A program made the translations under genes and the position numbers. Source: Candidatus Gastranaerophilales bacterium (GTDB lineage Bacteria > Cyanobacteriota > Vampirovibrionia > Gastranaerophilales > Gastranaerophilaceae). Taken from it: a stretch of 55,135 nt of DNA. The notes beneath the pieces were generated by a model. That model was not told the DNA's origin. It did no database searches and worked only from the letters and a program-made list of their open reading frames with translations. The stretch is taken from positions 1-55,135 of the forward strand of contig CALVCQ010000012.1 in assembly GCA_944326115.1 (NCBI GenBank), written 5' to 3'. Below are positions 1-55,135 of the stretch, piece by piece. Within the stretch, counting starts at the first letter, position 1, and each line of letters begins with the position of its first letter.

Positions 1-498
1 CCTGAAATATTGTTTACATTGGCTGTTTCACTTGCTGTAATTGATACAGAGCCTTCTTCTGATGAAATTATTGTATCGTCGCCCTGTGTAACGGAAGCAC
101 CCGAAACAGTTACGCCTGTTTGACCTGAAATATTGTTTACATTGGCTGTTTCACTTGCTGTAATTGATACAGAGCCTTCTTCTGATGAAATTATTGTATC
201 TTCGCCCTGTATTACAGACTCACCTGAAATATTTACACCAGCATTTCCGGAAATATTGTTTACCTGGGCATTTCCGCTGCTTGCAGTAATTGCTACATTG
301 CCGGTTTCTGACGAGATTGTTGTACCAGCACCCTGAGAAACAGAGTTACCAGAAACAATGACACCTGTTTGTCCGGAAATATTGTTTACCTGTGCAGCTC
401 CGTTTTCTGCTGTAATCAGAACTGAGCCTTCTTCTGAAGATATTGTCGTATTTGCACCTTGAGTAACAGAGTTTCCTGATATTGTTACATTTGTTTGT
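1..498 (-). repeat. Tandem 41-42-codon repeats inside the exoprotein gene
   Basis: Four consecutive copies begin near 1, 124, 247 and 373 (periods 123, 123 and 126 bases) and may continue off the left edge. Each encodes a unit of the type TISSEEGSVxITA, then VNNISG, then VSGxSV. Bases 1-77 and 124-200 are identical as read by eye, which suggests recent duplication. The period is a multiple of three, so the frame is kept. Confidence 0.85.
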
Positions 499-3400
499 CC
501 TGTTATATTTCCGCCTGTTGTAAGGGCTAAAGCTGCCATCATATCTATCGTATCAGCAAGAAGTTCTCCTGTGGTATTTAAAGTTCCTGCCGAATCCAAA
601 TCAATATTATCAGCTGTAATATTATCTGTTACGGATAAATTGCCTGTAGTTGTTTCTATTATCACATCACCCAGAGTTTTATCTTCTCTGTTTTGATTGA
701 TGCTTACAATATTTAAATTTGAATCAGGACTTGTTATGTAAAGATTAGATGCTTCTAAAGACACATTGCCGCCTGCATTCATCAAAAGTTTTTGATTTGT
801 TGTTCCGATTGTATTGCCGGCAATCAAAGATACATTTGCACCGGAATCAATTGAAGTTCCGTTAAATGTCTGGGTAATATCGCCTGTTGAAGCATTGATA
901 TTTATATCACCTGAAGACTGTACAAGATTATTTAATTCAACATCGCCGCCGGACGTGTTGGCAATATTAACAGCACCATTTGTATTTGTAATTTTATTTA
1001 GAACAACATCAGCCTGTGTCTTTGAATTGTTTGTAATATTAACACCGCTGTTTGCGCTCAGAGTACCTGTCACAACATCCCCTGAAGCTGTAGCATCATT
1101 TGTAATATTAATTTGTCCGCCGGCTGCCTGAATATCTGTTAAATTAATTCCGCCGTCTTGTGAATTCGTGATATTTACGCCGTTAGAACCGGAGCTTATA
1201 ATCTGACCGCCGGTTTGCTCCACTCCTCCTGTTGCGCTGACAGTAACATCTGTTCCGCTTATTATAGAATCTAAAAGAACTTCACCGTTTCGGGCGGCAA
1301 GTTCAACATAATCCTGTGCCGTAAGATCATGATTTACGTTCAATGAATTAGCTGCGTTAAGTCTTATATATCCGTTAGCTGTCAGGGCATCGTGTATTGT
1401 GATATCACCTGAACCTGTTGTGCTAAGGTCAATATTTGTCCCCGCTTCAATTCTGTTTGTATTAATACTGCTGTCAACACCGTTTAATACCACTGCCCCG
1501 TTAATTGCCGAAGCCTGCAAATCCGTTGTCTTAAAATCAATAGCATCGCCTGTTGCACCGATATTGCCGTTTGCACTTGTCAACCGGATAGAATCAGCAT
1601 CAATTGACAGGTCTGTATCTTCGCTTTGCAAAATATCGCCCTGTGCTGTCAGTATGGCATTTTTTGTATCAACAAGTCCGTTTAGCCTCATGCCTGTTTC
1701 CGATGTGACGTCGACTGTGTTTTCTGCGTTAATATTACCGAGATTTACAGCTACGTCAGTACCGTTGTCCACACCGTTTAAGTAGACGGAATCAGCATTC
1801 GGAATATTTACGGCGCCTGTTACTGACATATCAATTCTGTTGTCCTGAGTTCCTATAAAACCGCCCTGAGCGTTAAAAGTGACAGTACCTGCTTCAATGG
1901 ATTTTTCAAGAGAACTATCCTGCACAACATTGTTTGCAGAATCAATAGTAACAGCATTCCCTTTTGTAAGTCCGTTTAAAATTACATCTCCGCTGTTGGA
2001 TTTTATATTTACAGTTTCGTTTGTATAATTACCGGAAGCATTGATATTACCTATATTATAGCCGTTTTGATTGCTTTCTATATAAATATTTGTACCGTCA
2101 GCATTAACATTTGCAGCTGATTGGGTATTAATGTATTGAGTCTGTGAACCTGCATTGTTTGCAGCAAGAGTAATATCTCCGCCTGAAACAAGAGATGCAT
2201 TTGAATGAGATTGAGTGATATTGCCTTTGTCTGCGTTTAATGATATTGTTCCGTTTTGTGCTGTCAAAACAGAATCAAGCTCTATATCCCCGCCTGAAGT
2301 GTTTTCAGCAAAAATATTACCGTTTGATGTTGTTAAATCATTAAGGTTTACATTGCTCTGTCCAGAAGAACTGTTTGTCACGGTGATATCATCAGCAGCA
2401 AGAACATTATCCAGCACTATATCACCTGAGGCGCTTTCCAGTGCGCTTATTACAACAGATCCGCCCTGTGCGTTTACATTATTAAGATTTATACCGTTTG
2501 CACCGTTGTTTGCAACAGAAATATCACCGGATGCAGAATTTATATAGCCTGAATTCTGGCTGATACCTGCACCGGAATCTATTGTAATACCCGTTTGTGC
2601 ATCAATATTTGAATCCAGTGTAATACCGTTATTTGCACCTATATATATATAATCATCAGATGTTACATTATATTGACCGAGATTCAAATTATTTGAAGAA
2701 TCAAGTCTTATATATCCGTTTGCATCGAGATTGCTCTGTACATTTATGTTTCCAGTACCGGTTGTTGTAAGGTCTATATTTTCTCCGGCAGTAATATCAT
2801 TTGTATTTAAATCCGTGTCAATAGCATTAAGGACAACAGAGCCGGAAACGGCAGAAGCCTGTACGGAGTCTGCTCCGACATTGATTGCATTGTCAGTCTG
2901 TCCGATATCTCCTGCTGCAGCACTTAAAACAACATCACCGGAAGCTGTGATTGCCTGTCCTTCCATTGATTGATAAATGTTATCAGCTGCCGAGATTGTA
3001 ACATCATTGCCTTTAATCTCATCTTTAATATTTACATTGCCCGCTTTCGTAGCATCAATATTCACTGTACCTGCAGCGTTTACACCTGCAATGTTCAATG
3101 TATCTTCACTTTTCAAATAAACGTCTACAGCATTTTCAACAGTGACATCATTTTTTGCATTCAATGCAATTGCATTATCTGATGTACCGATATTTTGAAC
3201 AGCATTCAAGATTACATCTGTTCCGGCATTAATCATACTGTTTGTCTGGGTAATAGAACCGTTTGAATCAATATCTACGTAAGTACCGGCTGTAATTTCG
3301 GAATTATCTAAAGTGACATTTCCGCCTTTTGAAGCAAGTTCAATATAATCAGTTGCAGTCAAATCTTTGTTAAGCGCTAAATCTTCGGCTGAATCAAGAC

Positions 3401-6400
3401 GAATATACCCGCCTTGAGCATTAAGGTCGCTTGAAACCGTAATTTTACCGCTGCCCTCCGTAGAAAGGTCAATACTTGTACCTGCCGTAACAGAGGATGT
3501 ATTTAAATCATGTCCTACACTGTTTAAAACAACAGCTTGAGACGCTGCAGCCTGAAGATTTCCTGATGCGGTAAAATCAATTGCGTTGCCTGTCTCACCT
3601 ATGCTTCCGTTTTGTGCGGTCAAATTAAGATTACCGGCTTCAATTGTTTTATCCAGAGTACTGTTTTGAAGCACACTGCCTGAAGCGTTTATATTTACAT
3701 TATCAGCAGAAACCAGATTGGATATTGTTATATCTGTTTGTTCGCCTGTTGTTGTAATATCAGCTGTATTTTGTGCATCTATTCTGCCTGTTGTCAGGTC
3801 ATTTTCCGATGTAAGGTAAATATCGTCGGCTTTTGCATTGACGGCATTAGAAGTGTTAACATTTAACGCATTGCCGTTAGAACCTATTTGATAACCGTCA
3901 GCATTTAAATTAATATTATTTGCGGTAACGAACCCGCCTGCGGTTTGAGTAATGTTTCCGGAGGCAGTTAGATTAGCATTGTTTTGTGCCGTAATTTCAC
4001 CTGCATTTAATCCGCCTTCCTTATTTGCTATATAAAGGCTGTCTGCATCTGCATTAATTGATCCGTTTGAGTTAATCTGCAGTGCATTTTCTAATGAACC
4101 AATATTGTTGACTGCTTCGATATTTACGTCAGAGCCAGCCTGTATTGCCTTGTCGTTATTTGCAATATTTTGTAAAACCGAACCAGCTGAAATAATATCA
4201 ACAGTACCGGCAGAGTTTACAAGAGAAGACAATAAAACATCTTCTGCAGCATTCAACGTAATATCACCTGTATTTGTTGTCAATCCGCCGTCAGTTACCG
4301 TCAATTCTCCTGATGAATCTATATCTATAGATCCGCTAGTTGATGTTATACCGCCTGCGTTTATTGTTCCTGCTCCTGCAGCATTAGAGATAGCAACATT
4401 TCCGCCTGCATTTATTGTACTCGCTATAATATTTCCTGCAGCGTCTAATGTAATATCACCTGTGTTTGTTGTCAATCCGCCGTCAGTTACCGTCAATTCT
4501 CCTGATGAATCTATATCTATAGATCCGCTAGTTGATGTTATACCGCCTGCATTTATTGTTCCTGCTCCGTTTGTATTTGAAATTACAACATTATTTGAAG
4601 CTGAAATTGCATCTGCTGTTATATCCTGTAAAGAGGAAATATTTACGCTTCCTGCCTGTGAAGTTATCGTATCAGCAGTTACAGAAGCGTCTTGAGCATT
4701 GCTTGAAATTTCAATATCACCTGAGGCCGTTACATTTTCTGCCGACAAATTTCCGGAAGTAGCAAAAGATGCACCGCCTGTTTGCGAAGTCACACCGCTT
4801 ACGCTGACAGCTGCGTTTTGCGCTGTATTTGTTATCTGTACATCCTTGTTTGCTGTTATATTATTGAAATTAATATCGCCGGTACCGGTATTTTCGGCAC
4901 TAAACCCGCCGCCTGTACTTGTTATACTGCCGCTTTGCTGTGTAACACCGCCCTGCGTATCAACAGTGACATTGCCTGCCGCTTCTATATTTGAATTGAT
5001 TGTCAATCCCTGAGATGCACCTAATTCAATATAAGAATCGGAATTTATATTATGGTTTAAAGTAAGATGTTGTGCAGAATTCAAACTTACATATCCTGCG
5101 GCATCAACAACATCCTCTACATTAATATTTCCGCTGCCTGTTGTTGTAAGGTCAATATCCTGTCCTGCAATAATAGAGCCTGTATTAATATCCGTGTCAA
5201 TACCGTTTAATACAACAGATCCGCCTGCAGCCTGTGCAGTAACTTTATCAGCTTTAAATGTCAGCGCTTTATCTTTTTGTCCTATACTTCCGTTTTGTGC
5301 TGTAAGTGTCAAATTACCGTCTGCCGTAATCGACTGGCCGTCTATTGTCTGATATATTCCGCTTCCGGATGTGAGTGTTATATCACCGCCTGAGATTCCG
5401 CCATGAATATTTATATTTGCGCTGTCGCTTAATGTATCCAGATTTACCGTACCTGTTGAAGTTATTCCTGCTATATTCAAAGATTTTTCAGGACTTGTTA
5501 TATAAATTTCATCGCCGCCTGCTGTAAGTGTACCGTCTGCGCCGAGTTTTAAGGCTTGAGTTTCAGAACCCGCACCTGTTACCGTATCAAGAATTATATT
5601 CCCCGTTGTATTGAGTGCAAGATTGTCATGAGACTGAATAACAGCTCCGTTAGACGTAATTGAAATGCCTGCATTATTTCCTGTTGATTGTACAAGAGAA
5701 TTTAGAATAACGTCATTATCTGCAGCCGAGTTTGTAATTGTAACTGCACCGTCAACGGATGTAATATCTCCGAGTACTATATCTGCGTTATCACCGCTTT
5801 CAACGTTATTTGAAATATTAATTCCGCCTTTAGAGGAGGATACCTGTGTAAGTTCAATTTTGCCGCTGCCGGAGTTAGAAATATTGATATCACCGTTTTG
5901 TGCCGCTGCAGAAGTTCCGCTTGTAATAGAAGTACCGGAGCCCTGGACAATACCTCCGTTTGCATTAAGAGTAATATGCTGGCCTGCGCTTATATTTTCA
6001 TTAATATTAAGAGCTTTAGCAGAATCGAGTTTTATATATCCGTTTGTTGTATTAAGCTCGTTTGATACGGTAATTACGCCCTTGTCAGAATCAGGGTTTG
6101 TAACTCTGGTTGTCAAATCAATATTTTCTGTTGCTTTAATGGAAGAGGTATTTATATCAGTATCTTCACCTAACAGAACAACGGATTTTGCAGCCTCTGC
6201 TGAAACAGAATTTGCAGAGAAATTGATAGCCTGCCCCTGCTGTCCGACACTTTCCTTGCCGGCAACCAAAGATAAATCTCCAGAGGCGTCAATTGTTTTG
6301 CCGGCTCCTGTTTGATAAACCCCGTCTGCAGCATTAATAATAACATCAGTACCTGTTACCAATCCGCCGAGATTTACATTTCCCGCATTATCGGTTTTTA

Positions 6401-9400
6401 AGTTCACGACACCGCCGGAAGTAACAGAAGCAATATTTAAGTCGGCGTCAGGACTTGTTAAATACACATTCTGCCCGTCAGCAGTAACGCTGCCTGCCGC
6501 ATTCAAAGAAAGATTTGTTCCGTCAGAACCAATATCCCCGTCAGCAGAGAGTGTTATATCAGTACCGGCATTAATAGCTTTATCAAGAGCTGAATTCTGG
6601 GTGATAGAACCGCCCTGAGCATTTAGATTTACTCCTTCTGATGCCGAAATAAGATTGTCTATAACTATTCCGTTATCCGTAACAAGGCTTATATAGCCGT
6701 TATCGGTTGTCAGAGCACTGTCTATATTTATATTTCCAGTACCTGTAACCGTCAAGTCAATATTATTTCCGGCAGTAATGTCAGAAGCATTGATATTTGT
6801 ATCCTGTCCTGTTAAATAAACAGATCCGCCTGAATCAGCAGAAACACTGCCGCCTGTTGATTCAACAACAAGTTTGTTTTCACCTGAACCGACAGAGCCT
6901 GTCTGCGTAGCAAAAGTTATATTGCTGTCAGTGGAAACAGAAGGATTTGTACCGTTTTGTACGATATTTCCGACTGTTGAAATATTTATATCGCCGCCTG
7001 CAGATTGGATTACATCATTTAATACAACATCAGCCGCATTTTCAGTACCGGTTATATTAATTTCACCGTTATTGTTAACAACATTACCCAGAGATATATC
7101 TCCGTTTGTTGCACCTATATTTATATGACCAGAATTCCGGTCATCTCTTGTGATAATGCCTCCGGTATGAGAAACCCCGCCGCCTGATGATATATCAATA
7201 TTTCCGCCTGCTGTCATATTATCAGCGATAGTCACGGAACCGTTTTTATCAACTGTATTTATATTTAAGTCGTTTACAGCATTAATCTGTCCTGTTGAAA
7301 CACTTGTACCGCCTAAATAGATATCTGATGCCTGTGCATTCAGTCTGCCGTCACCCGTAACATTTAATGCAAGTGAATTATCTGTAGAACCGATACTGCC
7401 GGTCGTATTAATATTAATATTTCCTGATGAAACAATTGCATCTCTGTCCTGCGAATCCTGCAGTATGTTTCCGGTTGCTGTTATATCAGCACTTTGACCT
7501 ATGTTCAGCACTCCGAGAGTCAAATCCCCTTCGGTATCCTGAACATACAAATTGTCTGATGTTGAATATAAAGAACCATCTGTGTTAACCATTATTTTTT
7601 TATCAGCAGTCCCTGCATTAACAGCATTTAAGACAATATCACCTGCTGCTGTGATTGAAGCGGTGTCTGTTGCCGCAGATTGAAGAATATTTCCTACCGA
7701 ATTTAAACTAACATCCGATGATGTTGAATTTAATACTGAATTTAATATTATATCGCTGCCTGCAGCATTATTCACAACACTGATATTGCCTTTATTAGCA
7801 GTGACATTTTGCAGAGAAATATCACCGGATGTTTCGTTTGTAATAAGGATATTCCCGCTGCCGTCTTGCGCAGAAGCAGATGTACCGCTTGTAACAGTTG
7901 TGTTTTCTTTCTGTGTAATACCTTCCTGTGCACCGAGAGTAACTGATTGACCGGCACTTATATTGTTGTTAATTTCCAGATTTTTAGCTGAATCTAAAGA
8001 AATATAACCGTCTTGAGTCGTAAGGTCATTTTCAATAATAATCTTACCTTTCTCAGGATCTGCACCTGTGTTTTCCGTAGACAAATCAATATTATCTTTT
8101 GCACTTATCTGAGAAGTTTTTATATCTGTATCAATACCTTTTAAAACAACAGAACCGCTATTGGCGCTTGCAGATACATTTTCAGCCGAAAAATTGATTG
8201 CATTATCAGTCTCGCCGATGCTGCCTGTTTGAGAAATTAAAGACAAATCACCTGAAGCAGTAATGCTTTGCCCCTGAGTACTCTGTGTAATATTTTGTGC
8301 AGCATCAATACTGATATCAGACCCTTTTATCATACCGGCTATATCAATATTTCCGTTGTCTGCACCTGTTGTCTTTATGCTTACAAGAGTTTGAGGATTT
8401 TCTTTGGAGAAATTAATATTACCGACCTTCAAAGATTCCGAGCTTTCCAGAGCAACATTACCGCCTTCTGCATTAACGGTGCCTCCGGCATTAAGATTTA
8501 TTGCCTGAGAAACATCAGTACCCGAAAAAGTACCGATATCTCCACTGTTTGCTGTCAGGTTTATGTCTTTCTGTGCACTTATCGAAGTATCAGAATATCC
8601 GTCTTTGTGATATATTGCACCTTCTGCCGTAAGATTAACATTTTCTTCCGTTGAAGAAATTATAGAATTTAAAATTATATCACCCTGGTTTGAGGTAAGT
8701 GTAACATCTCCGGTCGCTGTAATCTGACTGTCAATATTAAGATCCTTGTCAGTAATAAAAGTTAAATCACCTTCTACATCAGACAAATCTTTATTAAAGA
8801 TAAGCTCGCCTTCACCGGTTGTAATAATATTGTAGTCCGTACCGGCAGTTATGTTGCCCAATTCAATATTTGTATCCTGCCCTGTTACATTAACTCCGCC
8901 TGCAGCATCGACTTTAACACTTCCGTTTTCTGTAGATACAACAACAGTTTGATTCTCAGAGCCTACATCACCGCCTGCATTCAGAGTAACATCGTCTGAT
9001 GCCTCCAGTGTCTTGTCAGAACCTGTCTGAGAAATATTCCCCTGTGCATCTACATTGATACCGCCCTGATGTGAAGATATAAGGTCTGAAAATTGTACAT
9101 TGTTGCCGCTTATGTTTATATCATCTTGAGCTGTAATTTCTCCTGTATTTACATCGCCCTGTGCATCAACGGTGACACCTCCCTGATCTGAAATTATCGT
9201 TTCCGAAAGCGTCACATTATTTCCGTTTATTGCTATATTTTCCTGACCGGTAATCTGTCCTGCATTTACATCGCCCTGTGCATCAATAGAAACGGAAGAA
9301 CCTGTTCCATCAGCTCCGTAAGCATTAATAGTACCGGATTGTGAATATCCGCCGCTTGAGTCTATATCGACATATCCTGTATCAGCCTGAATATTACCGT

Positions 9401-11147
9401 TAATATTAACATTTCCCGGAGTCGGAGCAGAGGAAGAATCGTTGTTAATAACGACATTGCCGCCAAAATTGGAAATATTATTTACATCAACATCTCCGCT
9501 GCCTGTATTTGTGATAGTAACATTGCCGGAATCACCATTTATATTTATCGAAGAATCAGCTGTTTGACTGAAACCTTCCTGAGAAGTTATATTAACTGAT
9601 TCCATAGCATCAACGGATTGTGAAATATTTACTTTTTTGGAGCCGTCAAGATTAACATTATTTGCATTGGAAATAGTTGCAATATTCAAATCCGAATCAT
9701 TACTTTTTAAATAAATATCAGAATTTGCGCCCAATACATTTACATTATTAGCAACATTTACATTTAAAGCCTGATTTGACGAACCGACATTATAGTCAGC
9801 TGTTATATTCAAATCATTACCGGAATCAAAAGCATTAAAGGTATCATCTGCCTGTGTAATATCACCCTGTGCGGAAACATTAATAGTGTCTGTAGATGAA
9901 ACTGTATCTTTTAAAGTTATATCTCTGCCCGACAGGCTTACTGTACCGCCTTGAGCCTGATTAGTAATTTTATTTGATTCTATATCTGTACTTGCTGAAA
10001 CTGATATATTTCCTGATTCAGTATTTAAAATTTCAGAATTAGCACCCTGTACAAATTCAGTGGAAGAAATAGTAACTCCGTTTTTCGAATTAATATCACC
10101 GTCTACTGTTAAAGTACTTGCAGAATAATTTACACTTGCGGCATCAATATTCGATGATTCATTCTGTGTTACATCACGATCTATGGTAATGTTAACATTG
10201 CCTGCTGCAGTTATATCATTATTTAGGGTAACTCTTCTTGTTGTGGCAGCCGAATTGGCACCTATATTAACATCTTGAGCAGACATAACCTTTGAACCGA
10301 CCGTAATAGTACCGTCCCTTGCGTCAAGATTTACATCTCCGGCGGATTGAATCAAACCGCCTGAGGCATTTATATTGTTTGCATAAAGCTTTACATCACC
10401 GCCAGCGTCAGATATAAATTCCGCATTTACAACACCTTCATCATTTACTATTTCTGACATATCAACATCGGGAAGTTTGGTTTTATTAAAGCCGTCTTCG
10501 TTAAATCCCGTAACCAGTGCGGAATCAGCCCCGAGCATAACATTACTGCCTGCTGATAAATCTATTTTATCAGATGCAAAAACTTTTCCCTGAATACTCA
10601 CACTGGCTGTAGAACCTTCTGATGACAAACCGCTGATGTTATCATAAGTAATACCCTGACCGAGTCCGAGAAGAGAATTGTAAGTACCCTGCGCCGGCGT
10701 AATAGTCTGCAGACTGCCTACATTCATAATGCCCGAGGCACCTACAATCATACCCATAGGCGAAACAAAAATCACATCACCGCCGATATTTCCGCCTTTT
10801 AGAGAATTAAATATACCGTAGATACTTACTCTGTTATCAACAAGGTTTACATATCTGTCTGCACCCTGAGCAAATATCAGGTTTGCAATATCACCTCTTG
10901 AAAGATCAAAATCCGTAAAATGATGGAACCCTGTGCCGTTATTTATCAAACCTCCGGTTATATTGGTTGTATTACCGTCAGTACTTACATTAGTATTATA
11001 ACCCGGTCCTGCGTTAATATTTGTAGCATAAGAAGTCTGGATACCAAAAATAAAAACGGTCAATGACGCAGCAAGCGACTTTTTGAAAAGTTTCAAAAAG
11101 TCTATATTATTCAGGCTTTTTTTATTCTGTGGCATACATAATCCCAA
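1..11147 (-). CDS. Giant TpsA-type filamentous haemagglutinin-like exoprotein, C-terminus beyond window
   Basis: Large secreted adhesin-type protein, exported by two-partner secretion through the transporter encoded divergently at 11318. The frame is open from the start to base 1, about 3,715 codons; I checked that the frame at 198-200 agrees with the frame at the start. The first 35-40 residues form an extended signal peptide (KSLAASLTVFIFGIQTSYA, then TN). Next comes a TPS/haemagglutination-activity domain containing NNGTGFHHF, an NRVSIYGIF stretch and VIFVSPMGMIVGASG. The rest is Asn/Gly/Ser/Thr-rich beta-helix repeat such as GSVVLNGIDTDINT and GYIRLDSA. Start choice: TTG at 11147 has GGAG 7 bases upstream; the first in-frame ATG is 11135 but then GGAG is 19 bases away. 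A TATAAT lies at 11166-11171 on this strand. No toxin or cell-wall anchor can be judged because the C-terminus is missing. Confidence 0.93.
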   Translation of the reverse strand, partial: MGLCMPQNKKSLNNIDFLKLFKKSLAASLTVFIFGIQTSYATNINAGPGYNTNVSTDGNTTNITGGLINNGTGFHHFTDFDLSRGDIANLIFAQGADRYVNLVDNRVSIYGIFNSLKGGNIGGDVIFVSPMGMIVGASGIMNVGSLQTITPAQGTYNSLLGLGQGITYDNISGLSSEGSTASVSIQGKVFASDKIDLSAGSNVMLGADSALVTGFNEDGFNKTKLPDVDMSEIVNDEGVVNAEFISDAGGDVKLYANNINASGGLIQSAGDVNLDARDGTITVGSKVMSAQDVNIGANSAATTRRVTLNNDITAAGNVNITIDRDVTQNESSNIDAASVNYSASTLTVDGDINSKNGVTISSTEFVQGANSEILNTESGNISVSASTDIESNKITNQAQGGTVSLSGRDITLKDTVSSTDTINVSAQGDITQADDTFNAFDSGNDLNITADYNVGSSNQALNVNVANNVNVLGANSDIYLKSNDSDLNIATISNANNVNLDGSKKVNISQSVDAMESVNITSQEGFSQTADSSININGDSGNVTITNTGSGDVDVNNISNFGGNVVINNDSSSAPTPGNVNINGNIQADTGYVDIDSSGGYSQSGTINAYGADGTGSSVSIDAQGDVNAGQITGQENIAINGNNVTLSETIISDQGGVTVDAQGDVNTGEITAQDDINISGNNVQFSDLISSHQGGINVDAQGNISQTGSDKTLEASDDVTLNAGGDVGSENQTVVVSTENGSVKVDAAGGVNVTGQDTNIELGNITAGTDYNIITTGEGELIFNKDLSDVEGDLTFITDKDLNIDSQITATGDVTLTSNQGDIILNSIISSTEENVNLTAEGAIYHKDGYSDTSISAQKDINLTANSGDIGTFSGTDVSQAINLNAGGTVNAEGGNVALESSESLKVGNINFSKENPQTLVSIKTTGADNGNIDIAGMIKGSDISIDAAQNITQSTQGQSITASGDLSLISQTGSIGETDNAINFSAENVSASANSGSVVLKGIDTDIKTSQISAKDNIDLSTENTGADPEKGKIIIENDLTTQDGYISLDSAKNLEINNNISAGQSVTLGAQEGITQKENTTVTSGTSASAQDGSGNILITNETSGDISLQNVTANKGNISVVNNAAGSDIILNSVLNSTSSDVSLNSVGNILQSAATDTASITAAGDIVLNAVNAGTADKKIMVNTDGSLYSTSDNLYVQDTEGDLTLGVLNIGQSADITATGNILQDSQDRDAIVSSGNININTTGSIGSTDNSLALNVTGDGRLNAQASDIYLGGTSVSTGQINAVNDLNINTVDKNGSVTIADNMTAGGNIDISSGGGVSHTGGIITRDDRNSGHINIGATNGDISLGNVVNNNGEINITGTENAADVVLNDVIQSAGGDINISTVGNIVQNGTNPSVSTDSNITFATQTGSVGSGENKLVVESTGGSVSADSGGSVYLTGQDTNINASDITAGNNIDLTVTGTGNINIDSALTTDNGYISLVTDNGIVIDNLISASEGVNLNAQGGSITQNSALDKAINAGTDITLSADGDIGSDGTNLSLNAAGSVTADGQNVYLTSPDADLNIASVTSGGVVNLKTDNAGNVNLGGLVTGTDVIINAADGVYQTGAGKTIDASGDLSLVAGKESVGQQGQAINFSANSVSAEAAKSVVLLGEDTDINTSSIKATENIDLTTRVTNPDSDKGVITVSNELNTTNGYIKLDSAKALNINENISAGQHITLNANGGIVQGSGTSITSGTSAAAQNGDINISNSGSGKIELTQVSSSKGGINISNNVESGDNADIVLGDITSVDGAVTITNSAADNDVILNSLVQSTGNNAGISITSNGAVIQSHDNLALNTTGNIILDTVTGAGSETQALKLGADGTLTAGGDEIYITSPEKSLNIAGITSTGTVNLDTLSDSANINIHGGISGGDITLTSGSGIYQTIDGQSITADGNLTLTAQNGSIGQKDKALTFKADKVTAQAAGGSVVLNGIDTDINTGSIIAGQDIDLTTTGSGNINVEDVVDAAGYVSLNSAQHLTLNHNINSDSYIELGASQGLTINSNIEAAGNVTVDTQGGVTQQSGSITSTGGGFSAENTGTGDINFNNITANKDVQITNTAQNAAVSVSGVTSQTGGASFATSGNLSAENVTASGDIEISSNAQDASVTADTITSQAGSVNISSLQDITADAISASNNVVISNTNGAGTINAGGITSTSGSIDIDSSGELTVTDGGLTTNTGDITLDAAGNIIASTINAGGNVAISNAAGAGTINAGGITSTSGSIDIDSSGELTVTDGGLTTNTGDITLNAAEDVLLSSLVNSAGTVDIISAGSVLQNIANNDKAIQAGSDVNIEAVNNIGSLENALQINSNGSINADADSLYIANKEGGLNAGEITAQNNANLTASGNITQTAGGFVTANNINLNADGYQIGSNGNALNVNTSNAVNAKADDIYLTSENDLTTGRIDAQNTADITTTGEQTDITISNLVSADNVNINASGSVLQNSTLDKTIEAGNLNLTAQNGSIGETGNAIDFTASGNLQAAASQAVVLNSVGHDLNTSSVTAGTSIDLSTEGSGKITVSSDLNAQGGYIRLDSAEDLALNKDLTATDYIELASKGGNVTLDNSEITAGTYVDIDSNGSITQTNSMINAGTDVILNAVQNIGTSDNAIALNAKNDVTVENAVDVYLKSEDTLNIAGVNAAGTVNIDATKAGNVNIKDEIKGNDVTISAADNIYQSMEGQAITASGDVVLSAAAGDIGQTDNAINVGADSVQASAVSGSVVLNAIDTDLNTNDITAGENIDLTTTGTGNINVQSNLDANGYIRLDSSNNLNLGQYNVTSDDYIYIGANNGITLDSNIDAQTGITIDSGAGISQNSGYINSASGDISVANNGANGINLNNVNAQGGSVVISALESASGDIVLDNVLAADDITVTNSSSGQSNVNLNDLTTSNGNIFAENTSGGDIELDSVLTAQNGTISLNADKGNITQSHSNASLVSGGDITLAANNAGSQTQYINTQSAANVNADGTNIYIESNQNGYNIGNINASGNYTNETVNIKSNSGDVILNGLTKGNAVTIDSANNVVQDSSLEKSIEAGTVTFNAQGGFIGTQDNRIDMSVTGAVNIPNADSVYLNGVDNGTDVAVNLGNINAENTVDVTSETGMRLNGLVDTKNAILTAQGDILQSEDTDLSIDADSIRLTSANGNIGATGDAIDFKTTDLQASAINGAVVLNGVDSSINTNRIEAGTNIDLSTTGSGDITIHDALTANGYIRLNAANSLNVNHDLTAQDYVELAARNGEVLLDSIISGTDVTVSATGGVEQTGGQIISSGSNGVNITNSQDGGINLTDIQAAGGQINITNDATASGDVVTGTLSANSGVNITNNSKTQADVVLNKITNTNGAVNIANTSGGDVELNNLVQSSGDININASTGDITQTFNGTSIDSGANVSLIAGNTIGTTNQKLLMNAGGNVSLEASNLYITSPDSNLNIVSINQNREDKTLGDVIIETTTGNLSVTDNITADNIDLDSAGTLNTTGELLADTIDMMAALALTTGGNITGQTNVTISGNSVTQGANTTISSEEGSVLITAENGAAQVNNISGQTGVIVSGNSVSQGAGTTISSETGNVAITASSGNAQVNNISGNAGVNISGESVIQGEDTIISSEEGSVSITASETANVNNISGQTGVTVSGASVTQGDDTIISSEEGSVSITASETANVNNIS
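4258..4568 (-). repeat. Near-identical 119-base duplication, 192-base offset, in the exoprotein gene
   Basis: Bases 4258-4376 and 4450-4568 differ at about two positions by eye. The offset of 192 bases is 64 codons, so the copies are in the same frame. They encode a segment containing GGITSTSGSIDIDSSGEL. Confidence 0.85.
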
Positions 11148-11165
11148 CCGTCTTCTCCAATTATT

Positions 11166-11287
11166 ATTATAATACCTTAATCAATACTTGCAGTAAACAA
11201 AATAGAGTATTTTGTTAAAAACTTTATCATAATTATAAAGTTTTATGACCCGATTTATTGACTTGTGAATTATATGTAATATATGAT
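11166..11287. promoter_or_regulatory. Divergent promoter region between exoprotein and transporter genes
   Basis: Plus strand: TTGACT at 11258-11263, an 18-base spacer and TATGAT at 11282-11287, placing transcription about 25 bases upstream of the transporter ATG. Minus strand: TATAAT at 11166-11171 in front of the exoprotein gene, without a clear -35 box. The two genes share this roughly 170-base space and may be co-regulated. Confidence 0.5.
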
Positions 11288-11317
11288 TTATATTACTTGT
11301 AGGAATTGTTGATTAGA

Positions 11318-13864
11318 ATGAAAAAATTAATATTCTTAATAAGCCTGTGCTTATTAAGTCAAAACTTTACCATAGCAGCGGAAAATACAGAATATTCCCA
11401 AAACAAAACAACCTCCGCTCCTTTACCGTTAACCGGTGCTTTTGCACAGGCCATTGATGCGGTTTGCAATTCCAAATCAAACGGAAGTTCGCAGATTTAT
11501 AAAAGAAATACTGCTACTGAGTCTAATGTAAAAAAATCAACGGCGTCTCATATCTTTGGAGCCGCTCCGATTCCTGCAATTGTTCCAGATCCTGTCTCTG
11601 ATAATATTCTAAATAATACTACAGTATCTGCGCCGATTCCTCATCAGGCAAAAAACTCTGCGGCTAAAAACAGTTCCGCACAAAAAACCAATGCAAAAAT
11701 TGCCCAAAACACAACATCACAGGCTAAAATTGCACCTACACCACAACCTGTGAAAACTCCTGTTGTTAAAAACAATCCCACACAAAAAAACAATGTAAAA
11801 ATCACACAGAACACAAAACAAACCGCCGCTGCAGCTCCTGTTCCGAATACACAAAAGTCATCTGTAAAAACAAATATACCTGCAGTACAAGAAAAAAAAT
11901 CAATAACGCAAACCACAAAAACAGTATCTAATCCGGTAAAAAACACCGCACCAATTCCTGTACCTGCAGTACAAAAATCAAAACCTGCAGAAGAAAACAA
12001 AATTTCTAAACAACAAACTTCTAATCAACAGCCTCCTACGGCTAAAAAGCAGGAATATCCGCAGCAAAATATTACAGAAACTGCTGAAAATACACCATCA
12101 GCAAGACAATCTGCTGCGGGTATTCCGCCTATTCCTAAATCAGGAGAAAAGTTAAAACAAGAATACAGAGAAGAAGTAGCTGACCAACAAAAATACAAGT
12201 TCTACGAAGATGAAGAGCTGAAAAATGCAGCAAATTCTCAGCCAAAAGAGGAGAAAAAGCTTAATCTTCGTGTCAACAAAAAATCCGACAGACCGCCTGT
12301 TATTGTAGAGGACAATCTCTCTGACCCGAATGACAATACACAGGTGCGTGCAACAATTACAAAAGTAGAATTCACCCCTTCAAGAGTATTTTCAGAAGAA
12401 GAGCTTCAAAAACTTGCCTCTCCTTTGCTTTCTCAACCTGTAACACTGGATGATATCAAAAAAGTTGTGGACGGAATAACCAGATGCTATATTCTCGGCG
12501 ACTACGCAACATCAAAAGCATATCTGCCTCCTCAGGATTTATCTGACGGAGTACTTAAAATCAATCTGTTTGAAGGAACAGTAGGCAAAGTTACAGTAAA
12601 AGACAACCGCTGGACAAAAACAGGTTATATCAAAAACCGTGTAGCACCTACTCCTGGAGATTTATTAAAAGTAGGTGAACTGGAAGAAGACGTTATATTA
12701 TTCAATAAAAACAATGCAGTCAAGCTTAAAGTAGGTCTTTCTGCCGGGGAAGAACCGGGACAGACAGATATAACATTGAATACAGAAGACCCGTTCCCGT
12801 TCCGTCTTGCCTTCCTTGTTGACAATCAGGGTCGACAGACAATAGGCACAACGAGATGGGGAGGTATGATTACTGCTGACAGTCTGTTCGGGCATCGTGA
12901 CAGGATGTCTTTAGGAGGATACCTTGGAAGCGGCAATCGTGTCGGTTTTGCCGACTACAACTTCCCGTTAAACAAATACGGAACAAGGCTCGGTGCATCC
13001 GTTTCCGCTGGCAACATATCCGTTGTAAACGGACCGTTAAGAGACTTCGGCATAGGCGGTACTTCTCAAATTTACAGTGTTTACCTTACACATCCGTTAA
13101 TAGACAAAGTTGATTTTAATCTCGGCTCCTACACATCTGCAAATATAAAACGCTCAACAACTGATATTTCCGGAGTAAAACTTCCTACATTAGGAACTTT
13201 CTCTTTGACACAGGGATTTACAGCACGAAAAGATACAGAAAAAGGTATCTGGTACACAGGTCACTACGGTTCTGTCGGATTTGAAGCATTAGGCGGAGAT
13301 GAAGATTTCTTCAAATACGAAGGAAATATTATGAGGTTACACGATTTCGGACACGGAATCATCGGTCAATTTAGAGTTGCCGGTCAATATTCGCCTCAAG
13401 ACAGACTCCCGTGGATGGAACAATTCCAGATAGGCGGTATGTCTACAGTCAGAGGCTACTCTGAAGGTCTGCTGCTTGGCAAAAGCGGATATCTTGCCAG
13501 TGCAGAAATAATAACCCCTCTGCCATTCCTGCCAAAAGCAATCGGATCTGACAGACTCGGATATATTTACCCGAGAGAAATGATAAAAGGTGCTGTATTT
13601 ATGGATCACGGTATGGTATTCCCTTACAAAGGCGGTCAACCTGTAGACAGCGGAGAATTTTTAATGAGCTGGGGTCTCGGACTCAGAGTAAACTTGAGAA
13701 AAGATGTTGCGGCACGTTTTTACTGGGGATTCGGGCTTAATAACAAATATGACGTTGACCAGAAACTCGGCAGATTCCACTTTGATATTACCTGTGCTCC
13801 TGACATAGGCAGGGTTGTCGCCGGCAGACATCCTAAACAAAAGAAGAAAAAAGAGAATCTTTAA
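11318..13864 (+). CDS. TpsB-type outer-membrane transporter (ShlB/FhaC family)
   Basis: Outer-membrane beta-barrel of the Omp85/TpsB superfamily, expected to export the divergent exoprotein. 848 residues, longer than the usual 550-600. Domains: signal peptide (KKLIFLISLCLLSQNFTIAA, then E); a low-complexity Pro/Lys/Gln/Thr-rich linker over about residues 45-300; a POTRA domain from about 345 (ITKVEFTPSRVFSEEELQKL); and a C-terminal barrel. The conserved VRGY motif is at about residue 711 (GGMSTVRGYSEGLLLGKSGY). ATG 11318 fits the signal peptide; TTG codons at 11306 and 11309 are in frame and nearer to the AGGA at 11301. The long disordered linker is unusual for the family and could span the periplasm or bind peptidoglycan (inference). 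Confidence 0.93.
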   Translation: MKKLIFLISLCLLSQNFTIAAENTEYSQNKTTSAPLPLTGAFAQAIDAVCNSKSNGSSQIYKRNTATESNVKKSTASHIFGAAPIPAIVPDPVSDNILNNTTVSAPIPHQAKNSAAKNSSAQKTNAKIAQNTTSQAKIAPTPQPVKTPVVKNNPTQKNNVKITQNTKQTAAAAPVPNTQKSSVKTNIPAVQEKKSITQTTKTVSNPVKNTAPIPVPAVQKSKPAEENKISKQQTSNQQPPTAKKQEYPQQNITETAENTPSARQSAAGIPPIPKSGEKLKQEYREEVADQQKYKFYEDEELKNAANSQPKEEKKLNLRVNKKSDRPPVIVEDNLSDPNDNTQVRATITKVEFTPSRVFSEEELQKLASPLLSQPVTLDDIKKVVDGITRCYILGDYATSKAYLPPQDLSDGVLKINLFEGTVGKVTVKDNRWTKTGYIKNRVAPTPGDLLKVGELEEDVILFNKNNAVKLKVGLSAGEEPGQTDITLNTEDPFPFRLAFLVDNQGRQTIGTTRWGGMITADSLFGHRDRMSLGGYLGSGNRVGFADYNFPLNKYGTRLGASVSAGNISVVNGPLRDFGIGGTSQIYSVYLTHPLIDKVDFNLGSYTSANIKRSTTDISGVKLPTLGTFSLTQGFTARKDTEKGIWYTGHYGSVGFEALGGDEDFFKYEGNIMRLHDFGHGIIGQFRVAGQYSPQDRLPWMEQFQIGGMSTVRGYSEGLLLGKSGYLASAEIITPLPFLPKAIGSDRLGYIYPREMIKGAVFMDHGMVFPYKGGQPVDSGEFLMSWGLGLRVNLRKDVAARFYWGFGLNNKYDVDQKLGRFHFDITCAPDIGRVVAGRHPKQKKKKENL

Positions 13865-13883
13865 AAATTTATGAGGATTTTTT

Positions 13884-14171
13884 ATGAAGAAATGTCTTTT
13901 ATCTCTGATAATAATTTTGATAAACAGTTCATCTGTTTATGCAGAAGGTGCAGTAAATATTCAATCCGCTATAGATTCAAGAATATATTCAACGCAGGGT
14001 TCACAGCCGTTTGATACACTGGAGAGAAACAACTATACAAATACGGAAATTATGAATCTCGAACAAAAAAGCACCCCCAGAACAGAAATAAAAAACGAAT
14101 CAAAAATTTTGCCGGTGCAAGAAGAAAAGGGTATAAAAGGTTTATTTAAAGGGTTTAGAGTAATTTGGTAA
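13884..14171 (+). CDS. Small secreted protein downstream of the TPS transporter
   Basis: 95 residues, no family recognised. The N-terminus is a clear Sec signal peptide (KKCLLSLIIILINSSSVYA, then EG). The mature part is about 75 residues, polar and without cysteines apart from C4 in the signal peptide. GAGG lies about 8 bases upstream of the ATG and only 19 bases separate it from the transporter stop, so the two are probably co-transcribed. An accessory role in TPS secretion is only suggested by position. Confidence 0.75.
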   Translation: MKKCLLSLIIILINSSSVYAEGAVNIQSAIDSRIYSTQGSQPFDTLERNNYTNTEIMNLEQKSTPRTEIKNESKILPVQEEKGIKGLFKGFRVIW

Positions 14172-14182
14172 TTTTTTCGCAT

Positions 14183-14265
14183 AAAAAAAAGCCGTCCATT
14201 GAGGCCGGCTACTAGACTTGGGGAGGAGGTTTGTTTGACCTTTTGGTCTAACAATTTAGTATTCG
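14183..14265 (-). ncRNA. Candidate small RNA with C-rich anti-Shine-Dalgarno stretch
   Basis: Read on the minus strand there is a small hairpin GACC-AAAA-GGTC (14238-14249), then an unpaired stretch containing CCTCCTCCCC (14219-14230 region). A good intrinsic terminator follows: stem AGCCGgCC/GGaCGGCT at 14190-14210, then eight T. No minus-strand gene precedes it, so the terminator must end some independent transcript. The 5' end is uncertain; a TTGTAC...TATTAA pair lies further upstream on this strand. No known RNA family is recognised. Confidence 0.4.
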
Positions 14266-14462
14266 ACATAATTTATAAAAAACTTTAATAATCTCATCTA
14301 TTTGTAGTACAAATTTTTCTTTTTAAAACCCGAAAGTTATTTTGGATAAAGTGTTTTGACGCTTAGTAAAGAAATGTAACAGAAATATTAAAAACTGAAA
14401 TTATATATTTTTTAAATACTTTATATATATGTAAGTGATGTAAAACAAGAGGTTATTAAAGA

Positions 14463-14627
14463 ATGGCACTTTGTCCCAACAATGCTATAGATAAAAAACT
14501 GGCAAAAATGTATGAAGAAAAAGTCACGGTCAATCTTGAAAACCGATCGTCACTTGATCCGGAAGATTTCTGGAAAACGATGCAAATGATTGCTGTAGCA
14601 AATAAAGCAATGATGCATCTAACATAA
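14463..14627 (+). CDS. 54-residue small protein, function unknown
   Basis: Short ORF beginning MALCPNNAIDKKLAKMYEEK and ending KAMMHLT. GAGG lies 10 bases upstream of the ATG, and a strong terminator follows about 80 bases after the stop. The N-terminal half is charged; the tail is rich in Met and Ala (KTMQMIAVANKAMM) and could be an amphipathic helix. No signal peptide or known domain is seen. It stands alone, with gene-free sequence on both sides (14172-14462 holds only the candidate small RNA on the other strand). Confidence 0.55.
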   Translation: MALCPNNAIDKKLAKMYEEKVTVNLENRSSLDPEDFWKTMQMIAVANKAMMHLT

Positions 14628-14707
14628 GTTTAGAAAGATTATAATCCCCTTTAACCAGGGTGTTAATATTGGAGATTTATGGAGTTTTCCCTATTAGTCT
14701 AGTTTTG

Positions 14708-14733
14708 CCTGAGTGTATCTCAGGTTTTTTTTT
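14708..14733 (+). terminator. Intrinsic terminator after the 54-residue gene
   Basis: Perfect 6-bp stem CCTGAG/CTCAGG with loop TGTAT followed by nine T. The direction is plus only, so it belongs to the transcript of the 14463 gene. Confidence 0.85.
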
Positions 14734-14769
14734 GCAAAAATTTCAGTTAGCAGTCTGTCTGATATTTTT

Positions 14770-15774
14770 TCATCTTAAAGTTGCATTTTTTAGAATATCA
14801 ATATACTTGGCTTTTTCTTCGTTTGTAAATTGTCCCTTTTTTGCAAAATGTATATGATAAATACCTTTTGGTGTGTATACTATTCGTGCAATTTCAGATT
14901 CTTTGGAATTATCAAATTTCCATTCATAAAGTATTTCGCTGTTTGTTTGATTGATAATTTTCTTTTCGAAAGTTTTTTCAGAATTTTTTGCAATAGCTTC
15001 TATTGCACCAAGATGAGTATTGTAATATTCGCTTAATGTAGTTTTAAAATTATCAGTTATTACAAAATATTGGATTGTAACGAGCTGTGTCCATTTGAAA
15101 TTTTTGACATCTTCTCCTTTTAATCCATATTCAATAACTTTTGATTTTTCATCTTTCTGTTCCAGTGCTTTAACCCATTTTTTTGAATCCAATAACAAAA
15201 ATACTTCACCTTTTTGTACAGGCGTTTCAGTTTTAACTGATTGATTTGTATAGGTATTTACTATTTCATTTTTTAATTTTTCCTTTGATTGCTGTTTTGC
15301 TATAGGATCTTCAGCACTATATACAGCACGTTCTGACTCAATTTGCTTTAGCAGTTTTTTGTAATAGATTTTTTCCTTTCCACCCATAGATTCCAAAGTT
15401 ACCGCTGTTTCATAATAATCAATTGCAACTTCATAATCTTTTTGATTTCTTTTTATATCTGCAAGCAGGACATAAGCATTCCAGTGATTCGGAAATAGCC
15501 TTATTGCATCCTGAAAAGTTTTTTCTGCAAGCTGCATTTCTTTTTTGTAAGCATAACTTGTACCTAATAGACACATTGCACTATATGAATCCGGTTTATA
15601 ATTCAGTGCATTATTAAAATAAATGATTGCTTCGTCGTAATTCTTTTCTTTATATGCTCTCATTCCTTTGTCATATTCATATCTGAAATTAAGAGCACTG
15701 CAGCCGCATAAAAAAAGTGCCATAGAAGAGATTATTGTACAAATTAATAGTTTCGAAAAATTTTTTAACAGCAT
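14770..15774 (-). CDS. TPR-repeat lipoprotein
   Basis: 334 residues. The ATG at 15774 is preferred over the ATG 63 bases upstream because it starts a lipoprotein signal peptide (LLICTIISSMALFLCGC) with a lipobox-like LCGC; the cysteine would be lipidated. About residues 35-140 form three tetratricopeptide repeats (YEYDKGMRAYKEKNYDEAII, YKPDSYSAMCLLGTSYAYKK, then a DYEVAIDYYETAV unit). The second half contains VQKGEVFLLLDSKKWVKALE and resembles no family I recognise. Probably a periplasmic or outer-membrane scaffold protein (inference). It is monocistronic. Confidence 0.8.
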   Translation of the reverse strand: MLLKNFSKLLICTIISSMALFLCGCSALNFRYEYDKGMRAYKEKNYDEAIIYFNNALNYKPDSYSAMCLLGTSYAYKKEMQLAEKTFQDAIRLFPNHWNAYVLLADIKRNQKDYEVAIDYYETAVTLESMGGKEKIYYKKLLKQIESERAVYSAEDPIAKQQSKEKLKNEIVNTYTNQSVKTETPVQKGEVFLLLDSKKWVKALEQKDEKSKVIEYGLKGEDVKNFKWTQLVTIQYFVITDNFKTTLSEYYNTHLGAIEAIAKNSEKTFEKKIINQTNSEILYEWKFDNSKESEIARIVYTPKGIYHIHFAKKGQFTNEEKAKYIDILKNATLR

Positions 15775-15863
15775 ATATTCTATCCAATATAAATTATAAT
15801 AACAGAAGTAACATGTGGCAATTATTTTATATAGCATCCTTACTTTTTCAACAATTTTTTCAT

Positions 15864-15906
15864 AAAAACCAAGACTTGCTTATATTATAAGCAAGTCTTG
15901 GTTTTT
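15864..15906. terminator. Bidirectional terminator between tRNA-fMet and the TPR lipoprotein gene
   Basis: Perfect 21-bp inverted repeat centred on 15885 (arm AAAAACCAAGACTTGC... and its complement), with A-runs on the left and T-runs on the right so that it can work in both directions. It lies directly after the tRNA gene on the minus strand. Confidence 0.85.
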
Positions 15907-15909
15907 AAA

Positions 15910-15986
<77 letters not shown>

Positions 15987-16088
15987 ATAAATTATTTTTC
16001 TAACTTTAATTTTCTATTATATAAAAGTTAAACTAAAATTTTCTTACATTTTATTATTAAATGCTGAAAACAAAAAATCAAGTTTTTA

Positions 16089-16241
16089 GGGATTTATATA
16101 ACAAATTCCGCTAATAATAGCTAAAATTCTCACCCTGAACTTGTTTCAGGGTCTTTTAGGCGGAAAGATTCCGAAACAAGTTCAGAATGACATTATGTTT
16201 ATCTCTTAATAATATTTTGCGGAAACATCTATATAAGTCCC
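16089..16241. repeat. MITE-like element M1 with imperfect terminal inverted repeats
   Basis: The ends are 16089-16111 (GGGATTTATATAACAAATTC...) and, inverted, 16219-16241; 17 of 23 positions match by eye. Inside are two interlocking inverted repeats: CCCTGAA/TTCAGGG at 16133-16150 and GAACTTGTTTC (16137-16147) with GAAACAAGTTC (16173-16183). No ORF is present. It accounts for most of the 415-base gap 15987-16401. Related pieces lie at 26323-26446 and 54867-54990. Confidence 0.6.
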
Positions 16242-16401
16242 AATTTTTAGGATATTAGCTTTTTGTAATGCAATACAATGTTATATTAATTTTCTTAAAA
16301 TAAGTCTCACAACTCGGTTTACTTATTGCAATGTTTGAAATATTATAAAATACAAACCGAAACATAAAATCTGACATCTATTATTGTATGGAGACAATCA
16401 A

Positions 16402-17679
16402 TTGACACAGATAAATTCGACTTATGCACTTATAATGCCAAAAGTCAAACTAACGCCGATAAAACAAAAAACGAAAAAAGAAGAAATTAAAGAAATTATA
16501 CAAAACCCTAATGATCCGCTGGCAAAATATCCTTTACGTGCTTTCGGATATTCAAATGAGGTAGGCGCAGCCGTATCTGCAATGCCTGTATGGGGAAAAG
16601 CAGCCGAAGCAGCTTTATGGGTACCTGCCCTTATGTATCTTGGTGCGGATATTTATGACAAATACAAAAGAGGAAAAGAAGGCGATTATACAAAAGCATC
16701 CGCTCAGGCAGCAGTTCAGCAGGCAATTTTTCAGGCTCTTGCCAGTGTGATTTTACCTACCGCTGCCGTAAAAATGGGTCAAAATATTGCAGGATATACA
16801 ACAAAATTTGACGGTTCAAACCTGAGCGCCACAGCAAAAGAAGAAATGTATGACAGACTGTTGGATGAATTTGATAACTATAATTTTGCCAAAGGCGATA
16901 TTGTAAAAAAAGACGGGACAGTAATAAAAGGTTTCGACAGGATAAAAGGACGAATTATTGAAGAAAAGCTTAAGCCTGCACTTGCATCGACAAGAAACGA
17001 TCTCAAAACAGAAAGCTGGTTTTCAAAAGTTATAAGATTTTTTGCTCATTCCAACCGTCCGGTTGCATCAGCATCTTCTAAAGAAGAAGATGTAATTGCA
17101 TTTATTGAAGAAAAGGCAAAAAATATATATGACAAACAAAATTTGCTTGAACAATCATCAAGAGATCAAATTGTACAAACAAATGATTCAGTTCTTTTGA
17201 AATTATATGATAAAGCAGCGCAAAATGCAGATAAAAGAGCGGATTTATTGATAAAGCAAAAGCCTGAATTTATTATTAAAAAGATATTAAACTCACCGGT
17301 TGAAGAACACCAAAAATTGAAAGATGAAATATCATCCATATATGATACTGTTGAAAAAAGACGTTTGCTTGTGCGTCAGGAAGCTGCATCTTCGGAAATG
17401 TTGAAAAGCCTGATGAACAATGAAGAAAATAAAAAAATCATACAGCAATTTGTAAAACGCATAGAAATTACACGTATGGTTATGAGAAATTATATAAAAG
17501 GAAAAAGCATGAAACTGGGACTCTTAAAAACAGCTGGCGGTTTCATTGCTTTAGGCTGTCTGGCTGTGCCTATTGACAACTTCGTGCACAATTTTATTAT
17601 TAAAAAATTTGTTGAACCAGGGCTTGAAAATGTTTCAGGGCTAAAAGAAAAATTAGCTTTTAAGAGAACTTTAAAATAA
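16402..17679 (+). CDS. Hypothetical membrane-associated protein
   Basis: 425 residues with no recognised family. The TTG at 16402 is chosen because GGAG lies 8 bases upstream; an earlier in-frame TTG at 16384 has no such site. The N-terminal third has hydrophobic helices (AALWVPALMYLGADIY; AIFQALASVILPTAAV). The middle is long, charged and probably helical. A further hydrophobic segment lies near the C-terminus (LKTAGGFIALGCLAVPIDNF). No signal peptide is evident. It converges on the minus-strand operon ending at 17682, only 2 bases away. Confidence 0.75.
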   Translation: MTQINSTYALIMPKVKLTPIKQKTKKEEIKEIIQNPNDPLAKYPLRAFGYSNEVGAAVSAMPVWGKAAEAALWVPALMYLGADIYDKYKRGKEGDYTKASAQAAVQQAIFQALASVILPTAAVKMGQNIAGYTTKFDGSNLSATAKEEMYDRLLDEFDNYNFAKGDIVKKDGTVIKGFDRIKGRIIEEKLKPALASTRNDLKTESWFSKVIRFFAHSNRPVASASSKEEDVIAFIEEKAKNIYDKQNLLEQSSRDQIVQTNDSVLLKLYDKAAQNADKRADLLIKQKPEFIIKKILNSPVEEHQKLKDEISSIYDTVEKRRLLVRQEAASSEMLKSLMNNEENKKIIQQFVKRIEITRMVMRNYIKGKSMKLGLLKTAGGFIALGCLAVPIDNFVHNFIIKKFVEPGLENVSGLKEKLAFKRTLK

Positions 17680-17681
17680 AA

Positions 17682-17954
17682 CTACACAGTCACTGAGCAG
17701 GAAGATTGAATCAATTCTTCTTTTTGCTGTCTTGTCAAACTTTTTATCCTGCATTCTTCTTTCATTGCCGCTGATTTTGTATCAAATTCCTTTACATAAA
17801 CCATCTTAAGAGGCTTATGAGAACGTGTATATCGTGCCGCCAATCCTGCTTTGTGTTTTTCAAATCTCGCTGCCGGATTATCCGTATAACCGCAGTACAA
17901 TGTATTATCCACTGTTAATATTATGTATGTATAGAACTTTTTATCTGTTTTCAT
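17682..17954 (-). CDS. GIY-YIG domain nuclease-like protein (UPF0213 type)
   Basis: 90 residues, the usual length of stand-alone single-domain GIY-YIG proteins. Motifs: YTYIILTVDNTLYCGYTDN near the N-terminus (YIL and YCGYT), then ARFEKHKAG and EFDTKSAAMKEECRIKSLTR with the conserved glutamate region. The exact role of this family is poorly defined; it is related to the UvrC N-terminal endonuclease domain. Its ATG overlaps the stop of the upstream dus gene by four bases (ATGA), so it is translationally coupled to it. Confidence 0.88.
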   Translation of the reverse strand: MKTDKKFYTYIILTVDNTLYCGYTDNPAARFEKHKAGLAARYTRSHKPLKMVYVKEFDTKSAAMKEECRIKSLTRQQKEELIQSSCSVTV

Positions 17955-18964
17955 ACAGCTGACATCTCTTTTTTAATTATCAAATCAAGAACAGCCATTA
18001 CTCTGTCAAAATCATTTTCCGTAACAAGCTGTGCCCTGTATATAGCAGCATCTCTTATCCCTCGAATATAATAAGGATAAAATTTTCTTACAAACTGCAT
18101 TGCAACTTTTTCGCCCCGCAGTTTAATTTCGTCAGCTATATGTTCTTTTAAAAGTGTAATTTTTTGAAATATATCAGGTTCAGGCAAAATTTCTCCCGTA
18201 TCAATATAATGTTCTATTCTATATATCAAATCCGGCTGTCCAAGAACCCCTCTTGCTATGGCAATACCGTCTGTTTTTGCTGTTGTGAGACAATCTTTTG
18301 CCGATTCCGGTGTAGTTATATCACCATTAGCAAAAACAGGAACGTTAATTTCTTGTTTAATTTTTGATATAGCAGACCAGTCCGCAGTCCCGGAATACAT
18401 CTGGGATCTTGTCCTGCAATGAATTGTCATTGCATTTGCTCCGGAAGATTCCATAAGTTGAGCAAATTCCATAAAATTTTGTTCCGATGCAGTATACCCC
18501 AGACGAAATTTTACGGTAACAGGTATACTGACTGAATCTTTAACAGCTTTTACGATATCAGCTGCAAGCTGAGGAGTTCTCATCAATGCAGATCCGTCTC
18601 CGCCGGATACAACTTTTTTTACGGGACAGCCCATATTTATATCAATAATAGAAGCACCCTTTGATTCAAGTATTTTAGCAGCCTTTGCCATCATAAAAGG
18701 TTTATGTCCGGAAATTTGAAACGCAAGAGGATATTCATTTTCTTTGTATGCAGTGATTTTCTCATGTTCGTCGGGACGATTTTGCATAAGCATTTCTGAA
18801 CTTATCATCTCTGTAGTTAACAGACATCCCGAAGAAAACTTTCTTATAAGCCGGCGCAAAGGCATATCTGTAATACCTGCCATAGGAGCAAGCGCAACAC
18901 AGCTGTTTATCTGTATATTTCCTATTTTTATTTTCTTATTTTTTTGCTGCAGTTTTGGGTTCAT
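17951..18964 (-). CDS. dusB: tRNA-dihydrouridine synthase (DusB-like)
   Basis: 337 residues, FMN-dependent reductase making dihydrouridine in tRNA. Motifs: APMAGITDMPLR at about residues 26-37 (FMN/active-site loop), NMGCPVKKVVSGGDGSALM with the catalytic Cys113, TVKFRLGY and FANGDI. A helical tRNA-binding C-terminus begins at about residue 245 (ILLKEH-type helix, AMQFVRKFYPYYIRG). The start overlaps the 3' end of the TPR gene by 29 bases, so it is the middle gene of a tight three-gene operon (TPR, dus, GIY-YIG). Confidence 0.94.
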   Translation of the reverse strand: MNPKLQQKNKKIKIGNIQINSCVALAPMAGITDMPLRRLIRKFSSGCLLTTEMISSEMLMQNRPDEHEKITAYKENEYPLAFQISGHKPFMMAKAAKILESKGASIIDINMGCPVKKVVSGGDGSALMRTPQLAADIVKAVKDSVSIPVTVKFRLGYTASEQNFMEFAQLMESSGANAMTIHCRTRSQMYSGTADWSAISKIKQEINVPVFANGDITTPESAKDCLTTAKTDGIAIARGVLGQPDLIYRIEHYIDTGEILPEPDIFQKITLLKEHIADEIKLRGEKVAMQFVRKFYPYYIRGIRDAAIYRAQLVTENDFDRVMAVLDLIIKKEMSAV

Positions 18965-21131
18965 AAGCCTTTAAGTCCTGCACTCTTTTTGCTGAGTATC
19001 GTGTATAATCATTTGTTTCGCCTGCTTTTTGTGCTGCCGCCAGATATTTTTTATAATAACTCAAAGCATTTGTATACTGTGCCATATAATCATAATCAAC
19101 AGCTATTGAATAATTTGCAATTATCATTTGCTGATTATACTGCAGCGCTTTTTTATAATCATTGATAGCCAGCTGGTATTTTTTCTGAGCATCATACACC
19201 ATTGCTCTGTAATAATATGCATTTGAATCTTGAGAATCCTGAACAATAACTGTATTCAAAAGAGAAAGAGCCTGCTGATACTGTTTTTGTTCAAAAAATT
19301 CTATTGCCTTATCCATTTTTACGGTATTTTCCTGCTCAATTACATAAGCAAGCAAATCCTTTGCGTTTTTATTATTCTGATTTAAAGATATTGCTTTTTG
19401 TGCATATTTTTTTGCATTTACAAAATCCTGAGCATTAGAAAATGCAAGTCCTGCATAATAGGCTGTCTCCGAATTTTTTGGATCCAAATTCAAAGATTTC
19501 AGATAATAATCAGCAGCCTGTTTATTATTATTCATTGCCTGATAGCAGGCACCTATTCCAAGCAAAGACTCAGAGGTCGCCGGTATGATTTTATTATATA
19601 CTGCAATTGCATCAAGATACTTTTTCTGCCTGAATAATTCAGAGGCATCATTGTATAAAAGAGAGGTCGTTTCTTCATCAATAGCGACCAGCTGTTTTTG
19701 TATTGTTGCATTTTCGGGAAAAATTGCTTTTGCATTTGTAAGAACTGCTCTTGCCTTGTCATAGTTGTGTTGTTGTTTATATGCCTGTGCAAGATTTATA
19801 TAAGCATCCTGATTTTTGGCATCCAGTTTAATCGCTTGATTATAATAAGGTATTGCCTCTGCAATTCTGTTTGCGCAATGAAGTTCAAAAGCATATTTGT
19901 ATATTAAATCAGGATTATTCGGTTCTTTTTGAAGCTGTGTATTTATATATGCAAGTTTTTCTTCCGGAGTCATATTGGTCTCATACATATCAAAAAGTTC
20001 ATCTTTGATATCCTGATTACCGGGGTCCAGATTTAATGCAAGTTTGTAATTTTGAATTGCAGCCTCTTTGTTGCCCAAAGCTTTATAGCACTGTGCTTTA
20101 TATAAATAAGCAAGTTTAAAATTGGGATTTACATCAATAATGGTATCATAAGCGGCAATAGCCGTATCATACTCTTTTTGAGCCTGATAAAGAGTACCTA
20201 GATTCAAACGTGTATTTACATTTGAAGGATTTATCTCTTCTGCTTTTTCATACTGCTGTAATGCTGCAGCAAAATTATTCTGACGCTGGTAAACAGCGCC
20301 CAGATTAGCATGCGCCTCCGCATCATCAGGATTATCAGCAACTTTTTGCTTCCAAATATTTTCAAGAGACATTAAAACCTCTTGATTATCTCCTGATTTT
20401 GATAAAGAAAGGTTATATTGTTCTGCAGCCAGATCTATCTTTCCTAACCGCTCATAAGCCTCTGCAAGCTTGAGATGAAGATTAGAGTTTTTAGGATCAA
20501 GAACAAGCGCCTGATCAAGATATGAAACAGCCTGCTCATTAAGATTAAGAATATAATAAATTTCACCCAGATTTGCCAGTGACGATTGTCTGTAATTAAC
20601 ATCATTCTGAGCTTTTTGAAATTCAGTTGCAGCTGCGGCAAATTCGCCCTGCGCTCTTAAAGAACGCCCCATTGTGTATCTGCCTTTAGGAGTTTGATCA
20701 GCATTCATCGCATACAATATACTCTCAAGATTTTCTTCCATTGTATTTGTACTTGTTATATATTGCGCATCTACCGGCTGATTATTATAATATTTCATAT
20801 AAAAAATACCGGAGCGCAAATCATTCGCCGCCTTGTTATAATCCATTGCTTTATTGTTGTAGTATTCAGCTCTGGAGATATATGCATTAACAAGCTGAAT
20901 ACGGGAAGATTTGTCATCAGGATTTTCTCTCAAAGCTTTACGGAACTCTGTTATGGCATTTGAGTACTGTGCAGACTTAAGAAAATTAACTCCGTTATTG
21001 TAATAAACAGAACCCTGTTCTGAATAATTATCTTTTGAATAAGCGTTACCGGAAGCTATCATATCCTGTGCATTTACGGTTAAACAGGGAAAGATTAATA
21101 AGAAAAAAGCTGTTAAAACTCTCTTTTTCAT
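18936..21131 (-). CDS. Large secreted TPR-repeat protein
   Basis: 731 residues: signal peptide (KKRVLTAFFLLIFPCLTVNA, then QD), then tetratricopeptide repeats over nearly the whole length, e.g. NAITEFRKALRENPDDKSS, AHANLGAVYQRQNNFAAALQ and YIYKAQC-like units. Many repeats carry the N-P or D-P step typical of TPR. The protein is therefore a periplasmic or envelope protein-interaction scaffold; the partner is unknown. AAAGGCGAG lies directly upstream of the ATG. It is the first gene of the operon with dusB and the GIY-YIG gene, although no functional link is obvious. The roughly 260 bases upstream (21132-21393) are AT-rich and hold no other gene. Confidence 0.9.
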   Translation of the reverse strand: MKKRVLTAFFLLIFPCLTVNAQDMIASGNAYSKDNYSEQGSVYYNNGVNFLKSAQYSNAITEFRKALRENPDDKSSRIQLVNAYISRAEYYNNKAMDYNKAANDLRSGIFYMKYYNNQPVDAQYITSTNTMEENLESILYAMNADQTPKGRYTMGRSLRAQGEFAAAATEFQKAQNDVNYRQSSLANLGEIYYILNLNEQAVSYLDQALVLDPKNSNLHLKLAEAYERLGKIDLAAEQYNLSLSKSGDNQEVLMSLENIWKQKVADNPDDAEAHANLGAVYQRQNNFAAALQQYEKAEEINPSNVNTRLNLGTLYQAQKEYDTAIAAYDTIIDVNPNFKLAYLYKAQCYKALGNKEAAIQNYKLALNLDPGNQDIKDELFDMYETNMTPEEKLAYINTQLQKEPNNPDLIYKYAFELHCANRIAEAIPYYNQAIKLDAKNQDAYINLAQAYKQQHNYDKARAVLTNAKAIFPENATIQKQLVAIDEETTSLLYNDASELFRQKKYLDAIAVYNKIIPATSESLLGIGACYQAMNNNKQAADYYLKSLNLDPKNSETAYYAGLAFSNAQDFVNAKKYAQKAISLNQNNKNAKDLLAYVIEQENTVKMDKAIEFFEQKQYQQALSLLNTVIVQDSQDSNAYYYRAMVYDAQKKYQLAINDYKKALQYNQQMIIANYSIAVDYDYMAQYTNALSYYKKYLAAAQKAGETNDYTRYSAKRVQDLKAYEPKTAAKK

Positions 21132-21393
21132 TTCTCGCCTTTCTTAGATTTCTAATGATATCAGTATGGCAATTTATATTATAATTATAGTTTAAATCAA
21201 ACAATAATCCTAATGTTTATTATACAGATGTGTAACATTCTCAAAAATTCATTAGTTGTCATCATAAACTCATTTTTTATATAGTAAGTTTATATATAAA
21301 AAATTGCCGTAAAAATTTATCCTATTTATTTATTATATATGATATACTAATGCATATAGAAGACGGCGAAATTACACAATATGGAGCAGTATT

Positions 21394-21894
21394 ATGGAAT
21401 ACAAAGGAAAAGCATTTAAATTCGGTGATAATATCAGCACGGACCATATTGCTCCGGGGAGATTGTTTCACTTGCGTTCTAATCTTGAAGAATTTGCAAA
21501 ACACGTATTGGAAGATGCAGATGAAACTTTTGCATCCAGAATGAAAAAAGGTGATTTCGTCGTTGCCGGCAGCAATTTCGGGTTAGGTTCTTCAAGAGAA
21601 CATGCTCCGCAAATTATTAAAATTGCAGGAGTGAGTGCTGTACTGGCAAAATCTTTTGCAAGAATTTTTTACAGGAACGCTATCAATATTGGTCTTTTGC
21701 TCATAGAATGTGATACAGATAAGATTAATGACAGCGACGAACTGGAAATAGATATAAAAAAGGGTATTGTTAGAAATATTACGCAGAATACGGAAATTAC
21801 ATTTTCACCTCTTCCCGATGTAATGATAAAATTATTGCATGATGGCGGGCTTATTGAACATTTGAAAAAGCATGGGGATTTTGATTTGGTTTAA
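21394..21894 (+). CDS. leuD: LeuD-type small subunit (3-isopropylmalate dehydratase / homoaconitase-like)
   Basis: 166 residues, the length of the short leuD2/archaeal-type swivel subunit. Motifs: FKFGDNISTDHIAPGR near the N-terminus and the signature GSNFGLGSSREHAP at about residues 58-71; ILL-type core INIGLLLIEC. It would pair with an iron-sulfur large subunit (LeuC) in leucine or related 2-oxoacid synthesis. GGAG lies 7 bases upstream of the ATG. No large subunit lies in the window, which is unusual because leuC and leuD are usually adjacent; the true substrate is therefore uncertain. Confidence 0.88.
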   Translation: MEYKGKAFKFGDNISTDHIAPGRLFHLRSNLEEFAKHVLEDADETFASRMKKGDFVVAGSNFGLGSSREHAPQIIKIAGVSAVLAKSFARIFYRNAINIGLLLIECDTDKINDSDELEIDIKKGIVRNITQNTEITFSPLPDVMIKLLHDGGLIEHLKKHGDFDLV

Positions 21895-21935
21895 ATAACT
21901 ATCCCGATTTGTTTTTTGAACAATACAAAATTTTA

Positions 21936-22814
21936 TCATGCCATATAGTTTTGAACTCTTTTTCCGAGTTCATCTTTTGTAATAAATCCGTCTCTATTTG
22001 TATCTAAACCGATATTACTACTATAAGCTGATTCGCCTCTTTGGGTAAGAATATTATCTTTTGCCTTAGCAGGTAAAAATATTAATGTATAAAGAGTTCC
22101 TGCGCCTATTTTGTCATTATCGCCAAAACCAGCATTACTTTTAGCTTGTGTCAAATATTTTTCTACATATTCAAGCTGTTGTTCCGGAGTCATTTGTTTT
22201 AAATCACCTACATTTGTTCCAAGTCCTGTTGCAGTATCGGGCATAAATTGTATTAAACCTGTAGCATTGCTCGTTTTATTCACAGCATCCGCATTAAGTC
22301 CTGATTCTGCATTCATAACTGCCATAAGATCATTTGGATCACACTGGATTTTTTGAGCGATATCTACAACTTTTTGGTAAAAATTATCAGTCAATTCCGG
22401 TTTTTTGGCAGACCATTTATTTTTTAAGTTATCTACATTGTAATCAAAATATGATGTATCCTCCGTTGTTACAACCGGAGGCTTTGTTGAATACAGCCCT
22501 TCCAGCAATTTTGAAATTTGTTGAGATTGTATATTCATTGTGTTAGTAAAACTTTCATAAAGTGCGTCTATTGATGCATTCGTAACTGCTGAATTTTGGG
22601 GCATAAGCATTGATGTGTCAAATGAAAAATTCGGATATGTCACATTTGAAATATTTTGTGTATAAAAATTTTGGTTTAAATATCCGGCAAGCTCAAATTG
22701 ATTTGTTACACCTGCAGTGCCCGAGTTAAATCCCGGTATTGTATCAGTCGGACAGGTAATCCCTGATAAATAAAAAGAATTTATCAATTGATTATTTAAA
22801 CTTTCTGTTCCCAT
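21936..22814 (-). CDS. Lytic transglycosylase (SLT domain) with C-terminal EF-hand
   Basis: 292 residues. The first ~120 residues have no known domain. An SLT/goose-lysozyme-like domain spans about 145-245, with the probable catalytic Glu170 in AVMNAESGLN and the ATGLIQFMPDTATGLG motif. The C-terminus has a canonical 12-residue EF-hand loop DTNRDGFITKDE, suggesting calcium binding. It cleaves peptidoglycan glycan strands. No signal peptide is seen at MGTESLNNQL, so export may use another route, as for flagellar, pilus or phage-type muramidases (inference). GAGGGA lies upstream of the ATG. It is convergent with leuD. Confidence 0.88.
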   Translation of the reverse strand: MGTESLNNQLINSFYLSGITCPTDTIPGFNSGTAGVTNQFELAGYLNQNFYTQNISNVTYPNFSFDTSMLMPQNSAVTNASIDALYESFTNTMNIQSQQISKLLEGLYSTKPPVVTTEDTSYFDYNVDNLKNKWSAKKPELTDNFYQKVVDIAQKIQCDPNDLMAVMNAESGLNADAVNKTSNATGLIQFMPDTATGLGTNVGDLKQMTPEQQLEYVEKYLTQAKSNAGFGDNDKIGAGTLYTLIFLPAKAKDNILTQRGESAYSSNIGLDTNRDGFITKDELGKRVQNYMA

Positions 22815-22860
22815 TATAATCCCTCATAATTAATCCTATTTAAATAAAAACATTTTGTAT

Positions 22861-22907
22861 AAAAAAATTGCCTGAATTTAAATTTTAAAATTTAAAAATT
22901 CAGACAA
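22861..22907 (-). terminator. Intrinsic terminator after the M49-like peptidase gene
   Basis: On the minus strand the stem TTGtCTGAATTT / AAATTCAGgCAA is closed by an AT-rich palindromic loop and followed by seven T (22861-22867). It lies 22 bases after the peptidase stop. Confidence 0.8.
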
Positions 22908-22929
22908 TTATATAAAAAAATTACAAATT

Positions 22930-24675
22930 TTATTCTTCAGCCAGTTTATCCGCAAGCGGTGTTTTCAATATTCCGTTCAAAGCTTTGTCAATTTCTTTCA
23001 GTTTCTTTGCAAGAATTTCCATCTCATCTGTCCACACAAAGTTGTCAAGGACATATTTTTCACCGGCTGCAAAGTCTTTTGAAAGCTGAACTCTTATAAT
23101 TTCTGTCAGCATTTTTTGTGCGGTAGGAACCATTTTTTCCATGTCAATTTCCAGTTTTCCCTCGTCATTCAGCCATATTGCTTTGTTTTCAAGGAAGAAT
23201 TTTGACTGCATAACAGTTCTCACTCTGTGAGCCTGTGAAAGATTGGGTTTTGCCTTTAAAAAGTTATCGGCTGCATAAGTTACAAGAATTTGTTTTTTCT
23301 CTTCTTCTGTATACATTCCGAGTTCAACAAGCACATCAAGCAAAGCTAAAGATCCCATATCCGCTTTATTTTCTTCGATAATATTTTTGTATTTACCCAA
23401 AGCCTCTGTACCGGATTTTGGTCCTAAAGAATGGACATTTTCATGTCCTATGGTAAACCAGTGGTCGGCTTCCTGATTGTAGTATTTATGCAGTTCTTTT
23501 GCCAGTGTGGCATCCAGCCTTTTTTGCCTTTTTTCTTTTGCTTCAGGGCTTGTGGATATACGTATCTGTCTGTGGTAGACATTTCTTCTGCCTCCTCCGA
23601 TTTTTAAAGAAGGTTTATCGTTATTCGGAAGATTCTGAGCAAGTGTAATTCCGCCTCTGTATGTGCCTTCGTCACCTCGCAGCGTTACTATATCAACATC
23701 CACCATTGTTTGTTTTTCATCATCACCATGACCGATATTCTGTTCGTATTCATCTTTGTACGGCATGTGCTGTGCAAGTACAGGCATGTATTTTTTTATT
23801 TCAAGAAGTTTTTCTGTTCCTTCTTTGTTTACAATGCCGACTCTGATGCCTATTGAATCTTTTGAAATTGGTTCAATTTCATACTTGTCCAGAAGTGCTT
23901 TTAACTCTTCATTTTCTACCACGGTACCGGTCATTTCATCAGCATACTGCTCTCTTGATATTGTAAATTCTAGCGGTGTATCCTGCAGCTGTGCCCATTT
24001 TTTATCCGCATAAGCATCATTTTTTGGATTGTTTTCACATAGTGCAATAGCCTGCAGCTTCAGGTATTTATTAAAATCTTCGTTTGTGGAAACTTCAGCT
24101 GCAGCTTCAAGTTCATCAGCTATATAATTAAATTCTTTTGAAAAATATTCAGTATAATCTGTTCCTTTTAGTTCATCTCCGTCTCTTTCAACCATCGAAC
24201 GCTGATTTAATATAGTTCTTACCTCTTCGATTTTGCCTTTGTTCAGCATTTTTATAAGTATTTTATGAAATTCTTCTTTTGTAAGGTCAACGGGATAAAA
24301 ACCTTTGCCCGGAAGTTCGCCGTAGCCTTTTGCAAGGAAAATTTTGTTTGCTTCCGAGTCCACTGCATTCATTCCTATCTGTGCATTGAACAAGGTCAGT
24401 GTCATTTTAGCATCTTCATTGCCCTTTTTTACCTCTTCTTCAAGAAAGGCTTTAAAAGCAAGGTTGTAAGGATTATCCTGTTTCATAAAGACTTCGTCAA
24501 TTGCTTTTGCGGCTTTTACAAGGTGTTTAAGAGCTTTTTTATCTCCGTCAGCCAGTGTTTCGTATTCTTTTGCATCAGCTTTTAGCATTTCTTTTGGTAT
24601 AAGGCCGTCTTTTGATGTTCTTTTTACAAGTTCCTCGTGTGAAAGGTTAAGTTCAAATTTTAAATCGTTTGTCAT
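22930..24675 (-). CDS. M49-like zinc metallopeptidase (dipeptidyl-peptidase III family, NUDT3-type)
   Basis: 581 residues, within the range for M49-related proteins. Zinc site: HENVHSLGP with His411, Glu412 and His415 (an HExxH form instead of the HELLGH of classical DPP III), and EENKAD at 434-439 giving the third ligand and the second Glu. The form HExxH...GP plus EE.KAD is known from the bacterial and plant Nudix-linked M49 branch. No signal peptide is seen, so it is cytosolic. It probably removes dipeptides from oligopeptides. AGGAG precedes the ATG, which lies 1 base after the stop of the methyltransferase-like gene, so it is the last gene of a three-gene operon. Confidence 0.8.
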   Translation of the reverse strand: MTNDLKFELNLSHEELVKRTSKDGLIPKEMLKADAKEYETLADGDKKALKHLVKAAKAIDEVFMKQDNPYNLAFKAFLEEEVKKGNEDAKMTLTLFNAQIGMNAVDSEANKIFLAKGYGELPGKGFYPVDLTKEEFHKILIKMLNKGKIEEVRTILNQRSMVERDGDELKGTDYTEYFSKEFNYIADELEAAAEVSTNEDFNKYLKLQAIALCENNPKNDAYADKKWAQLQDTPLEFTISREQYADEMTGTVVENEELKALLDKYEIEPISKDSIGIRVGIVNKEGTEKLLEIKKYMPVLAQHMPYKDEYEQNIGHGDDEKQTMVDVDIVTLRGDEGTYRGGITLAQNLPNNDKPSLKIGGGRRNVYHRQIRISTSPEAKEKRQKRLDATLAKELHKYYNQEADHWFTIGHENVHSLGPKSGTEALGKYKNIIEENKADMGSLALLDVLVELGMYTEEEKKQILVTYAADNFLKAKPNLSQAHRVRTVMQSKFFLENKAIWLNDEGKLEIDMEKMVPTAQKMLTEIIRVQLSKDFAAGEKYVLDNFVWTDEMEILAKKLKEIDKALNGILKTPLADKLAEE

Positions 24676-24676
24676 T

Positions 24677-25381
24677 TTATAAACTCCTGTGATTATGCTG
24701 CTTTTTTATTAAATAAGCGTATCTGTTGTTTTTATACTCCATAAATTCACTTTTAACAATCCCTTTTTCTTCGTATTTTATATGAAGATTATCAAACATC
24801 CGTTTTTGGATTTGTGCTTCCTTTTCACCCTGATTTATAATAAGCAGCTGCCCTTTTTCATTAAGAAGGCTTATCGCATGTTTGAGCAGTTTTTCGGGCA
24901 TAAATAATTTTTGAGGCAATCCCCAGTATTTGTGAGGCTCGATAGAAACAAACGGTAAAATCCAGATTATAAAATCGTAATGCACACTAATATTACTTAT
25001 ATCCAACAGATTAGCGGGTATATAGTGTACATTTTTAAGATTTTTTGTATAGAACTTTGCGGTTTCGTATCTTGTATAGAAATTACTGTACAATCTGTAT
25101 GCATCAATCTCCACACCGTCAAGAATAAAATCCTCAATAAAGGTTTTAAAAAAATTGTATTCCCCTTTTGCATAAAACCAGTTTTTGCTGCCGATATCAA
25201 GAATCCTTGCTTTTTTATAAGGAATCTTTTCAAAAAAACTGTCTAAAACATCGTAAGTATAAAGATTTTCAAGATAATTGCGCAAAAGTTTTTCTTCGTC
25301 TTTTTCCTGAAAATTTTTGCGTGAAAATTTTGTCTTATTTCTTATAAAAAAATCTATGCTGTTTTTTAAATCGTTAAACAT
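24677..25381 (-). CDS. SAM-dependent methyltransferase-like protein
   Basis: 234 residues, probable class I Rossmann methyltransferase. Motif I is ARILDIGSKNWFYA at about residues 58-71; a motif-II acidic end lies in LDGVEIDAYRLYS; a motif IV-like strand is YDFIIWILPFVS, followed by HAISLLNEKGQLLIINQGE (post-motif strand). Motif I lacks the classic GxGxG spacing, so activity is not certain. The substrate is unknown. It lies between the EamA transporter (4-base gap) and the M49-like peptidase (1-base gap) in one operon. Confidence 0.7.
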   Translation of the reverse strand: MFNDLKNSIDFFIRNKTKFSRKNFQEKDEEKLLRNYLENLYTYDVLDSFFEKIPYKKARILDIGSKNWFYAKGEYNFFKTFIEDFILDGVEIDAYRLYSNFYTRYETAKFYTKNLKNVHYIPANLLDISNISVHYDFIIWILPFVSIEPHKYWGLPQKLFMPEKLLKHAISLLNEKGQLLIINQGEKEAQIQKRMFDNLHIKYEEKGIVKSEFMEYKNNRYAYLIKKQHNHRSL

Positions 25382-25385
25382 TATT

Positions 25386-26258
25386 TTAATTGAATAATAT
25401 AATAAGAACTGCGCCGGTAATCATTATAACAGTACCGACCAGTTTTTTAAGTATATTTCTTTCTTTAAATATTTTATACCCGAGAAATATGCTGACAAGA
25501 GAACTTAACTGAAATAAAGCAAGTGCATAAGCAACATTCATATTCTCAAAAACATAATTTGTTGTAAGTTGCATTATCCCTGTGCAAAAGACAATTATAA
25601 ACAGGAAAAGCAGATTTATATGTTTTAGCTTTGAAAGTTCTGTTTTGATTTTAATTTTGAAAGGAGCAAGGAATATTATTGAAAATAACGCACCTGTAAA
25701 ACACCAGAGAATAAAAGCCTCTGTCACATTTGAAAGTTCAATCAGTTTTTTTATAAAAACAGCCTCTGCTGAGCAGAAAATAAGTGCCAGAAATCTGTAT
25801 TGAATGCTTTTATTTTTAATAAGCGCAAAGGAAAATCTTTCTTTTGTCGTATCAAGAACAAAATAGCTGCCGGTAATTATCAGCGCAATCCCTGCTATAC
25901 CTTGAATGTTCGGCATTTCTTTTAAAAGAATAAAAGCAAAAACAAGACCGAATACGGATTTATATGCATTAATCGGTCCGAGAATTGACAAATCACCGTC
26001 TTGTAAAGCCTTTACAAGGAACCCGTTCCCGAGTGCCCCGAGTACACCTACAATCATAGCTGTATAAATAATATCAGTACCGAAAGTTTTACAATAAACT
26101 AAAGCAAGCGGTATACACAGGATACTCAAAAGGGAATAAGTAGCTGCATTGACAACAAGCGGGCTGCTGTTGTTTTGTGTAAGCTTTTTTTGATAAACAT
26201 TTGCAGCACAGCCTGAAATTATTCTGAAAAATAATGCAAGTATAAGTATAATAACCAT
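25386..26258 (-). CDS. EamA/DMT-superfamily transporter
   Basis: 290 residues with about ten hydrophobic helices arranged as two five-helix EamA repeats (first from MVIILILALFFRIISGCAAN; second from QYRFLALIFCSAEAVF). The mid-helix GPINAYKSVFGLVFAFILLKE and the C-terminal LVGTVIMITGAVLII are typical of drug/metabolite exporters. Inner-membrane export of a small metabolite is likely; the substrate is unknown. It is the first gene of the operon with the methyltransferase-like and M49-like genes. No strong ribosome-binding site is seen before the ATG. Confidence 0.87.
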   Translation of the reverse strand: MVIILILALFFRIISGCAANVYQKKLTQNNSSPLVVNAATYSLLSILCIPLALVYCKTFGTDIIYTAMIVGVLGALGNGFLVKALQDGDLSILGPINAYKSVFGLVFAFILLKEMPNIQGIAGIALIITGSYFVLDTTKERFSFALIKNKSIQYRFLALIFCSAEAVFIKKLIELSNVTEAFILWCFTGALFSIIFLAPFKIKIKTELSKLKHINLLFLFIIVFCTGIMQLTTNYVFENMNVAYALALFQLSSLVSIFLGYKIFKERNILKKLVGTVIMITGAVLIILFN

Positions 26259-26322
26259 TTATATGTTCGTATCTTTCTATATATCATAATTATAATGCAC
26301 AGAGAATTTATGCACAAAATAA

Positions 26323-26446
26323 GGGATTTATACAAAAATTTCGCAGATACTACAAAAGACCGTCATTATACAAAAAACACGTCATTCTTGAATATGTCAC
26401 GTAATTCGACGACAGTTTTATATATTGATAAAATTCTATATAAGTC
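26323..26446. repeat. MITE-like element M2
   Basis: The left end GGGATTTATACAAAAATTTC resembles the left end of M1 at 16089. The right end AATTCTATATAAGTC, inverted, resembles the M1 end. The core 26391-26435 (GTCATTCTTGAATATGTCAC...) is repeated with substitutions at 54908-54960. No ORF. It fills most of the 238-base space between 26258 and 26497. Confidence 0.5.
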
Positions 26447-26496
26447 AAAAAAATAACATATAGGCAAATAGAGGATTTTAGAGTATCATATATTAC

Positions 26497-27141
26497 ATGA
26501 AAAAATTCTTATCTACAGTGTTGGTTTTATTGACTTTATGCGAAGCTGCATTCGCCTTTCCTGCAGATACTACAGGCTGGGCATGTACACCGGAGCATAT
26601 TGATGTTACCGCTTCCGAAATTGATTTAAATAGTGACATCAAAGACGAATACAGACTTTATCAAACTACAATCACAAATATTACAAGCAATTCCGTAGAT
26701 ATATTTCTTCCTACAAACCAGAATGCTGATGAAGCAATCAATAAAATGCTTAACTCAGGTGTAACAATTAAAGAAATACTTTCTATCCCAAAACAAATTG
26801 CAGTTGATTGTTATAACGAAGATGTAGGAACCGGCAGTATAGCAAAAGCCCGTAAGGGGTTGATATATGTTCTGGCAACCGCAGGAGCCACCGTTGCCGG
26901 AGTAGGGATGCTCGGAGTTTATCCTCAACAAAAATTTGATGAATACTTTATGCACAAAAAAATAAAAAAAGAATACAAAAAAACTATCGGCACCTTAACA
27001 AGCGAACTTACACTTGCTCCTTTGTCTCAGGCTGATATTGTAATACTGGTTCCGGTAAACAATAAATCTTGTCTGATTAGAACTAAAATAAAAGACCTTG
27101 ATGAAGATATTGACATTTATTCTGATTATCATCAGCTTTAA
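26497..27141 (+). CDS. Secreted/membrane hypothetical protein
   Basis: 214 residues. Signal peptide (KKFLSTVLVLLTLCEAAFA, then FP), a polar domain with LYQTTITNITSNSVDIFLPT, one hydrophobic segment at about 125-142 (GLIYVLATAGATVAGVGMLG), a lysine-rich stretch (MHKKIKKEYKKTIG), then a small beta domain. No family is recognised. The ribosome-binding site is weak: the nearest purine run is too far upstream. The beta-rich segment with TNxTxxxxxI could be an immunoglobulin-like envelope fold (guess). Confidence 0.65.
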   Translation: MKKFLSTVLVLLTLCEAAFAFPADTTGWACTPEHIDVTASEIDLNSDIKDEYRLYQTTITNITSNSVDIFLPTNQNADEAINKMLNSGVTIKEILSIPKQIAVDCYNEDVGTGSIAKARKGLIYVLATAGATVAGVGMLGVYPQQKFDEYFMHKKIKKEYKKTIGTLTSELTLAPLSQADIVILVPVNNKSCLIRTKIKDLDEDIDIYSDYHQL

Positions 27142-27178
27142 TAACCGGTTACTCTGTTGTAATCGTATTAATAAATAC

Positions 27179-27233
27179 TTGTAATCATGCTTTTTTTGCG
27201 TTATTTTGATTTTAAATATGCATAGATATGCAT
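27179..27233 (+). promoter_or_regulatory. Putative fba promoter and palindromic site
   Basis: TTGTAA at 27179-27184, a 17-base spacer and TATTTT at 27202-27207 form a plausible promoter. Just downstream, 27218-27233 is a perfect inverted repeat (ATGCATA-GA-TATGCAT) lying where a repressor would block transcription. The regulator is unknown. Confidence 0.4.
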
Positions 27234-27257
27234 TGTAACAAAAGAGGAGAAAGCAAA

Positions 27258-28217
27258 ATGGCAGAAAGAAAATTAGTTGGAACAGGCGAAATGTTCAAAA
27301 AAGCACTTGCCGGCAAATATGCTATCGGTGCTTACAACGTAAACAACATGGAAATTTTGCAAGGTATTGCAGAAGCTGCTGAAGAAACAAGATCACCTAT
27401 AATTCTTCAAGTTTCAGCAGGTGCAAGAAAGTATGCAAATCAAACTTACCTTATCAAACTTGTTGAAGCTGCATTGGCTACAACAACTGTTCCTATAGCT
27501 CTTCACTTAGACCACGGTGCAGATTTTGATATTTGTAAAGCTTGTATCGACGGCGGTTTTTCTTCAGTTATGATTGACGGTTCAAGATTCCCGCTTGAAG
27601 AAAACATTGCTTTGACAAAACAGGTGGTAGACTACGCACATGAAAGAGGTGTTTCTGTAGAAGCAGAACTCGGTAAACTGGCAGGTGTTGAAGATGATGT
27701 AAAAGTTGCAGCTCATCATGCAACCTATACAGATCCGGAAGAAGCAGCAAGATTTGTTAAAGAGACAGGTTGTGATTCACTTGCAATCGCTATCGGTACT
27801 TCTCACGGCGCTTACAAATTCAAAGGCGAAGCTAAACTTGATTTTGAAAGATTGGCTGAATGTAAAAAAGCTATCTTTGACGTAGTTGGTTACGATTATC
27901 CTATCGTACTTCACGGTTCATCTTCCGTACCTAAAGCATTTGTTGAAAAATGCAACAAATACGGAGGAAACTTGCCAGATGCACAAGGTGTTCCGGAAGA
28001 AATGCTTGCATTTGCTTCTAAAAACGGTGTAGCTAAAATTAACATCGATACAGACTTGAGATTGGCTATGACATCTACCATCAGAGAATTCTTTATCGAA
28101 CATCCTGAAAAATTTGATCCCCGTGAATACATGGGACCAGGCAGAACAGCCGTTAAAGAAATGGTTATGCACAAGATGAGAGATGTTCTTGGCACAGCCG
28201 GTCATGCTGATGACTAG
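27258..28217 (+). CDS. fba: Fructose-bisphosphate aldolase, class II
   Basis: 319 residues, zinc-dependent aldolase of glycolysis and gluconeogenesis (fructose-1,6-bisphosphate to DHAP and GAP). Motifs: AYNVNNMEILQGIAEAA at the N-terminus; ALHLDHGADF with catalytic Asp85 and zinc ligand His86; VEAELGKLAG with the structural Glu; IGTSHGAYKFKG and VLHGSS with the two further zinc histidines; NIDTDLR for phosphate binding. GAGGAGAAAG lies upstream of the ATG at 27258; an upstream in-frame ATG at 27228 would add ten residues but places the ribosome site inside the gene. It is monocistronic with its own terminator. Confidence 0.95.
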   Translation: MAERKLVGTGEMFKKALAGKYAIGAYNVNNMEILQGIAEAAEETRSPIILQVSAGARKYANQTYLIKLVEAALATTTVPIALHLDHGADFDICKACIDGGFSSVMIDGSRFPLEENIALTKQVVDYAHERGVSVEAELGKLAGVEDDVKVAAHHATYTDPEEAARFVKETGCDSLAIAIGTSHGAYKFKGEAKLDFERLAECKKAIFDVVGYDYPIVLHGSSSVPKAFVEKCNKYGGNLPDAQGVPEEMLAFASKNGVAKINIDTDLRLAMTSTIREFFIEHPEKFDPREYMGPGRTAVKEMVMHKMRDVLGTAGHADD

Positions 28218-28248
28218 TGACTTTAGTACATATTCTTAAATAACATAC

Positions 28249-28286
28249 AAAAGAGTGCTTTATTTGTTAATAAAGTGCTCTTTTTT
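28249..28286 (+). terminator. Intrinsic terminator of fba
   Basis: 15-bp stem AAAAGAGTGCTTTAT / ATAAAGTGCTCTTTT with two G-U pairs, a short loop and a run of six T. It begins 32 bases after the stop. Confidence 0.88.
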
Positions 28287-28385
28287 ATGTCAATCATTTA
28301 CAGACTCTGTCCCAGCAAATATATCATTATTGACTAAATATATCCGAAATGTTAGCATAATCAAAAAGCTCGACGGATAAGAATA

Positions 28386-28805
28386 ATGACAGATAAAAGA
28401 TTAAGCAGTGAACAGGATTTTATAGAATATTTAAAAAAGATTAATTTTTCAAAGCATCTGGCAAAAATAGCAAAAAAGTTAAAAGAAAAAAAAGTTATAA
28501 TCTACGGTGCAGGTGCATTTTTTCAAACTATTAACAGAGAATACGATTTATCATGCCTGAATATTATAGCAATTGCCGACAGAAAGTTTGTTAATCACGA
28601 AGACGGTGAAGAATTTTTAGGTTACAGACTTTGCAGCCCTGATGAAATGGAATCTCTGCAGACTGATTATGTGCTTGTAAGTATGATAAATTTTATAAAT
28701 GTAATAGAAGACTTAGAAGAGACAAGTCTGAAAAATGCAAAAGTAAAAATTAAACCTTTAATAAATAAACCTTTTATTGATATCTTAAAAGAGCTCTGGA
28801 GTTAA
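28386..28805 (+). CDS. Small Rossmann-type protein A of the glycan cassette
   Basis: 139 residues. Core: KKVIIYGAGAFFQTINREYD (nucleotide-binding GxGxxF loop at about 39-45), IIAIADRKF with an acidic residue ending strand 2, GYRLCSPDEM and DYVLVSM. This layout is seen in small sugar-cassette proteins and in N-terminal domains fused to glycosyl- or methyltransferases. Its own catalytic role is unknown. More than half of its residues match protein B at 31986 by eye. It ends 6 bases before the glycosyltransferase start, so it is the first gene of the cassette. Confidence 0.7.
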   Translation: MTDKRLSSEQDFIEYLKKINFSKHLAKIAKKLKEKKVIIYGAGAFFQTINREYDLSCLNIIAIADRKFVNHEDGEEFLGYRLCSPDEMESLQTDYVLVSMINFINVIEDLEETSLKNAKVKIKPLINKPFIDILKELWS

Positions 28806-28811
28806 AATCAG

Positions 28812-29792
28812 ATGGCACAGAACTCTATGATTTCAATTATATTACCGGTATACAATGCTCAGGAATATATAGAAAAGTGTCTTGATTCTTTATTGACACA
28901 AACATATAAAAATATTGAAGTTTTATGTGTTGATGATTGTTCTGCGGATGGTTCATTAAAGATAATAAAAGATATTGCACAAAAAGATAAAAGAATAAAA
29001 GTTTTATCAACAGAAACAAACAGCGGACCTGCTACTGCAAGAAACATCGGGCTTGATAATGCACAAGGCGAATTTATTATGTTTTGCGATAACGATGATA
29101 AGTATTCACAAAATATGTGTGCAGTTATGATTGAGGCAATGAAAAAAAACAATGCGGATTTAGTTGCTTGTAAAGCCAATATAGAAAATAAATATCTGGA
29201 TGAAGAACTCGCAAATTATATTAACTGCAATCCGACAGGAACGTTTAATCTTGAAGGTCATTTGAAACATATTATAAACGTACTTTTATGGAACAAAATT
29301 TATAAAAAGTCTTTTATAGATGAATACAATATAAGATTTCCTGATGGCGTTTCTGCAGAGGATGATGCCTTTATTATTCAATACCTCAGCGTAATTCAGA
29401 AATATTGCGGGTTAAAAGATTGTTTATACAATCATCTTTTCAGGACAACTTCGTATACTAATACAATAGGGAGAGCTAAATCCGATGAAAAAAAATTTGA
29501 TAAAATAAAAATAATAAAAAATATGTATGATTTTTTGATAAAAAACAATATTTTTAAAAGAGAAGAAGAACATTTTCAAAACAGAGTGAGAGCGGAGCTT
29601 CGCTATATGTTTTTATATGCAAAAAGTAACGACGACAAAAAAGAAATAATTCGTCTTTATAACAATTTTGTAAAAAATGCAGAATATTTAGATTATAAAA
29701 AGTATAATTACCACTATTTTTATAAAAGAATGTACAAAAGGCTAAATCCGGTATTACTGTTTTCTTTGATAAAAAAATGCTGCTGGTTTTAG
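28812..29792 (+). CDS. Family 2 glycosyltransferase
   Basis: 326 residues, GT-A fold. N-terminal nucleotide-sugar site ISIILPVYNAQEYIEKCLDS and VLCVDDCSADGS; SGPATARNIGLDNAQG; DxD-like metal motif in MFCDNDDKY (residues 93-96); then an acceptor part with GVSAEDDAFIIQY, where the ED pair is the likely base region. The C-terminus is basic, YKRMYKRLNPVLLFSLIKKC, and may associate with the membrane. It transfers a sugar to a surface glycan or lipid carrier; donor and acceptor cannot be told. Confidence 0.92.
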   Translation: MAQNSMISIILPVYNAQEYIEKCLDSLLTQTYKNIEVLCVDDCSADGSLKIIKDIAQKDKRIKVLSTETNSGPATARNIGLDNAQGEFIMFCDNDDKYSQNMCAVMIEAMKKNNADLVACKANIENKYLDEELANYINCNPTGTFNLEGHLKHIINVLLWNKIYKKSFIDEYNIRFPDGVSAEDDAFIIQYLSVIQKYCGLKDCLYNHLFRTTSYTNTIGRAKSDEKKFDKIKIIKNMYDFLIKNNIFKREEEHFQNRVRAELRYMFLYAKSNDDKKEIIRLYNNFVKNAEYLDYKKYNYHYFYKRMYKRLNPVLLFSLIKKCCWF

Positions 29793-29806
29793 ATAAAGAG
29801 GTTACG

Positions 29807-31093
29807 ATGAAAAGCCCGAAAGATATGAAAATTATACAGATAGATATTACAAATGCCTGCGTAAACAGGTGTTCTAACTGTACAAGATTCTGCGGACATC
29901 ATACTAAGCCGTTTTTTATGGATTTTGAAACATTCAAAAAGGCTGTTGATTCTTTTGAAGGATGGGAAGGCTGCGTCGGTATAATAGGAGGAGAGCCTAC
30001 GCTGCACCCTGAAATAGAAAAATTTATTGATTATTTAAGAGAAAAAAGAATTGGTGCTCCGCTTAAACTTTCAAGAGAACCTATTTTTGATATGCAGGAA
30101 CATATTTATAAAAAGTTGAATAATACATGTTCAAAAATTGGTTTCTGGTCATCATTAAACAAAGGATACTACAGACATTTTGAAACTATAAATGATTCTT
30201 TCGACTGGCAGCTTTTAAATGACCACAATAATAAATGTTTGCATCAGGCAATACTTATGGCACGCAAAGATTTGGGAATAAGTGATGAAGAATTTAAAAA
30301 AAGAAGGGATAATTGCTTTGCGCAAAACACCTGGTCTGCAACAATTACACCGAAAGGGGCTTTTTTCTGTGAAATTGCAGCTGCTCTGGATATGCTTTTT
30401 AACGGTCCTGGCGGATGGGCAATAGAAAAAGGATGGTATAACAGAACGCCTGATGAATTCACAGAACAGCTGCAATGGTGTGAGTTGTGTTCTCTATGTC
30501 TTGATGTACCCCAGAGAATATCCTGTGAAGATATTGATGATATTACGCCTACTCTTTTAAAAAAACTTCAAAAAATAAACTCTCCTAAAATAAAAGCAGG
30601 AAAATATTGTCTGCATGATATCAATGATTATAAAAAACACAAACAGGTATACAAGTCTTTTGAACACTGTGATGATTATATGCAGGCAGGTTCAAATATA
30701 AGGACAACAACAGACAACAGAAATTATTACCCGAGAGATTTTGTAATAGTAAATTTAGAAAATGCGTCCTCTTTTATAAACAAAAAAACAGACTGGGTTA
30801 TACTTTCAAAAAATAATAAAGATGCAAAAAAAATAAAAAACTATTTAAAAAAAATGGTTATCAACCCCGGATGCCTGTACAGATATAAAGGAGAATACAT
30901 CTTTAACCCGCTGGCAAGAAGTATCAGGGATAAAATAAAATCTCCACAAAATTTTGACTTAAAAAAACTGACAACATATTATGTTTCTGACAAAATAATA
31001 GATATAAAAATAAAAAAAACTGATTACTTATCACAAATTTTTGGCAAGAAATTTGTCAAAATAATAAAAATATTTAAATATATTTGGTTTTAA
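29807..31093 (+). CDS. Radical SAM protein with SPASM-like cysteine region
   Basis: 428 residues. The ATG at 29807 has AGAGG 6 bases upstream; an upstream in-frame codon would overlap the previous gene. The 4Fe-4S/SAM motif ACVNRCSNCTRFC has Cys18, Cys22 and Cys25 (Cx3Cx2C), followed by IIGGEPTLHPE. A second cysteine region resembles a SPASM/twitch domain: a Cys before SATITPKGAFFCEIAAA, then QWCELCSLCLDVPQRISCE. The last ~150 residues are a lysine-rich domain of unknown kind. By analogy with radical SAM enzymes acting on amino sugars it may modify (oxidise or epimerise) a sugar of the glycan; peptide modification is the alternative. Confidence 0.85.
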   Translation: MKSPKDMKIIQIDITNACVNRCSNCTRFCGHHTKPFFMDFETFKKAVDSFEGWEGCVGIIGGEPTLHPEIEKFIDYLREKRIGAPLKLSREPIFDMQEHIYKKLNNTCSKIGFWSSLNKGYYRHFETINDSFDWQLLNDHNNKCLHQAILMARKDLGISDEEFKKRRDNCFAQNTWSATITPKGAFFCEIAAALDMLFNGPGGWAIEKGWYNRTPDEFTEQLQWCELCSLCLDVPQRISCEDIDDITPTLLKKLQKINSPKIKAGKYCLHDINDYKKHKQVYKSFEHCDDYMQAGSNIRTTTDNRNYYPRDFVIVNLENASSFINKKTDWVILSKNNKDAKKIKNYLKKMVINPGCLYRYKGEYIFNPLARSIRDKIKSPQNFDLKKLTTYYVSDKIIDIKIKKTDYLSQIFGKKFVKIIKIFKYIWF

Positions 31094-31111
31094 AATCAAA
31101 AAGGATTGTAT

Positions 31112-31957
31112 ATGAAAATACTAGTAACAGGAGCAAACGGATACATTGGTTCACATGTGGTAAAAGCACTTCTTGATGCTAAAAATGAAGTGATTGCCGT
31201 TGATTTTAAGCACGATAATATTGATAACAGAGCAAAAAAATTTGATACAGACATATTTGACTTTGATAAAAATTATTTTGAACTTTTTGAAAAGCCTGAG
31301 GTATTGATCCACTTTGCCTGCAAAGATGTCCCTGTACATAACTCTATATATCATATTGAATCAATCCCCCTGCATTTTAAATTTATAAAAAATCTCGTTG
31401 ATAACGGACTTAAGCAGGTAATAACAGTAGGTTCAATGCACGATGTAGGGTATTTTGAAGGTGCTGTAAAAGAAAATACAGAACCGCATCCTATGACTTT
31501 TTACGGTGTGTCAAAAGATACTTTAAGAAGACTTGTTGAAATTTATACAGACGATAAAGATGTTGTCCACCAGCATCTTAGATTTTTCTACACATACGGC
31601 GATGACGAAAAAAGCTCGGGTTCGATTTTTGCAAAAATTTTTCAAATGGCAAAAGACGGACAAAAAACATTTCCTTTTACGGACGGGAAAAATCAATTTG
31701 ACTACATAGAAATTAATGAACTGGCACAACAGATTACGGCAGTAGCAATGCAAAAAGAAATATCAGGAATAATCAACTGCTGCTCCGGTAAACCTGTCGC
31801 AATAAAAGATCAGGTGGAATTCTTTATAAAAACACACGGTCTTGACATTAAACCGGATTTTGGCAAATATCCTTCAAGAAAATATGATTCTCCCTGCATA
31901 TACGGAGATATCACAAAAATACAAAAAATTTTAAATTCATCAAAACATATAAAATAG
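31112..31957 (+). CDS. NAD-dependent epimerase/dehydratase (SDR superfamily)
   Basis: 281 residues, slightly short for the extended SDR family. N-terminal NAD loop TGANGYIGSHV (residues 6-16), Asp31 ending strand 2 (AVDF), Ser108 in TVGSMH, and the catalytic Tyr131/Lys135 pair in FYGVSK. The C-terminal half has QFDYIEINELAQQI for substrate contact. AAGGA lies before the ATG at 31112. It probably interconverts or reduces a nucleotide sugar for the GT2 enzyme upstream. It follows the radical SAM gene by 18 bases. Confidence 0.9.
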   Translation: MKILVTGANGYIGSHVVKALLDAKNEVIAVDFKHDNIDNRAKKFDTDIFDFDKNYFELFEKPEVLIHFACKDVPVHNSIYHIESIPLHFKFIKNLVDNGLKQVITVGSMHDVGYFEGAVKENTEPHPMTFYGVSKDTLRRLVEIYTDDKDVVHQHLRFFYTYGDDEKSSGSIFAKIFQMAKDGQKTFPFTDGKNQFDYIEINELAQQITAVAMQKEISGIINCCSGKPVAIKDQVEFFIKTHGLDIKPDFGKYPSRKYDSPCIYGDITKIQKILNSSKHIK

Positions 31958-31985
31958 TACAATAGTTGACAGGAGCATATAAAAG

Positions 31986-32387
31986 ATGGATAAATTGGAA
32001 CATTTGCAATATTTGGAAAAAATTAATTTTTCAAAACGACTAAAAAATTTAGAAAAAAAATACAAAAATAAAAAAATTATAATATACGGTACAGGTCAAT
32101 TTTTTCAGGTGATTAATGAAAATTACGATCTTGGAGGTCTGGATATTATTGCAATTGCAGACAGGAAATTTTATGAACACAAAGAGGATGAAACATTTTT
32201 GGGATACAAAGTTTGCTCACCCGATGAAATGGTAAAACTAAAGCCTGATTGTGTACTCGTTGCTACTTTAAATACCGTAAATTTAATAGAAGAACTGGAA
32301 TATACAGTATTGAAAAAATCAAAAATCAAGTTAAAACCATTAATAAACAAACCTCTTTTTGACATCTGGAAAGAGATATGGGGATAA
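31986..32387 (+). CDS. Small Rossmann-type protein B, paralogue of the 28386 product
   Basis: 133 residues with the same layout as protein A: EKINFSKRL, KKIIIYGTGQFFQVINENYD, IIAIADRKF, FLGYKVCSPDEM, and an almost identical tail LKPLINKPLFDIWKEIWG (protein A has IKPLINKPFIDILKELWS). It is the last gene of the cassette, so the cassette is bracketed by two copies. The function of neither is known. Confidence 0.7.
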   Translation: MDKLEHLQYLEKINFSKRLKNLEKKYKNKKIIIYGTGQFFQVINENYDLGGLDIIAIADRKFYEHKEDETFLGYKVCSPDEMVKLKPDCVLVATLNTVNLIEELEYTVLKKSKIKLKPLINKPLFDIWKEIWG

Positions 32388-32806
32388 ACATTATCTCATT
32401 AACTTTAATATTGTCATATAAATACAGATAGACGTATTCTGGACATATTTTAGTATGTTACAACGCCTGCACTCTGTACTTAACATAATAAAAAAAATAC
32501 GAAATCAGCAGTTTTCCATGACATTAATATAGTGTCGCAGCTGTATCCTGATCAACGAAACCGCCAGCTGCTCGCTTTTTCAAATAAAATTTAAAAAATT
32601 AGCATTAAAATATCGTGAAAAAAATCACTTTTTTAATATTCAAAATTTTATATATTTCGTATAAAAATTTTATAAATATAATCCTTTTATAATCTGCTTT
32701 TTAACAAATACAGTTTTATTAATAATTGTAAAAATAACACTTGCAATTTTCTTTTTTATAGGTTATATTAATAGTGAATAATTTCACGATAAAGGAGACT
32801 TACACT
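32388..32806 (+). promoter_or_regulatory. Intergenic region: weak terminator-like hairpin and adhE promoter
   Basis: No gene is seen in these 419 bases. 32537-32580: stem GCAGCTG/CAGCTGC with a 21-base loop followed by CTCGC and five T, possibly ending the glycan cassette transcript. 32741-32769: TTGCAA, a 17-base spacer, TATATT, a good promoter placing adhE transcription near 32776. The rest is AT-rich without visible structure; no known redox-regulator box was recognised. Confidence 0.55.
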
Positions 32807-35449
32807 ATGGCAACTAAAAAGCAAGCCGAAAAAGAAAAGCTCGAAAAAGCTTTTAACAAATCCAGTGAAGTTAAAACTCACGACGATTTAAAATTAATCA
32901 TTGAAAGAGCTAAAAAAGCTCAAAAGATTTATGCTACTTATTCTCAAGAACAGGTAGACAAAATTTTTAAAGCAGCAGCTACTGCCGCTGACAAAATGAG
33001 AATTCCTCTTGCCAGAATGGCTGTTGAAGAAACAGGCATGGGCGTTATGGAAGACAAAATCATAAAAAACCACTTTGCTGCAGAATATATCTACAACAAA
33101 TACAAAAACATGAAAACTGCCGGTGTTATCGAAGAAGATAAAGCTAACGGCATCAAAAAGGTAGCAGAACCTATCGGCGTAATTGCAGGCGTTATTCCTA
33201 CTACAAACCCGACTTCAACTGCTATTTTTAAATCATTAATAGCTTTAAAAACAAGAAATGCTCTTGTTTTCTCACCGCACCCCAGAGCTAAAAAATGTAC
33301 TATAGAAGCTGCAAGAATCGTTCTTGAAGCAGCTGTTAAAGCAGGTGCACCGGACGGACTTATTGCATGGATTGATGAACCGTCAGTTGAACTTTCAGCA
33401 GCATTAATGCATCACGAAGACATCGATATGATTCTTGCTACAGGCGGTCCCGGTATGGTAAAAGCAGCTTACTCATCAGGCAAGCCGGCACTTGGCGTAG
33501 GTCCGGGCAACACACCTGCTGTTATTGACGAAACTGCTGATATCAAAATGGCTGTTTCTTCAATTCTTATGTCCAAAACATTTGATAACGGCATGATTTG
33601 TGCTTCCGAGCAGTCTGTTGTTGTTGTTAAAGATGTATATGAAGAAGTTAAGAAAGAATTCCTCTTAAGAGGAGCATATATTCTTAACAACAAAGAAAGA
33701 GAAAAAGTAGGTGCTCTTGTTATTCAGAACGGAAGAGTAAATGCTGCTATCGTAGGTCAGCCTGCTGCTAAAATAGCAGAAATGGCAGGTATTGAAGTTG
33801 ATCCTGAAACAAAAGTTCTTATCGGCGAAGTTACTGACATTTGCGAAGAAGAACCGTTTGCTCATGAAAAACTTTCACCTGTATTGGCTATGTATAAAGC
33901 AAAAGATTTTGATGATGCTGTACAAAAAGCTTATGATCTGGTAGACTTTGGTGGAGCAGGTCACACATCCGTTCTTTATACAGATGAAAGATTCCCTGAA
34001 AGAATCAATGCATTCGGCTTGAAACTACACACAAGCAGAATCTTAATCAACTCACCTTCATCTCAGGGCGGTATCGGTGACTTGTACAACTTCAGACTCA
34101 ATCCGTCATTAACACTGGGCTGCGGCTCATGGGGCGGAAACGCTGTTAGTGACAACGTAGGACCACAACACTTATTAAACATAAAAACAGTTGCTGAAAG
34201 GAGAGAAAACATGCTCTGGTACAAGGTTCCTGCAAAAGTATATTTCAAAAGAGGAGCTTTGGATCTCGCTCTCAGAGAATTGCAAGGTAAAAAACGTGCA
34301 TTTATTGTTACGGACAGATTCCTGTTCAATTCCGGCATGACAAACTCAATCACAAATACACTGGATGATATCGGTGTTGATTATCAAATTTTCTTTGATG
34401 TTAAACCGGATCCGACATTGTCTACTATCAACGATGCAATGATGATGGTTAAGGCTTATGAACCGGATGTATTCATTGCACTGGGCGGCGGTTCTTCTAT
34501 GGACGCAGCTAAAATACTGTGGTTGATGTATGAACAGCCTGATACTGTATTTGAAGATATTGCAATGAGATTTATGGATATCAGAAAGAGAATCTGTATG
34601 ATTCCGCCTCTCGGCAAAAAAGCTGAAATGGTTTGCGTACCGACTACATCAGGTACAGGTTCTGAAGTTACTCCGTTTGCAATCATCACTGATGACCAGA
34701 CAGGTGTTAAATACGCAATCGCTGATTACGCATTGACTCCGAATGTAGCTATTGTTGACCCGAATCTTGTTGATACAATGCCAAAAGGTTTGACTGCTGT
34801 TTCAGGTTATGACGCAATTGTTCACTCACTGGAAGCTTACGTATCAGTAATGGCAACAAACTTCACAAATTCTAATTCATTAGAAGCTTTGAAATTGTTG
34901 TTCAGATATATGAAACGTTCTTACGACAACGGTGCAAAAGATCCGGTTGCAAGAGAAAAAGTTCACTATGCAGCAACAATTGCAGGTATGGCTTTTGCTA
35001 ACGCATTCTTAGGTATTTGCCACTCTATGGCTCACAAACTGGGTGCTATGTTCCACGTACCTCACGGTATGGCTAACGCTTTGTTAATCAACCAGGTTAT
35101 CAAGTTCAATGCTACTGACAAACCTGTTAAACAAACAGCCTTCCCGCAATACAAATTCCCTAATGCAAAAGCTAAATACGGTCAAATCGCTGATGAATTA
35201 GGTCTCGGCGGTAAAAATGATGATGAAAAAGTTGAATTACTGCAGCAGGCTTTGATTCAAATGAAAAAAGATCTTGGTTTGCCAATGTCAATTAAAGAAT
35301 TCGGTATTGAAGAATCTGAATTTATGGCAAAACTCGATGAAATGGTTGAACTTGCATTTGACGATCAGTGCACAGGTGCAAACCCGAGATATCCATTGTT
35401 TGAAGAAATCAAACAAATGTATCTCGATGCATACTACGGCAGAATATAA
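32807..35449 (+). CDS. adhE: Bifunctional acetaldehyde-CoA/alcohol dehydrogenase
   Basis: 880 residues, the usual AdhE length. The N-terminal acetylating aldehyde dehydrogenase (to about 440) carries PIGVIAGVIPTTNPTSTAIF and the catalytic Cys265 in NGMICASEQSV. The C-terminal iron-dependent alcohol dehydrogenase (from about 465) carries FIALGGGSSMDAAK, PTTSGTGSEVTPFAI and the metal histidines in HSMAHKLGAMFHVPHGMANA. It reduces acetyl-CoA to ethanol with two NADH, a fermentation end reaction; the protein usually forms spirosome filaments. AAGGAG precedes the ATG at 32807. Codon use is richer in G/C-ending codons than in its neighbours, as in highly expressed genes. Confidence 0.97.
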   Translation: MATKKQAEKEKLEKAFNKSSEVKTHDDLKLIIERAKKAQKIYATYSQEQVDKIFKAAATAADKMRIPLARMAVEETGMGVMEDKIIKNHFAAEYIYNKYKNMKTAGVIEEDKANGIKKVAEPIGVIAGVIPTTNPTSTAIFKSLIALKTRNALVFSPHPRAKKCTIEAARIVLEAAVKAGAPDGLIAWIDEPSVELSAALMHHEDIDMILATGGPGMVKAAYSSGKPALGVGPGNTPAVIDETADIKMAVSSILMSKTFDNGMICASEQSVVVVKDVYEEVKKEFLLRGAYILNNKEREKVGALVIQNGRVNAAIVGQPAAKIAEMAGIEVDPETKVLIGEVTDICEEEPFAHEKLSPVLAMYKAKDFDDAVQKAYDLVDFGGAGHTSVLYTDERFPERINAFGLKLHTSRILINSPSSQGGIGDLYNFRLNPSLTLGCGSWGGNAVSDNVGPQHLLNIKTVAERRENMLWYKVPAKVYFKRGALDLALRELQGKKRAFIVTDRFLFNSGMTNSITNTLDDIGVDYQIFFDVKPDPTLSTINDAMMMVKAYEPDVFIALGGGSSMDAAKILWLMYEQPDTVFEDIAMRFMDIRKRICMIPPLGKKAEMVCVPTTSGTGSEVTPFAIITDDQTGVKYAIADYALTPNVAIVDPNLVDTMPKGLTAVSGYDAIVHSLEAYVSVMATNFTNSNSLEALKLLFRYMKRSYDNGAKDPVAREKVHYAATIAGMAFANAFLGICHSMAHKLGAMFHVPHGMANALLINQVIKFNATDKPVKQTAFPQYKFPNAKAKYGQIADELGLGGKNDDEKVELLQQALIQMKKDLGLPMSIKEFGIEESEFMAKLDEMVELAFDDQCTGANPRYPLFEEIKQMYLDAYYGRI

Positions 35450-35465
35450 TCTGATTTAACGTTGC

Positions 35466-35513
35466 AAAAAATACAGCATCTGGAATAAATACAGATGCTG
35501 TATTTTTATTTTT
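35466..35513 (+). terminator. Intrinsic terminator of adhE
   Basis: 13-bp perfect stem AATACAGCATCTG/CAGATGCTGTATT, a 9-base loop and then T-rich sequence. The A-run on the left arm means it could also act on the opposite strand. Confidence 0.9.
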
Positions 35514-35545
35514 AAGTCTGCATATTTAATTGATTCCGGGTGTGT

Positions 35546-35683
35546 TCTTGGATTATTGGCGTTCGTAAGGTTTGGTATTCCGTTTCGAAATTTTTTTCTA
35601 AAATTTCTTCTCTCCATCTACCTTACTCACATGGGCACTCGCTCGGCTTTTAAGCCTCGACTCCGTGCCCGCTCAAAATCCGC
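35546..35683. repeat. Dispersed repeat R, unit A
   Basis: Begins TCTTGGATTATTGGCGTTCG and runs through a conserved part of about 70 bases, then a variable hairpin: GGGCAC...GTGCCC closing around GGCTTTTAAGCC (about 35634-35670). The next unit starts immediately, at 35684. Small ORFs here run through the repeat and are not conserved in frame. This is part of a gene-free region, 35514-36349. Confidence 0.8.
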
Positions 35684-35822
35684 TCTTGGATTATTGGCGT
35701 TCGTAAGGTTTGGTATTCCGTTTCGAAATTTTTTTCTAAATTTTTCCATTTCGTCGACCTTGTACACATGGCTGTCGCTCACTTCGTTCGTCTTCACAGC
35801 CGCTCTTTCACTGTTTACAAAT
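35684..35822. repeat. Dispersed repeat R, unit B
   Basis: Same conserved first part as unit A, 138 bases later. It then diverges to TTTCGTCGACCTTGTACACATG and a hairpin with different stem bases, GGCTGT...ACAGCC around TCACTTCGTTCG. The copy at 55004-55135 matches this unit with one base inserted. A one-base length difference between copies breaks every reading frame, so it is non-coding. Confidence 0.85.
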
Positions 35823-35910
35823 CAATAATACAAAGAAAAACCTTTGATAATTTCGTGAAGCCATTTTGCACGTTTCGCCCCAGCTCAACGGCAAAAGAAG
35901 GCAAATCCGC

Positions 35911-35983
35911 TCTTGGATTATTGGCGTTCGTAAGGTTTGGTATTCCGTTTCGAAATTTTATTCTAAAATTTCTTCTCTCCATC
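35911..35983. repeat. Dispersed repeat R, unit C (partial)
   Basis: Third copy of the conserved first part (TCTTGGATTATTGGCG... to CTTCTCTCCATCT), ending where repeat T starts. It lacks the variable hairpin found in units A and B. Confidence 0.8.
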
Positions 35984-35987
35984 TGGG

Positions 35988-36265
35988 TGAAATGTACAAC
36001 TACAGGCTTGAGATGCAGCAGAGTGAAGGGGAATTACATATCAGGACACCGGGTATACAAACGAGTCCAACTCAGACAGATAATTTTCATATTGTCAACT
36101 GACTCCGACTACTTGTTGAACCTGTGCAATAAGCAAGTTCAATATTTAACAATAAGTCCGGCACAGTCAACAAGCGCATGGGGTCACTTCCGTAAAATGC
36201 TAGACTCGGCGCCACTCGCACTCCGTGTACCACTCCTACAAGCGAGGTCCCACTCAGACAGATAA
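35988..36265. repeat. Dispersed repeats T and S next to R
   Basis: T copy 1 (35988-36084) contains GCTTGAGATG, TACATATCAGGA and CTCAGACAGATAAT; the same words occur at 49790-49880. T copy 2 (36224-36265) is a fragment containing GTGTACCACT and CACTCAGACAGATAAT. Between them, S (36085-36112, TTTCATATtGTCAACTGACt... ) matches 54975-55002 with two differences. No gene is supported in this stretch. Confidence 0.6.
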
Positions 36266-36349
36266 TAATTACGGTTTGTAAAATACCTGATTAACGCCGG
36301 TTGATTTTTATGGTAATATTTATTTGTTAATAAAAGTTCGGAGTTTTTC

Positions 36350-37588
36350 ATGTCTGTAGATGATGATACACTGGTAATGATACTGGCAGGAGGGGAAGGA
36401 AAAAGGCTGTATCCTTTAACAAGAGACAGAGCAAAACCAGCAGTACCCTTTGGCGGCAGGTATCGTATTATAGATTTTGTTATAAATAATTTTATAAACT
36501 CCGGTTTTTATAAGCTTAAAATATTAACCCAGTACAAGTCAGATTCGCTCAATAAGCATATTACAAGGACATGGCCGCTAACCCCTATTCTTGATCAGTA
36601 TGTGGAACTTATACCTGCACAGATGAGAATAGACGGACACTGGTATAAAGGCACGGCTGATGCTGTTTTTCAAAACATTCATCATATACTGGCAGAAGAT
36701 TCTTCCTATATAGCAGTTTTTGGCGGAGATCATATTTATAAGATGAATGTTGCTAAAATGCTTGAGTTTCATAAAAGACACAACGCTGATTTAACTATTT
36801 CGGCTATTCCTATTCCTATAGAAGAAGCCGGCGAATACGGAATTATGGAGGTTGATGACAACTGGCATCTTACAAATTTTATAGAAAAACCTAAGACCGC
36901 ACCAAAATCAATACCTGGTGATCCGACAAAATGCCTTGCATCGATGGGGAATTATTTCTTTAACAGAAATAAATTGATTGAAGAATTACGAATTGATGCT
37001 GATAACCAGACATCCAGCCACGATTTTGGCAAAAATGTAATACCCAAAATGCTTGAGCAGGGTGATAAAATTTATGTTTATGATTTTACCCAGAATACCT
37101 TTCCCGGAATGGAAGAATCGGAAAGAGGCTACTGGCGTGATGTAGGAACAATGGATGCGTACTGGCAGGCGAACATGGACTTGCTTGCTTATGATCCGGA
37201 ATTTAATTTATATACAAAAGAGTGGCCGATTAGGACATACAATTACAATTATCCTCCGGCAAAATTCATCTGGGAAGAACAGGAAAGACGTGGTATGGCG
37301 ACAAATTCTCTCGTTTCAGAAGGATGTGTGATTTCAGGAGGAACATTATCACGGTGTGTCTTGTCACCCAAGGTTAGAATTAACAGTTTTTCTAGTGTGG
37401 TAGATTCTATAATTATGGAAAATGTCAACGTAGGAAGACATTCCCACATTAAAAAAGCTATTATAGACAAAAATGTTGATATTCCTCCTTATACAAAAAT
37501 AGGCTTTGACAGAGCACAGGACGAAGCAAGAGGCTTTTACGTATCAGAAGGAGGAGTTACTGTAGTACCAAAAGGAGCACAGCTTTGA
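36350..37588 (+). CDS. glgC: Glucose-1-phosphate adenylyltransferase (ADP-glucose pyrophosphorylase)
   Basis: 412 residues, normal length. It makes ADP-glucose from ATP and glucose-1-phosphate, the committed step of glycogen synthesis. Motifs: VMILAGGEGKRLYPLTRDRA then KPAVPFGGRYRIIDF at the N-terminus; WYKGTADAVFQN; FGGDHIYKM; FIEKP (substrate Lys). A C-terminal left-handed beta-helix of hexapeptides follows (from about 300: VSEGCVISGGTLSRCVLSPK). CGGAG lies 9 bases before the ATG. It is the first gene of a four-gene run with the thioredoxin-like and two pseudopilin genes. Confidence 0.95.
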   Translation: MSVDDDTLVMILAGGEGKRLYPLTRDRAKPAVPFGGRYRIIDFVINNFINSGFYKLKILTQYKSDSLNKHITRTWPLTPILDQYVELIPAQMRIDGHWYKGTADAVFQNIHHILAEDSSYIAVFGGDHIYKMNVAKMLEFHKRHNADLTISAIPIPIEEAGEYGIMEVDDNWHLTNFIEKPKTAPKSIPGDPTKCLASMGNYFFNRNKLIEELRIDADNQTSSHDFGKNVIPKMLEQGDKIYVYDFTQNTFPGMEESERGYWRDVGTMDAYWQANMDLLAYDPEFNLYTKEWPIRTYNYNYPPAKFIWEEQERRGMATNSLVSEGCVISGGTLSRCVLSPKVRINSFSSVVDSIIMENVNVGRHSHIKKAIIDKNVDIPPYTKIGFDRAQDEARGFYVSEGGVTVVPKGAQL

Positions 37589-38058
37589 ATAAAAAAATTA
37601 AAATTACAATTATTTCATTAACCATACTTTTTCTAATCGGTATTGTTTCAGCGGCAAGTTTTGCACTAATGCCAAAGGCTGTTCACAAGCCTTCCGATTA
37701 TGATCTGGGTATTACTTATGAACAGGCGGCAAAAGAAGATAAACCGGTTATTGGTGTATTTTATGTAGATTGGTGCACATACTGCCAGAGATTTATGCCA
37801 AAACTTGATAAAGTAAGAAATATAAATAAAAACAAGATAAATGTTGTACTTATAAATGTTGATGATCCGCAAAATGCTAAAATTGCTGAAGATTATAGAA
37901 TTTCAGGTTATCCCACTGTTTATATAATGGATCCGATGTATGATAACAGAGTGCATATAGACAGTGCTTATTTAGATTCTGTAACATCTTTAAACAAAGA
38001 AGTACAAAGATATTTAAATTTCAGAAAATTAATAAAAAAAGGTGAATCATGCAAATAA
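37585..38058 (+). CDS. Membrane-anchored thioredoxin-like protein
   Basis: 157 residues. One N-terminal hydrophobic segment (KITIISLTILFLIGIVSAAS) anchors or exports the thioredoxin fold. Active site WCTYC with Cys64 and Cys67; cis-proline region GYPTVYI. TTG start: it overlaps the glgC stop (TTGA) and GGAG is about 8 bases upstream. It overlaps the next gene by 10 bases. It faces the periplasm, so it probably handles disulfides there; the next gene encodes a pseudopilin with five cysteines, a possible client. Confidence 0.87.
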   Translation: MNKKIKITIISLTILFLIGIVSAASFALMPKAVHKPSDYDLGITYEQAAKEDKPVIGVFYVDWCTYCQRFMPKLDKVRNINKNKINVVLINVDDPQNAKIAEDYRISGYPTVYIMDPMYDNRVHIDSAYLDSVTSLNKEVQRYLNFRKLIKKGESCK

Positions 38059-38642
38059 AAAAAATCGCTGCAGTTACTCTTGTTGAACTTCTGGTTGTTT
38101 TAACAGTAATATCAACAATTACGGCTCTCACACTGCCCGCACTAAAAAGACATTCGCAAAAAACTGAATACGCAAAACTTGCACAAAAAGGCTACAACAT
38201 TCTGGAGCAGGCTATTGATTTGTGTATAGCAGAATCTACTGATGATTCTGACATGGAAAATTCAACCGCCAGCACACTGGTAAGAGATTATTTAAAGAAA
38301 CATCTGGTAGTTACAAAAGATTGCACTGCAGAAAATACATCTACAACGGATTGTTTTAAAGGATACAGATCGTTTAAAGGCGCTCCGTCTGATGTATATA
38401 ACCCTGCAGCAACCTCTGTAATGCTTGCTGATGGAATAGTTATATCAGGTACAGCAGTAAGCTTTATTATTGATGTTAACGGTCCCTCAGAACCGAATAT
38501 GGAAGGTGTAGATATATTTATCTTTAACATTGGTCATTATGATATCAATTGTAATATATCTTCAACCGGACAATGGAAATTATGTCCGCAAAGCCACGCA
38601 AAAAATTTGATGGAAGACAACTGGACAATTACATACTGGTAA
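38049..38642 (+). CDS. Type IV pilin/pseudopilin-like protein, cysteine-containing
   Basis: 197 residues. N-terminus KKIAAVTLVELLVVLTVIST is a prepilin-type leader with the conserved Glu at +5 of the mature form; the residue before the cleavage site would be Ala rather than the usual Gly. After the hydrophobic helix comes ALKRHSQKTEYAKLAQKGYN, then a globular part with five cysteines (first at 59, 92 and 102). It shares its architecture with the next gene. Probably part of a type II secretion, type IV pilus or competence-like filament. Confidence 0.82.
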   Translation: MQIKKIAAVTLVELLVVLTVISTITALTLPALKRHSQKTEYAKLAQKGYNILEQAIDLCIAESTDDSDMENSTASTLVRDYLKKHLVVTKDCTAENTSTTDCFKGYRSFKGAPSDVYNPAATSVMLADGIVISGTAVSFIIDVNGPSEPNMEGVDIFIFNIGHYDINCNISSTGQWKLCPQSHAKNLMEDNWTITYW

Positions 38643-38660
38643 GTTTCAATAGGAGTTTTT

Positions 38661-39170
38661 ATGTTTTTAAAAAAATTAAAAGCCATTTCTTATGTAGAAG
38701 TAGTACTTGTATTGGTCATTGTCGGAGTAGTATCTTCGCTTGCCATACCTACATTAAAAAGATATTCTCAAAAAGAAGAACTCGGCAGACTTGCACAAAA
38801 AGCATATCTTACCTTAAATGAGGCAATGGATCAATCTATTATGGAAAACGGTCCTACATATAAATGGCCAGACAATGGTTTTAATTTTGATAAATTTATT
38901 GGTTCTTATTTAAAAACAAGCAGCAAAAATGCAGCACTTGGTGAATATTTAACAAAAGACGGTATGAAAATAACTTATAACAGAATCAGCAACCAGCTTG
39001 CCGGAGTAAGAGTAGATGTTAATGACACCAAAGGACCGAATGTGTCCGGTAAAGATATTTTTGAGTTTGATTTAATGTTTTCAACATCTCAAATTGTTCC
39101 CGCTAACGATGCAACAAAGGCATTATTTGAAAATAACTGGAAATTTACTGACGAGCTGTGGAACAAATAA
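38661..39170 (+). CDS. Type IV pilin/pseudopilin-like protein
   Basis: 169 residues. N-terminus KKLKAISYVEVVLVLVIVGV, Glu at +5, then IPTLKRYSQKEELGRLAQKA. It is homologous to the preceding pseudopilin along the helix and in the motif RVDVNDTKGPNVSGKDIFEF (VDVNGPSEPNMEGVDIFIF in the other), but has no cysteines. AGGAG lies before the ATG and the gap is 18 bases, so it is co-transcribed. The VDVN...GPN...G.DIF pattern is that of minor pilin-like proteins; the assembly machinery is not in the window. Confidence 0.82.
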   Translation: MFLKKLKAISYVEVVLVLVIVGVVSSLAIPTLKRYSQKEELGRLAQKAYLTLNEAMDQSIMENGPTYKWPDNGFNFDKFIGSYLKTSSKNAALGEYLTKDGMKITYNRISNQLAGVRVDVNDTKGPNVSGKDIFEFDLMFSTSQIVPANDATKALFENNWKFTDELWNK

Positions 39171-39180
39171 ATTTATTATT

Positions 39181-40965
39181 TTATTGCAACATATTTGATC
39201 TGTATTCTTCTTCTGGTAAGAAAGGATACATATTTTCTAATGACGGAGAAACCATTGTTCCGTCAGGAAGTTTTTTTGAAGAAAGTTTCGGAGTAAAAAT
39301 ATAATCAGGATCGACAACCACATCACATATCACCGGATTTTTTGCCTCCAGCATTTTTTGTATAAATGAGTCTATATCATCAGAATTATCAAGCCTGAAA
39401 GAGTCTATACCAAAAGCCTTTCCGATTTTTACAAAATCAGGTAAAGAGACACCGCTTGTTCTGCCGGCTCCGGTATTTCTTCCGTCAAAGAAATTGTTCT
39501 GAGTTTGCTTAATCGAGCTGTAGCCGTCATTGTTTATTATGAAAATTTTAATAGGCAGATTATTGTGAACCACTGTTTGCAATTCCTGCAGATTCATCAT
39601 AATAGAACCGTCGCCTGCCAGACAAATAGTACTTTTTTTGTCATTCGCAAGACAAGCGCCTATTGCCGCAGGAAGGTCATACCCCATAGATGCATCACCT
39701 GAGTTTGAAAAATATCTTACATTTTCTTTCATAACTGCAGTTTGCATACTTGCAACAATAGCCGTACCGTTTGCTGTTACACAGACATCACCTTTTTGCA
39801 TTAGTTCTGACAGTCTGTGTATAAAATGATATACATTTATTTTTTTGTCTTTTTGTATATACTCAGGTGTATTTTTAAAGGAATATTTTTCTTTTAACCG
39901 TTGGCAAAAAGCAAGCCATTCGCTGCGTTCAATTTTTGCGGCTTTTGCTTCTAAAACAGGAAGAAAATCCTCAAGATTTGTATTTATAGCAATGTCAGGC
40001 TTTACAAGAGGTTTTTCAAGTTCTGCAGAGTCTATATCAACCATTACTTTAAAAGCCTTTTTGGCAAAATTTTCCCAGTTGTAACTGACCTGACGTATGT
40101 TATTTCTTGTTCCTAAACATAAAACAAAATCGGCATTTTGAAGTGTAAAATTGGCTGCTCTCTGCCCTATTGTACCGATTCTGCCGATAAAATTCGAACA
40201 ATCATAAGGCAGCAAATCCATTCCGTTAAATGTTGTAACAACGGGGATATTCAGCTTATTTAATAGTTTAAAAAAAGTTTGTCTCATTCCTGAAAGTCTT
40301 ATTCCATGACCTGCGACAATAAGAGGTCTTATTGAGTGTTCAAGTTTGTTTAATACTGCATCAATTTTAAAAGAAGCCTCATTTAATTCTGTATTACATG
40401 TTATATCAAAATCTATAAGGTCGTTTTCTTCAACTACTGCAGACTGAACATTCATTGGAATGTCAAGCCACACCGGACCTTTACGTCCTGTTGTTGCTGC
40501 ATATACGGCTCTGTCTAAATGATATTTTATTTCCTCGGGTTTTGTAACCATTACCGCATATTTTGTTAACGGCTTGACCACACTGACAATATCAACCTCC
40601 TGATCACCGAGCTGTCGTAATTTTAAATCAGGACACGATGCTAAGGTTGTTGAATATTTAACCTGACCTGAAATATATAATACCGGCACGGAATCAGTCC
40701 ACTGTCCGAAAACGCCGTTCAGACAGTTCAATCCTCCGGGACCAGTTGTAACGTTCACAACGGCAAGTTTTTGTTTTACTCTTGCATAACCTTCCGCAGC
40801 AATGGCACACGCCTGTTCATTATGATTACAGATATAAGGAATATAACGCCCCAGACTGTCATTAAGGTGCATTGCGCCGCCGCCTGAAACCATAAAAAAG
40901 ACATCTGTTTGATAAACTTCTTTCAGCCTTTTTGCAATATAATCAGAAACTTTAATTTGTGCCAT
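39181..40965 (-). CDS. Thiamine-pyrophosphate enzyme, acetolactate-synthase-like
   Basis: 594 residues, the length of acetolactate-synthase/benzoylformate-decarboxylase family enzymes. ATG at 40965 with AGGA 8 bases upstream is preferred over one 39 bases earlier. Catalytic Glu50 in NHNEQACAIAAEGYAR; NVTTGPGGLN; central domain from about 200; TPP/Mg site GDGSIMMNLQELQ to NNDGYSSIKQTQ. It should act on a 2-oxo acid. No regulatory subunit (ilvN) and no ilvC are nearby, so branched-chain synthesis is not the obvious role. It is the last gene of an operon after an HpcH-type aldolase (10-base gap). Confidence 0.88.
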   Translation of the reverse strand: MAQIKVSDYIAKRLKEVYQTDVFFMVSGGGAMHLNDSLGRYIPYICNHNEQACAIAAEGYARVKQKLAVVNVTTGPGGLNCLNGVFGQWTDSVPVLYISGQVKYSTTLASCPDLKLRQLGDQEVDIVSVVKPLTKYAVMVTKPEEIKYHLDRAVYAATTGRKGPVWLDIPMNVQSAVVEENDLIDFDITCNTELNEASFKIDAVLNKLEHSIRPLIVAGHGIRLSGMRQTFFKLLNKLNIPVVTTFNGMDLLPYDCSNFIGRIGTIGQRAANFTLQNADFVLCLGTRNNIRQVSYNWENFAKKAFKVMVDIDSAELEKPLVKPDIAINTNLEDFLPVLEAKAAKIERSEWLAFCQRLKEKYSFKNTPEYIQKDKKINVYHFIHRLSELMQKGDVCVTANGTAIVASMQTAVMKENVRYFSNSGDASMGYDLPAAIGACLANDKKSTICLAGDGSIMMNLQELQTVVHNNLPIKIFIINNDGYSSIKQTQNNFFDGRNTGAGRTSGVSLPDFVKIGKAFGIDSFRLDNSDDIDSFIQKMLEAKNPVICDVVVDPDYIFTPKLSSKKLPDGTMVSPSLENMYPFLPEEEYRSNMLQ

Positions 40966-40975
40966 AATCCCTATC

Positions 40976-41794
40976 CTATTCGGAAAGTCCGCCTGCCTGT
41001 TCAATTAAAGATTTATATCTTTTCTCCAGTAGTTCCAGTCTTGTTTCATCTTCTCTAAAAATCATTCCGTAAAATTCTCGTTTGTTTCTTAGCCACATTA
41101 ATTCAAAGCCGACAGCTTTTAAAATTCCTTTATCGGCATTCTCAGACTGTAATGCTTTTTGTGCATCAAAAATGACTTTTCTTGTCTCATATTTTGTAAG
41201 ACTGTTTTGAGGTAATTTTTTAAAAAACGGCAACGAATAAGCAGATACACCGCCTCCGATTGCAAGCTGTTTATTATATTCTTTTGTCTTCATTGCAATC
41301 TTTTGTGCAATATCAAAAATCACATCGCTGTTTATATCTTCTCTTGACATTCCCATAGAACCCGTCATATCAACCCTTCCGAGAGTTATTCCGTCTATAT
41401 CTTCAAATTCTTTTGTTTGTATGATTTCATTAAGGTTGTTAAACCCTGTTATTGTTTCAATATTTATTAAAAATTTAACATCGTTCCATTCCTCTTTTGG
41501 AAAAACATATTTTGTCGCATTTACATATTTTTTAAGAGCATAAGCGGTTTCTATCATAGGAGCGACTATTGTATTTACTCCTATTGTTCGTGCTTCAAAT
41601 AAATCTTTAATCGCTTCGCAGCCTCCTATTTTTATTGTGAGTTCAAGACCTGCTTTTGTAACGATTTCCTTGAGGCGTAGCGCCTCCTCCATTCTTGTTC
41701 CTTCTGCTTCAAATTCTGCTTTTACACCTGCAACGCAATGATTTTCTTTTAAATCGGTAAGCGCAGCCACCATTTTTTTTTCTAAGCTATTCAT
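40976..41794 (-). CDS. HpcH/HpaI-type aldolase (citrate-lyase-beta-like TIM barrel)
   Basis: 272 residues. Barrel motifs: VAGVKAEFEAEGTRMEEALR (conserved Lys/Glu region), IVAPMIETAYALKKYV, NIETITGFNNLNEII (metal Glu) and GITLGRVDMTGSMGM (metal Asp). Enzymes of this superfamily make or break C-C bonds with pyruvate or acetyl-CoA-type enolates and need a divalent metal. It lies between a DtxR-type regulator (1-base gap) and the TPP enzyme (10-base gap). Substrate unknown. Confidence 0.84.
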   Translation of the reverse strand: MNSLEKKMVAALTDLKENHCVAGVKAEFEAEGTRMEEALRLKEIVTKAGLELTIKIGGCEAIKDLFEARTIGVNTIVAPMIETAYALKKYVNATKYVFPKEEWNDVKFLINIETITGFNNLNEIIQTKEFEDIDGITLGRVDMTGSMGMSREDINSDVIFDIAQKIAMKTKEYNKQLAIGGGVSAYSLPFFKKLPQNSLTKYETRKVIFDAQKALQSENADKGILKAVGFELMWLRNKREFYGMIFREDETRLELLEKRYKSLIEQAGGLSE

Positions 41795-41795
41795 T

Positions 41796-42224
41796 TTATT
41801 TGTACAAATCCTTTAATCTATTACAAAACTCTGCATTCTCTTTTATATAATCCTGTATAAAATAAGAAAATATATGTATTCTTTCAAACATTTTTTCTGT
41901 CATAATATGCTCCATTTTGCAAGCATTTACTACAGCTTCTTCTTCATTAAGATTTAGAATATTTTTAAGAAAATTTGCCATTACTTCATGACGCAGCAGA
42001 ATCTTTTTTGCTGTTTCTTCTCCTTTTTTTGTCAGTGTGATAGGAGAATACGGCTCATAATTTATCAGCCCTTTTTCGGATAAATTGTTAAGAGCACCGG
42101 TAACGGATGCTTTTTTTACATCAAGAAATTTTGCAATATCGGTAACCTTTGCACAGCCGTTTTTTCGGGATTCCACATATATTGTTTCCAGATAATCTTC
42201 CTGACTCGGTGTTAATTTATCCAT
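41796..42224 (-). CDS. DtxR/MntR-family metal-dependent regulator
   Basis: 142 residues: N-terminal winged helix (TPSQEDYLETIYVESRKNG; VTDIAKFLDVKKASVTGALN) and dimerisation domain, without the C-terminal SH3-like domain, as in MntR. Metal ligands by family position: Asp10 and Glu13 as in MntR, but Cys102, Glu105 and His106 (ACKMEH) plus His79 as in DtxR, so the set is mixed; iron or manganese cannot be told. First gene of the operon with aldolase and TPP enzyme, and divergent from pgi over 76 bases, where it may autoregulate. Confidence 0.9.
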   Translation of the reverse strand: MDKLTPSQEDYLETIYVESRKNGCAKVTDIAKFLDVKKASVTGALNNLSEKGLINYEPYSPITLTKKGEETAKKILLRHEVMANFLKNILNLNEEEAVVNACKMEHIMTEKMFERIHIFSYFIQDYIKENAEFCNRLKDLYK

Positions 42225-42300
42225 TTTTTATCCTTTTAGATAATATTAACATAATTAACTTTTGAGCGCACAAAATTTTATTCACGGGATTTAAATAATT

Positions 42301-43722
42301 ATGATAAGCAATGTTTCAACAAATACACAGTATAAAATTTTAAATAATACAACTTCATTAACAGCTGATAAAAACAAGTCGGATATTCATTTTTCACAAT
42401 GCACGACATCTGAAAAAACGCTAAAGACAATACCGGTACCGACTCTTCTTGCATATATGACGAACAAATATGCTGATAACAATGTCCTTGTTGAGTTTTT
42501 TAACACACTTTCTAGTGATAAAATGATGCAAAAATATGCGCAAAACGCACGGGCATGTGCTGATAATCTGGCACAAAGAGCCGGTAAAAAAGGGCAGGTC
42601 TTAAACTGGATAGATGTATTAGCAAAAAATCAGCTGCAGAGGCTTGATGAAATATATGCACTTGCTGATTCTTTAAAATCAAACGGCAGTAAAAAGCTTG
42701 TTGTGATAGGTATAGGCGGTTCAAAGCACACTGTTGAAAATATATTAAGACTAAACGGAAAAGGAGAAAATGTATACTTTCTCTCTGCTGCGGACCCTCA
42801 AAGCATAAAAGAGTTCTTTGAAAGAAATAATCTAATAGAGGAAAAACCGGCAGTGCTTGTAGTATCAAAGTCCGGTACAACCCTGGAGCCTTCTTATGAT
42901 TTTGACTGTGTGAGAAAAATTCTCGGTGATGATTTTAAAAATTATGTATGTATTACAGATGCTGACAAAACAAAAAGCAAACTAAGACAAATAGCGGAAG
43001 AAAACGGTTATAAATGCGGAATAATCCATGACGATTGCGGCGGCAGATTCGGTGCATTTGATGATCATTCTCTTGCTGCTCTGGCATATTGCGGTATGTC
43101 AAAAGATGAGATGAAAAGAATGCTTGAAGCTTCTTTAAAAGCACAGAAGAATTTTTTAAATCCTGATATTACAAAAAATCGAGCACTGCAGCGTGCTGCC
43201 TTTAATGCCGAATGTATATTAAACGGAAAACAAAACCAGTATGATTACTATTTCGGTGACAGATTTGAAGGCACTGCTTTATGGAATACGCAATTGAAAA
43301 AAGAATCTCACAAGTCACTTTACAAGCCCTCAGGCGATTTAATAGCCCCTGCTTTTTTACACAATTCCACAGAGGCAGACCTTGATGAAGGCAATACAAA
43401 TTCTTTTTATACATTTAATACAATCAAAAATGACAACAGCAGTGATTACAAGCTATATAATGCACTAATAAAAGGCAGCCTGAAAGCATACAGCGACAGA
43501 CATCCTGTGTCGCTTGTTTCCTTAAAAGATTTGTCAATTGAATCAATTGCGGAATTTATTGAGTTAAAACATTTTGAGACAATATATACAGGTATGATGA
43601 TAAGAGCAGTGCTGAATAAAGATTCAGCACCGCCTGAAATTTTGCCTGAGGTTTTACAGCCTCATGTTAATATTTATAAAAATGAAGTGAATAAGATTTT
43701 AAATACTACTGCTAAAAGTTAA
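42301..43722 (+). CDS. pgi: Glucose-6-phosphate isomerase
   Basis: 473 residues. Interconverts glucose-6-phosphate and fructose-6-phosphate. Motifs: LVVIGIGGSKHTVEN (sugar-phosphate loop), LVVSKSGTTLEPSYDF, GGRFGAFDDHSLAALAY (signature), FLHNSTEADLDEG and the C-terminal LQPHVNIYKNEV with the catalytic Lys. The N-terminal ~35 residues are Ser/Thr/Asn-rich and poorly conserved-looking, and the ribosome-binding site is weak, so the true start may be further in. The 3' end overlaps the convergent gene at 43719 by 4 bases. Confidence 0.92.
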   Translation: MISNVSTNTQYKILNNTTSLTADKNKSDIHFSQCTTSEKTLKTIPVPTLLAYMTNKYADNNVLVEFFNTLSSDKMMQKYAQNARACADNLAQRAGKKGQVLNWIDVLAKNQLQRLDEIYALADSLKSNGSKKLVVIGIGGSKHTVENILRLNGKGENVYFLSAADPQSIKEFFERNNLIEEKPAVLVVSKSGTTLEPSYDFDCVRKILGDDFKNYVCITDADKTKSKLRQIAEENGYKCGIIHDDCGGRFGAFDDHSLAALAYCGMSKDEMKRMLEASLKAQKNFLNPDITKNRALQRAAFNAECILNGKQNQYDYYFGDRFEGTALWNTQLKKESHKSLYKPSGDLIAPAFLHNSTEADLDEGNTNSFYTFNTIKNDNSSDYKLYNALIKGSLKAYSDRHPVSLVSLKDLSIESIAEFIELKHFETIYTGMMIRAVLNKDSAPPEILPEVLQPHVNIYKNEVNKILNTTAKS

Positions 43723-44522
43723 TAGCAGATTTCTAAATCCTGTGTGAGTTTTACAAAGATTTCTTTGCCCGGTTTTGCGTTGTAGTTAAGTCCTTTTGAT
43801 GCCGAGCCTATAATCAGTCCCAGACCTCCGCCTACAGGCATACCTATTGCTAGACAACCTGTTCCTACAGCACTTGCTGCTGCGCCGATTGCAGCACCGA
43901 TACCGGCACCGACACCGAATAGACCTACTGTCCATAGTGCGGCTTTACCTGTTGCAGCCCAGCCCGAGCGTTTCAAAATACCGGCTTCGTCGCTGACTCT
44001 GGCTTCTATGGTGCCTGTAGTTCCGTCCATGAGAGCTATTTCATTTATGGAAAGAACAACTTTTGCATTTTTGTTCCACGCTTTTGACGGAGTAAGTTCT
44101 GTTACAGCTGCAATAAACTGTGTCCCCGCAGGGAGAAGGACTCTGCCTTCAACTGTTTTTAAATCCTCCTGCAGGACAAAGGTAACTTTGTCGCCTACTT
44201 TTGCAGTTTTTGTAGAAAAAGTATCAGCAAAAGCTATTTTTATTATATTTCCTTTTGATATTACCACCTTGTCATCTTTTATGTTTACAGTATTGATAAC
44301 TGTTTTTTTATAAGTCGGCAGGTGTTCTACATTTGATTGTACTTTAATCTGAAATTTTGCATTTAGTTCAGCAGGAGCAGCTTGCACCTGTTCTTTCAGC
44401 ACCGGCTGTACAGCTGTTGTATCAGATGCTGCTGTTTGCGCAAAAACGGCAGGTGCTGTATTTAACGAGATAAAAGAAACCATAAGTGCATACGCACAGA
44501 GCTTTTTAAAATCTTTTTTCAT
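43719..44522 (-). CDS. Secreted protein with glycine-zipper-like segment
   Basis: 267 residues. Signal peptide (CAYALMVSFISLNTAPAVFA, then Q), an Ala-rich region, then a beta domain VGDKVTFVLQEDL / GRVLLPAGTQFIAAVTEL / SKAWNKNAKVVLSINEIAL. A Gly/Ala-rich hydrophobic segment follows (GVGAGIGAAIGAAASAVGTG, GGGLGLIIGSASKG), resembling glycine-zipper membrane regions. The beta domain resembles the C-terminal part of the SLH protein at 52951. AAGGAAGGA precedes the ATG. Its role in the envelope is unknown. Confidence 0.75.
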   Translation of the reverse strand: MKKDFKKLCAYALMVSFISLNTAPAVFAQTAASDTTAVQPVLKEQVQAAPAELNAKFQIKVQSNVEHLPTYKKTVINTVNIKDDKVVISKGNIIKIAFADTFSTKTAKVGDKVTFVLQEDLKTVEGRVLLPAGTQFIAAVTELTPSKAWNKNAKVVLSINEIALMDGTTGTIEARVSDEAGILKRSGWAATGKAALWTVGLFGVGAGIGAAIGAAASAVGTGCLAIGMPVGGGLGLIIGSASKGLNYNAKPGKEIFVKLTQDLEICY

Positions 44523-44553
44523 ACCGGTATCCTTCCTTAAAATTACTATTAAA

Positions 44554-44581
44554 ATTATAGCATTTTTTTGAATTTCGCCAA
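44554..44581 (-). promoter_or_regulatory. Promoter of the 43719-44522 gene
   Basis: On the minus strand TTGGCG (44576-44581), a 16-base spacer and TATAAT (44554-44559), about 30 bases upstream of the ATG. Confidence 0.6.
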
Positions 44582-44729
44582 GGAGTCAGCTTGATTTTCT
44601 CCACCGTATAAAGTATCTTAGAATATGTTAAAGAATGTTTTATCTGCGGTTATAAAATCTATAGGATATAACATTTTCGGATAAATATTCCTGATAGGTT
44701 AGTTTTCAATTGACGGACGGACGGTGGTT

Positions 44730-47700
44730 ATGAAATTTTTTAAAATTTTGAAAAAGCATAAACTTTTTATTTCTCTGAGTTTAACATTCATTCTTGTTTT
44801 GTATTTGCTTTTTATTTTTGCTGTTCCTAATTTAATTAATCTCAATAACTATAAAAAAGATATCCAAAAAATTGTTTATGATACGGCGAAACTTAATCTC
44901 GATTTTTCGGATATGAAAATAGTAACAACCCCCTGCCTGAAAGCAGGTATAAATGCGAAAGGTGTTGTCCTGTCTTATCCTGAAGGAGAAAAAATAGCTT
45001 CACTTAAAGAAGCTGAGGTAAAAATAGCACTTCTTCCTTTGATTTTAAAAACTTTAAAAGTTTCTGATGTATCCGTCAACAGTCCGGAGCTGAATTTTGT
45101 AATTTTGAAAAACGGACAGATTGATATAGTTGATTATATCAATAAAAATATGCCATTACAGCAGGAATCACCTGATACAGCCGCTCAGGAGCTGCCTGTA
45201 AAGATTTCGGCAAAACTTCCTGTTGTTACAATAAAAGATTATTCTTTTGTGATGGTTGATGAAAAGACAAATTATTCTCTGGCGTTAAAGGGAGAGAATT
45301 TTATTTTTGATGATGCTGTTTTAAATAAACATTTCAGGGTTTCTTCAAAAGGTAAATTTCTGATTAACAATGAAGAAAATATCAACTATAATGCACGTGT
45401 AAAAATGTTCTGGCCTGCTGTTTCACAGTCTGAGCCGCAGCAGACAGGAGAAATGCCTCAGATAGATTTTATAAGCGAACTTGTAAAATACAGCCCGAAA
45501 GCTGATATCAATGCTGATATTACCTTAAAAGAACATAACGCTCATACGGACATAAACGGCTATGCAAATCTGGACAAGGTGTCTTTAAAGCTTAACAACA
45601 AAAGACTTCCTGAAAGCTTTGTTCATCTTACGGCGTCAGGTCATGATACAAAGCTGGAATCCGATTTGTACATAAGCCCTTCTGAAAAAGCTCAATTGCT
45701 GGCTGATTTGTCTCACGGACATAAAACAAAAATTGATTTAAAAGTAAAAACAGACAAAATTACTTTTTTAAGCATAAAAAACTTTGCACAGGCATTGTTT
45801 GCTTCTTTTGATATTAAAAATGATATTGATTTGATAAATGTTCAGGGGTATATTCAGTCGGATTTTTCTTTAAAAACTGATTTAAAAGATTTTGAATCCT
45901 CCGGATATTTTAAACTGTCAGACGGTGTAATCACACATAAGACGATACCTGTTTCAATTAAATCATTGTGTGCGGATATTGATTTTGCAAACAATTCTTT
46001 AAACATTACAAAAGCCGGTGCAAATATAAACGGCGCACAAATTAACGCAGAAGGCAAAATTGATGCTTCTTCAAACACAGATATTGCCGTAAAATCGGAT
46101 GATATAAATATAGCACCGCTATTCAACGCTTTTGCGCCTGCAGATTTAAAAAACATGTATCTTTTAAATAGCGGCATACTGAATATTAATTTTGATGCAA
46201 AAGGTAAACTCGATGATATACAGCTTTCTCTTGCTGCAAAAATCAGAAATTTCCTTTTAAAGAGCAAATCTCCGCTGCCGGTAATGAGCTTATCCGCAAA
46301 GGATATGACAGTAGAGGTTGATCCTGAAAATATAAAAATTGTGCCTTTTGATATTCTGTTTAATTCTTCTAAAATTCACATCTCAGGCAGCGTGGAAAAT
46401 TATTTGAAGAATATGAAAATAAATATCTCTGCTGACGGAGATATTCTTGCAAACGATTTAAAAAACCTTCTTCCTAAAGAAACCAGATATTTTGTCGGTG
46501 CAAGCGGAAAAATACCTGTCAGTGCTCTGATTAGAGGCAATGATAAAAAAATAACAGTTGAAGCTCAGGCTTATACAAATTCTTCCAATCATTTTTCACC
46601 TCTTACAGTTAAAAAGATGATTGGAAAATCCGGACTTGTAAATTTTTCGGCAGTTTATTCCAACGATAAATTGAATATTGAAGACGCTTCATTGTATCAG
46701 TCTCCGAAAAATTCTTTCGGCAAAGATTTTTCCGCCAACAAAAAAGGTGCACTAAAAATTGCCGGACTAAACGGACATGTTTCAGATGTTTCAACCGGTC
46801 ATCCTTCTTTAAAAATCAGTTTTTCAATACCCGAATTGCTTGTTTTATCCAGTTCTGTTATGCCGGATGCACAGATAAAAATGAGAGGCGATTTGAGTCT
46901 ATTTGGAGATATGAACAATCCTTCTTTTAACGGTTTCTTCTCAGTAAAGGATGTTTCGCTTCCTGATTTTCTGGTAAAAATTCAAGCTGCGGATATTGAA
47001 CTGAATGACAATCTTATAACCGCAAAAATACAGAATTTTAATATAAATAATACGCCTTTAAATATAGATGCGGTTGCGTCTTCAAAATTTACCAATATAT
47101 TCCTCATCAAATCATTAATACTTACAAGTACAAATTTTGATGCAGACAATATTTTTGCGGCAATGGATAAAATTAACACAAAAATGGCTGCAGCTGGTTC
47201 ATCGGGCAGTACAGCTTCTTCTAATTCATTAGTCTTGCCTGTAAAAATTTCTGACGGGGATTTAAATCTTCAGAAATTTAAAATGAAACAAGCCGGCGGA
47301 AATCTTGAAGCAACAGACGTAACAGGTGATTTTACACTTGTAAATGATTTGTTTAAACTGAATAATTTAAAAGCATCTGTTTTTGACGGCAACATCTCCG
47401 GTGATGTTACTTATAACCTGAAAAATACCGCTGTTACGGCAAAAGTTACAGGTTCTAAAATCAATGCAAATCCTGCAGTGACTGTGTTTGTCGGATTAAA
47501 AGACCAGTTAATCGGCAATATTGATTTTGACGCTGATGTAACATTAAAGGGGCAAACATACGAACAGCAGATGAAAACGTTAAACGGTAAAGTTCATTTT
47601 GAAATGAAAGACGGACAGATGGGCAGTCTGGGCAGGTTCGAAACATTCTTAAAAGCAGACAATCTTCTATCACAAAGCTTTGTTTCGACAAAAATCGGCA

Positions 47701-48437
47701 GCCTTGTATCTGCAGTTGCACCGTACAACACAGGTAAGTTTTCATACCTGAATGGAGATATAAATCTGAAAAACGGAACAGCGTCACTTTCCTCCGTAAA
47801 GATGTCCGGTCCTCACATGGCATTGATACTGACAGGAAACGTAAATGTTCTGTCTATGATTTCATCTCTTGAAATTTTAGGTTCGCTTTCTCCTGAAGTT
47901 ACAGCTGCACTGGGACCTGTTGCGGAGCTGTCAGTAGAAAAATTCGCTTCATTTATACCAAAATTTGGTGCAAAAATAGCTTCCGCACTAAATACCTACA
48001 ATGCAGCGGCTAATAAATCCGTACTGGCTAAGATACCTGCGTTGACACCTGCAAAAGACAATACAAAATCCTTTAAAGTCGTTCTGAACGGAAATTTGAA
48101 CACACCTGCCGGTGCAATTGACAGATTCCAGTGGCTGAATACACCTGAAAAAATTCAGCAGGAACAAGAGGCTTTGCAAGAAGCTGTAGAACCGCAGACA
48201 CCTGCTACAAAAGAAGAAATAAAAGAACAGATAAAAGAAGATATCAAACAGGGTGTTTCAAATGCAATACAGCAGAATGAAAAAGTTCAGGAGCTGAAGC
48301 AAAATAAAGCCGTAAAAACGCTGAGTGATATCTATAATTTTTATAAGAATTCCAAAACAAAAACTCCGACACAAACGGAATCTTCACAGTCTGATACACA
48401 AACTCAAACAACCGGAACTACACAAACAAACGAATAA
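44730..48437 (+). CDS. AsmA-like envelope protein
   Basis: 1,235 residues. N-terminal membrane anchor (KLFISLSLTFILVLYLLFIFAV) followed directly by the AsmA hallmark PNLINLNNYKKDIQKIVYD and KIALLPLILKTLKVSDVSV. Long repetitive beta-strand region, as in the bridge-like groove of AsmA/TamB/YhdP proteins. AsmA C-terminal region: LNGKVHFEMKDGQMGSLGRF and YLNGDINLKNGTASLSSVKM. Tail of about 100 residues is Gln/Thr/Lys-rich and likely disordered. The family links the inner membrane to lipid transport or outer-membrane assembly. The TolC-like gene follows after 3 bases. The preceding GTG at 44724 is an alternative start. Confidence 0.88.
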   Translation: MKFFKILKKHKLFISLSLTFILVLYLLFIFAVPNLINLNNYKKDIQKIVYDTAKLNLDFSDMKIVTTPCLKAGINAKGVVLSYPEGEKIASLKEAEVKIALLPLILKTLKVSDVSVNSPELNFVILKNGQIDIVDYINKNMPLQQESPDTAAQELPVKISAKLPVVTIKDYSFVMVDEKTNYSLALKGENFIFDDAVLNKHFRVSSKGKFLINNEENINYNARVKMFWPAVSQSEPQQTGEMPQIDFISELVKYSPKADINADITLKEHNAHTDINGYANLDKVSLKLNNKRLPESFVHLTASGHDTKLESDLYISPSEKAQLLADLSHGHKTKIDLKVKTDKITFLSIKNFAQALFASFDIKNDIDLINVQGYIQSDFSLKTDLKDFESSGYFKLSDGVITHKTIPVSIKSLCADIDFANNSLNITKAGANINGAQINAEGKIDASSNTDIAVKSDDINIAPLFNAFAPADLKNMYLLNSGILNINFDAKGKLDDIQLSLAAKIRNFLLKSKSPLPVMSLSAKDMTVEVDPENIKIVPFDILFNSSKIHISGSVENYLKNMKINISADGDILANDLKNLLPKETRYFVGASGKIPVSALIRGNDKKITVEAQAYTNSSNHFSPLTVKKMIGKSGLVNFSAVYSNDKLNIEDASLYQSPKNSFGKDFSANKKGALKIAGLNGHVSDVSTGHPSLKISFSIPELLVLSSSVMPDAQIKMRGDLSLFGDMNNPSFNGFFSVKDVSLPDFLVKIQAADIELNDNLITAKIQNFNINNTPLNIDAVASSKFTNIFLIKSLILTSTNFDADNIFAAMDKINTKMAAAGSSGSTASSNSLVLPVKISDGDLNLQKFKMKQAGGNLEATDVTGDFTLVNDLFKLNNLKASVFDGNISGDVTYNLKNTAVTAKVTGSKINANPAVTVFVGLKDQLIGNIDFDADVTLKGQTYEQQMKTLNGKVHFEMKDGQMGSLGRFETFLKADNLLSQSFVSTKIGSLVSAVAPYNTGKFSYLNGDINLKNGTASLSSVKMSGPHMALILTGNVNVLSMISSLEILGSLSPEVTAALGPVAELSVEKFASFIPKFGAKIASALNTYNAAANKSVLAKIPALTPAKDNTKSFKVVLNGNLNTPAGAIDRFQWLNTPEKIQQEQEALQEAVEPQTPATKEEIKEQIKEDIKQGVSNAIQQNEKVQELKQNKAVKTLSDIYNFYKNSKTKTPTQTESSQSDTQTQTTGTTQTNE

Positions 48438-48440
48438 TTT

Positions 48441-49763
48441 ATGTCAAAAAGATTAATAAAAACTGTTTTAATGTACTTTATACTCTGCTTTACAACTTAT
48501 AATGCAGTTTACAGTGCAGAAATAAAGAAGATTGAACTAGATGATGCAATACAGCTTTCACTGTCAAACAATCTTGATTTGCAGTCTGCAAGAATAGAAG
48601 TAGAACTTGCAAAAAACACTGTCGGTATTGCTAACAGATTAAAAAATCCTGAGATAAATTTTTTCTATAACTTAGGACGTGCGGGCAGAAGCGAGCCTAA
48701 TATGCTCGGTATTTCTCAAACTCTTGAGATAGCAAAAAGAGCACCACGCAAAAAACTGGCAAAGTCAGAATTGCTTCAAAAAGAACTGGACGTAAAGACA
48801 GCAGAGTTTACGCTTGAAATGGATGTAAGAGAAACTTATGTTGATCTTGTGGGTGCCAAAACAATATTGAACGACTTGACGGAGCAAAGAGAAATACTGC
48901 AAGAGCTTATTGTGCTTGCACAGAAGAGATATAAAGAAAACAAATGCAGTCAGACAGACGTCATACAGGCTCAAATTGCATTAAATAAACTTGAAACAGA
49001 AATAAATTCCGCAAAAACTTTGCTCAATTTGAGAAGAAACGATTTTAACAAGGCATTAAATATAAAAGATAATAATGTGGTTATTTATGATACAAAAGAG
49101 GATTCTCTGCCAGGGGAAACTGTTTTTATATCTTTAAAAACACCTGACTATAATCAAAAAATGCCGTCGTTTGAAGAAATTGAATCCAGAGCACTGGACA
49201 AAAGATATGATGTAAAACAGGCTAAACAGGCAATAGATGTCGCTCAAAAGAACCTTTCTGTCATTTCAAGACAGCGAATACCTGATATAGAGGTTATGGG
49301 GGGATATTCCTTTCTTCCTTCCACACATACCGATTCAGGAGATTTTGAATCAGGAGCATATGTAGGTGCCAATTTGACAAATATTCCATTGTTATACACT
49401 TATAAACCCGAAATAAAAGCAGCCCAACTGCAGATTGAACGGGCTCAAATAAACTATGAGTCAGTTAAAAATAAAGCACAAAAAGACTTGAGCTCTGCTT
49501 ATGATAAATTTCTTGCCTCAAGAGAGAATTTGATTTTCTACAAACAAAAGCTTGTAAAGGATTCTGAGGATTTGATAAAAATATCTAAGAAAAATTACAA
49601 TGAAGGAAAAGCGGATTTAACCTCTGTAGTTGTTATGGAACAATCTTACAGAGATATTTTGACCGGATATATTATGGCGCTGGCGGATTATTATACTGAC
49701 TGGATAGATTTTTTACGTGAAGTTAACTCGGAGGATTTTGATTTATTTTATAAAAACCTTTAA
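48441..49763 (+). CDS. TolC-like outer-membrane efflux protein
   Basis: 440 residues, usual for the OEP family. Signal peptide (VLMYFILCFTTYNAVYSA, then E), then two OEP repeats with long coiled-coil helices: LDDAIQLSLSNNLDLQSARI, NEINFFYNLG-type strands, YKENKCSQTDVIQAQIALNK, then IESRALDKRYDVKQAKQAI and SKKNYNEGKADLTSVVVMEQ. It forms the trimeric outer-membrane channel of tripartite exporters. No inner-membrane pump or adaptor is adjacent; instead it follows the AsmA-like gene by 3 bases. Confidence 0.93.
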   Translation: MSKRLIKTVLMYFILCFTTYNAVYSAEIKKIELDDAIQLSLSNNLDLQSARIEVELAKNTVGIANRLKNPEINFFYNLGRAGRSEPNMLGISQTLEIAKRAPRKKLAKSELLQKELDVKTAEFTLEMDVRETYVDLVGAKTILNDLTEQREILQELIVLAQKRYKENKCSQTDVIQAQIALNKLETEINSAKTLLNLRRNDFNKALNIKDNNVVIYDTKEDSLPGETVFISLKTPDYNQKMPSFEEIESRALDKRYDVKQAKQAIDVAQKNLSVISRQRIPDIEVMGGYSFLPSTHTDSGDFESGAYVGANLTNIPLLYTYKPEIKAAQLQIERAQINYESVKNKAQKDLSSAYDKFLASRENLIFYKQKLVKDSEDLIKISKKNYNEGKADLTSVVVMEQSYRDILTGYIMALADYYTDWIDFLREVNSEDFDLFYKNL

Positions 49764-49789
49764 TTATTTTCAATTTATTCGGCAGAGTG

Positions 49790-49880
49790 TGTACCACTTT
49801 TAGCTTGAGATGTAGGCGAGTTTACGAGCCATACATATCAGGATACTCTTGAGAACAAGCGGAGTCGCATCAGACACCAT
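49790..49880. repeat. Dispersed repeat T, copy 3
   Basis: Contains GTGTACCACTTTTAGCTTGAG, then TACATATCAGGA and GCATCAGACA, matching blocks of the T copies at 35988-36084 and 36224-36265. It fills the space between two convergent genes and has no ORF. Confidence 0.55.
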
Positions 49881-49894
49881 TATCAATGAAAAAG

Positions 49895-50938
49895 TCAGTC
49901 TTTCACCACTTTATGAAGACCTTTTGGAGAATCCGGATTTTTATCCAGTATATCTGCCATATTACACGCCATCAGCTGCAATGTTAAAAGAGCACCAAAA
50001 ATAGCTTTCATTTTTCTTTTTGTTTTTATATAGATATTTATATCTCCGGATTTAACTTCTTGAACCGATGTTATACAGATAACTTTAGGGTTGTATTCAT
50101 CTTTTATCTTTTTAAGATTTCGAATAGCAAACTTTGCATTTTCCTCATCTATAATTGCAATTACTATTGATTTCTGATTCAAAACAGCAACATGACCGTG
50201 CATAAATTCACCAAAAGGATATGCCATTACATTAAGATAACAGGTTTCCTTCATTTTTAGCGCACCTTCTTTTGCTATAGGGTAATAATTTTTGTTACCA
50301 AGAATTGATATGTTATTAAACTCGGCTGTAAGTGCTGCTGCCTCTTCTATTTTTTTCTCATCAATTTTTATTCTTTCAAGATAAGCAGGAAGCCGTCGCA
50401 TTGTGTTCAAATAACCTGATATATCCTCTCCTTTTTTTGCAACAAGCTTAAGCATAACAAGTATTGAACAAAAAATCTGAGCTGTAAGGGCTTTTGTAGA
50501 TGCAATACTTTTTTCTTCACCGGCATCAGAGAGTATTTTATAATCGCAAAGATTCCACATTGCAGAATCTTTTGCATTTGTTATACACATTGTTTTTACA
50601 CCCTGTTCTTTTATCATTTTAAGAGCATTAAGTGTGTCAGATGTTTCTCCTGACTGAGATACAAATATGTATAGTGAATCATCCGTTATAAAATGTTTTT
50701 TCTGTAGTACAAACTCGCTTGAATACTCATATTCACACGGAATTTGCACATATTCAACAAACAACGGAGCAGCTATGGCAGCACAATTGTATGAAGAACC
50801 GCTGGCAACAATAACAATATTATCAATCTTCTCAGGTAATTCTATATTTATGATATTCTCACCGGTTACATATTTGTCCAGCAGATGTTTTACAACACCG
50901 GGTTCCTCGAAAATCTCTTTTTTCATAATGGAAGTCAT
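49895..50938 (-). CDS. Double SIS-domain amino-sugar phosphate enzyme (GlmS isomerase-like, NagB-II/AgaS type)
   Basis: 347 residues: two SIS domains like the isomerase half of GlmS, but no N-terminal glutaminase domain. Motifs: NIVIVASGSSYNCAAIA, IFVSQSGETSDTLNALK, EKSIASTKALTAQ, KEGALKMKETCYLNVMAYPF and GEFMHGHVAVL (acid/base Glu and His), and C-terminal KNPDSPKGLHKVVKD. The ATG at 50938 has AGAGGG 6 bases upstream. It probably deaminates or isomerises a hexosamine phosphate, as NagB-II or AgaS do. Monocistronic, so the substrate is not shown by context. Confidence 0.85.
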   Translation of the reverse strand: MTSIMKKEIFEEPGVVKHLLDKYVTGENIINIELPEKIDNIVIVASGSSYNCAAIAAPLFVEYVQIPCEYEYSSEFVLQKKHFITDDSLYIFVSQSGETSDTLNALKMIKEQGVKTMCITNAKDSAMWNLCDYKILSDAGEEKSIASTKALTAQIFCSILVMLKLVAKKGEDISGYLNTMRRLPAYLERIKIDEKKIEEAAALTAEFNNISILGNKNYYPIAKEGALKMKETCYLNVMAYPFGEFMHGHVAVLNQKSIVIAIIDEENAKFAIRNLKKIKDEYNPKVICITSVQEVKSGDINIYIKTKRKMKAIFGALLTLQLMACNMADILDKNPDSPKGLHKVVKD

Positions 50939-51035
50939 ATACAGCCCTCTAAATATCGCTATCACTACATAATATATCGGTAAAAAGTATAATAAAGTTT
51001 AGCAGTATTTAAAAAATATTAAGATATATGTACGA

Positions 51036-51695
51036 TTAATTATTTAAAAGCTCTTCAAAATTATCTTGAGCATATTTATACAAATCTTTGATTTTATTTT
51101 CGACTGTTAATCTGTATTCTTCAGCCTGTTCAGGAGAACAATCAGAAGCTACATATATAGGTTCGCCATAAACGGCAATGGTTTTTACACCAAGCAGAGG
51201 GAACCGAAACTTATCCCAGGTATTAAATTTCAATAGCCATTTTGAAGGAGAATACCAGACCACAGGTACAATCGGAACCTGAGATATTTTTGCAATATTA
51301 ATTACGCCTTCTTTTACTACTCCAAAAGGACCTCTGGGTCCGTCTATAGTGATAGCCGCACATTCACCCTGTTCCAGTTTTTCCAGAAGAGCAAGCGATG
51401 CAGCAGTGCCTGAACGTTTAGACGATCCTCTCACTACTTTTATCCCCATGTGTTCTGTCGCAGCAGCTATAATATCTCCATCATTTGATTTTGATATCAT
51501 AACATTAAGATTGCCTCTGTCCTCATTTGCATACAGTGCACATTGATGAGCATGCCAGAGCGCAAATATTACAGGCTTTTGTTTGGGATAATTTATATTT
51601 TTGCAATTGTAAAAAAGACTTTCAAAAGCATAAAAATGCTTTAAAACGAAAGATAAAAATGCAACCCATTTACGTTTGTCCGTATTTCTAAACAT
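51036..51695 (-). CDS. DUF374 lysophospholipid-acyltransferase-like protein
   Basis: 219 residues, normal for DUF374. Motifs: PVIFALWHAHQ (acyltransferase His-containing block), VMISKSNDGDIIAAATEHMG, VVRGSSKRSGTAA, and AITIDGPRGPFGVVKEGVI with IVPVVWY. Family members sit at the inner membrane and are often linked to lipid A/Kdo or outer-membrane lipid synthesis in Gram-negatives. It supports an outer membrane with acylated glycolipid here (inference). Confidence 0.9.
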   Translation of the reverse strand: MFRNTDKRKWVAFLSFVLKHFYAFESLFYNCKNINYPKQKPVIFALWHAHQCALYANEDRGNLNVMISKSNDGDIIAAATEHMGIKVVRGSSKRSGTAASLALLEKLEQGECAAITIDGPRGPFGVVKEGVINIAKISQVPIVPVVWYSPSKWLLKFNTWDKFRFPLLGVKTIAVYGEPIYVASDCSPEQAEEYRLTVENKIKDLYKYAQDNFEELLNN

Positions 51696-51761
51696 AAGGT
51701 TATGTTACAACAAACAAAAAGTTTTTGCATACATCTGACAGTGTAAAAAGGAAGCGGGCAA

Positions 51762-51929
51762 TTATGCTCTTCTCATTAAATCAGACAATTTTACCTCTTT
51801 ATTAACTTTTTTTCTTGTCTTTTTTACTATTTGTTTTCTTGCTTTTTTAAATCCGCTTAAGCCGACTACTGTTGCTTTTTCTTCTTTGATTAACAAAAGT
51901 TCTTTCATTAAATCAACAATTTCTCTCAC
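51762..51929 (-). CDS. Small basic protein, function unknown
   Basis: About 55 residues, very rich in Lys/Arg: MREIVDLMKELLLIKEEKAT..., GFKKARKQIVKKTRKKVNKE, ending SDLMRRA. A GTG at 51929 has AAGGA 7 bases upstream; an ATG at 51962 would add 11 residues but has no visible ribosome site. Charge suggests nucleic-acid or ribosome contact, but it is not a recognised ribosomal protein. Confidence 0.55.
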   Translation of the reverse strand: MREIVDLMKELLLIKEEKATVVGLSGFKKARKQIVKKTRKKVNKEVKLSDLMRRA

Positions 51930-52135
51930 TTTTGAATCCTTTCTTTTCCGCAAACCATACATTCAACAGGTTTAGACTACTGTTTATGTTTTGCTCAAAA
52001 AACATAAATTTTGTATATGCCTGCAATAAATGACGCTGTATTTATTAAAAATCATTTTATAAGGTTGCTTTCACAAAAATAATGTAAAATACAATATAAC
52101 TTTTTTTTAGCTCCGGTTATGATATATTTGTGACT

Positions 52136-52861
52136 ATGAATAAAGATGTTCAAATGATAAATAAAATAGAAACAGATATTGAAAAAGCTGCTAAATTTTG
52201 CGAAAAGAAATATTCTACAGAAGAGATTTTTAATATATTAAAAATCTCTTCAATTGATTATCCGGAAAAAGACATTGAAAAACAGATGTGTATTTTTAAA
52301 ATTGCTGAAATCTCTTCTCAAGAAGAAGCGGATATACTTGTTTTTCACTTAACAAACCACCCCGCACTGATAAGAGACGCATGTGCAAATAAGATTAATG
52401 AACTTTTAAAACAGGAAAAATTTTGCATATTTTTTCAGACAAAAGAGATAGCAGATAGTTTTTTAAACGCAGTTAACGATATAAATCCAAATATTTGCCG
52501 TTTAATAATAGAGATTTTGCCATGTCTAAAAGAAAAAGAGTATTTTTTGACAGGTTTATACAAAAGAATTGATTATGTTTTTGGAGAACTGGAAAAACTA
52601 AAAAGGAGCAACTGGTATACAAAAAAACTTTTTAATCTTTACTGGTGTTTAGAAGCACTAGCAAACCTGAAAGCACCTGTTGATAAAAGACTGGAAAAAG
52701 CTTTGATAAAAGCAGGAAATTTTAAAGATTATACAATTAGAGAAAAAACAGCGATGGTATTGCATTATATTAGGGAAACAAATCCGGAATTAGAGACCTT
52801 AAAAGAAAAATTAAAACAGGATGAAAATTTTTATGTAAAAAGATATTCACAACAATGGTAA
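52136..52861 (+). CDS. Hypothetical helical-repeat protein
   Basis: 241 residues, all-alpha, with HEAT-like helix pairs (ADILVFHLTNHPALIRDACA; ICRLIIEILPCLKEKEYF; LFNLYWCLEALANLKAPVDK; TIREKTAMVLHYIRETNPEL). No signal peptide, so cytoplasmic. No ribosome-binding site is visible; TATGAT lies about 24 bases before the ATG, so the message may be leaderless or nearly so. GTG 52130 is an alternative start. Probably a protein-interaction module. Confidence 0.65.
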   Translation: MNKDVQMINKIETDIEKAAKFCEKKYSTEEIFNILKISSIDYPEKDIEKQMCIFKIAEISSQEEADILVFHLTNHPALIRDACANKINELLKQEKFCIFFQTKEIADSFLNAVNDINPNICRLIIEILPCLKEKEYFLTGLYKRIDYVFGELEKLKRSNWYTKKLFNLYWCLEALANLKAPVDKRLEKALIKAGNFKDYTIREKTAMVLHYIRETNPELETLKEKLKQDENFYVKRYSQQW

Positions 52862-52878
52862 AGATATATAACGATTCC

Positions 52879-52907
52879 TTGCAACTGATTATTTATACTG
52901 GTAAAAT
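52879..52907 (+). promoter_or_regulatory. Promoter of the SLH protein gene
   Basis: TTGCAA (52879-52884), a 17-base spacer and TAAAAT (52902-52907). The -35 and spacer match those of the adhE promoter. Confidence 0.6.
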
Positions 52908-52950
52908 CAAGCATAAGAACACATAGTGTTTAGATATTAAGGAGAAATTT

Positions 52951-54105
52951 ATGAAGAAAATTTTAACAAAAGCTTTGATGCTTGCTGTGGTTTTCGGATT
53001 TACTTCTGCTGTATCTTTTGCAAAAGAATACGGAGATTTGCCGAAAGATCACTGGGCATACAAACAAATTCAAATTTTAACAGACTTTAATGTTGTAGTC
53101 GGATATCCTGACGGAAACTATCGTCCCGATCAAAATGTTACAAGGGCTGAATTTGCAACAATAGTAGTTAAAGCTTTTGATCAGCAAAATGCAGATATTA
53201 AACAGCCGGCAAAATTTACTGATGTTAAAGAAGGCGATTGGTTCTACAGTATGGTGCAAAGAGCCGTTATGTTTGACCTTTTAAAAGGGTATCCTGACGG
53301 ACATTTTGACCCGTACGGCAACGTATCAAGAGGACACGTAATATCTACCACTGTCAATGCTTTAACAACAGAAACAATTTCCAACAAAAAAGCATTGGAA
53401 ATTCTGGAAAACAGCTATGATGACTACCAGCACATTCCTGATTGGCTGATTATTGCGGCAGGCAAAGCTGAAATTCTCGGAATGGTGGTAAAAGAGCCGG
53501 GTGAAGAAAATGTTATTAACGCAGACAGACCGGCTACCAGAGCCGAACTAGCCGCATTTGTCGTAAAAATGCTCGAGCAGGCAAAACTTAACCCTAATGA
53601 AAAATTAAAAGAAGCAATGAGTCCGAGAATGGCAGAAGGTATCATTATCCCGACAACTACACTTGACGGATATATAGCCACTATACCCGCCGGAACAGTT
53701 ATTCCGATTATGGTACTAAACAAGGAAATCACCTGCAGAAAATCAAAAGTCGGAGATGAATTCCTTTCCAAATTGCCAAAAAATCTTGTTACACCTGAAA
53801 AATATCTGCTTCTTGTGGAAAATGATGCACTGACAGGTAAAATTGCCAATGTTAAAGTAGGCAGATTGTTCGTCAGAAACGGTGAAGTAACAATGGAAAC
53901 AGATACAATAACAACCGACAGAAATCAGACAGCCGCTTTCTGCGGGGAAGCTCTCGGCGGATACAGACCGGAAGGTTTCTGGAAAACATTGTATTTAAAA
54001 ATCATAAAAGGACACAAAATTCAGATTAAAGAAGGAGAAATACTCAATCTGAAACTGAAAAAACCTGTAAGAATAGACCTTACAAACGGTATGATTCTTG
54101 AATAG
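52951..54105 (+). CDS. S-layer-homology (SLH) domain envelope protein
   Basis: 384 residues. Signal peptide (ALMLAVVFGFTSAVSFA, then K), then three SLH domains over about 27-210: DLPKDHWAYKQIQILTDFNV with VGYPDGNYRPDQNVTRAEFA; DVKEGDWFYSMVQRAV with GYPDGHFDPYGNVSRGHVI; and PDWLIIAAGKAEILG with NADRPATRAELAAFVVKML. SLH domains bind secondary cell-wall polymers on peptidoglycan. The C-terminal beta domain has ATIPAGTVIPIMVLNKEITC and KSKVGDEFLSKLPKNL. No porin barrel follows, unlike cyanobacterial SLH porins. AAGGAG precedes the ATG. The strong promoter suggests high expression. Confidence 0.93.
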   Translation: MKKILTKALMLAVVFGFTSAVSFAKEYGDLPKDHWAYKQIQILTDFNVVVGYPDGNYRPDQNVTRAEFATIVVKAFDQQNADIKQPAKFTDVKEGDWFYSMVQRAVMFDLLKGYPDGHFDPYGNVSRGHVISTTVNALTTETISNKKALEILENSYDDYQHIPDWLIIAAGKAEILGMVVKEPGEENVINADRPATRAELAAFVVKMLEQAKLNPNEKLKEAMSPRMAEGIIIPTTTLDGYIATIPAGTVIPIMVLNKEITCRKSKVGDEFLSKLPKNLVTPEKYLLLVENDALTGKIANVKVGRLFVRNGEVTMETDTITTDRNQTAAFCGEALGGYRPEGFWKTLYLKIIKGHKIQIKEGEILNLKLKKPVRIDLTNGMILE

Positions 54106-54129
54106 AAAAGGTTTAAGATATCTTATAAT

Positions 54130-54166
54130 AAAGACCGGGATTTTAACAATCTCGGTCTTTTAATTT
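54130..54166 (+). terminator. Intrinsic terminator of the SLH gene
   Basis: 13-bp stem AAAGACCGGGATT/AATCTCGGTCTTT with one G-U pair and a 5-base loop, then a T-rich tail. It lies 25 bases after the stop. Confidence 0.88.
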
Positions 54167-54238
54167 ATTTAATAAAAAAATACTAAAGTTTTTTGATACT
54201 TTACCGATACTAATAATACAAACAAACGGAGAGAATAT

Positions 54239-54868
54239 ATGCTGTTTAAACGTAAATGTAAAATAACTTTTATAGCACACGGAGCGACGCTTTATACGGA
54301 AGAAAACCGTATCTGCGACAAAGAAAGCCACCCGCCGTTAAACGAGCAGGGACAGGAAGAAGCGGAACGCATTGCAAAATGGATAATCCACCGTTCGCCC
54401 CAGGTAGACAAAATTTATACAGGCGCATCGTTAAGCTGTATACAAACAGCACAATATGTGGCAAAAGAATACGGACAGGATTTTGAAATCAAACCAGAAT
54501 TAAAGAATCAGGAATTCGGTATCTGGAAAGGGCTAAGCTATGCGGAAATCGAAGAAAGATACCCCGAGCAGCTGCAAAAATACCATGAACTGACATCAAG
54601 CTATGCACCCGAAGGCGGCGAAACTCTGCTGGAGTTTGATACAAGGGTAGAAAATACGGTAAATAAAATTATTGAAGAAAATCTGACAAAAAGAATAGTT
54701 GTCGTAACGCATTCTAACTTTATCCGAGCAGCAATAAGAAATGCTCTGGAAATACCCGTAGAGAACCAGAACAGAGTATTTATCCCGACAGGCAGCGCAA
54801 CCCAGATAAAATATTACAAAGGCTGGAACATACTGATGTATTCCGGTCATATACCTTTGTTTCTGTGA
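54239..54868 (+). CDS. Histidine-phosphatase-superfamily protein with altered phosphate pocket
   Basis: 209 residues, phosphoglycerate-mutase-like fold. The catalytic block reads TFIAHGATLYT: His14 is kept but the Arg of the usual RHG is Ala13. The second pocket Arg (normally LxRAxQTA) is also absent: TGASLSCIQTAQ, with Ser66 at that place. The acid region QEFGIWKGLSYAEIEERYPE and the second catalytic His158 (VVVTHSNFIRAAI) are normal. It may therefore be inactive or use another substrate. GGAG lies 8 bases before the ATG. No operon partner. Confidence 0.87.
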   Translation: MLFKRKCKITFIAHGATLYTEENRICDKESHPPLNEQGQEEAERIAKWIIHRSPQVDKIYTGASLSCIQTAQYVAKEYGQDFEIKPELKNQEFGIWKGLSYAEIEERYPEQLQKYHELTSSYAPEGGETLLEFDTRVENTVNKIIEENLTKRIVVVTHSNFIRAAIRNALEIPVENQNRVFIPTGSATQIKYYKGWNILMYSGHIPLFL

Positions 54869-55002
54869 CATATATAACAAATTCCAACCCAAAATTTCCA
54901 AAGCTGTGTCATTCTTGTATATGTTACATAATTCAATGACAGATTTAATATATACAATTCTGAGCACAGCAAAATTTCATATAGTCAACTGACCCCGACT
55001 AC
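54867..55002. repeat. MITE-like element M3 ending in repeat S
   Basis: Left end TATATAACAAATTCC resembles the M1 end at 16089. Core 54908-54960 (GTCATTCTTGTATATGTTAC...) matches M2 at 26391-26435. GTCATT/AATGAC can pair. 54975-55002 is the S word shared with 36085-36112. No gene. Confidence 0.5.
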
Positions 55003-55003
55003 G

Positions 55004-55135
55004 TCTTGGATTATTGGCGTTCGTAAGGTTTGGTATTCCGTTTCGAAATTTTTTTCTAAAATTTTTCCATTTCGTCGACCTTGTACACATGGCTGTCGCT
55101 CACTTCGTTCGTCTTCACAGCCGCTCTTTCACTGT
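55004..55135. repeat. Dispersed repeat R, unit D, continues past the right edge
   Basis: Matches unit B at 35684-35815 along its whole visible length, with one extra base in the A/T run after TTTTTTTCTAAA. The S word lies directly upstream. It includes the same hairpin GGCTGT...ACAGCC. The minus-strand frame across the A/T run is broken relative to unit B, so it is not coding. Confidence 0.85.

Follow-up and report, generated by a model that had tools for sequence, protein, structure and literature searches.

Why does a radical SAM enzyme sit among sugar genes? In the 55,135-nucleotide stretch analysed here (hereafter the window; contig G000:C12 of a 2.15 Mb Gastranaerophilales genome), the initial annotation described a glycan cassette in which such an enzyme lies between a glycosyltransferase and a sugar epimerase, bracketed by two paralogous Rossmann proteins, A and B, and it proposed radical chemistry on a sugar. 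Five open reading frames on the + strand at 28386–32387 bear out the order A, GT2, radical SAM, SDR, B (Table 1). A and GT2 are 6 bp apart, GT2 and the radical SAM frame overlap (14 bp apart when the conserved radical SAM start is used), and the last two gaps measure 12 bp and 28 bp, spacing so tight that the five probably form one operon. An aldolase gene at 27228–28217 precedes the cassette, and the terminator-like repeat and promoter-like site between it and A form the operon boundary. Downstream, 386 bp lie between B and the adhE frame. G+C content is ~31% in the cassette, against 36–40% in the flanking aldolase and adhE genes.

Table 1. The cassette and its edges, in window coordinates.
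Feature	Position	Strand	Description
Terminator-like inverted repeat after aldolase gene	28245..28285	+	Seen by eye; absent from terminator-scan matches
Promoter-like site TTGACT-17-TAGCAT	28330-28358	+	From a promoter scan that overall was not above chance
Protein A	28386..28805	+	139 aa; free-standing small Rossmann domain
GT2	28812..29792	+	326 aa; family 2 glycosyltransferase (PF00535)
Radical SAM	29807..31093	+	428 aa from conserved ATG; ORF opens at 29777 (438 aa)
SDR	31112..31957	+	Extended nucleotide-sugar epimerase/dehydratase/reductase type; frame starts with TTG at 31106, translation probably at the ATG at 31112
Protein B	31986..32387	+	133 aa; another small Rossmann domain standing alone
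adhE and its upstream region	32588..35512	+	Conserved right edge of exchange hot spot

The enzyme at the centre of the cassette represents a rare, uncurated radical SAM family that does not look peptide-modifying. Radical_SAM (PF04055) scores above its Pfam cut-off (E 5e-7), and Pfam detects neither an RRE/PqqD domain nor any further domain. No NCBIfam radical SAM model comes near its cut-off (best TIGR04317, 29.7 bits vs 380); the N-terminus matches several peptide-maturase models weakly. We numbered residues on the 428-aa form from the ATG at 29807, where homologs begin. Across an alignment of 19 sequences, the SAM-cluster motif CxxxCxxC (C18-x3-C22-x2-C25) is invariant, as are C170-x17-C188 and C225-x2-C228 after the barrel and an eighth, spare cysteine, C29, just past the CxxxCxxC loop. 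The cysteines that had been called SPASM-like are thus present as auxiliary cysteines, though in a four-cysteine twitch pattern rather than the full SPASM set; C170, C188, C225 and C228 are the predicted ligands of one twitch-like auxiliary cluster. Twitch domains hold a single auxiliary cluster, which in BtrN, an enzyme that oxidises a cyclitol carbon, is bound by four cysteines (PMC9012708). C-terminal to the twitch part of the cassette enzyme lies an alpha/beta domain in which NPG is almost invariant. Residues ~300–400 resemble, by eye, a worn-down GT-A domain; PF00535 matches there in one of the 19 homologs at 0.004, and profile comparison of this part with the cassette GT2s gives E 0.065 at a probability below 1%.

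The predicted fold places the enzyme nearest to SpeY, a twitch radical SAM dehydrogenase of the spectinomycin pathway. SpeY (PDB 7wzv, 7wzx, 7x0b) is the best match of the AlphaFold model (428 aa, mean pLDDT 79), with Foldseek E 6e-7, Z 14.2 and rmsd 3.5 over 236 aligned residues, a likeness that spans residues 1–303 only at ~16% identity and barely covers the C-terminal part. Fold over residues 3–302, CxxxCxxC, twitch domain and perhaps a sugar-like substrate are held in common. Unlike SpeY, the cassette enzyme has an added C-terminal alpha/beta extension and belongs to surface-glycan operons rather than an antibiotic cluster. The two also lack a significant sequence match: sequence searches of the PDB returned none for the radical SAM part, and in a profile search of the PDB SpeY scored E 0.22, within chance, with BtrN absent from the matches. 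BtrN (PDB 4m7t), the 2-deoxy-scyllo-inosamine dehydrogenase of butirosin biosynthesis, is the second-best fold match (Z 10.1, rmsd 3.8, 188 aligned). It is a shorter protein acting on a free substrate, and we know of no glycosyltransferase operon around it. SuiB, MoaA, PqqE, viperin and DesII all score below these two, with the peptide enzymes and MoaA at Z 9.0 or less.

These scores bear on two readings that would take the enzyme away from sugars. If it were a SPASM-type RiPP maturase placed among glycan genes by accident, its SPASM/twitch-type cysteines and weak peptide-maturase matches would be accounted for. However, it carries no RRE/PqqD domain, its four invariant auxiliary cysteines compare with about seven or more for two SPASM clusters, a precursor gene would not fit inside the operon, and the two gaps hold nothing convincing. 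SuiB and the other peptide enzymes also trail SpeY by ~5 Z units and BtrN by ~1, and glycosyltransferases neighbour the family across phyla, so that we regard a peptide-modifying role as very improbable. The second reading, a viperin-like nucleotide-modifying antiviral protein, starts from a PADLOC pVip match (E 1e-4) confined to the N-terminal 70 residues, but nothing beyond the general radical SAM motif is matched. Viperins score Z 7.0 at most, SpeY 14.2, and viperins are not known to have a twitch cluster; the chance that the enzyme is one of them is negligible. With the general radical SAM motif as the sole match, a defence system was rejected for the locus.

The family is patchily distributed and keeps company with glycosyltransferases. 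Full-length members occur in 6 of the 23 genomes of the window's genus in 8 of 383 genomes of the order and, within a set of 348 genomes centred on a Lachnospiraceae member, in 3; named records supplied 13 loci, including ones from Lachnospiraceae, Veillonellaceae, Selenomonadaceae and Synergistales. Plasmids and phages yielded no radical SAM homolog and hence no sign of a mobile carrier. A tree built on the cores unites the Gastranaerophilales copies with a single Selenomonadaceae copy in a supported group separate from the other Firmicutes, which suggests at least one transfer. A glycosyltransferase is the direct neighbour in 17 of 21 family members and lies within two genes in one more; two of the 21 end at a sequence edge. 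One locus departs from this pattern: in a Selenomonadaceae MAG (L012:6962-9253), a stop-broken radical SAM gene lies between what by eye are fliP-like and fliR-like flagellar genes, a placement that is an insertion or a chimeric contig.

Firmicutes homologs (536–606 aa; Lachnospiraceae, Veillonellaceae) share ~40–45% identity, the same invariant residues and glycosyltransferase neighbours with the cassette enzyme, but differ in having an A/B-like domain fused at the C-terminus and mostly no SDR neighbour. Several of their clusters contain genes that by eye are CDP-sugar-like, as would suit a sugar deoxygenase, eliminase or other lyase in the manner of DesII and AprD4. We consider such a lyase improbable, as DesII reaches only Z 7.2, worse than SpeY and BtrN. 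Two variations in gene content stand apart from this comparison. Within the window's genus, L050:7524-9752 (G014:C13) encodes a 742-aa member with an FkbM-like methyltransferase domain fused to its C-terminus. Single Lachnospiraceae clusters in L014, L015 and L018 each hold two divergent copies of the family, suggesting two radical steps or two substrates per glycan.

In Gastranaerophilales, the SDR travels with the radical SAM enzyme. The two cassette partners are clear members of their families: Glycos_transf_2 (PF00535) matches the GT2 at E 6e-39, and Epimerase (PF01370) matches the SDR at E 8e-23 (81.6 bits vs a cut-off of 20.9), with YGVSK as its YxxxK motif. Within the genus, SDRs of at least 67% identity occur only in the window's genome and in G007, G004 and G021, and in all four the radical SAM gene is one or two genes away; G003 has a 49% identical relative without radical SAM. 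With radical SAM in 6, SDR in 5 and both in 4 of the 23 genomes, the hypergeometric chance of such overlap is ~0.008, uncorrected for relatedness. This co-occurrence fits oxidation followed by reduction, and so counts against a one-step radical epimerase resembling the aminoglycoside enzymes HygY and NeoN, with the SDR serving a separate step. Under that alternative the enzyme would, like HygY and NeoN, invert a sugar carbon and draw the hydrogen from a spare cysteine, and C29 is exactly the one invariant cysteine beyond the three SAM-cluster and four auxiliary ligands. It stays alive through C29 because a single cysteine sets epimerase versus dehydrogenase activity in HygY, going by the title of the HygY paper as cited in PMC10991966. 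C29 lies just after the CxxxCxxC loop, its role as donor to the substrate is putative, and we think one-step epimerisation unlikely while giving it more weight than the other alternatives.

Proteins A and B are free-standing versions of a domain that Firmicutes carry fused to the same enzyme. As first noticed, they share over half of their residues (60% identity over 129 aa, E 5e-50; global alignment score 404 vs −27 ± 13 for shuffles) and end in nearly identical tails, IKPLINKPF and LKPLINKPL. In profile–profile comparison, the C-terminal Rossmann domain of the Firmicutes radical SAM proteins matches the A/B profile at a probability of 97% (E 1e-11), and an HMM built from those C-termini alone recovers A at 1.5e-8 and B at 7.5e-9. 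Pfam gives sub-threshold Rossmann matches only (A 14.0 vs 23.5, B 17.4 vs 23.4), the weak hits being PF08484 and PF17836, below both cut-offs. The B model (pLDDT 85.5) fits best to the C-terminal region of the dTDP-sugar C3-methyltransferase KijD1 (Z 9.3, rmsd 3.4, 115 aligned), a PF08484 region, and also matches 3nkl, named UDP-quinovosamine 4-dehydrogenase (Foldseek E 1.2e-3). B shares the fold of the KijD1 C-terminal region and of PglD_N domains, but A and B are free-standing. Because the B model matches KijD1 and 3nkl, holding a nucleotide sugar would be their likeliest role. A/B-type domains also occur in DUF4422 proteins and fused to FkbM, other methyltransferases, GT2 and hexapeptide transferases; in so promiscuous a domain, fusion to radical SAM is weak proof of a specific partnership.

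As members of a widespread accessory family, A and B are not what defines the cassette. The annotation had singled out the bracket and had itself named, as an outcome that would speak against it, A/B-like genes present everywhere independent of the cassette. That outcome leaves the bracketing idea without support: all 23 genomes of the genus have such genes, usually at least two per genome, against six with full-length radical SAM. The full five-gene order was found in the window only. G007 and G004 carry A-GT2-radical SAM-SDR with an A ortholog at the head (78% and 61% identity) and no B ortholog, and A and B are not sisters in the tree, B's own placement being unsupported. Recent cassette duplication, another suggestion made from the sequence, is unlikely because B is old, divergent and without an ortholog in the sister cassettes.

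The site of the cassette, upstream of adhE, is an exchange hot spot. AdhE proteins are 94–99% identical across the genus, and the glycan cassette upstream of the gene differs between genomes: G007 and G004 have A-GT2-radical SAM-SDR there, G014 and G001 combine a B-like gene with GT8, methyltransferase and FkbM genes, and G015 and G009 contain other sets. An A/B-like gene often heads a glycan cassette, accompanied by GT8 and methyltransferase genes in G014 and G001 and by unrelated genes elsewhere. The window is homologous to G007 over 28317–31920 and again from 32611. B falls in the unshared part, and the best reading of the bracket is therefore an A native to the cassette plus a B picked up in the variable region. 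The outer edge of the hot spot in relatives is usually a 292-aa gene, and the aldolase that replaces it here implies that the window's left side was rearranged or that the MAG was misjoined. The only tRNA gene lies far away, at 15910, leaving no tRNA-borne integration to invoke. The two end genes of the operon, 60% identical and at a site that carries different cassettes in relatives, could instead encode an obligate heterodimer or serve as recombination arms for cassette duplication or exchange. The absence of B from the G007 and G004 cassettes speaks against this, as does the mere 60% identity of A and B, which do not pair in the tree, and an A–B pair is not needed when one A/B-like gene heads different cassettes; we judge it quite improbable, a shade more so than a lyase.

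Radical chemistry on a sugar, as the initial annotation proposed, remains the best reading of the enzyme, because its core resembles SpeY and BtrN above the peptide enzymes, its neighbours across phyla are glycosyltransferases and an SDR accompanies it in Gastranaerophilales; we infer this chemistry from fold and gene company only. On balance we favour a capsule- or O-antigen-like surface-glycan mini-operon in which a twitch radical SAM enzyme acts on a sugar together with the SDR, the GT2 and accessory A/B proteins. The radical SAM enzyme would cleave SAM and abstract a hydrogen atom from a carbon of the sugar, most likely nucleotide-linked and possibly already glycan-linked. The auxiliary four-cysteine cluster would then take up an electron to leave a keto sugar; alternatively, hydrogen would be returned from the other face to give an epimer. 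The SDR may act on the same sugar, either reducing the keto product, with net inversion, or supplying the substrate, and the GT2 would transfer the finished sugar. A and B would most plausibly serve the operon's enzymes by binding the sugar's nucleotide moiety. Counting against this reading are the chance-level sequence score of SpeY, the restriction of the fold likeness to residues 1–303, the promiscuity of the A/B-type domain, the Firmicutes enzymes mostly without an SDR neighbour and the flagellar locus in Selenomonadaceae.

A broader proposal is tentative, and we hold it with less than even confidence. Twitch radical SAM enzymes of a hitherto undescribed family may make rare surface-glycan sugars in gut bacteria, served by a Rossmann domain that carries nucleotide sugars, as a fusion in Firmicutes and as the separate proteins A and B in Gastranaerophilales. 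Inverted sugars would then arise through a dehydrogenase paired with a reductase, in a setting other than antibiotic biosynthesis. SpeY and BtrN, the characterised twitch dehydrogenases of sugars and cyclitols compared here, come from antibiotic pathways, and in the part of the literature that we covered we found no radical SAM enzyme working on the synthesis of surface polysaccharides. Should the family act on nucleotide sugars, anaerobic gut bacteria would diversify their surface glycans by radical chemistry, and surface glycans bear on phage and host recognition. The fused and free states of the Rossmann domain yield a directly testable prediction: A or B should bind the enzyme or its nucleotide-sugar substrate.

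Two other parts of the window stand out. On the 3' side of adhE, at 35546–36266, are dispersed repeats comprising a 74–132 nt unit in three copies and a ~180 nt unit, 85–99% alike. Further copies lie at the right end of the window (55004–55135), at the contig end G000:C41 (L057:1-77) and in G007, G020, G001 and G003. These form an interspersed family that may break assemblies, and the short open reading frames over them are probably spurious. Near the left end, a gene for a ShlB/FhaC-type outer-membrane transporter (11306–13864, + strand) adjoins a giant tandem-repeat frame of 3715 aa or more on the opposite strand (3–11147), which has no Pfam match; the two are likely a two-partner secretion pair with a giant exoprotein.

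Follow-up and report, generated by a model that had tools for sequence, protein, structure and literature searches.

The window analysed here, 55,135 nucleotides lying on one of the 92 contigs of a 2.15 Mb assembly (96% complete) from Candidatus Gastranaerophilales, gut-dwelling relatives of the cyanobacteria in the Melainabacteria lineage, contains three closely packed genes on the minus strand. The first (41796-42224) encodes a DtxR/MntR-type protein of 142 aa, the second (40976-41794) an HpcH/HpaI-fold aldolase of 272 aa, and the third (39181-40965) a YerE/JanthE-like ThDP enzyme of 594 aa, counted from its ATG. The gap between regulator and aldolase genes is 1 base and that between aldolase and ThDP genes 10 bases, the latter figure requiring that the ThDP gene start at ATG 40965; the mechanical open reading frame call begins at an upstream TTG (41004), which would overlap the aldolase gene, and the first start of the ThDP homologue at locus L107 falls at the position equivalent to ATG 40965. 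Upstream of the operon lies an intergenic stretch (42225-42300), taken on the minus strand as the expected site of the promoter and any operator, beyond which a glucose-6-phosphate-isomerase-like (PGI) gene runs divergently.

The original prediction had described a three-gene unit with these gaps, in which two enzymes of 2-oxo-acid chemistry follow a DtxR-type gene, and the reading frames, spacing and Pfam domains all agree with it; the tight packing also suggests co-transcription. The same order, with near-zero spacing, is found again in four other species, where the regulator and aldolase genes are 0-1 base apart or, in L108, overlap by 8 bases. Purifying selection acts on each of the three genes (dN/dS about 0.02-0.15 where computable), and this recurrence of order and spacing, together with the selection, is beyond chance.

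The regulator scores above the Pfam cut-offs for both the DNA-binding domain (PF01325, 70.8 bits) and the metal-binding/dimerisation domain (PF02742, 52.6 bits), which upholds its assignment to the DtxR type. Its best solved relative is B. subtilis MntR (E 3e-18), and against the curated MntR model NF003025 it reaches 87.5 bits, below the cut-off of 138. The putative metal ligands are D10, E13, H79, C102, E105 and H106, and these columns are retained in the five operon orthologues and in three aligned congeners.

The second protein passes PF03328 (49.7 bits against a gathering score of 25) and is far below the cut-off of every function-specific curated model (35.7 against 369 bits for HpaI). 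Its AlphaFold2 model (pLDDT 93.7) matches class II pyruvate aldolases with Z 18-19. Residues E113 and D142 align with the Glu and Asp of HpaI and are invariant in 41 sequences, and by analogy with HpaI we take them to be metal ligands. HpcH enzymes use a catalytic His, and HpaI has His45 and a pyruvate-binding Arg70. In the 41-sequence alignment of this family no His position is fully or almost fully conserved, and the Arg70 strand of HpaI aligns, by an ungapped extension of uncertain register, near an invariant Lys (K55), so that the chemistry may differ in detail from that of HpaI. We propose that this divergent HpcH/HpaI-fold subfamily makes a 2-oxo-acid donor. A homologue in Ilyobacter (Fusobacteriota; 37% identity) is flanked by aconitase and hydroxyacid dehydrogenase genes, a carboxylic-acid context indicating that the aldolase fold has other roles elsewhere. 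In a plasmid collection the aldolase was found in three records (37-47% identity), one of them from Novosphingobium, and the ThDP enzyme in no record at E 1e-80.

The three domains of the ThDP enzyme (PF02776, PF00205 and PF02775) are all past their Pfam cut-offs. Its closest solved relative is JanthE (8rph; 403 bits, E 1.9e-119), and the next best is acetolactate synthase II (246 bits, E 8e-72). Aligned with JanthE, it contains H-N-E-Q and a canonical GDG...NN, which we read as the catalytic Glu and the ThDP cofactor motif, respectively. We rejected its identity as the housekeeping acetolactate synthase because it reaches only 334.6 bits against TIGR00118 (cut-off 538.35), and the genome carries the real copy elsewhere, at 808.1 bits. 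Judged by sequence, the window enzyme is a YerE/JanthE-type carboligase and not the housekeeping synthase.

To place the two enzymes in context we surveyed 146 genomes of the order. An aldolase match is present in 49 (close, at >330 bits, in 26), and leaving this genome aside we retrieved the neighbourhood of the gene from 40 of the remaining 48. The ThDP enzyme adjoins the aldolase in 23 of the 26 close-aldolase genomes. Among these 23, a HAD-IA phosphatase gene stands between the two in 11 (one of which also has SDR and AroB-like genes there), a HAD-IIA phosphatase gene in four, and SDR plus AroB-like phospholyase genes in five; four, the window included, have none of these kinds. A c19-type phosphatase had no match in seven genomes including this one, a set with no positive control, so that this negative carries no weight.

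Upstream of the pair, many relatives carry in series the genes for glucose-1-phosphate cytidylyltransferase, CDP-glucose 4,6-dehydratase and RfbH. RfbF, RfbG and RfbH together form the route from glucose-1-phosphate to CDP-4-keto-3,6-dideoxyhexose. RfbH is encoded within the same 14-19 kb stretch in 15 of the 23 genomes with both aldolase and ThDP enzyme, and somewhere in the genome in 22; it is present in 30 of 31 genomes with a close ThDP enzyme versus 16 of 115 others (p=2e-18, uncorrected for relatedness). The RfbF, RfbG and RfbH of the present genome (L132) are above cut-off for TIGR02623, TIGR02622 and NF011936, and their genes form a run of their own on another contig (C22), where the flanking genes are unrelated; the L106, L107 and L108 genomes also have RfbH. 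Of the products that the original prediction had offered, it is thus the surface sugar that gains from this context, since relatives place the pair in CDP-deoxysugar clusters.

The genomes that have a close ThDP enzyme and no close aldolase, eight in number, are instructive as to what the aldolase might contribute. In six of them a NeuB-family gene lies within three genes of the ThDP gene, the other two being cut by contig ends; in G023 and G043 NeuB occupies the aldolase slot itself, in the order RfbH - epimerase - HAD - NeuB - ThDP, and in G028 the NeuB-family gene is in two pieces. Beside ThDP homologues that are more distant stand a DmpG-type aldolase (above cut-off for TIGR03217) with acetaldehyde dehydrogenase (G109), an HMGL-like protein and an HpcH/HpaI aldolase (G101, G108 and G075), or a NeuB-type gene (G048, G024, G032 and G140:C1). 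The compound handled by the DmpG-type enzyme is 4-hydroxy-2-oxopentanoate. Altogether, an enzyme that forms a 2-oxo acid by C-C chemistry is encoded within three genes at 37 of 42 ThDP places: the present aldolase at 23, a NeuB-type enzyme at 10, the HMGL-like and HpcH/HpaI combination at three, and DmpG with acetaldehyde dehydrogenase at one. The remaining five comprise two that lack such a neighbour (G021 and G109:C4), two cut by contig ends (G026 and G011), and one in G109 with PanB, which we did not count as a donor enzyme because its other neighbour groups with the housekeeping acetolactate synthases. Enzymes of the donor-making types accounted for none of the 277 genes in 15 control loci, and well-supported branches of the ThDP tree make three switches of the aldolase/NeuB label unavoidable. 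That unrelated enzymes fill one slot points to a property common to them, namely that each makes a 2-oxo acid, and a 2-oxo acid is the donor that a decarboxylating carboligase requires. The pattern in these sequences suggests that the branches of such sugars are made by exchangeable enzyme modules.

We therefore favour, with a probability of about 0.68, a reading in which the two enzymes form that half of a pathway to a C-branched (higher-carbon) surface sugar which makes the branch, with a metal link possible in one clade. The reading builds on observed gene order, protein families, linkage, co-occurrence, exchange of the donor enzyme and purifying selection, and from these we infer the reactions, the substrates, co-transcription and metal control. 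The aldolase would couple pyruvate with an aldehyde, probably phosphorylated, to give a 4-hydroxy-2-oxo (2-keto-3-deoxy) acid, and in most relatives the HAD phosphatase encoded between the pair would strip the phosphate from this product. The YerE/ErwE-like ThDP enzyme would then decarboxylate the 2-oxo acid and attach the acyl anion so formed to the keto group of CDP-4-keto-3,6-dideoxyhexose, supplied from glucose-1-phosphate by RfbF, RfbG and RfbH, a carboligation that would create a tertiary-alcohol branch point. Completion and use of the sugar would fall to a reductase or epimerase and a glycosyltransferase. The pair would, in one small clade, have come to sit directly behind a lone DtxR/MntR-type gene, so that its expression may now follow the level of Mn or Fe.

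Several observations count against this pathway. An RfbH orthologue is absent from G076, which is among the five operon species; the present genome has no orthologue of the c4-type phosphatase (best 23% identity); and three of the 26 close-aldolase genomes are without the ThDP enzyme. Weak aldolase homologues have no ThDP neighbour at any of 15 fetched loci, and the carboxylic-acid context in Ilyobacter and the lack of an invariant His in the aldolase point the same way.

A bolder version, which we regard as tentative and rather doubtful, is that YerE-like enzymes of these gut bacteria draw on exchangeable donor modules: this aldolase, a NeuB-type enzyme resembling sialic acid synthase, or another aldolase would provide an entire 3-deoxy-2-ulosonic acid, and the ThDP carboligase would join it, with decarboxylation, to a CDP-4-keto-deoxy sugar. 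The products would be large branched sugars that have yet to be described, and in one clade this branch would be Mn/Fe-switched by the DtxR-type regulator. In the literature searched, mostly outside subscription journals, we found no account of a pairing between a YerE-like enzyme and one of NeuB or HpcH/HpaI type.

Other functions for the pair had to be weighed against a branched sugar. The original prediction had also named a metallophore precursor, and SbnG, which acts as citrate synthase in staphyloferrin B synthesis, is indeed among the top structural matches to the aldolase model (Z 18.9) in an operon whose first gene is a metal regulator, so that the HpcH/HpaI-fold enzyme might act like SbnG under metal control. 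That Z score, however, ties with those of every HpcH/HpaI aldolase (about 18-19), and the fold is therefore no pointer to SbnG in particular; inspection by eye of the window's open reading frames and of the annotated genes of relatives revealed no siderophore-type gene, and the relatives of the pair stand among CDP-sugar genes. We dropped this reading as barely credible. Plain acetolactate or branched-chain metabolism, with the aldolase merely a neighbour, would account for the three standard ThDP domains and for 55 NCBIfam matches, of which the best are acetolactate synthases; the carbon-chain product once envisaged for this locus would belong here. Yet the NCBIfam matches listed are all below their curated cut-offs, a separate acetolactate synthase is above cut-off in all five genomes (this one and its four operon relatives), and the tree parts the two groups by long, supported branches, all of which leaves this reading very unlikely. 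Decay of the locus, in which genes of the cluster, the phosphatase among them, have been lost from the clade and sugar production by the pair has ceased, might explain why neither this genome nor G076 has a phosphatase gene between the two and why G076 is without RfbH. We consider it improbable, given that both enzyme genes show dN/dS of 0.02-0.09 in every pair with computable dS and that RfbH is kept in this genome and in those of L106, L107 and L108.

The harder choice concerns the regulator. While the original prediction had looked for the three genes to be conserved together, this holds for the aldolase and ThDP enzyme, neighbours in nearly all close-aldolase genomes, and for the regulator in five species of one clade only (this genome, G076 (= L109), L106, L107 and L108), which form a single clade in both the aldolase and the ThDP tree; the label count of two for this clade in the first tree comes from L179, a duplicate of L032. 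The regulator adjoins the pair in just 2 of the 26 close-aldolase genomes, and in 4 of 26 loci of named Candidatus Gastranaerophilales relatives, one of these sharing its species with G076. In G140, G108 and G101 the regulator has orthologues (71-75% identity) whose neighbours are different and which lack the pair beside them, and G101 retains the PGI-regulator arrangement with the pair absent. The regulator was therefore probably a late arrival beside the pair, and metal control, read from gene order, is plausible at most.

It follows that the link may be incidental, a rearrangement having put the pair behind an unrelated DtxR-type gene with distant targets, so that the pair would receive read-through at most and would not be metal-controlled. 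This alternative, which bears on the metal-control part of our explanation alone, stands at only slightly worse than even odds. It fits the regulator orthologues that stand apart from the pair and the 15 control loci around the regulator, which contain no enzyme of the donor-making types. It also fits the upstream regions of eight regulator genes, whose alignment yields just a short stretch rich in A+T as a common core, with no operator clearly recognisable. No consensus promoter was found in 42225-42300, and matches to promoters and terminators were at chance level. On the other hand, the three-gene order persists in five species with gaps of 0-1 base or the 8-base overlap even though the flanks changed at least twice (three have PGI upstream, L106 and L107 have different genes there), and tight junctions despite differing flanks, together with purifying selection on all three genes, favour a working operon. 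As to distant targets, we dropped regulation of feoB, since the FeoB_C profile had no match in any of five genomes searched, compared with 7 of 14 control genomes, which leaves no distant feoB target at hand; and no metal-transporter gene was recognised by eye beside the regulator orthologues in 14 loci.

If the branched-sugar reading is true, a function would be assigned to a divergent aldolase family and to a pair that resembles acetolactate synthase plus citrate lyase. Were each ThDP enzyme's donor made by the neighbouring enzyme, the chemistry of the branch would become predictable from the adjacent gene, and the metal-regulator link, if real, would connect metal supply with the make-up of the surface sugars in an uncultured gut lineage. 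C-branched surface sugars are described as rare, and most of the more than 200 predicted YerE-like enzymes have not been matched to a sugar (PMC12247030).

Comparison with known systems gives each of the three proteins a recognisable counterpart. The regulator resembles B. subtilis MntR in length and differs from it in having Cys where that protein has Glu99. PgMntR of Porphyromonas gingivalis is reported to show elements of both Mn and Fe specificity and has the same mixed Mn/Fe-type site of Asp, Cys, Glu and His (D19, C108, E111 and H112) as the 142-aa window protein (PMC4805248), whereas it carries two extra FeoA domains. The aldolase has the fold and the metal-ligand Glu/Asp of the HpcH/HpaI class II pyruvate aldolases, at about 14% identity, and departs from them in the missing invariant His and in scores far below the curated function cut-offs. 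JanthE (8rph, from Janthinobacterium) is a YerE-like carboligase reported to have an unusual CDG motif and physiological substrates that are not known (PMC12188165), while the window enzyme has GDG. In the system of yersiniose A (Yersinia pseudotuberculosis), YerE similarly carries out carboligation onto a CDP-4-keto-3,6-dideoxy sugar (PMC12247030) and takes pyruvate directly, whereas the window ThDP enzyme is linked to a dedicated 2-oxo-acid-forming enzyme. Closest to our proposal is ErwE of erwiniose synthesis in Pectobacterium atrosepticum, likened here by description and not by sequence: this YerE-like ThDP enzyme is reported to favour 4-hydroxy-2-oxo acids as donors and to use CDP-4-keto-3,6-dideoxyglucose as acceptor (PMC12247030). 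Unlike the system so described, the present one has a divergent HpcH/HpaI-fold enzyme as the proposed donor maker and a metal regulator at the head of the operon, and there is good evidence for placing it, as a variant, among the branched-sugar pathways typified by YerE and ErwE.

At two loci (L160:8427-11957 and L159:2144-5663; L numbers denote locus DNA stretches with their own coordinates), the place of the aldolase next to the ThDP gene in a CDP-deoxysugar cluster is filled exactly by a NeuB-family synthase, with a HAD phosphatase on one side and the YerE-like enzyme on the other. A NeuB-type gene also adjoins a distant ThDP homologue at L182:962-8890, L181 and L172:2849-9300, in a cluster of a different kind that includes genes which by eye we named FabZ-like, carrier-protein-like, AMP-ligase-like and acyl-reductase-like.

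Both gene types occur at L052:6700-12300 (genome G115), where a tandem of aldolase genes, two full and one split or partial copy, is preceded just upstream, on the opposite strand, by a NeuB-type gene that shares 89% identity with the one at L160. This locus has the appearance of a transition between donor modules.

The phosphatase is itself replaced at L039:9679-11414, L126 and L129 by an SDR and an AroB-related cyclizing phospholyase of the TIGR04425 type, scoring just below the TIGR04425 cut-off, between aldolase and ThDP enzyme; this arrangement is also present in a gammaproteobacterial MAG.

In the window itself, positions 42301-43722 encode a divergent glucose-6-phosphate-isomerase-like protein, whose top-scoring curated model gives 105 bits where the cut-off is 443. 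Two similar proteins of 133-139 aa flank a small run at 28386-32387 that resembles a surface-glycan locus, with genes identified by eye as glycosyltransferase, radical-SAM-like and epimerase.

An aldolase homologue (37% identity) on an Ilyobacter plasmid (L184:9001-9774) neighbours aconitase, 2-hydroxyacid dehydrogenase and isopropylmalate-dehydrogenase-family genes, a setting that would represent another role of the family. In three genomes, the genes ahead of a ThDP homologue encode a HAD protein, a fusion protein of the HMGL-like/MptE-like kind and an HpcH/HpaI aldolase (L167:5606-10590, L168:5062-10000 and L169:6179-11140). Finally, L166:12878-16600 carries consecutive genes for acetaldehyde dehydrogenase, 4-hydroxy-2-oxovalerate aldolase and a YerE-like homologue, a direct candidate for a pathway like that of erwiniose (ErwE) in Pectobacterium atrosepticum.
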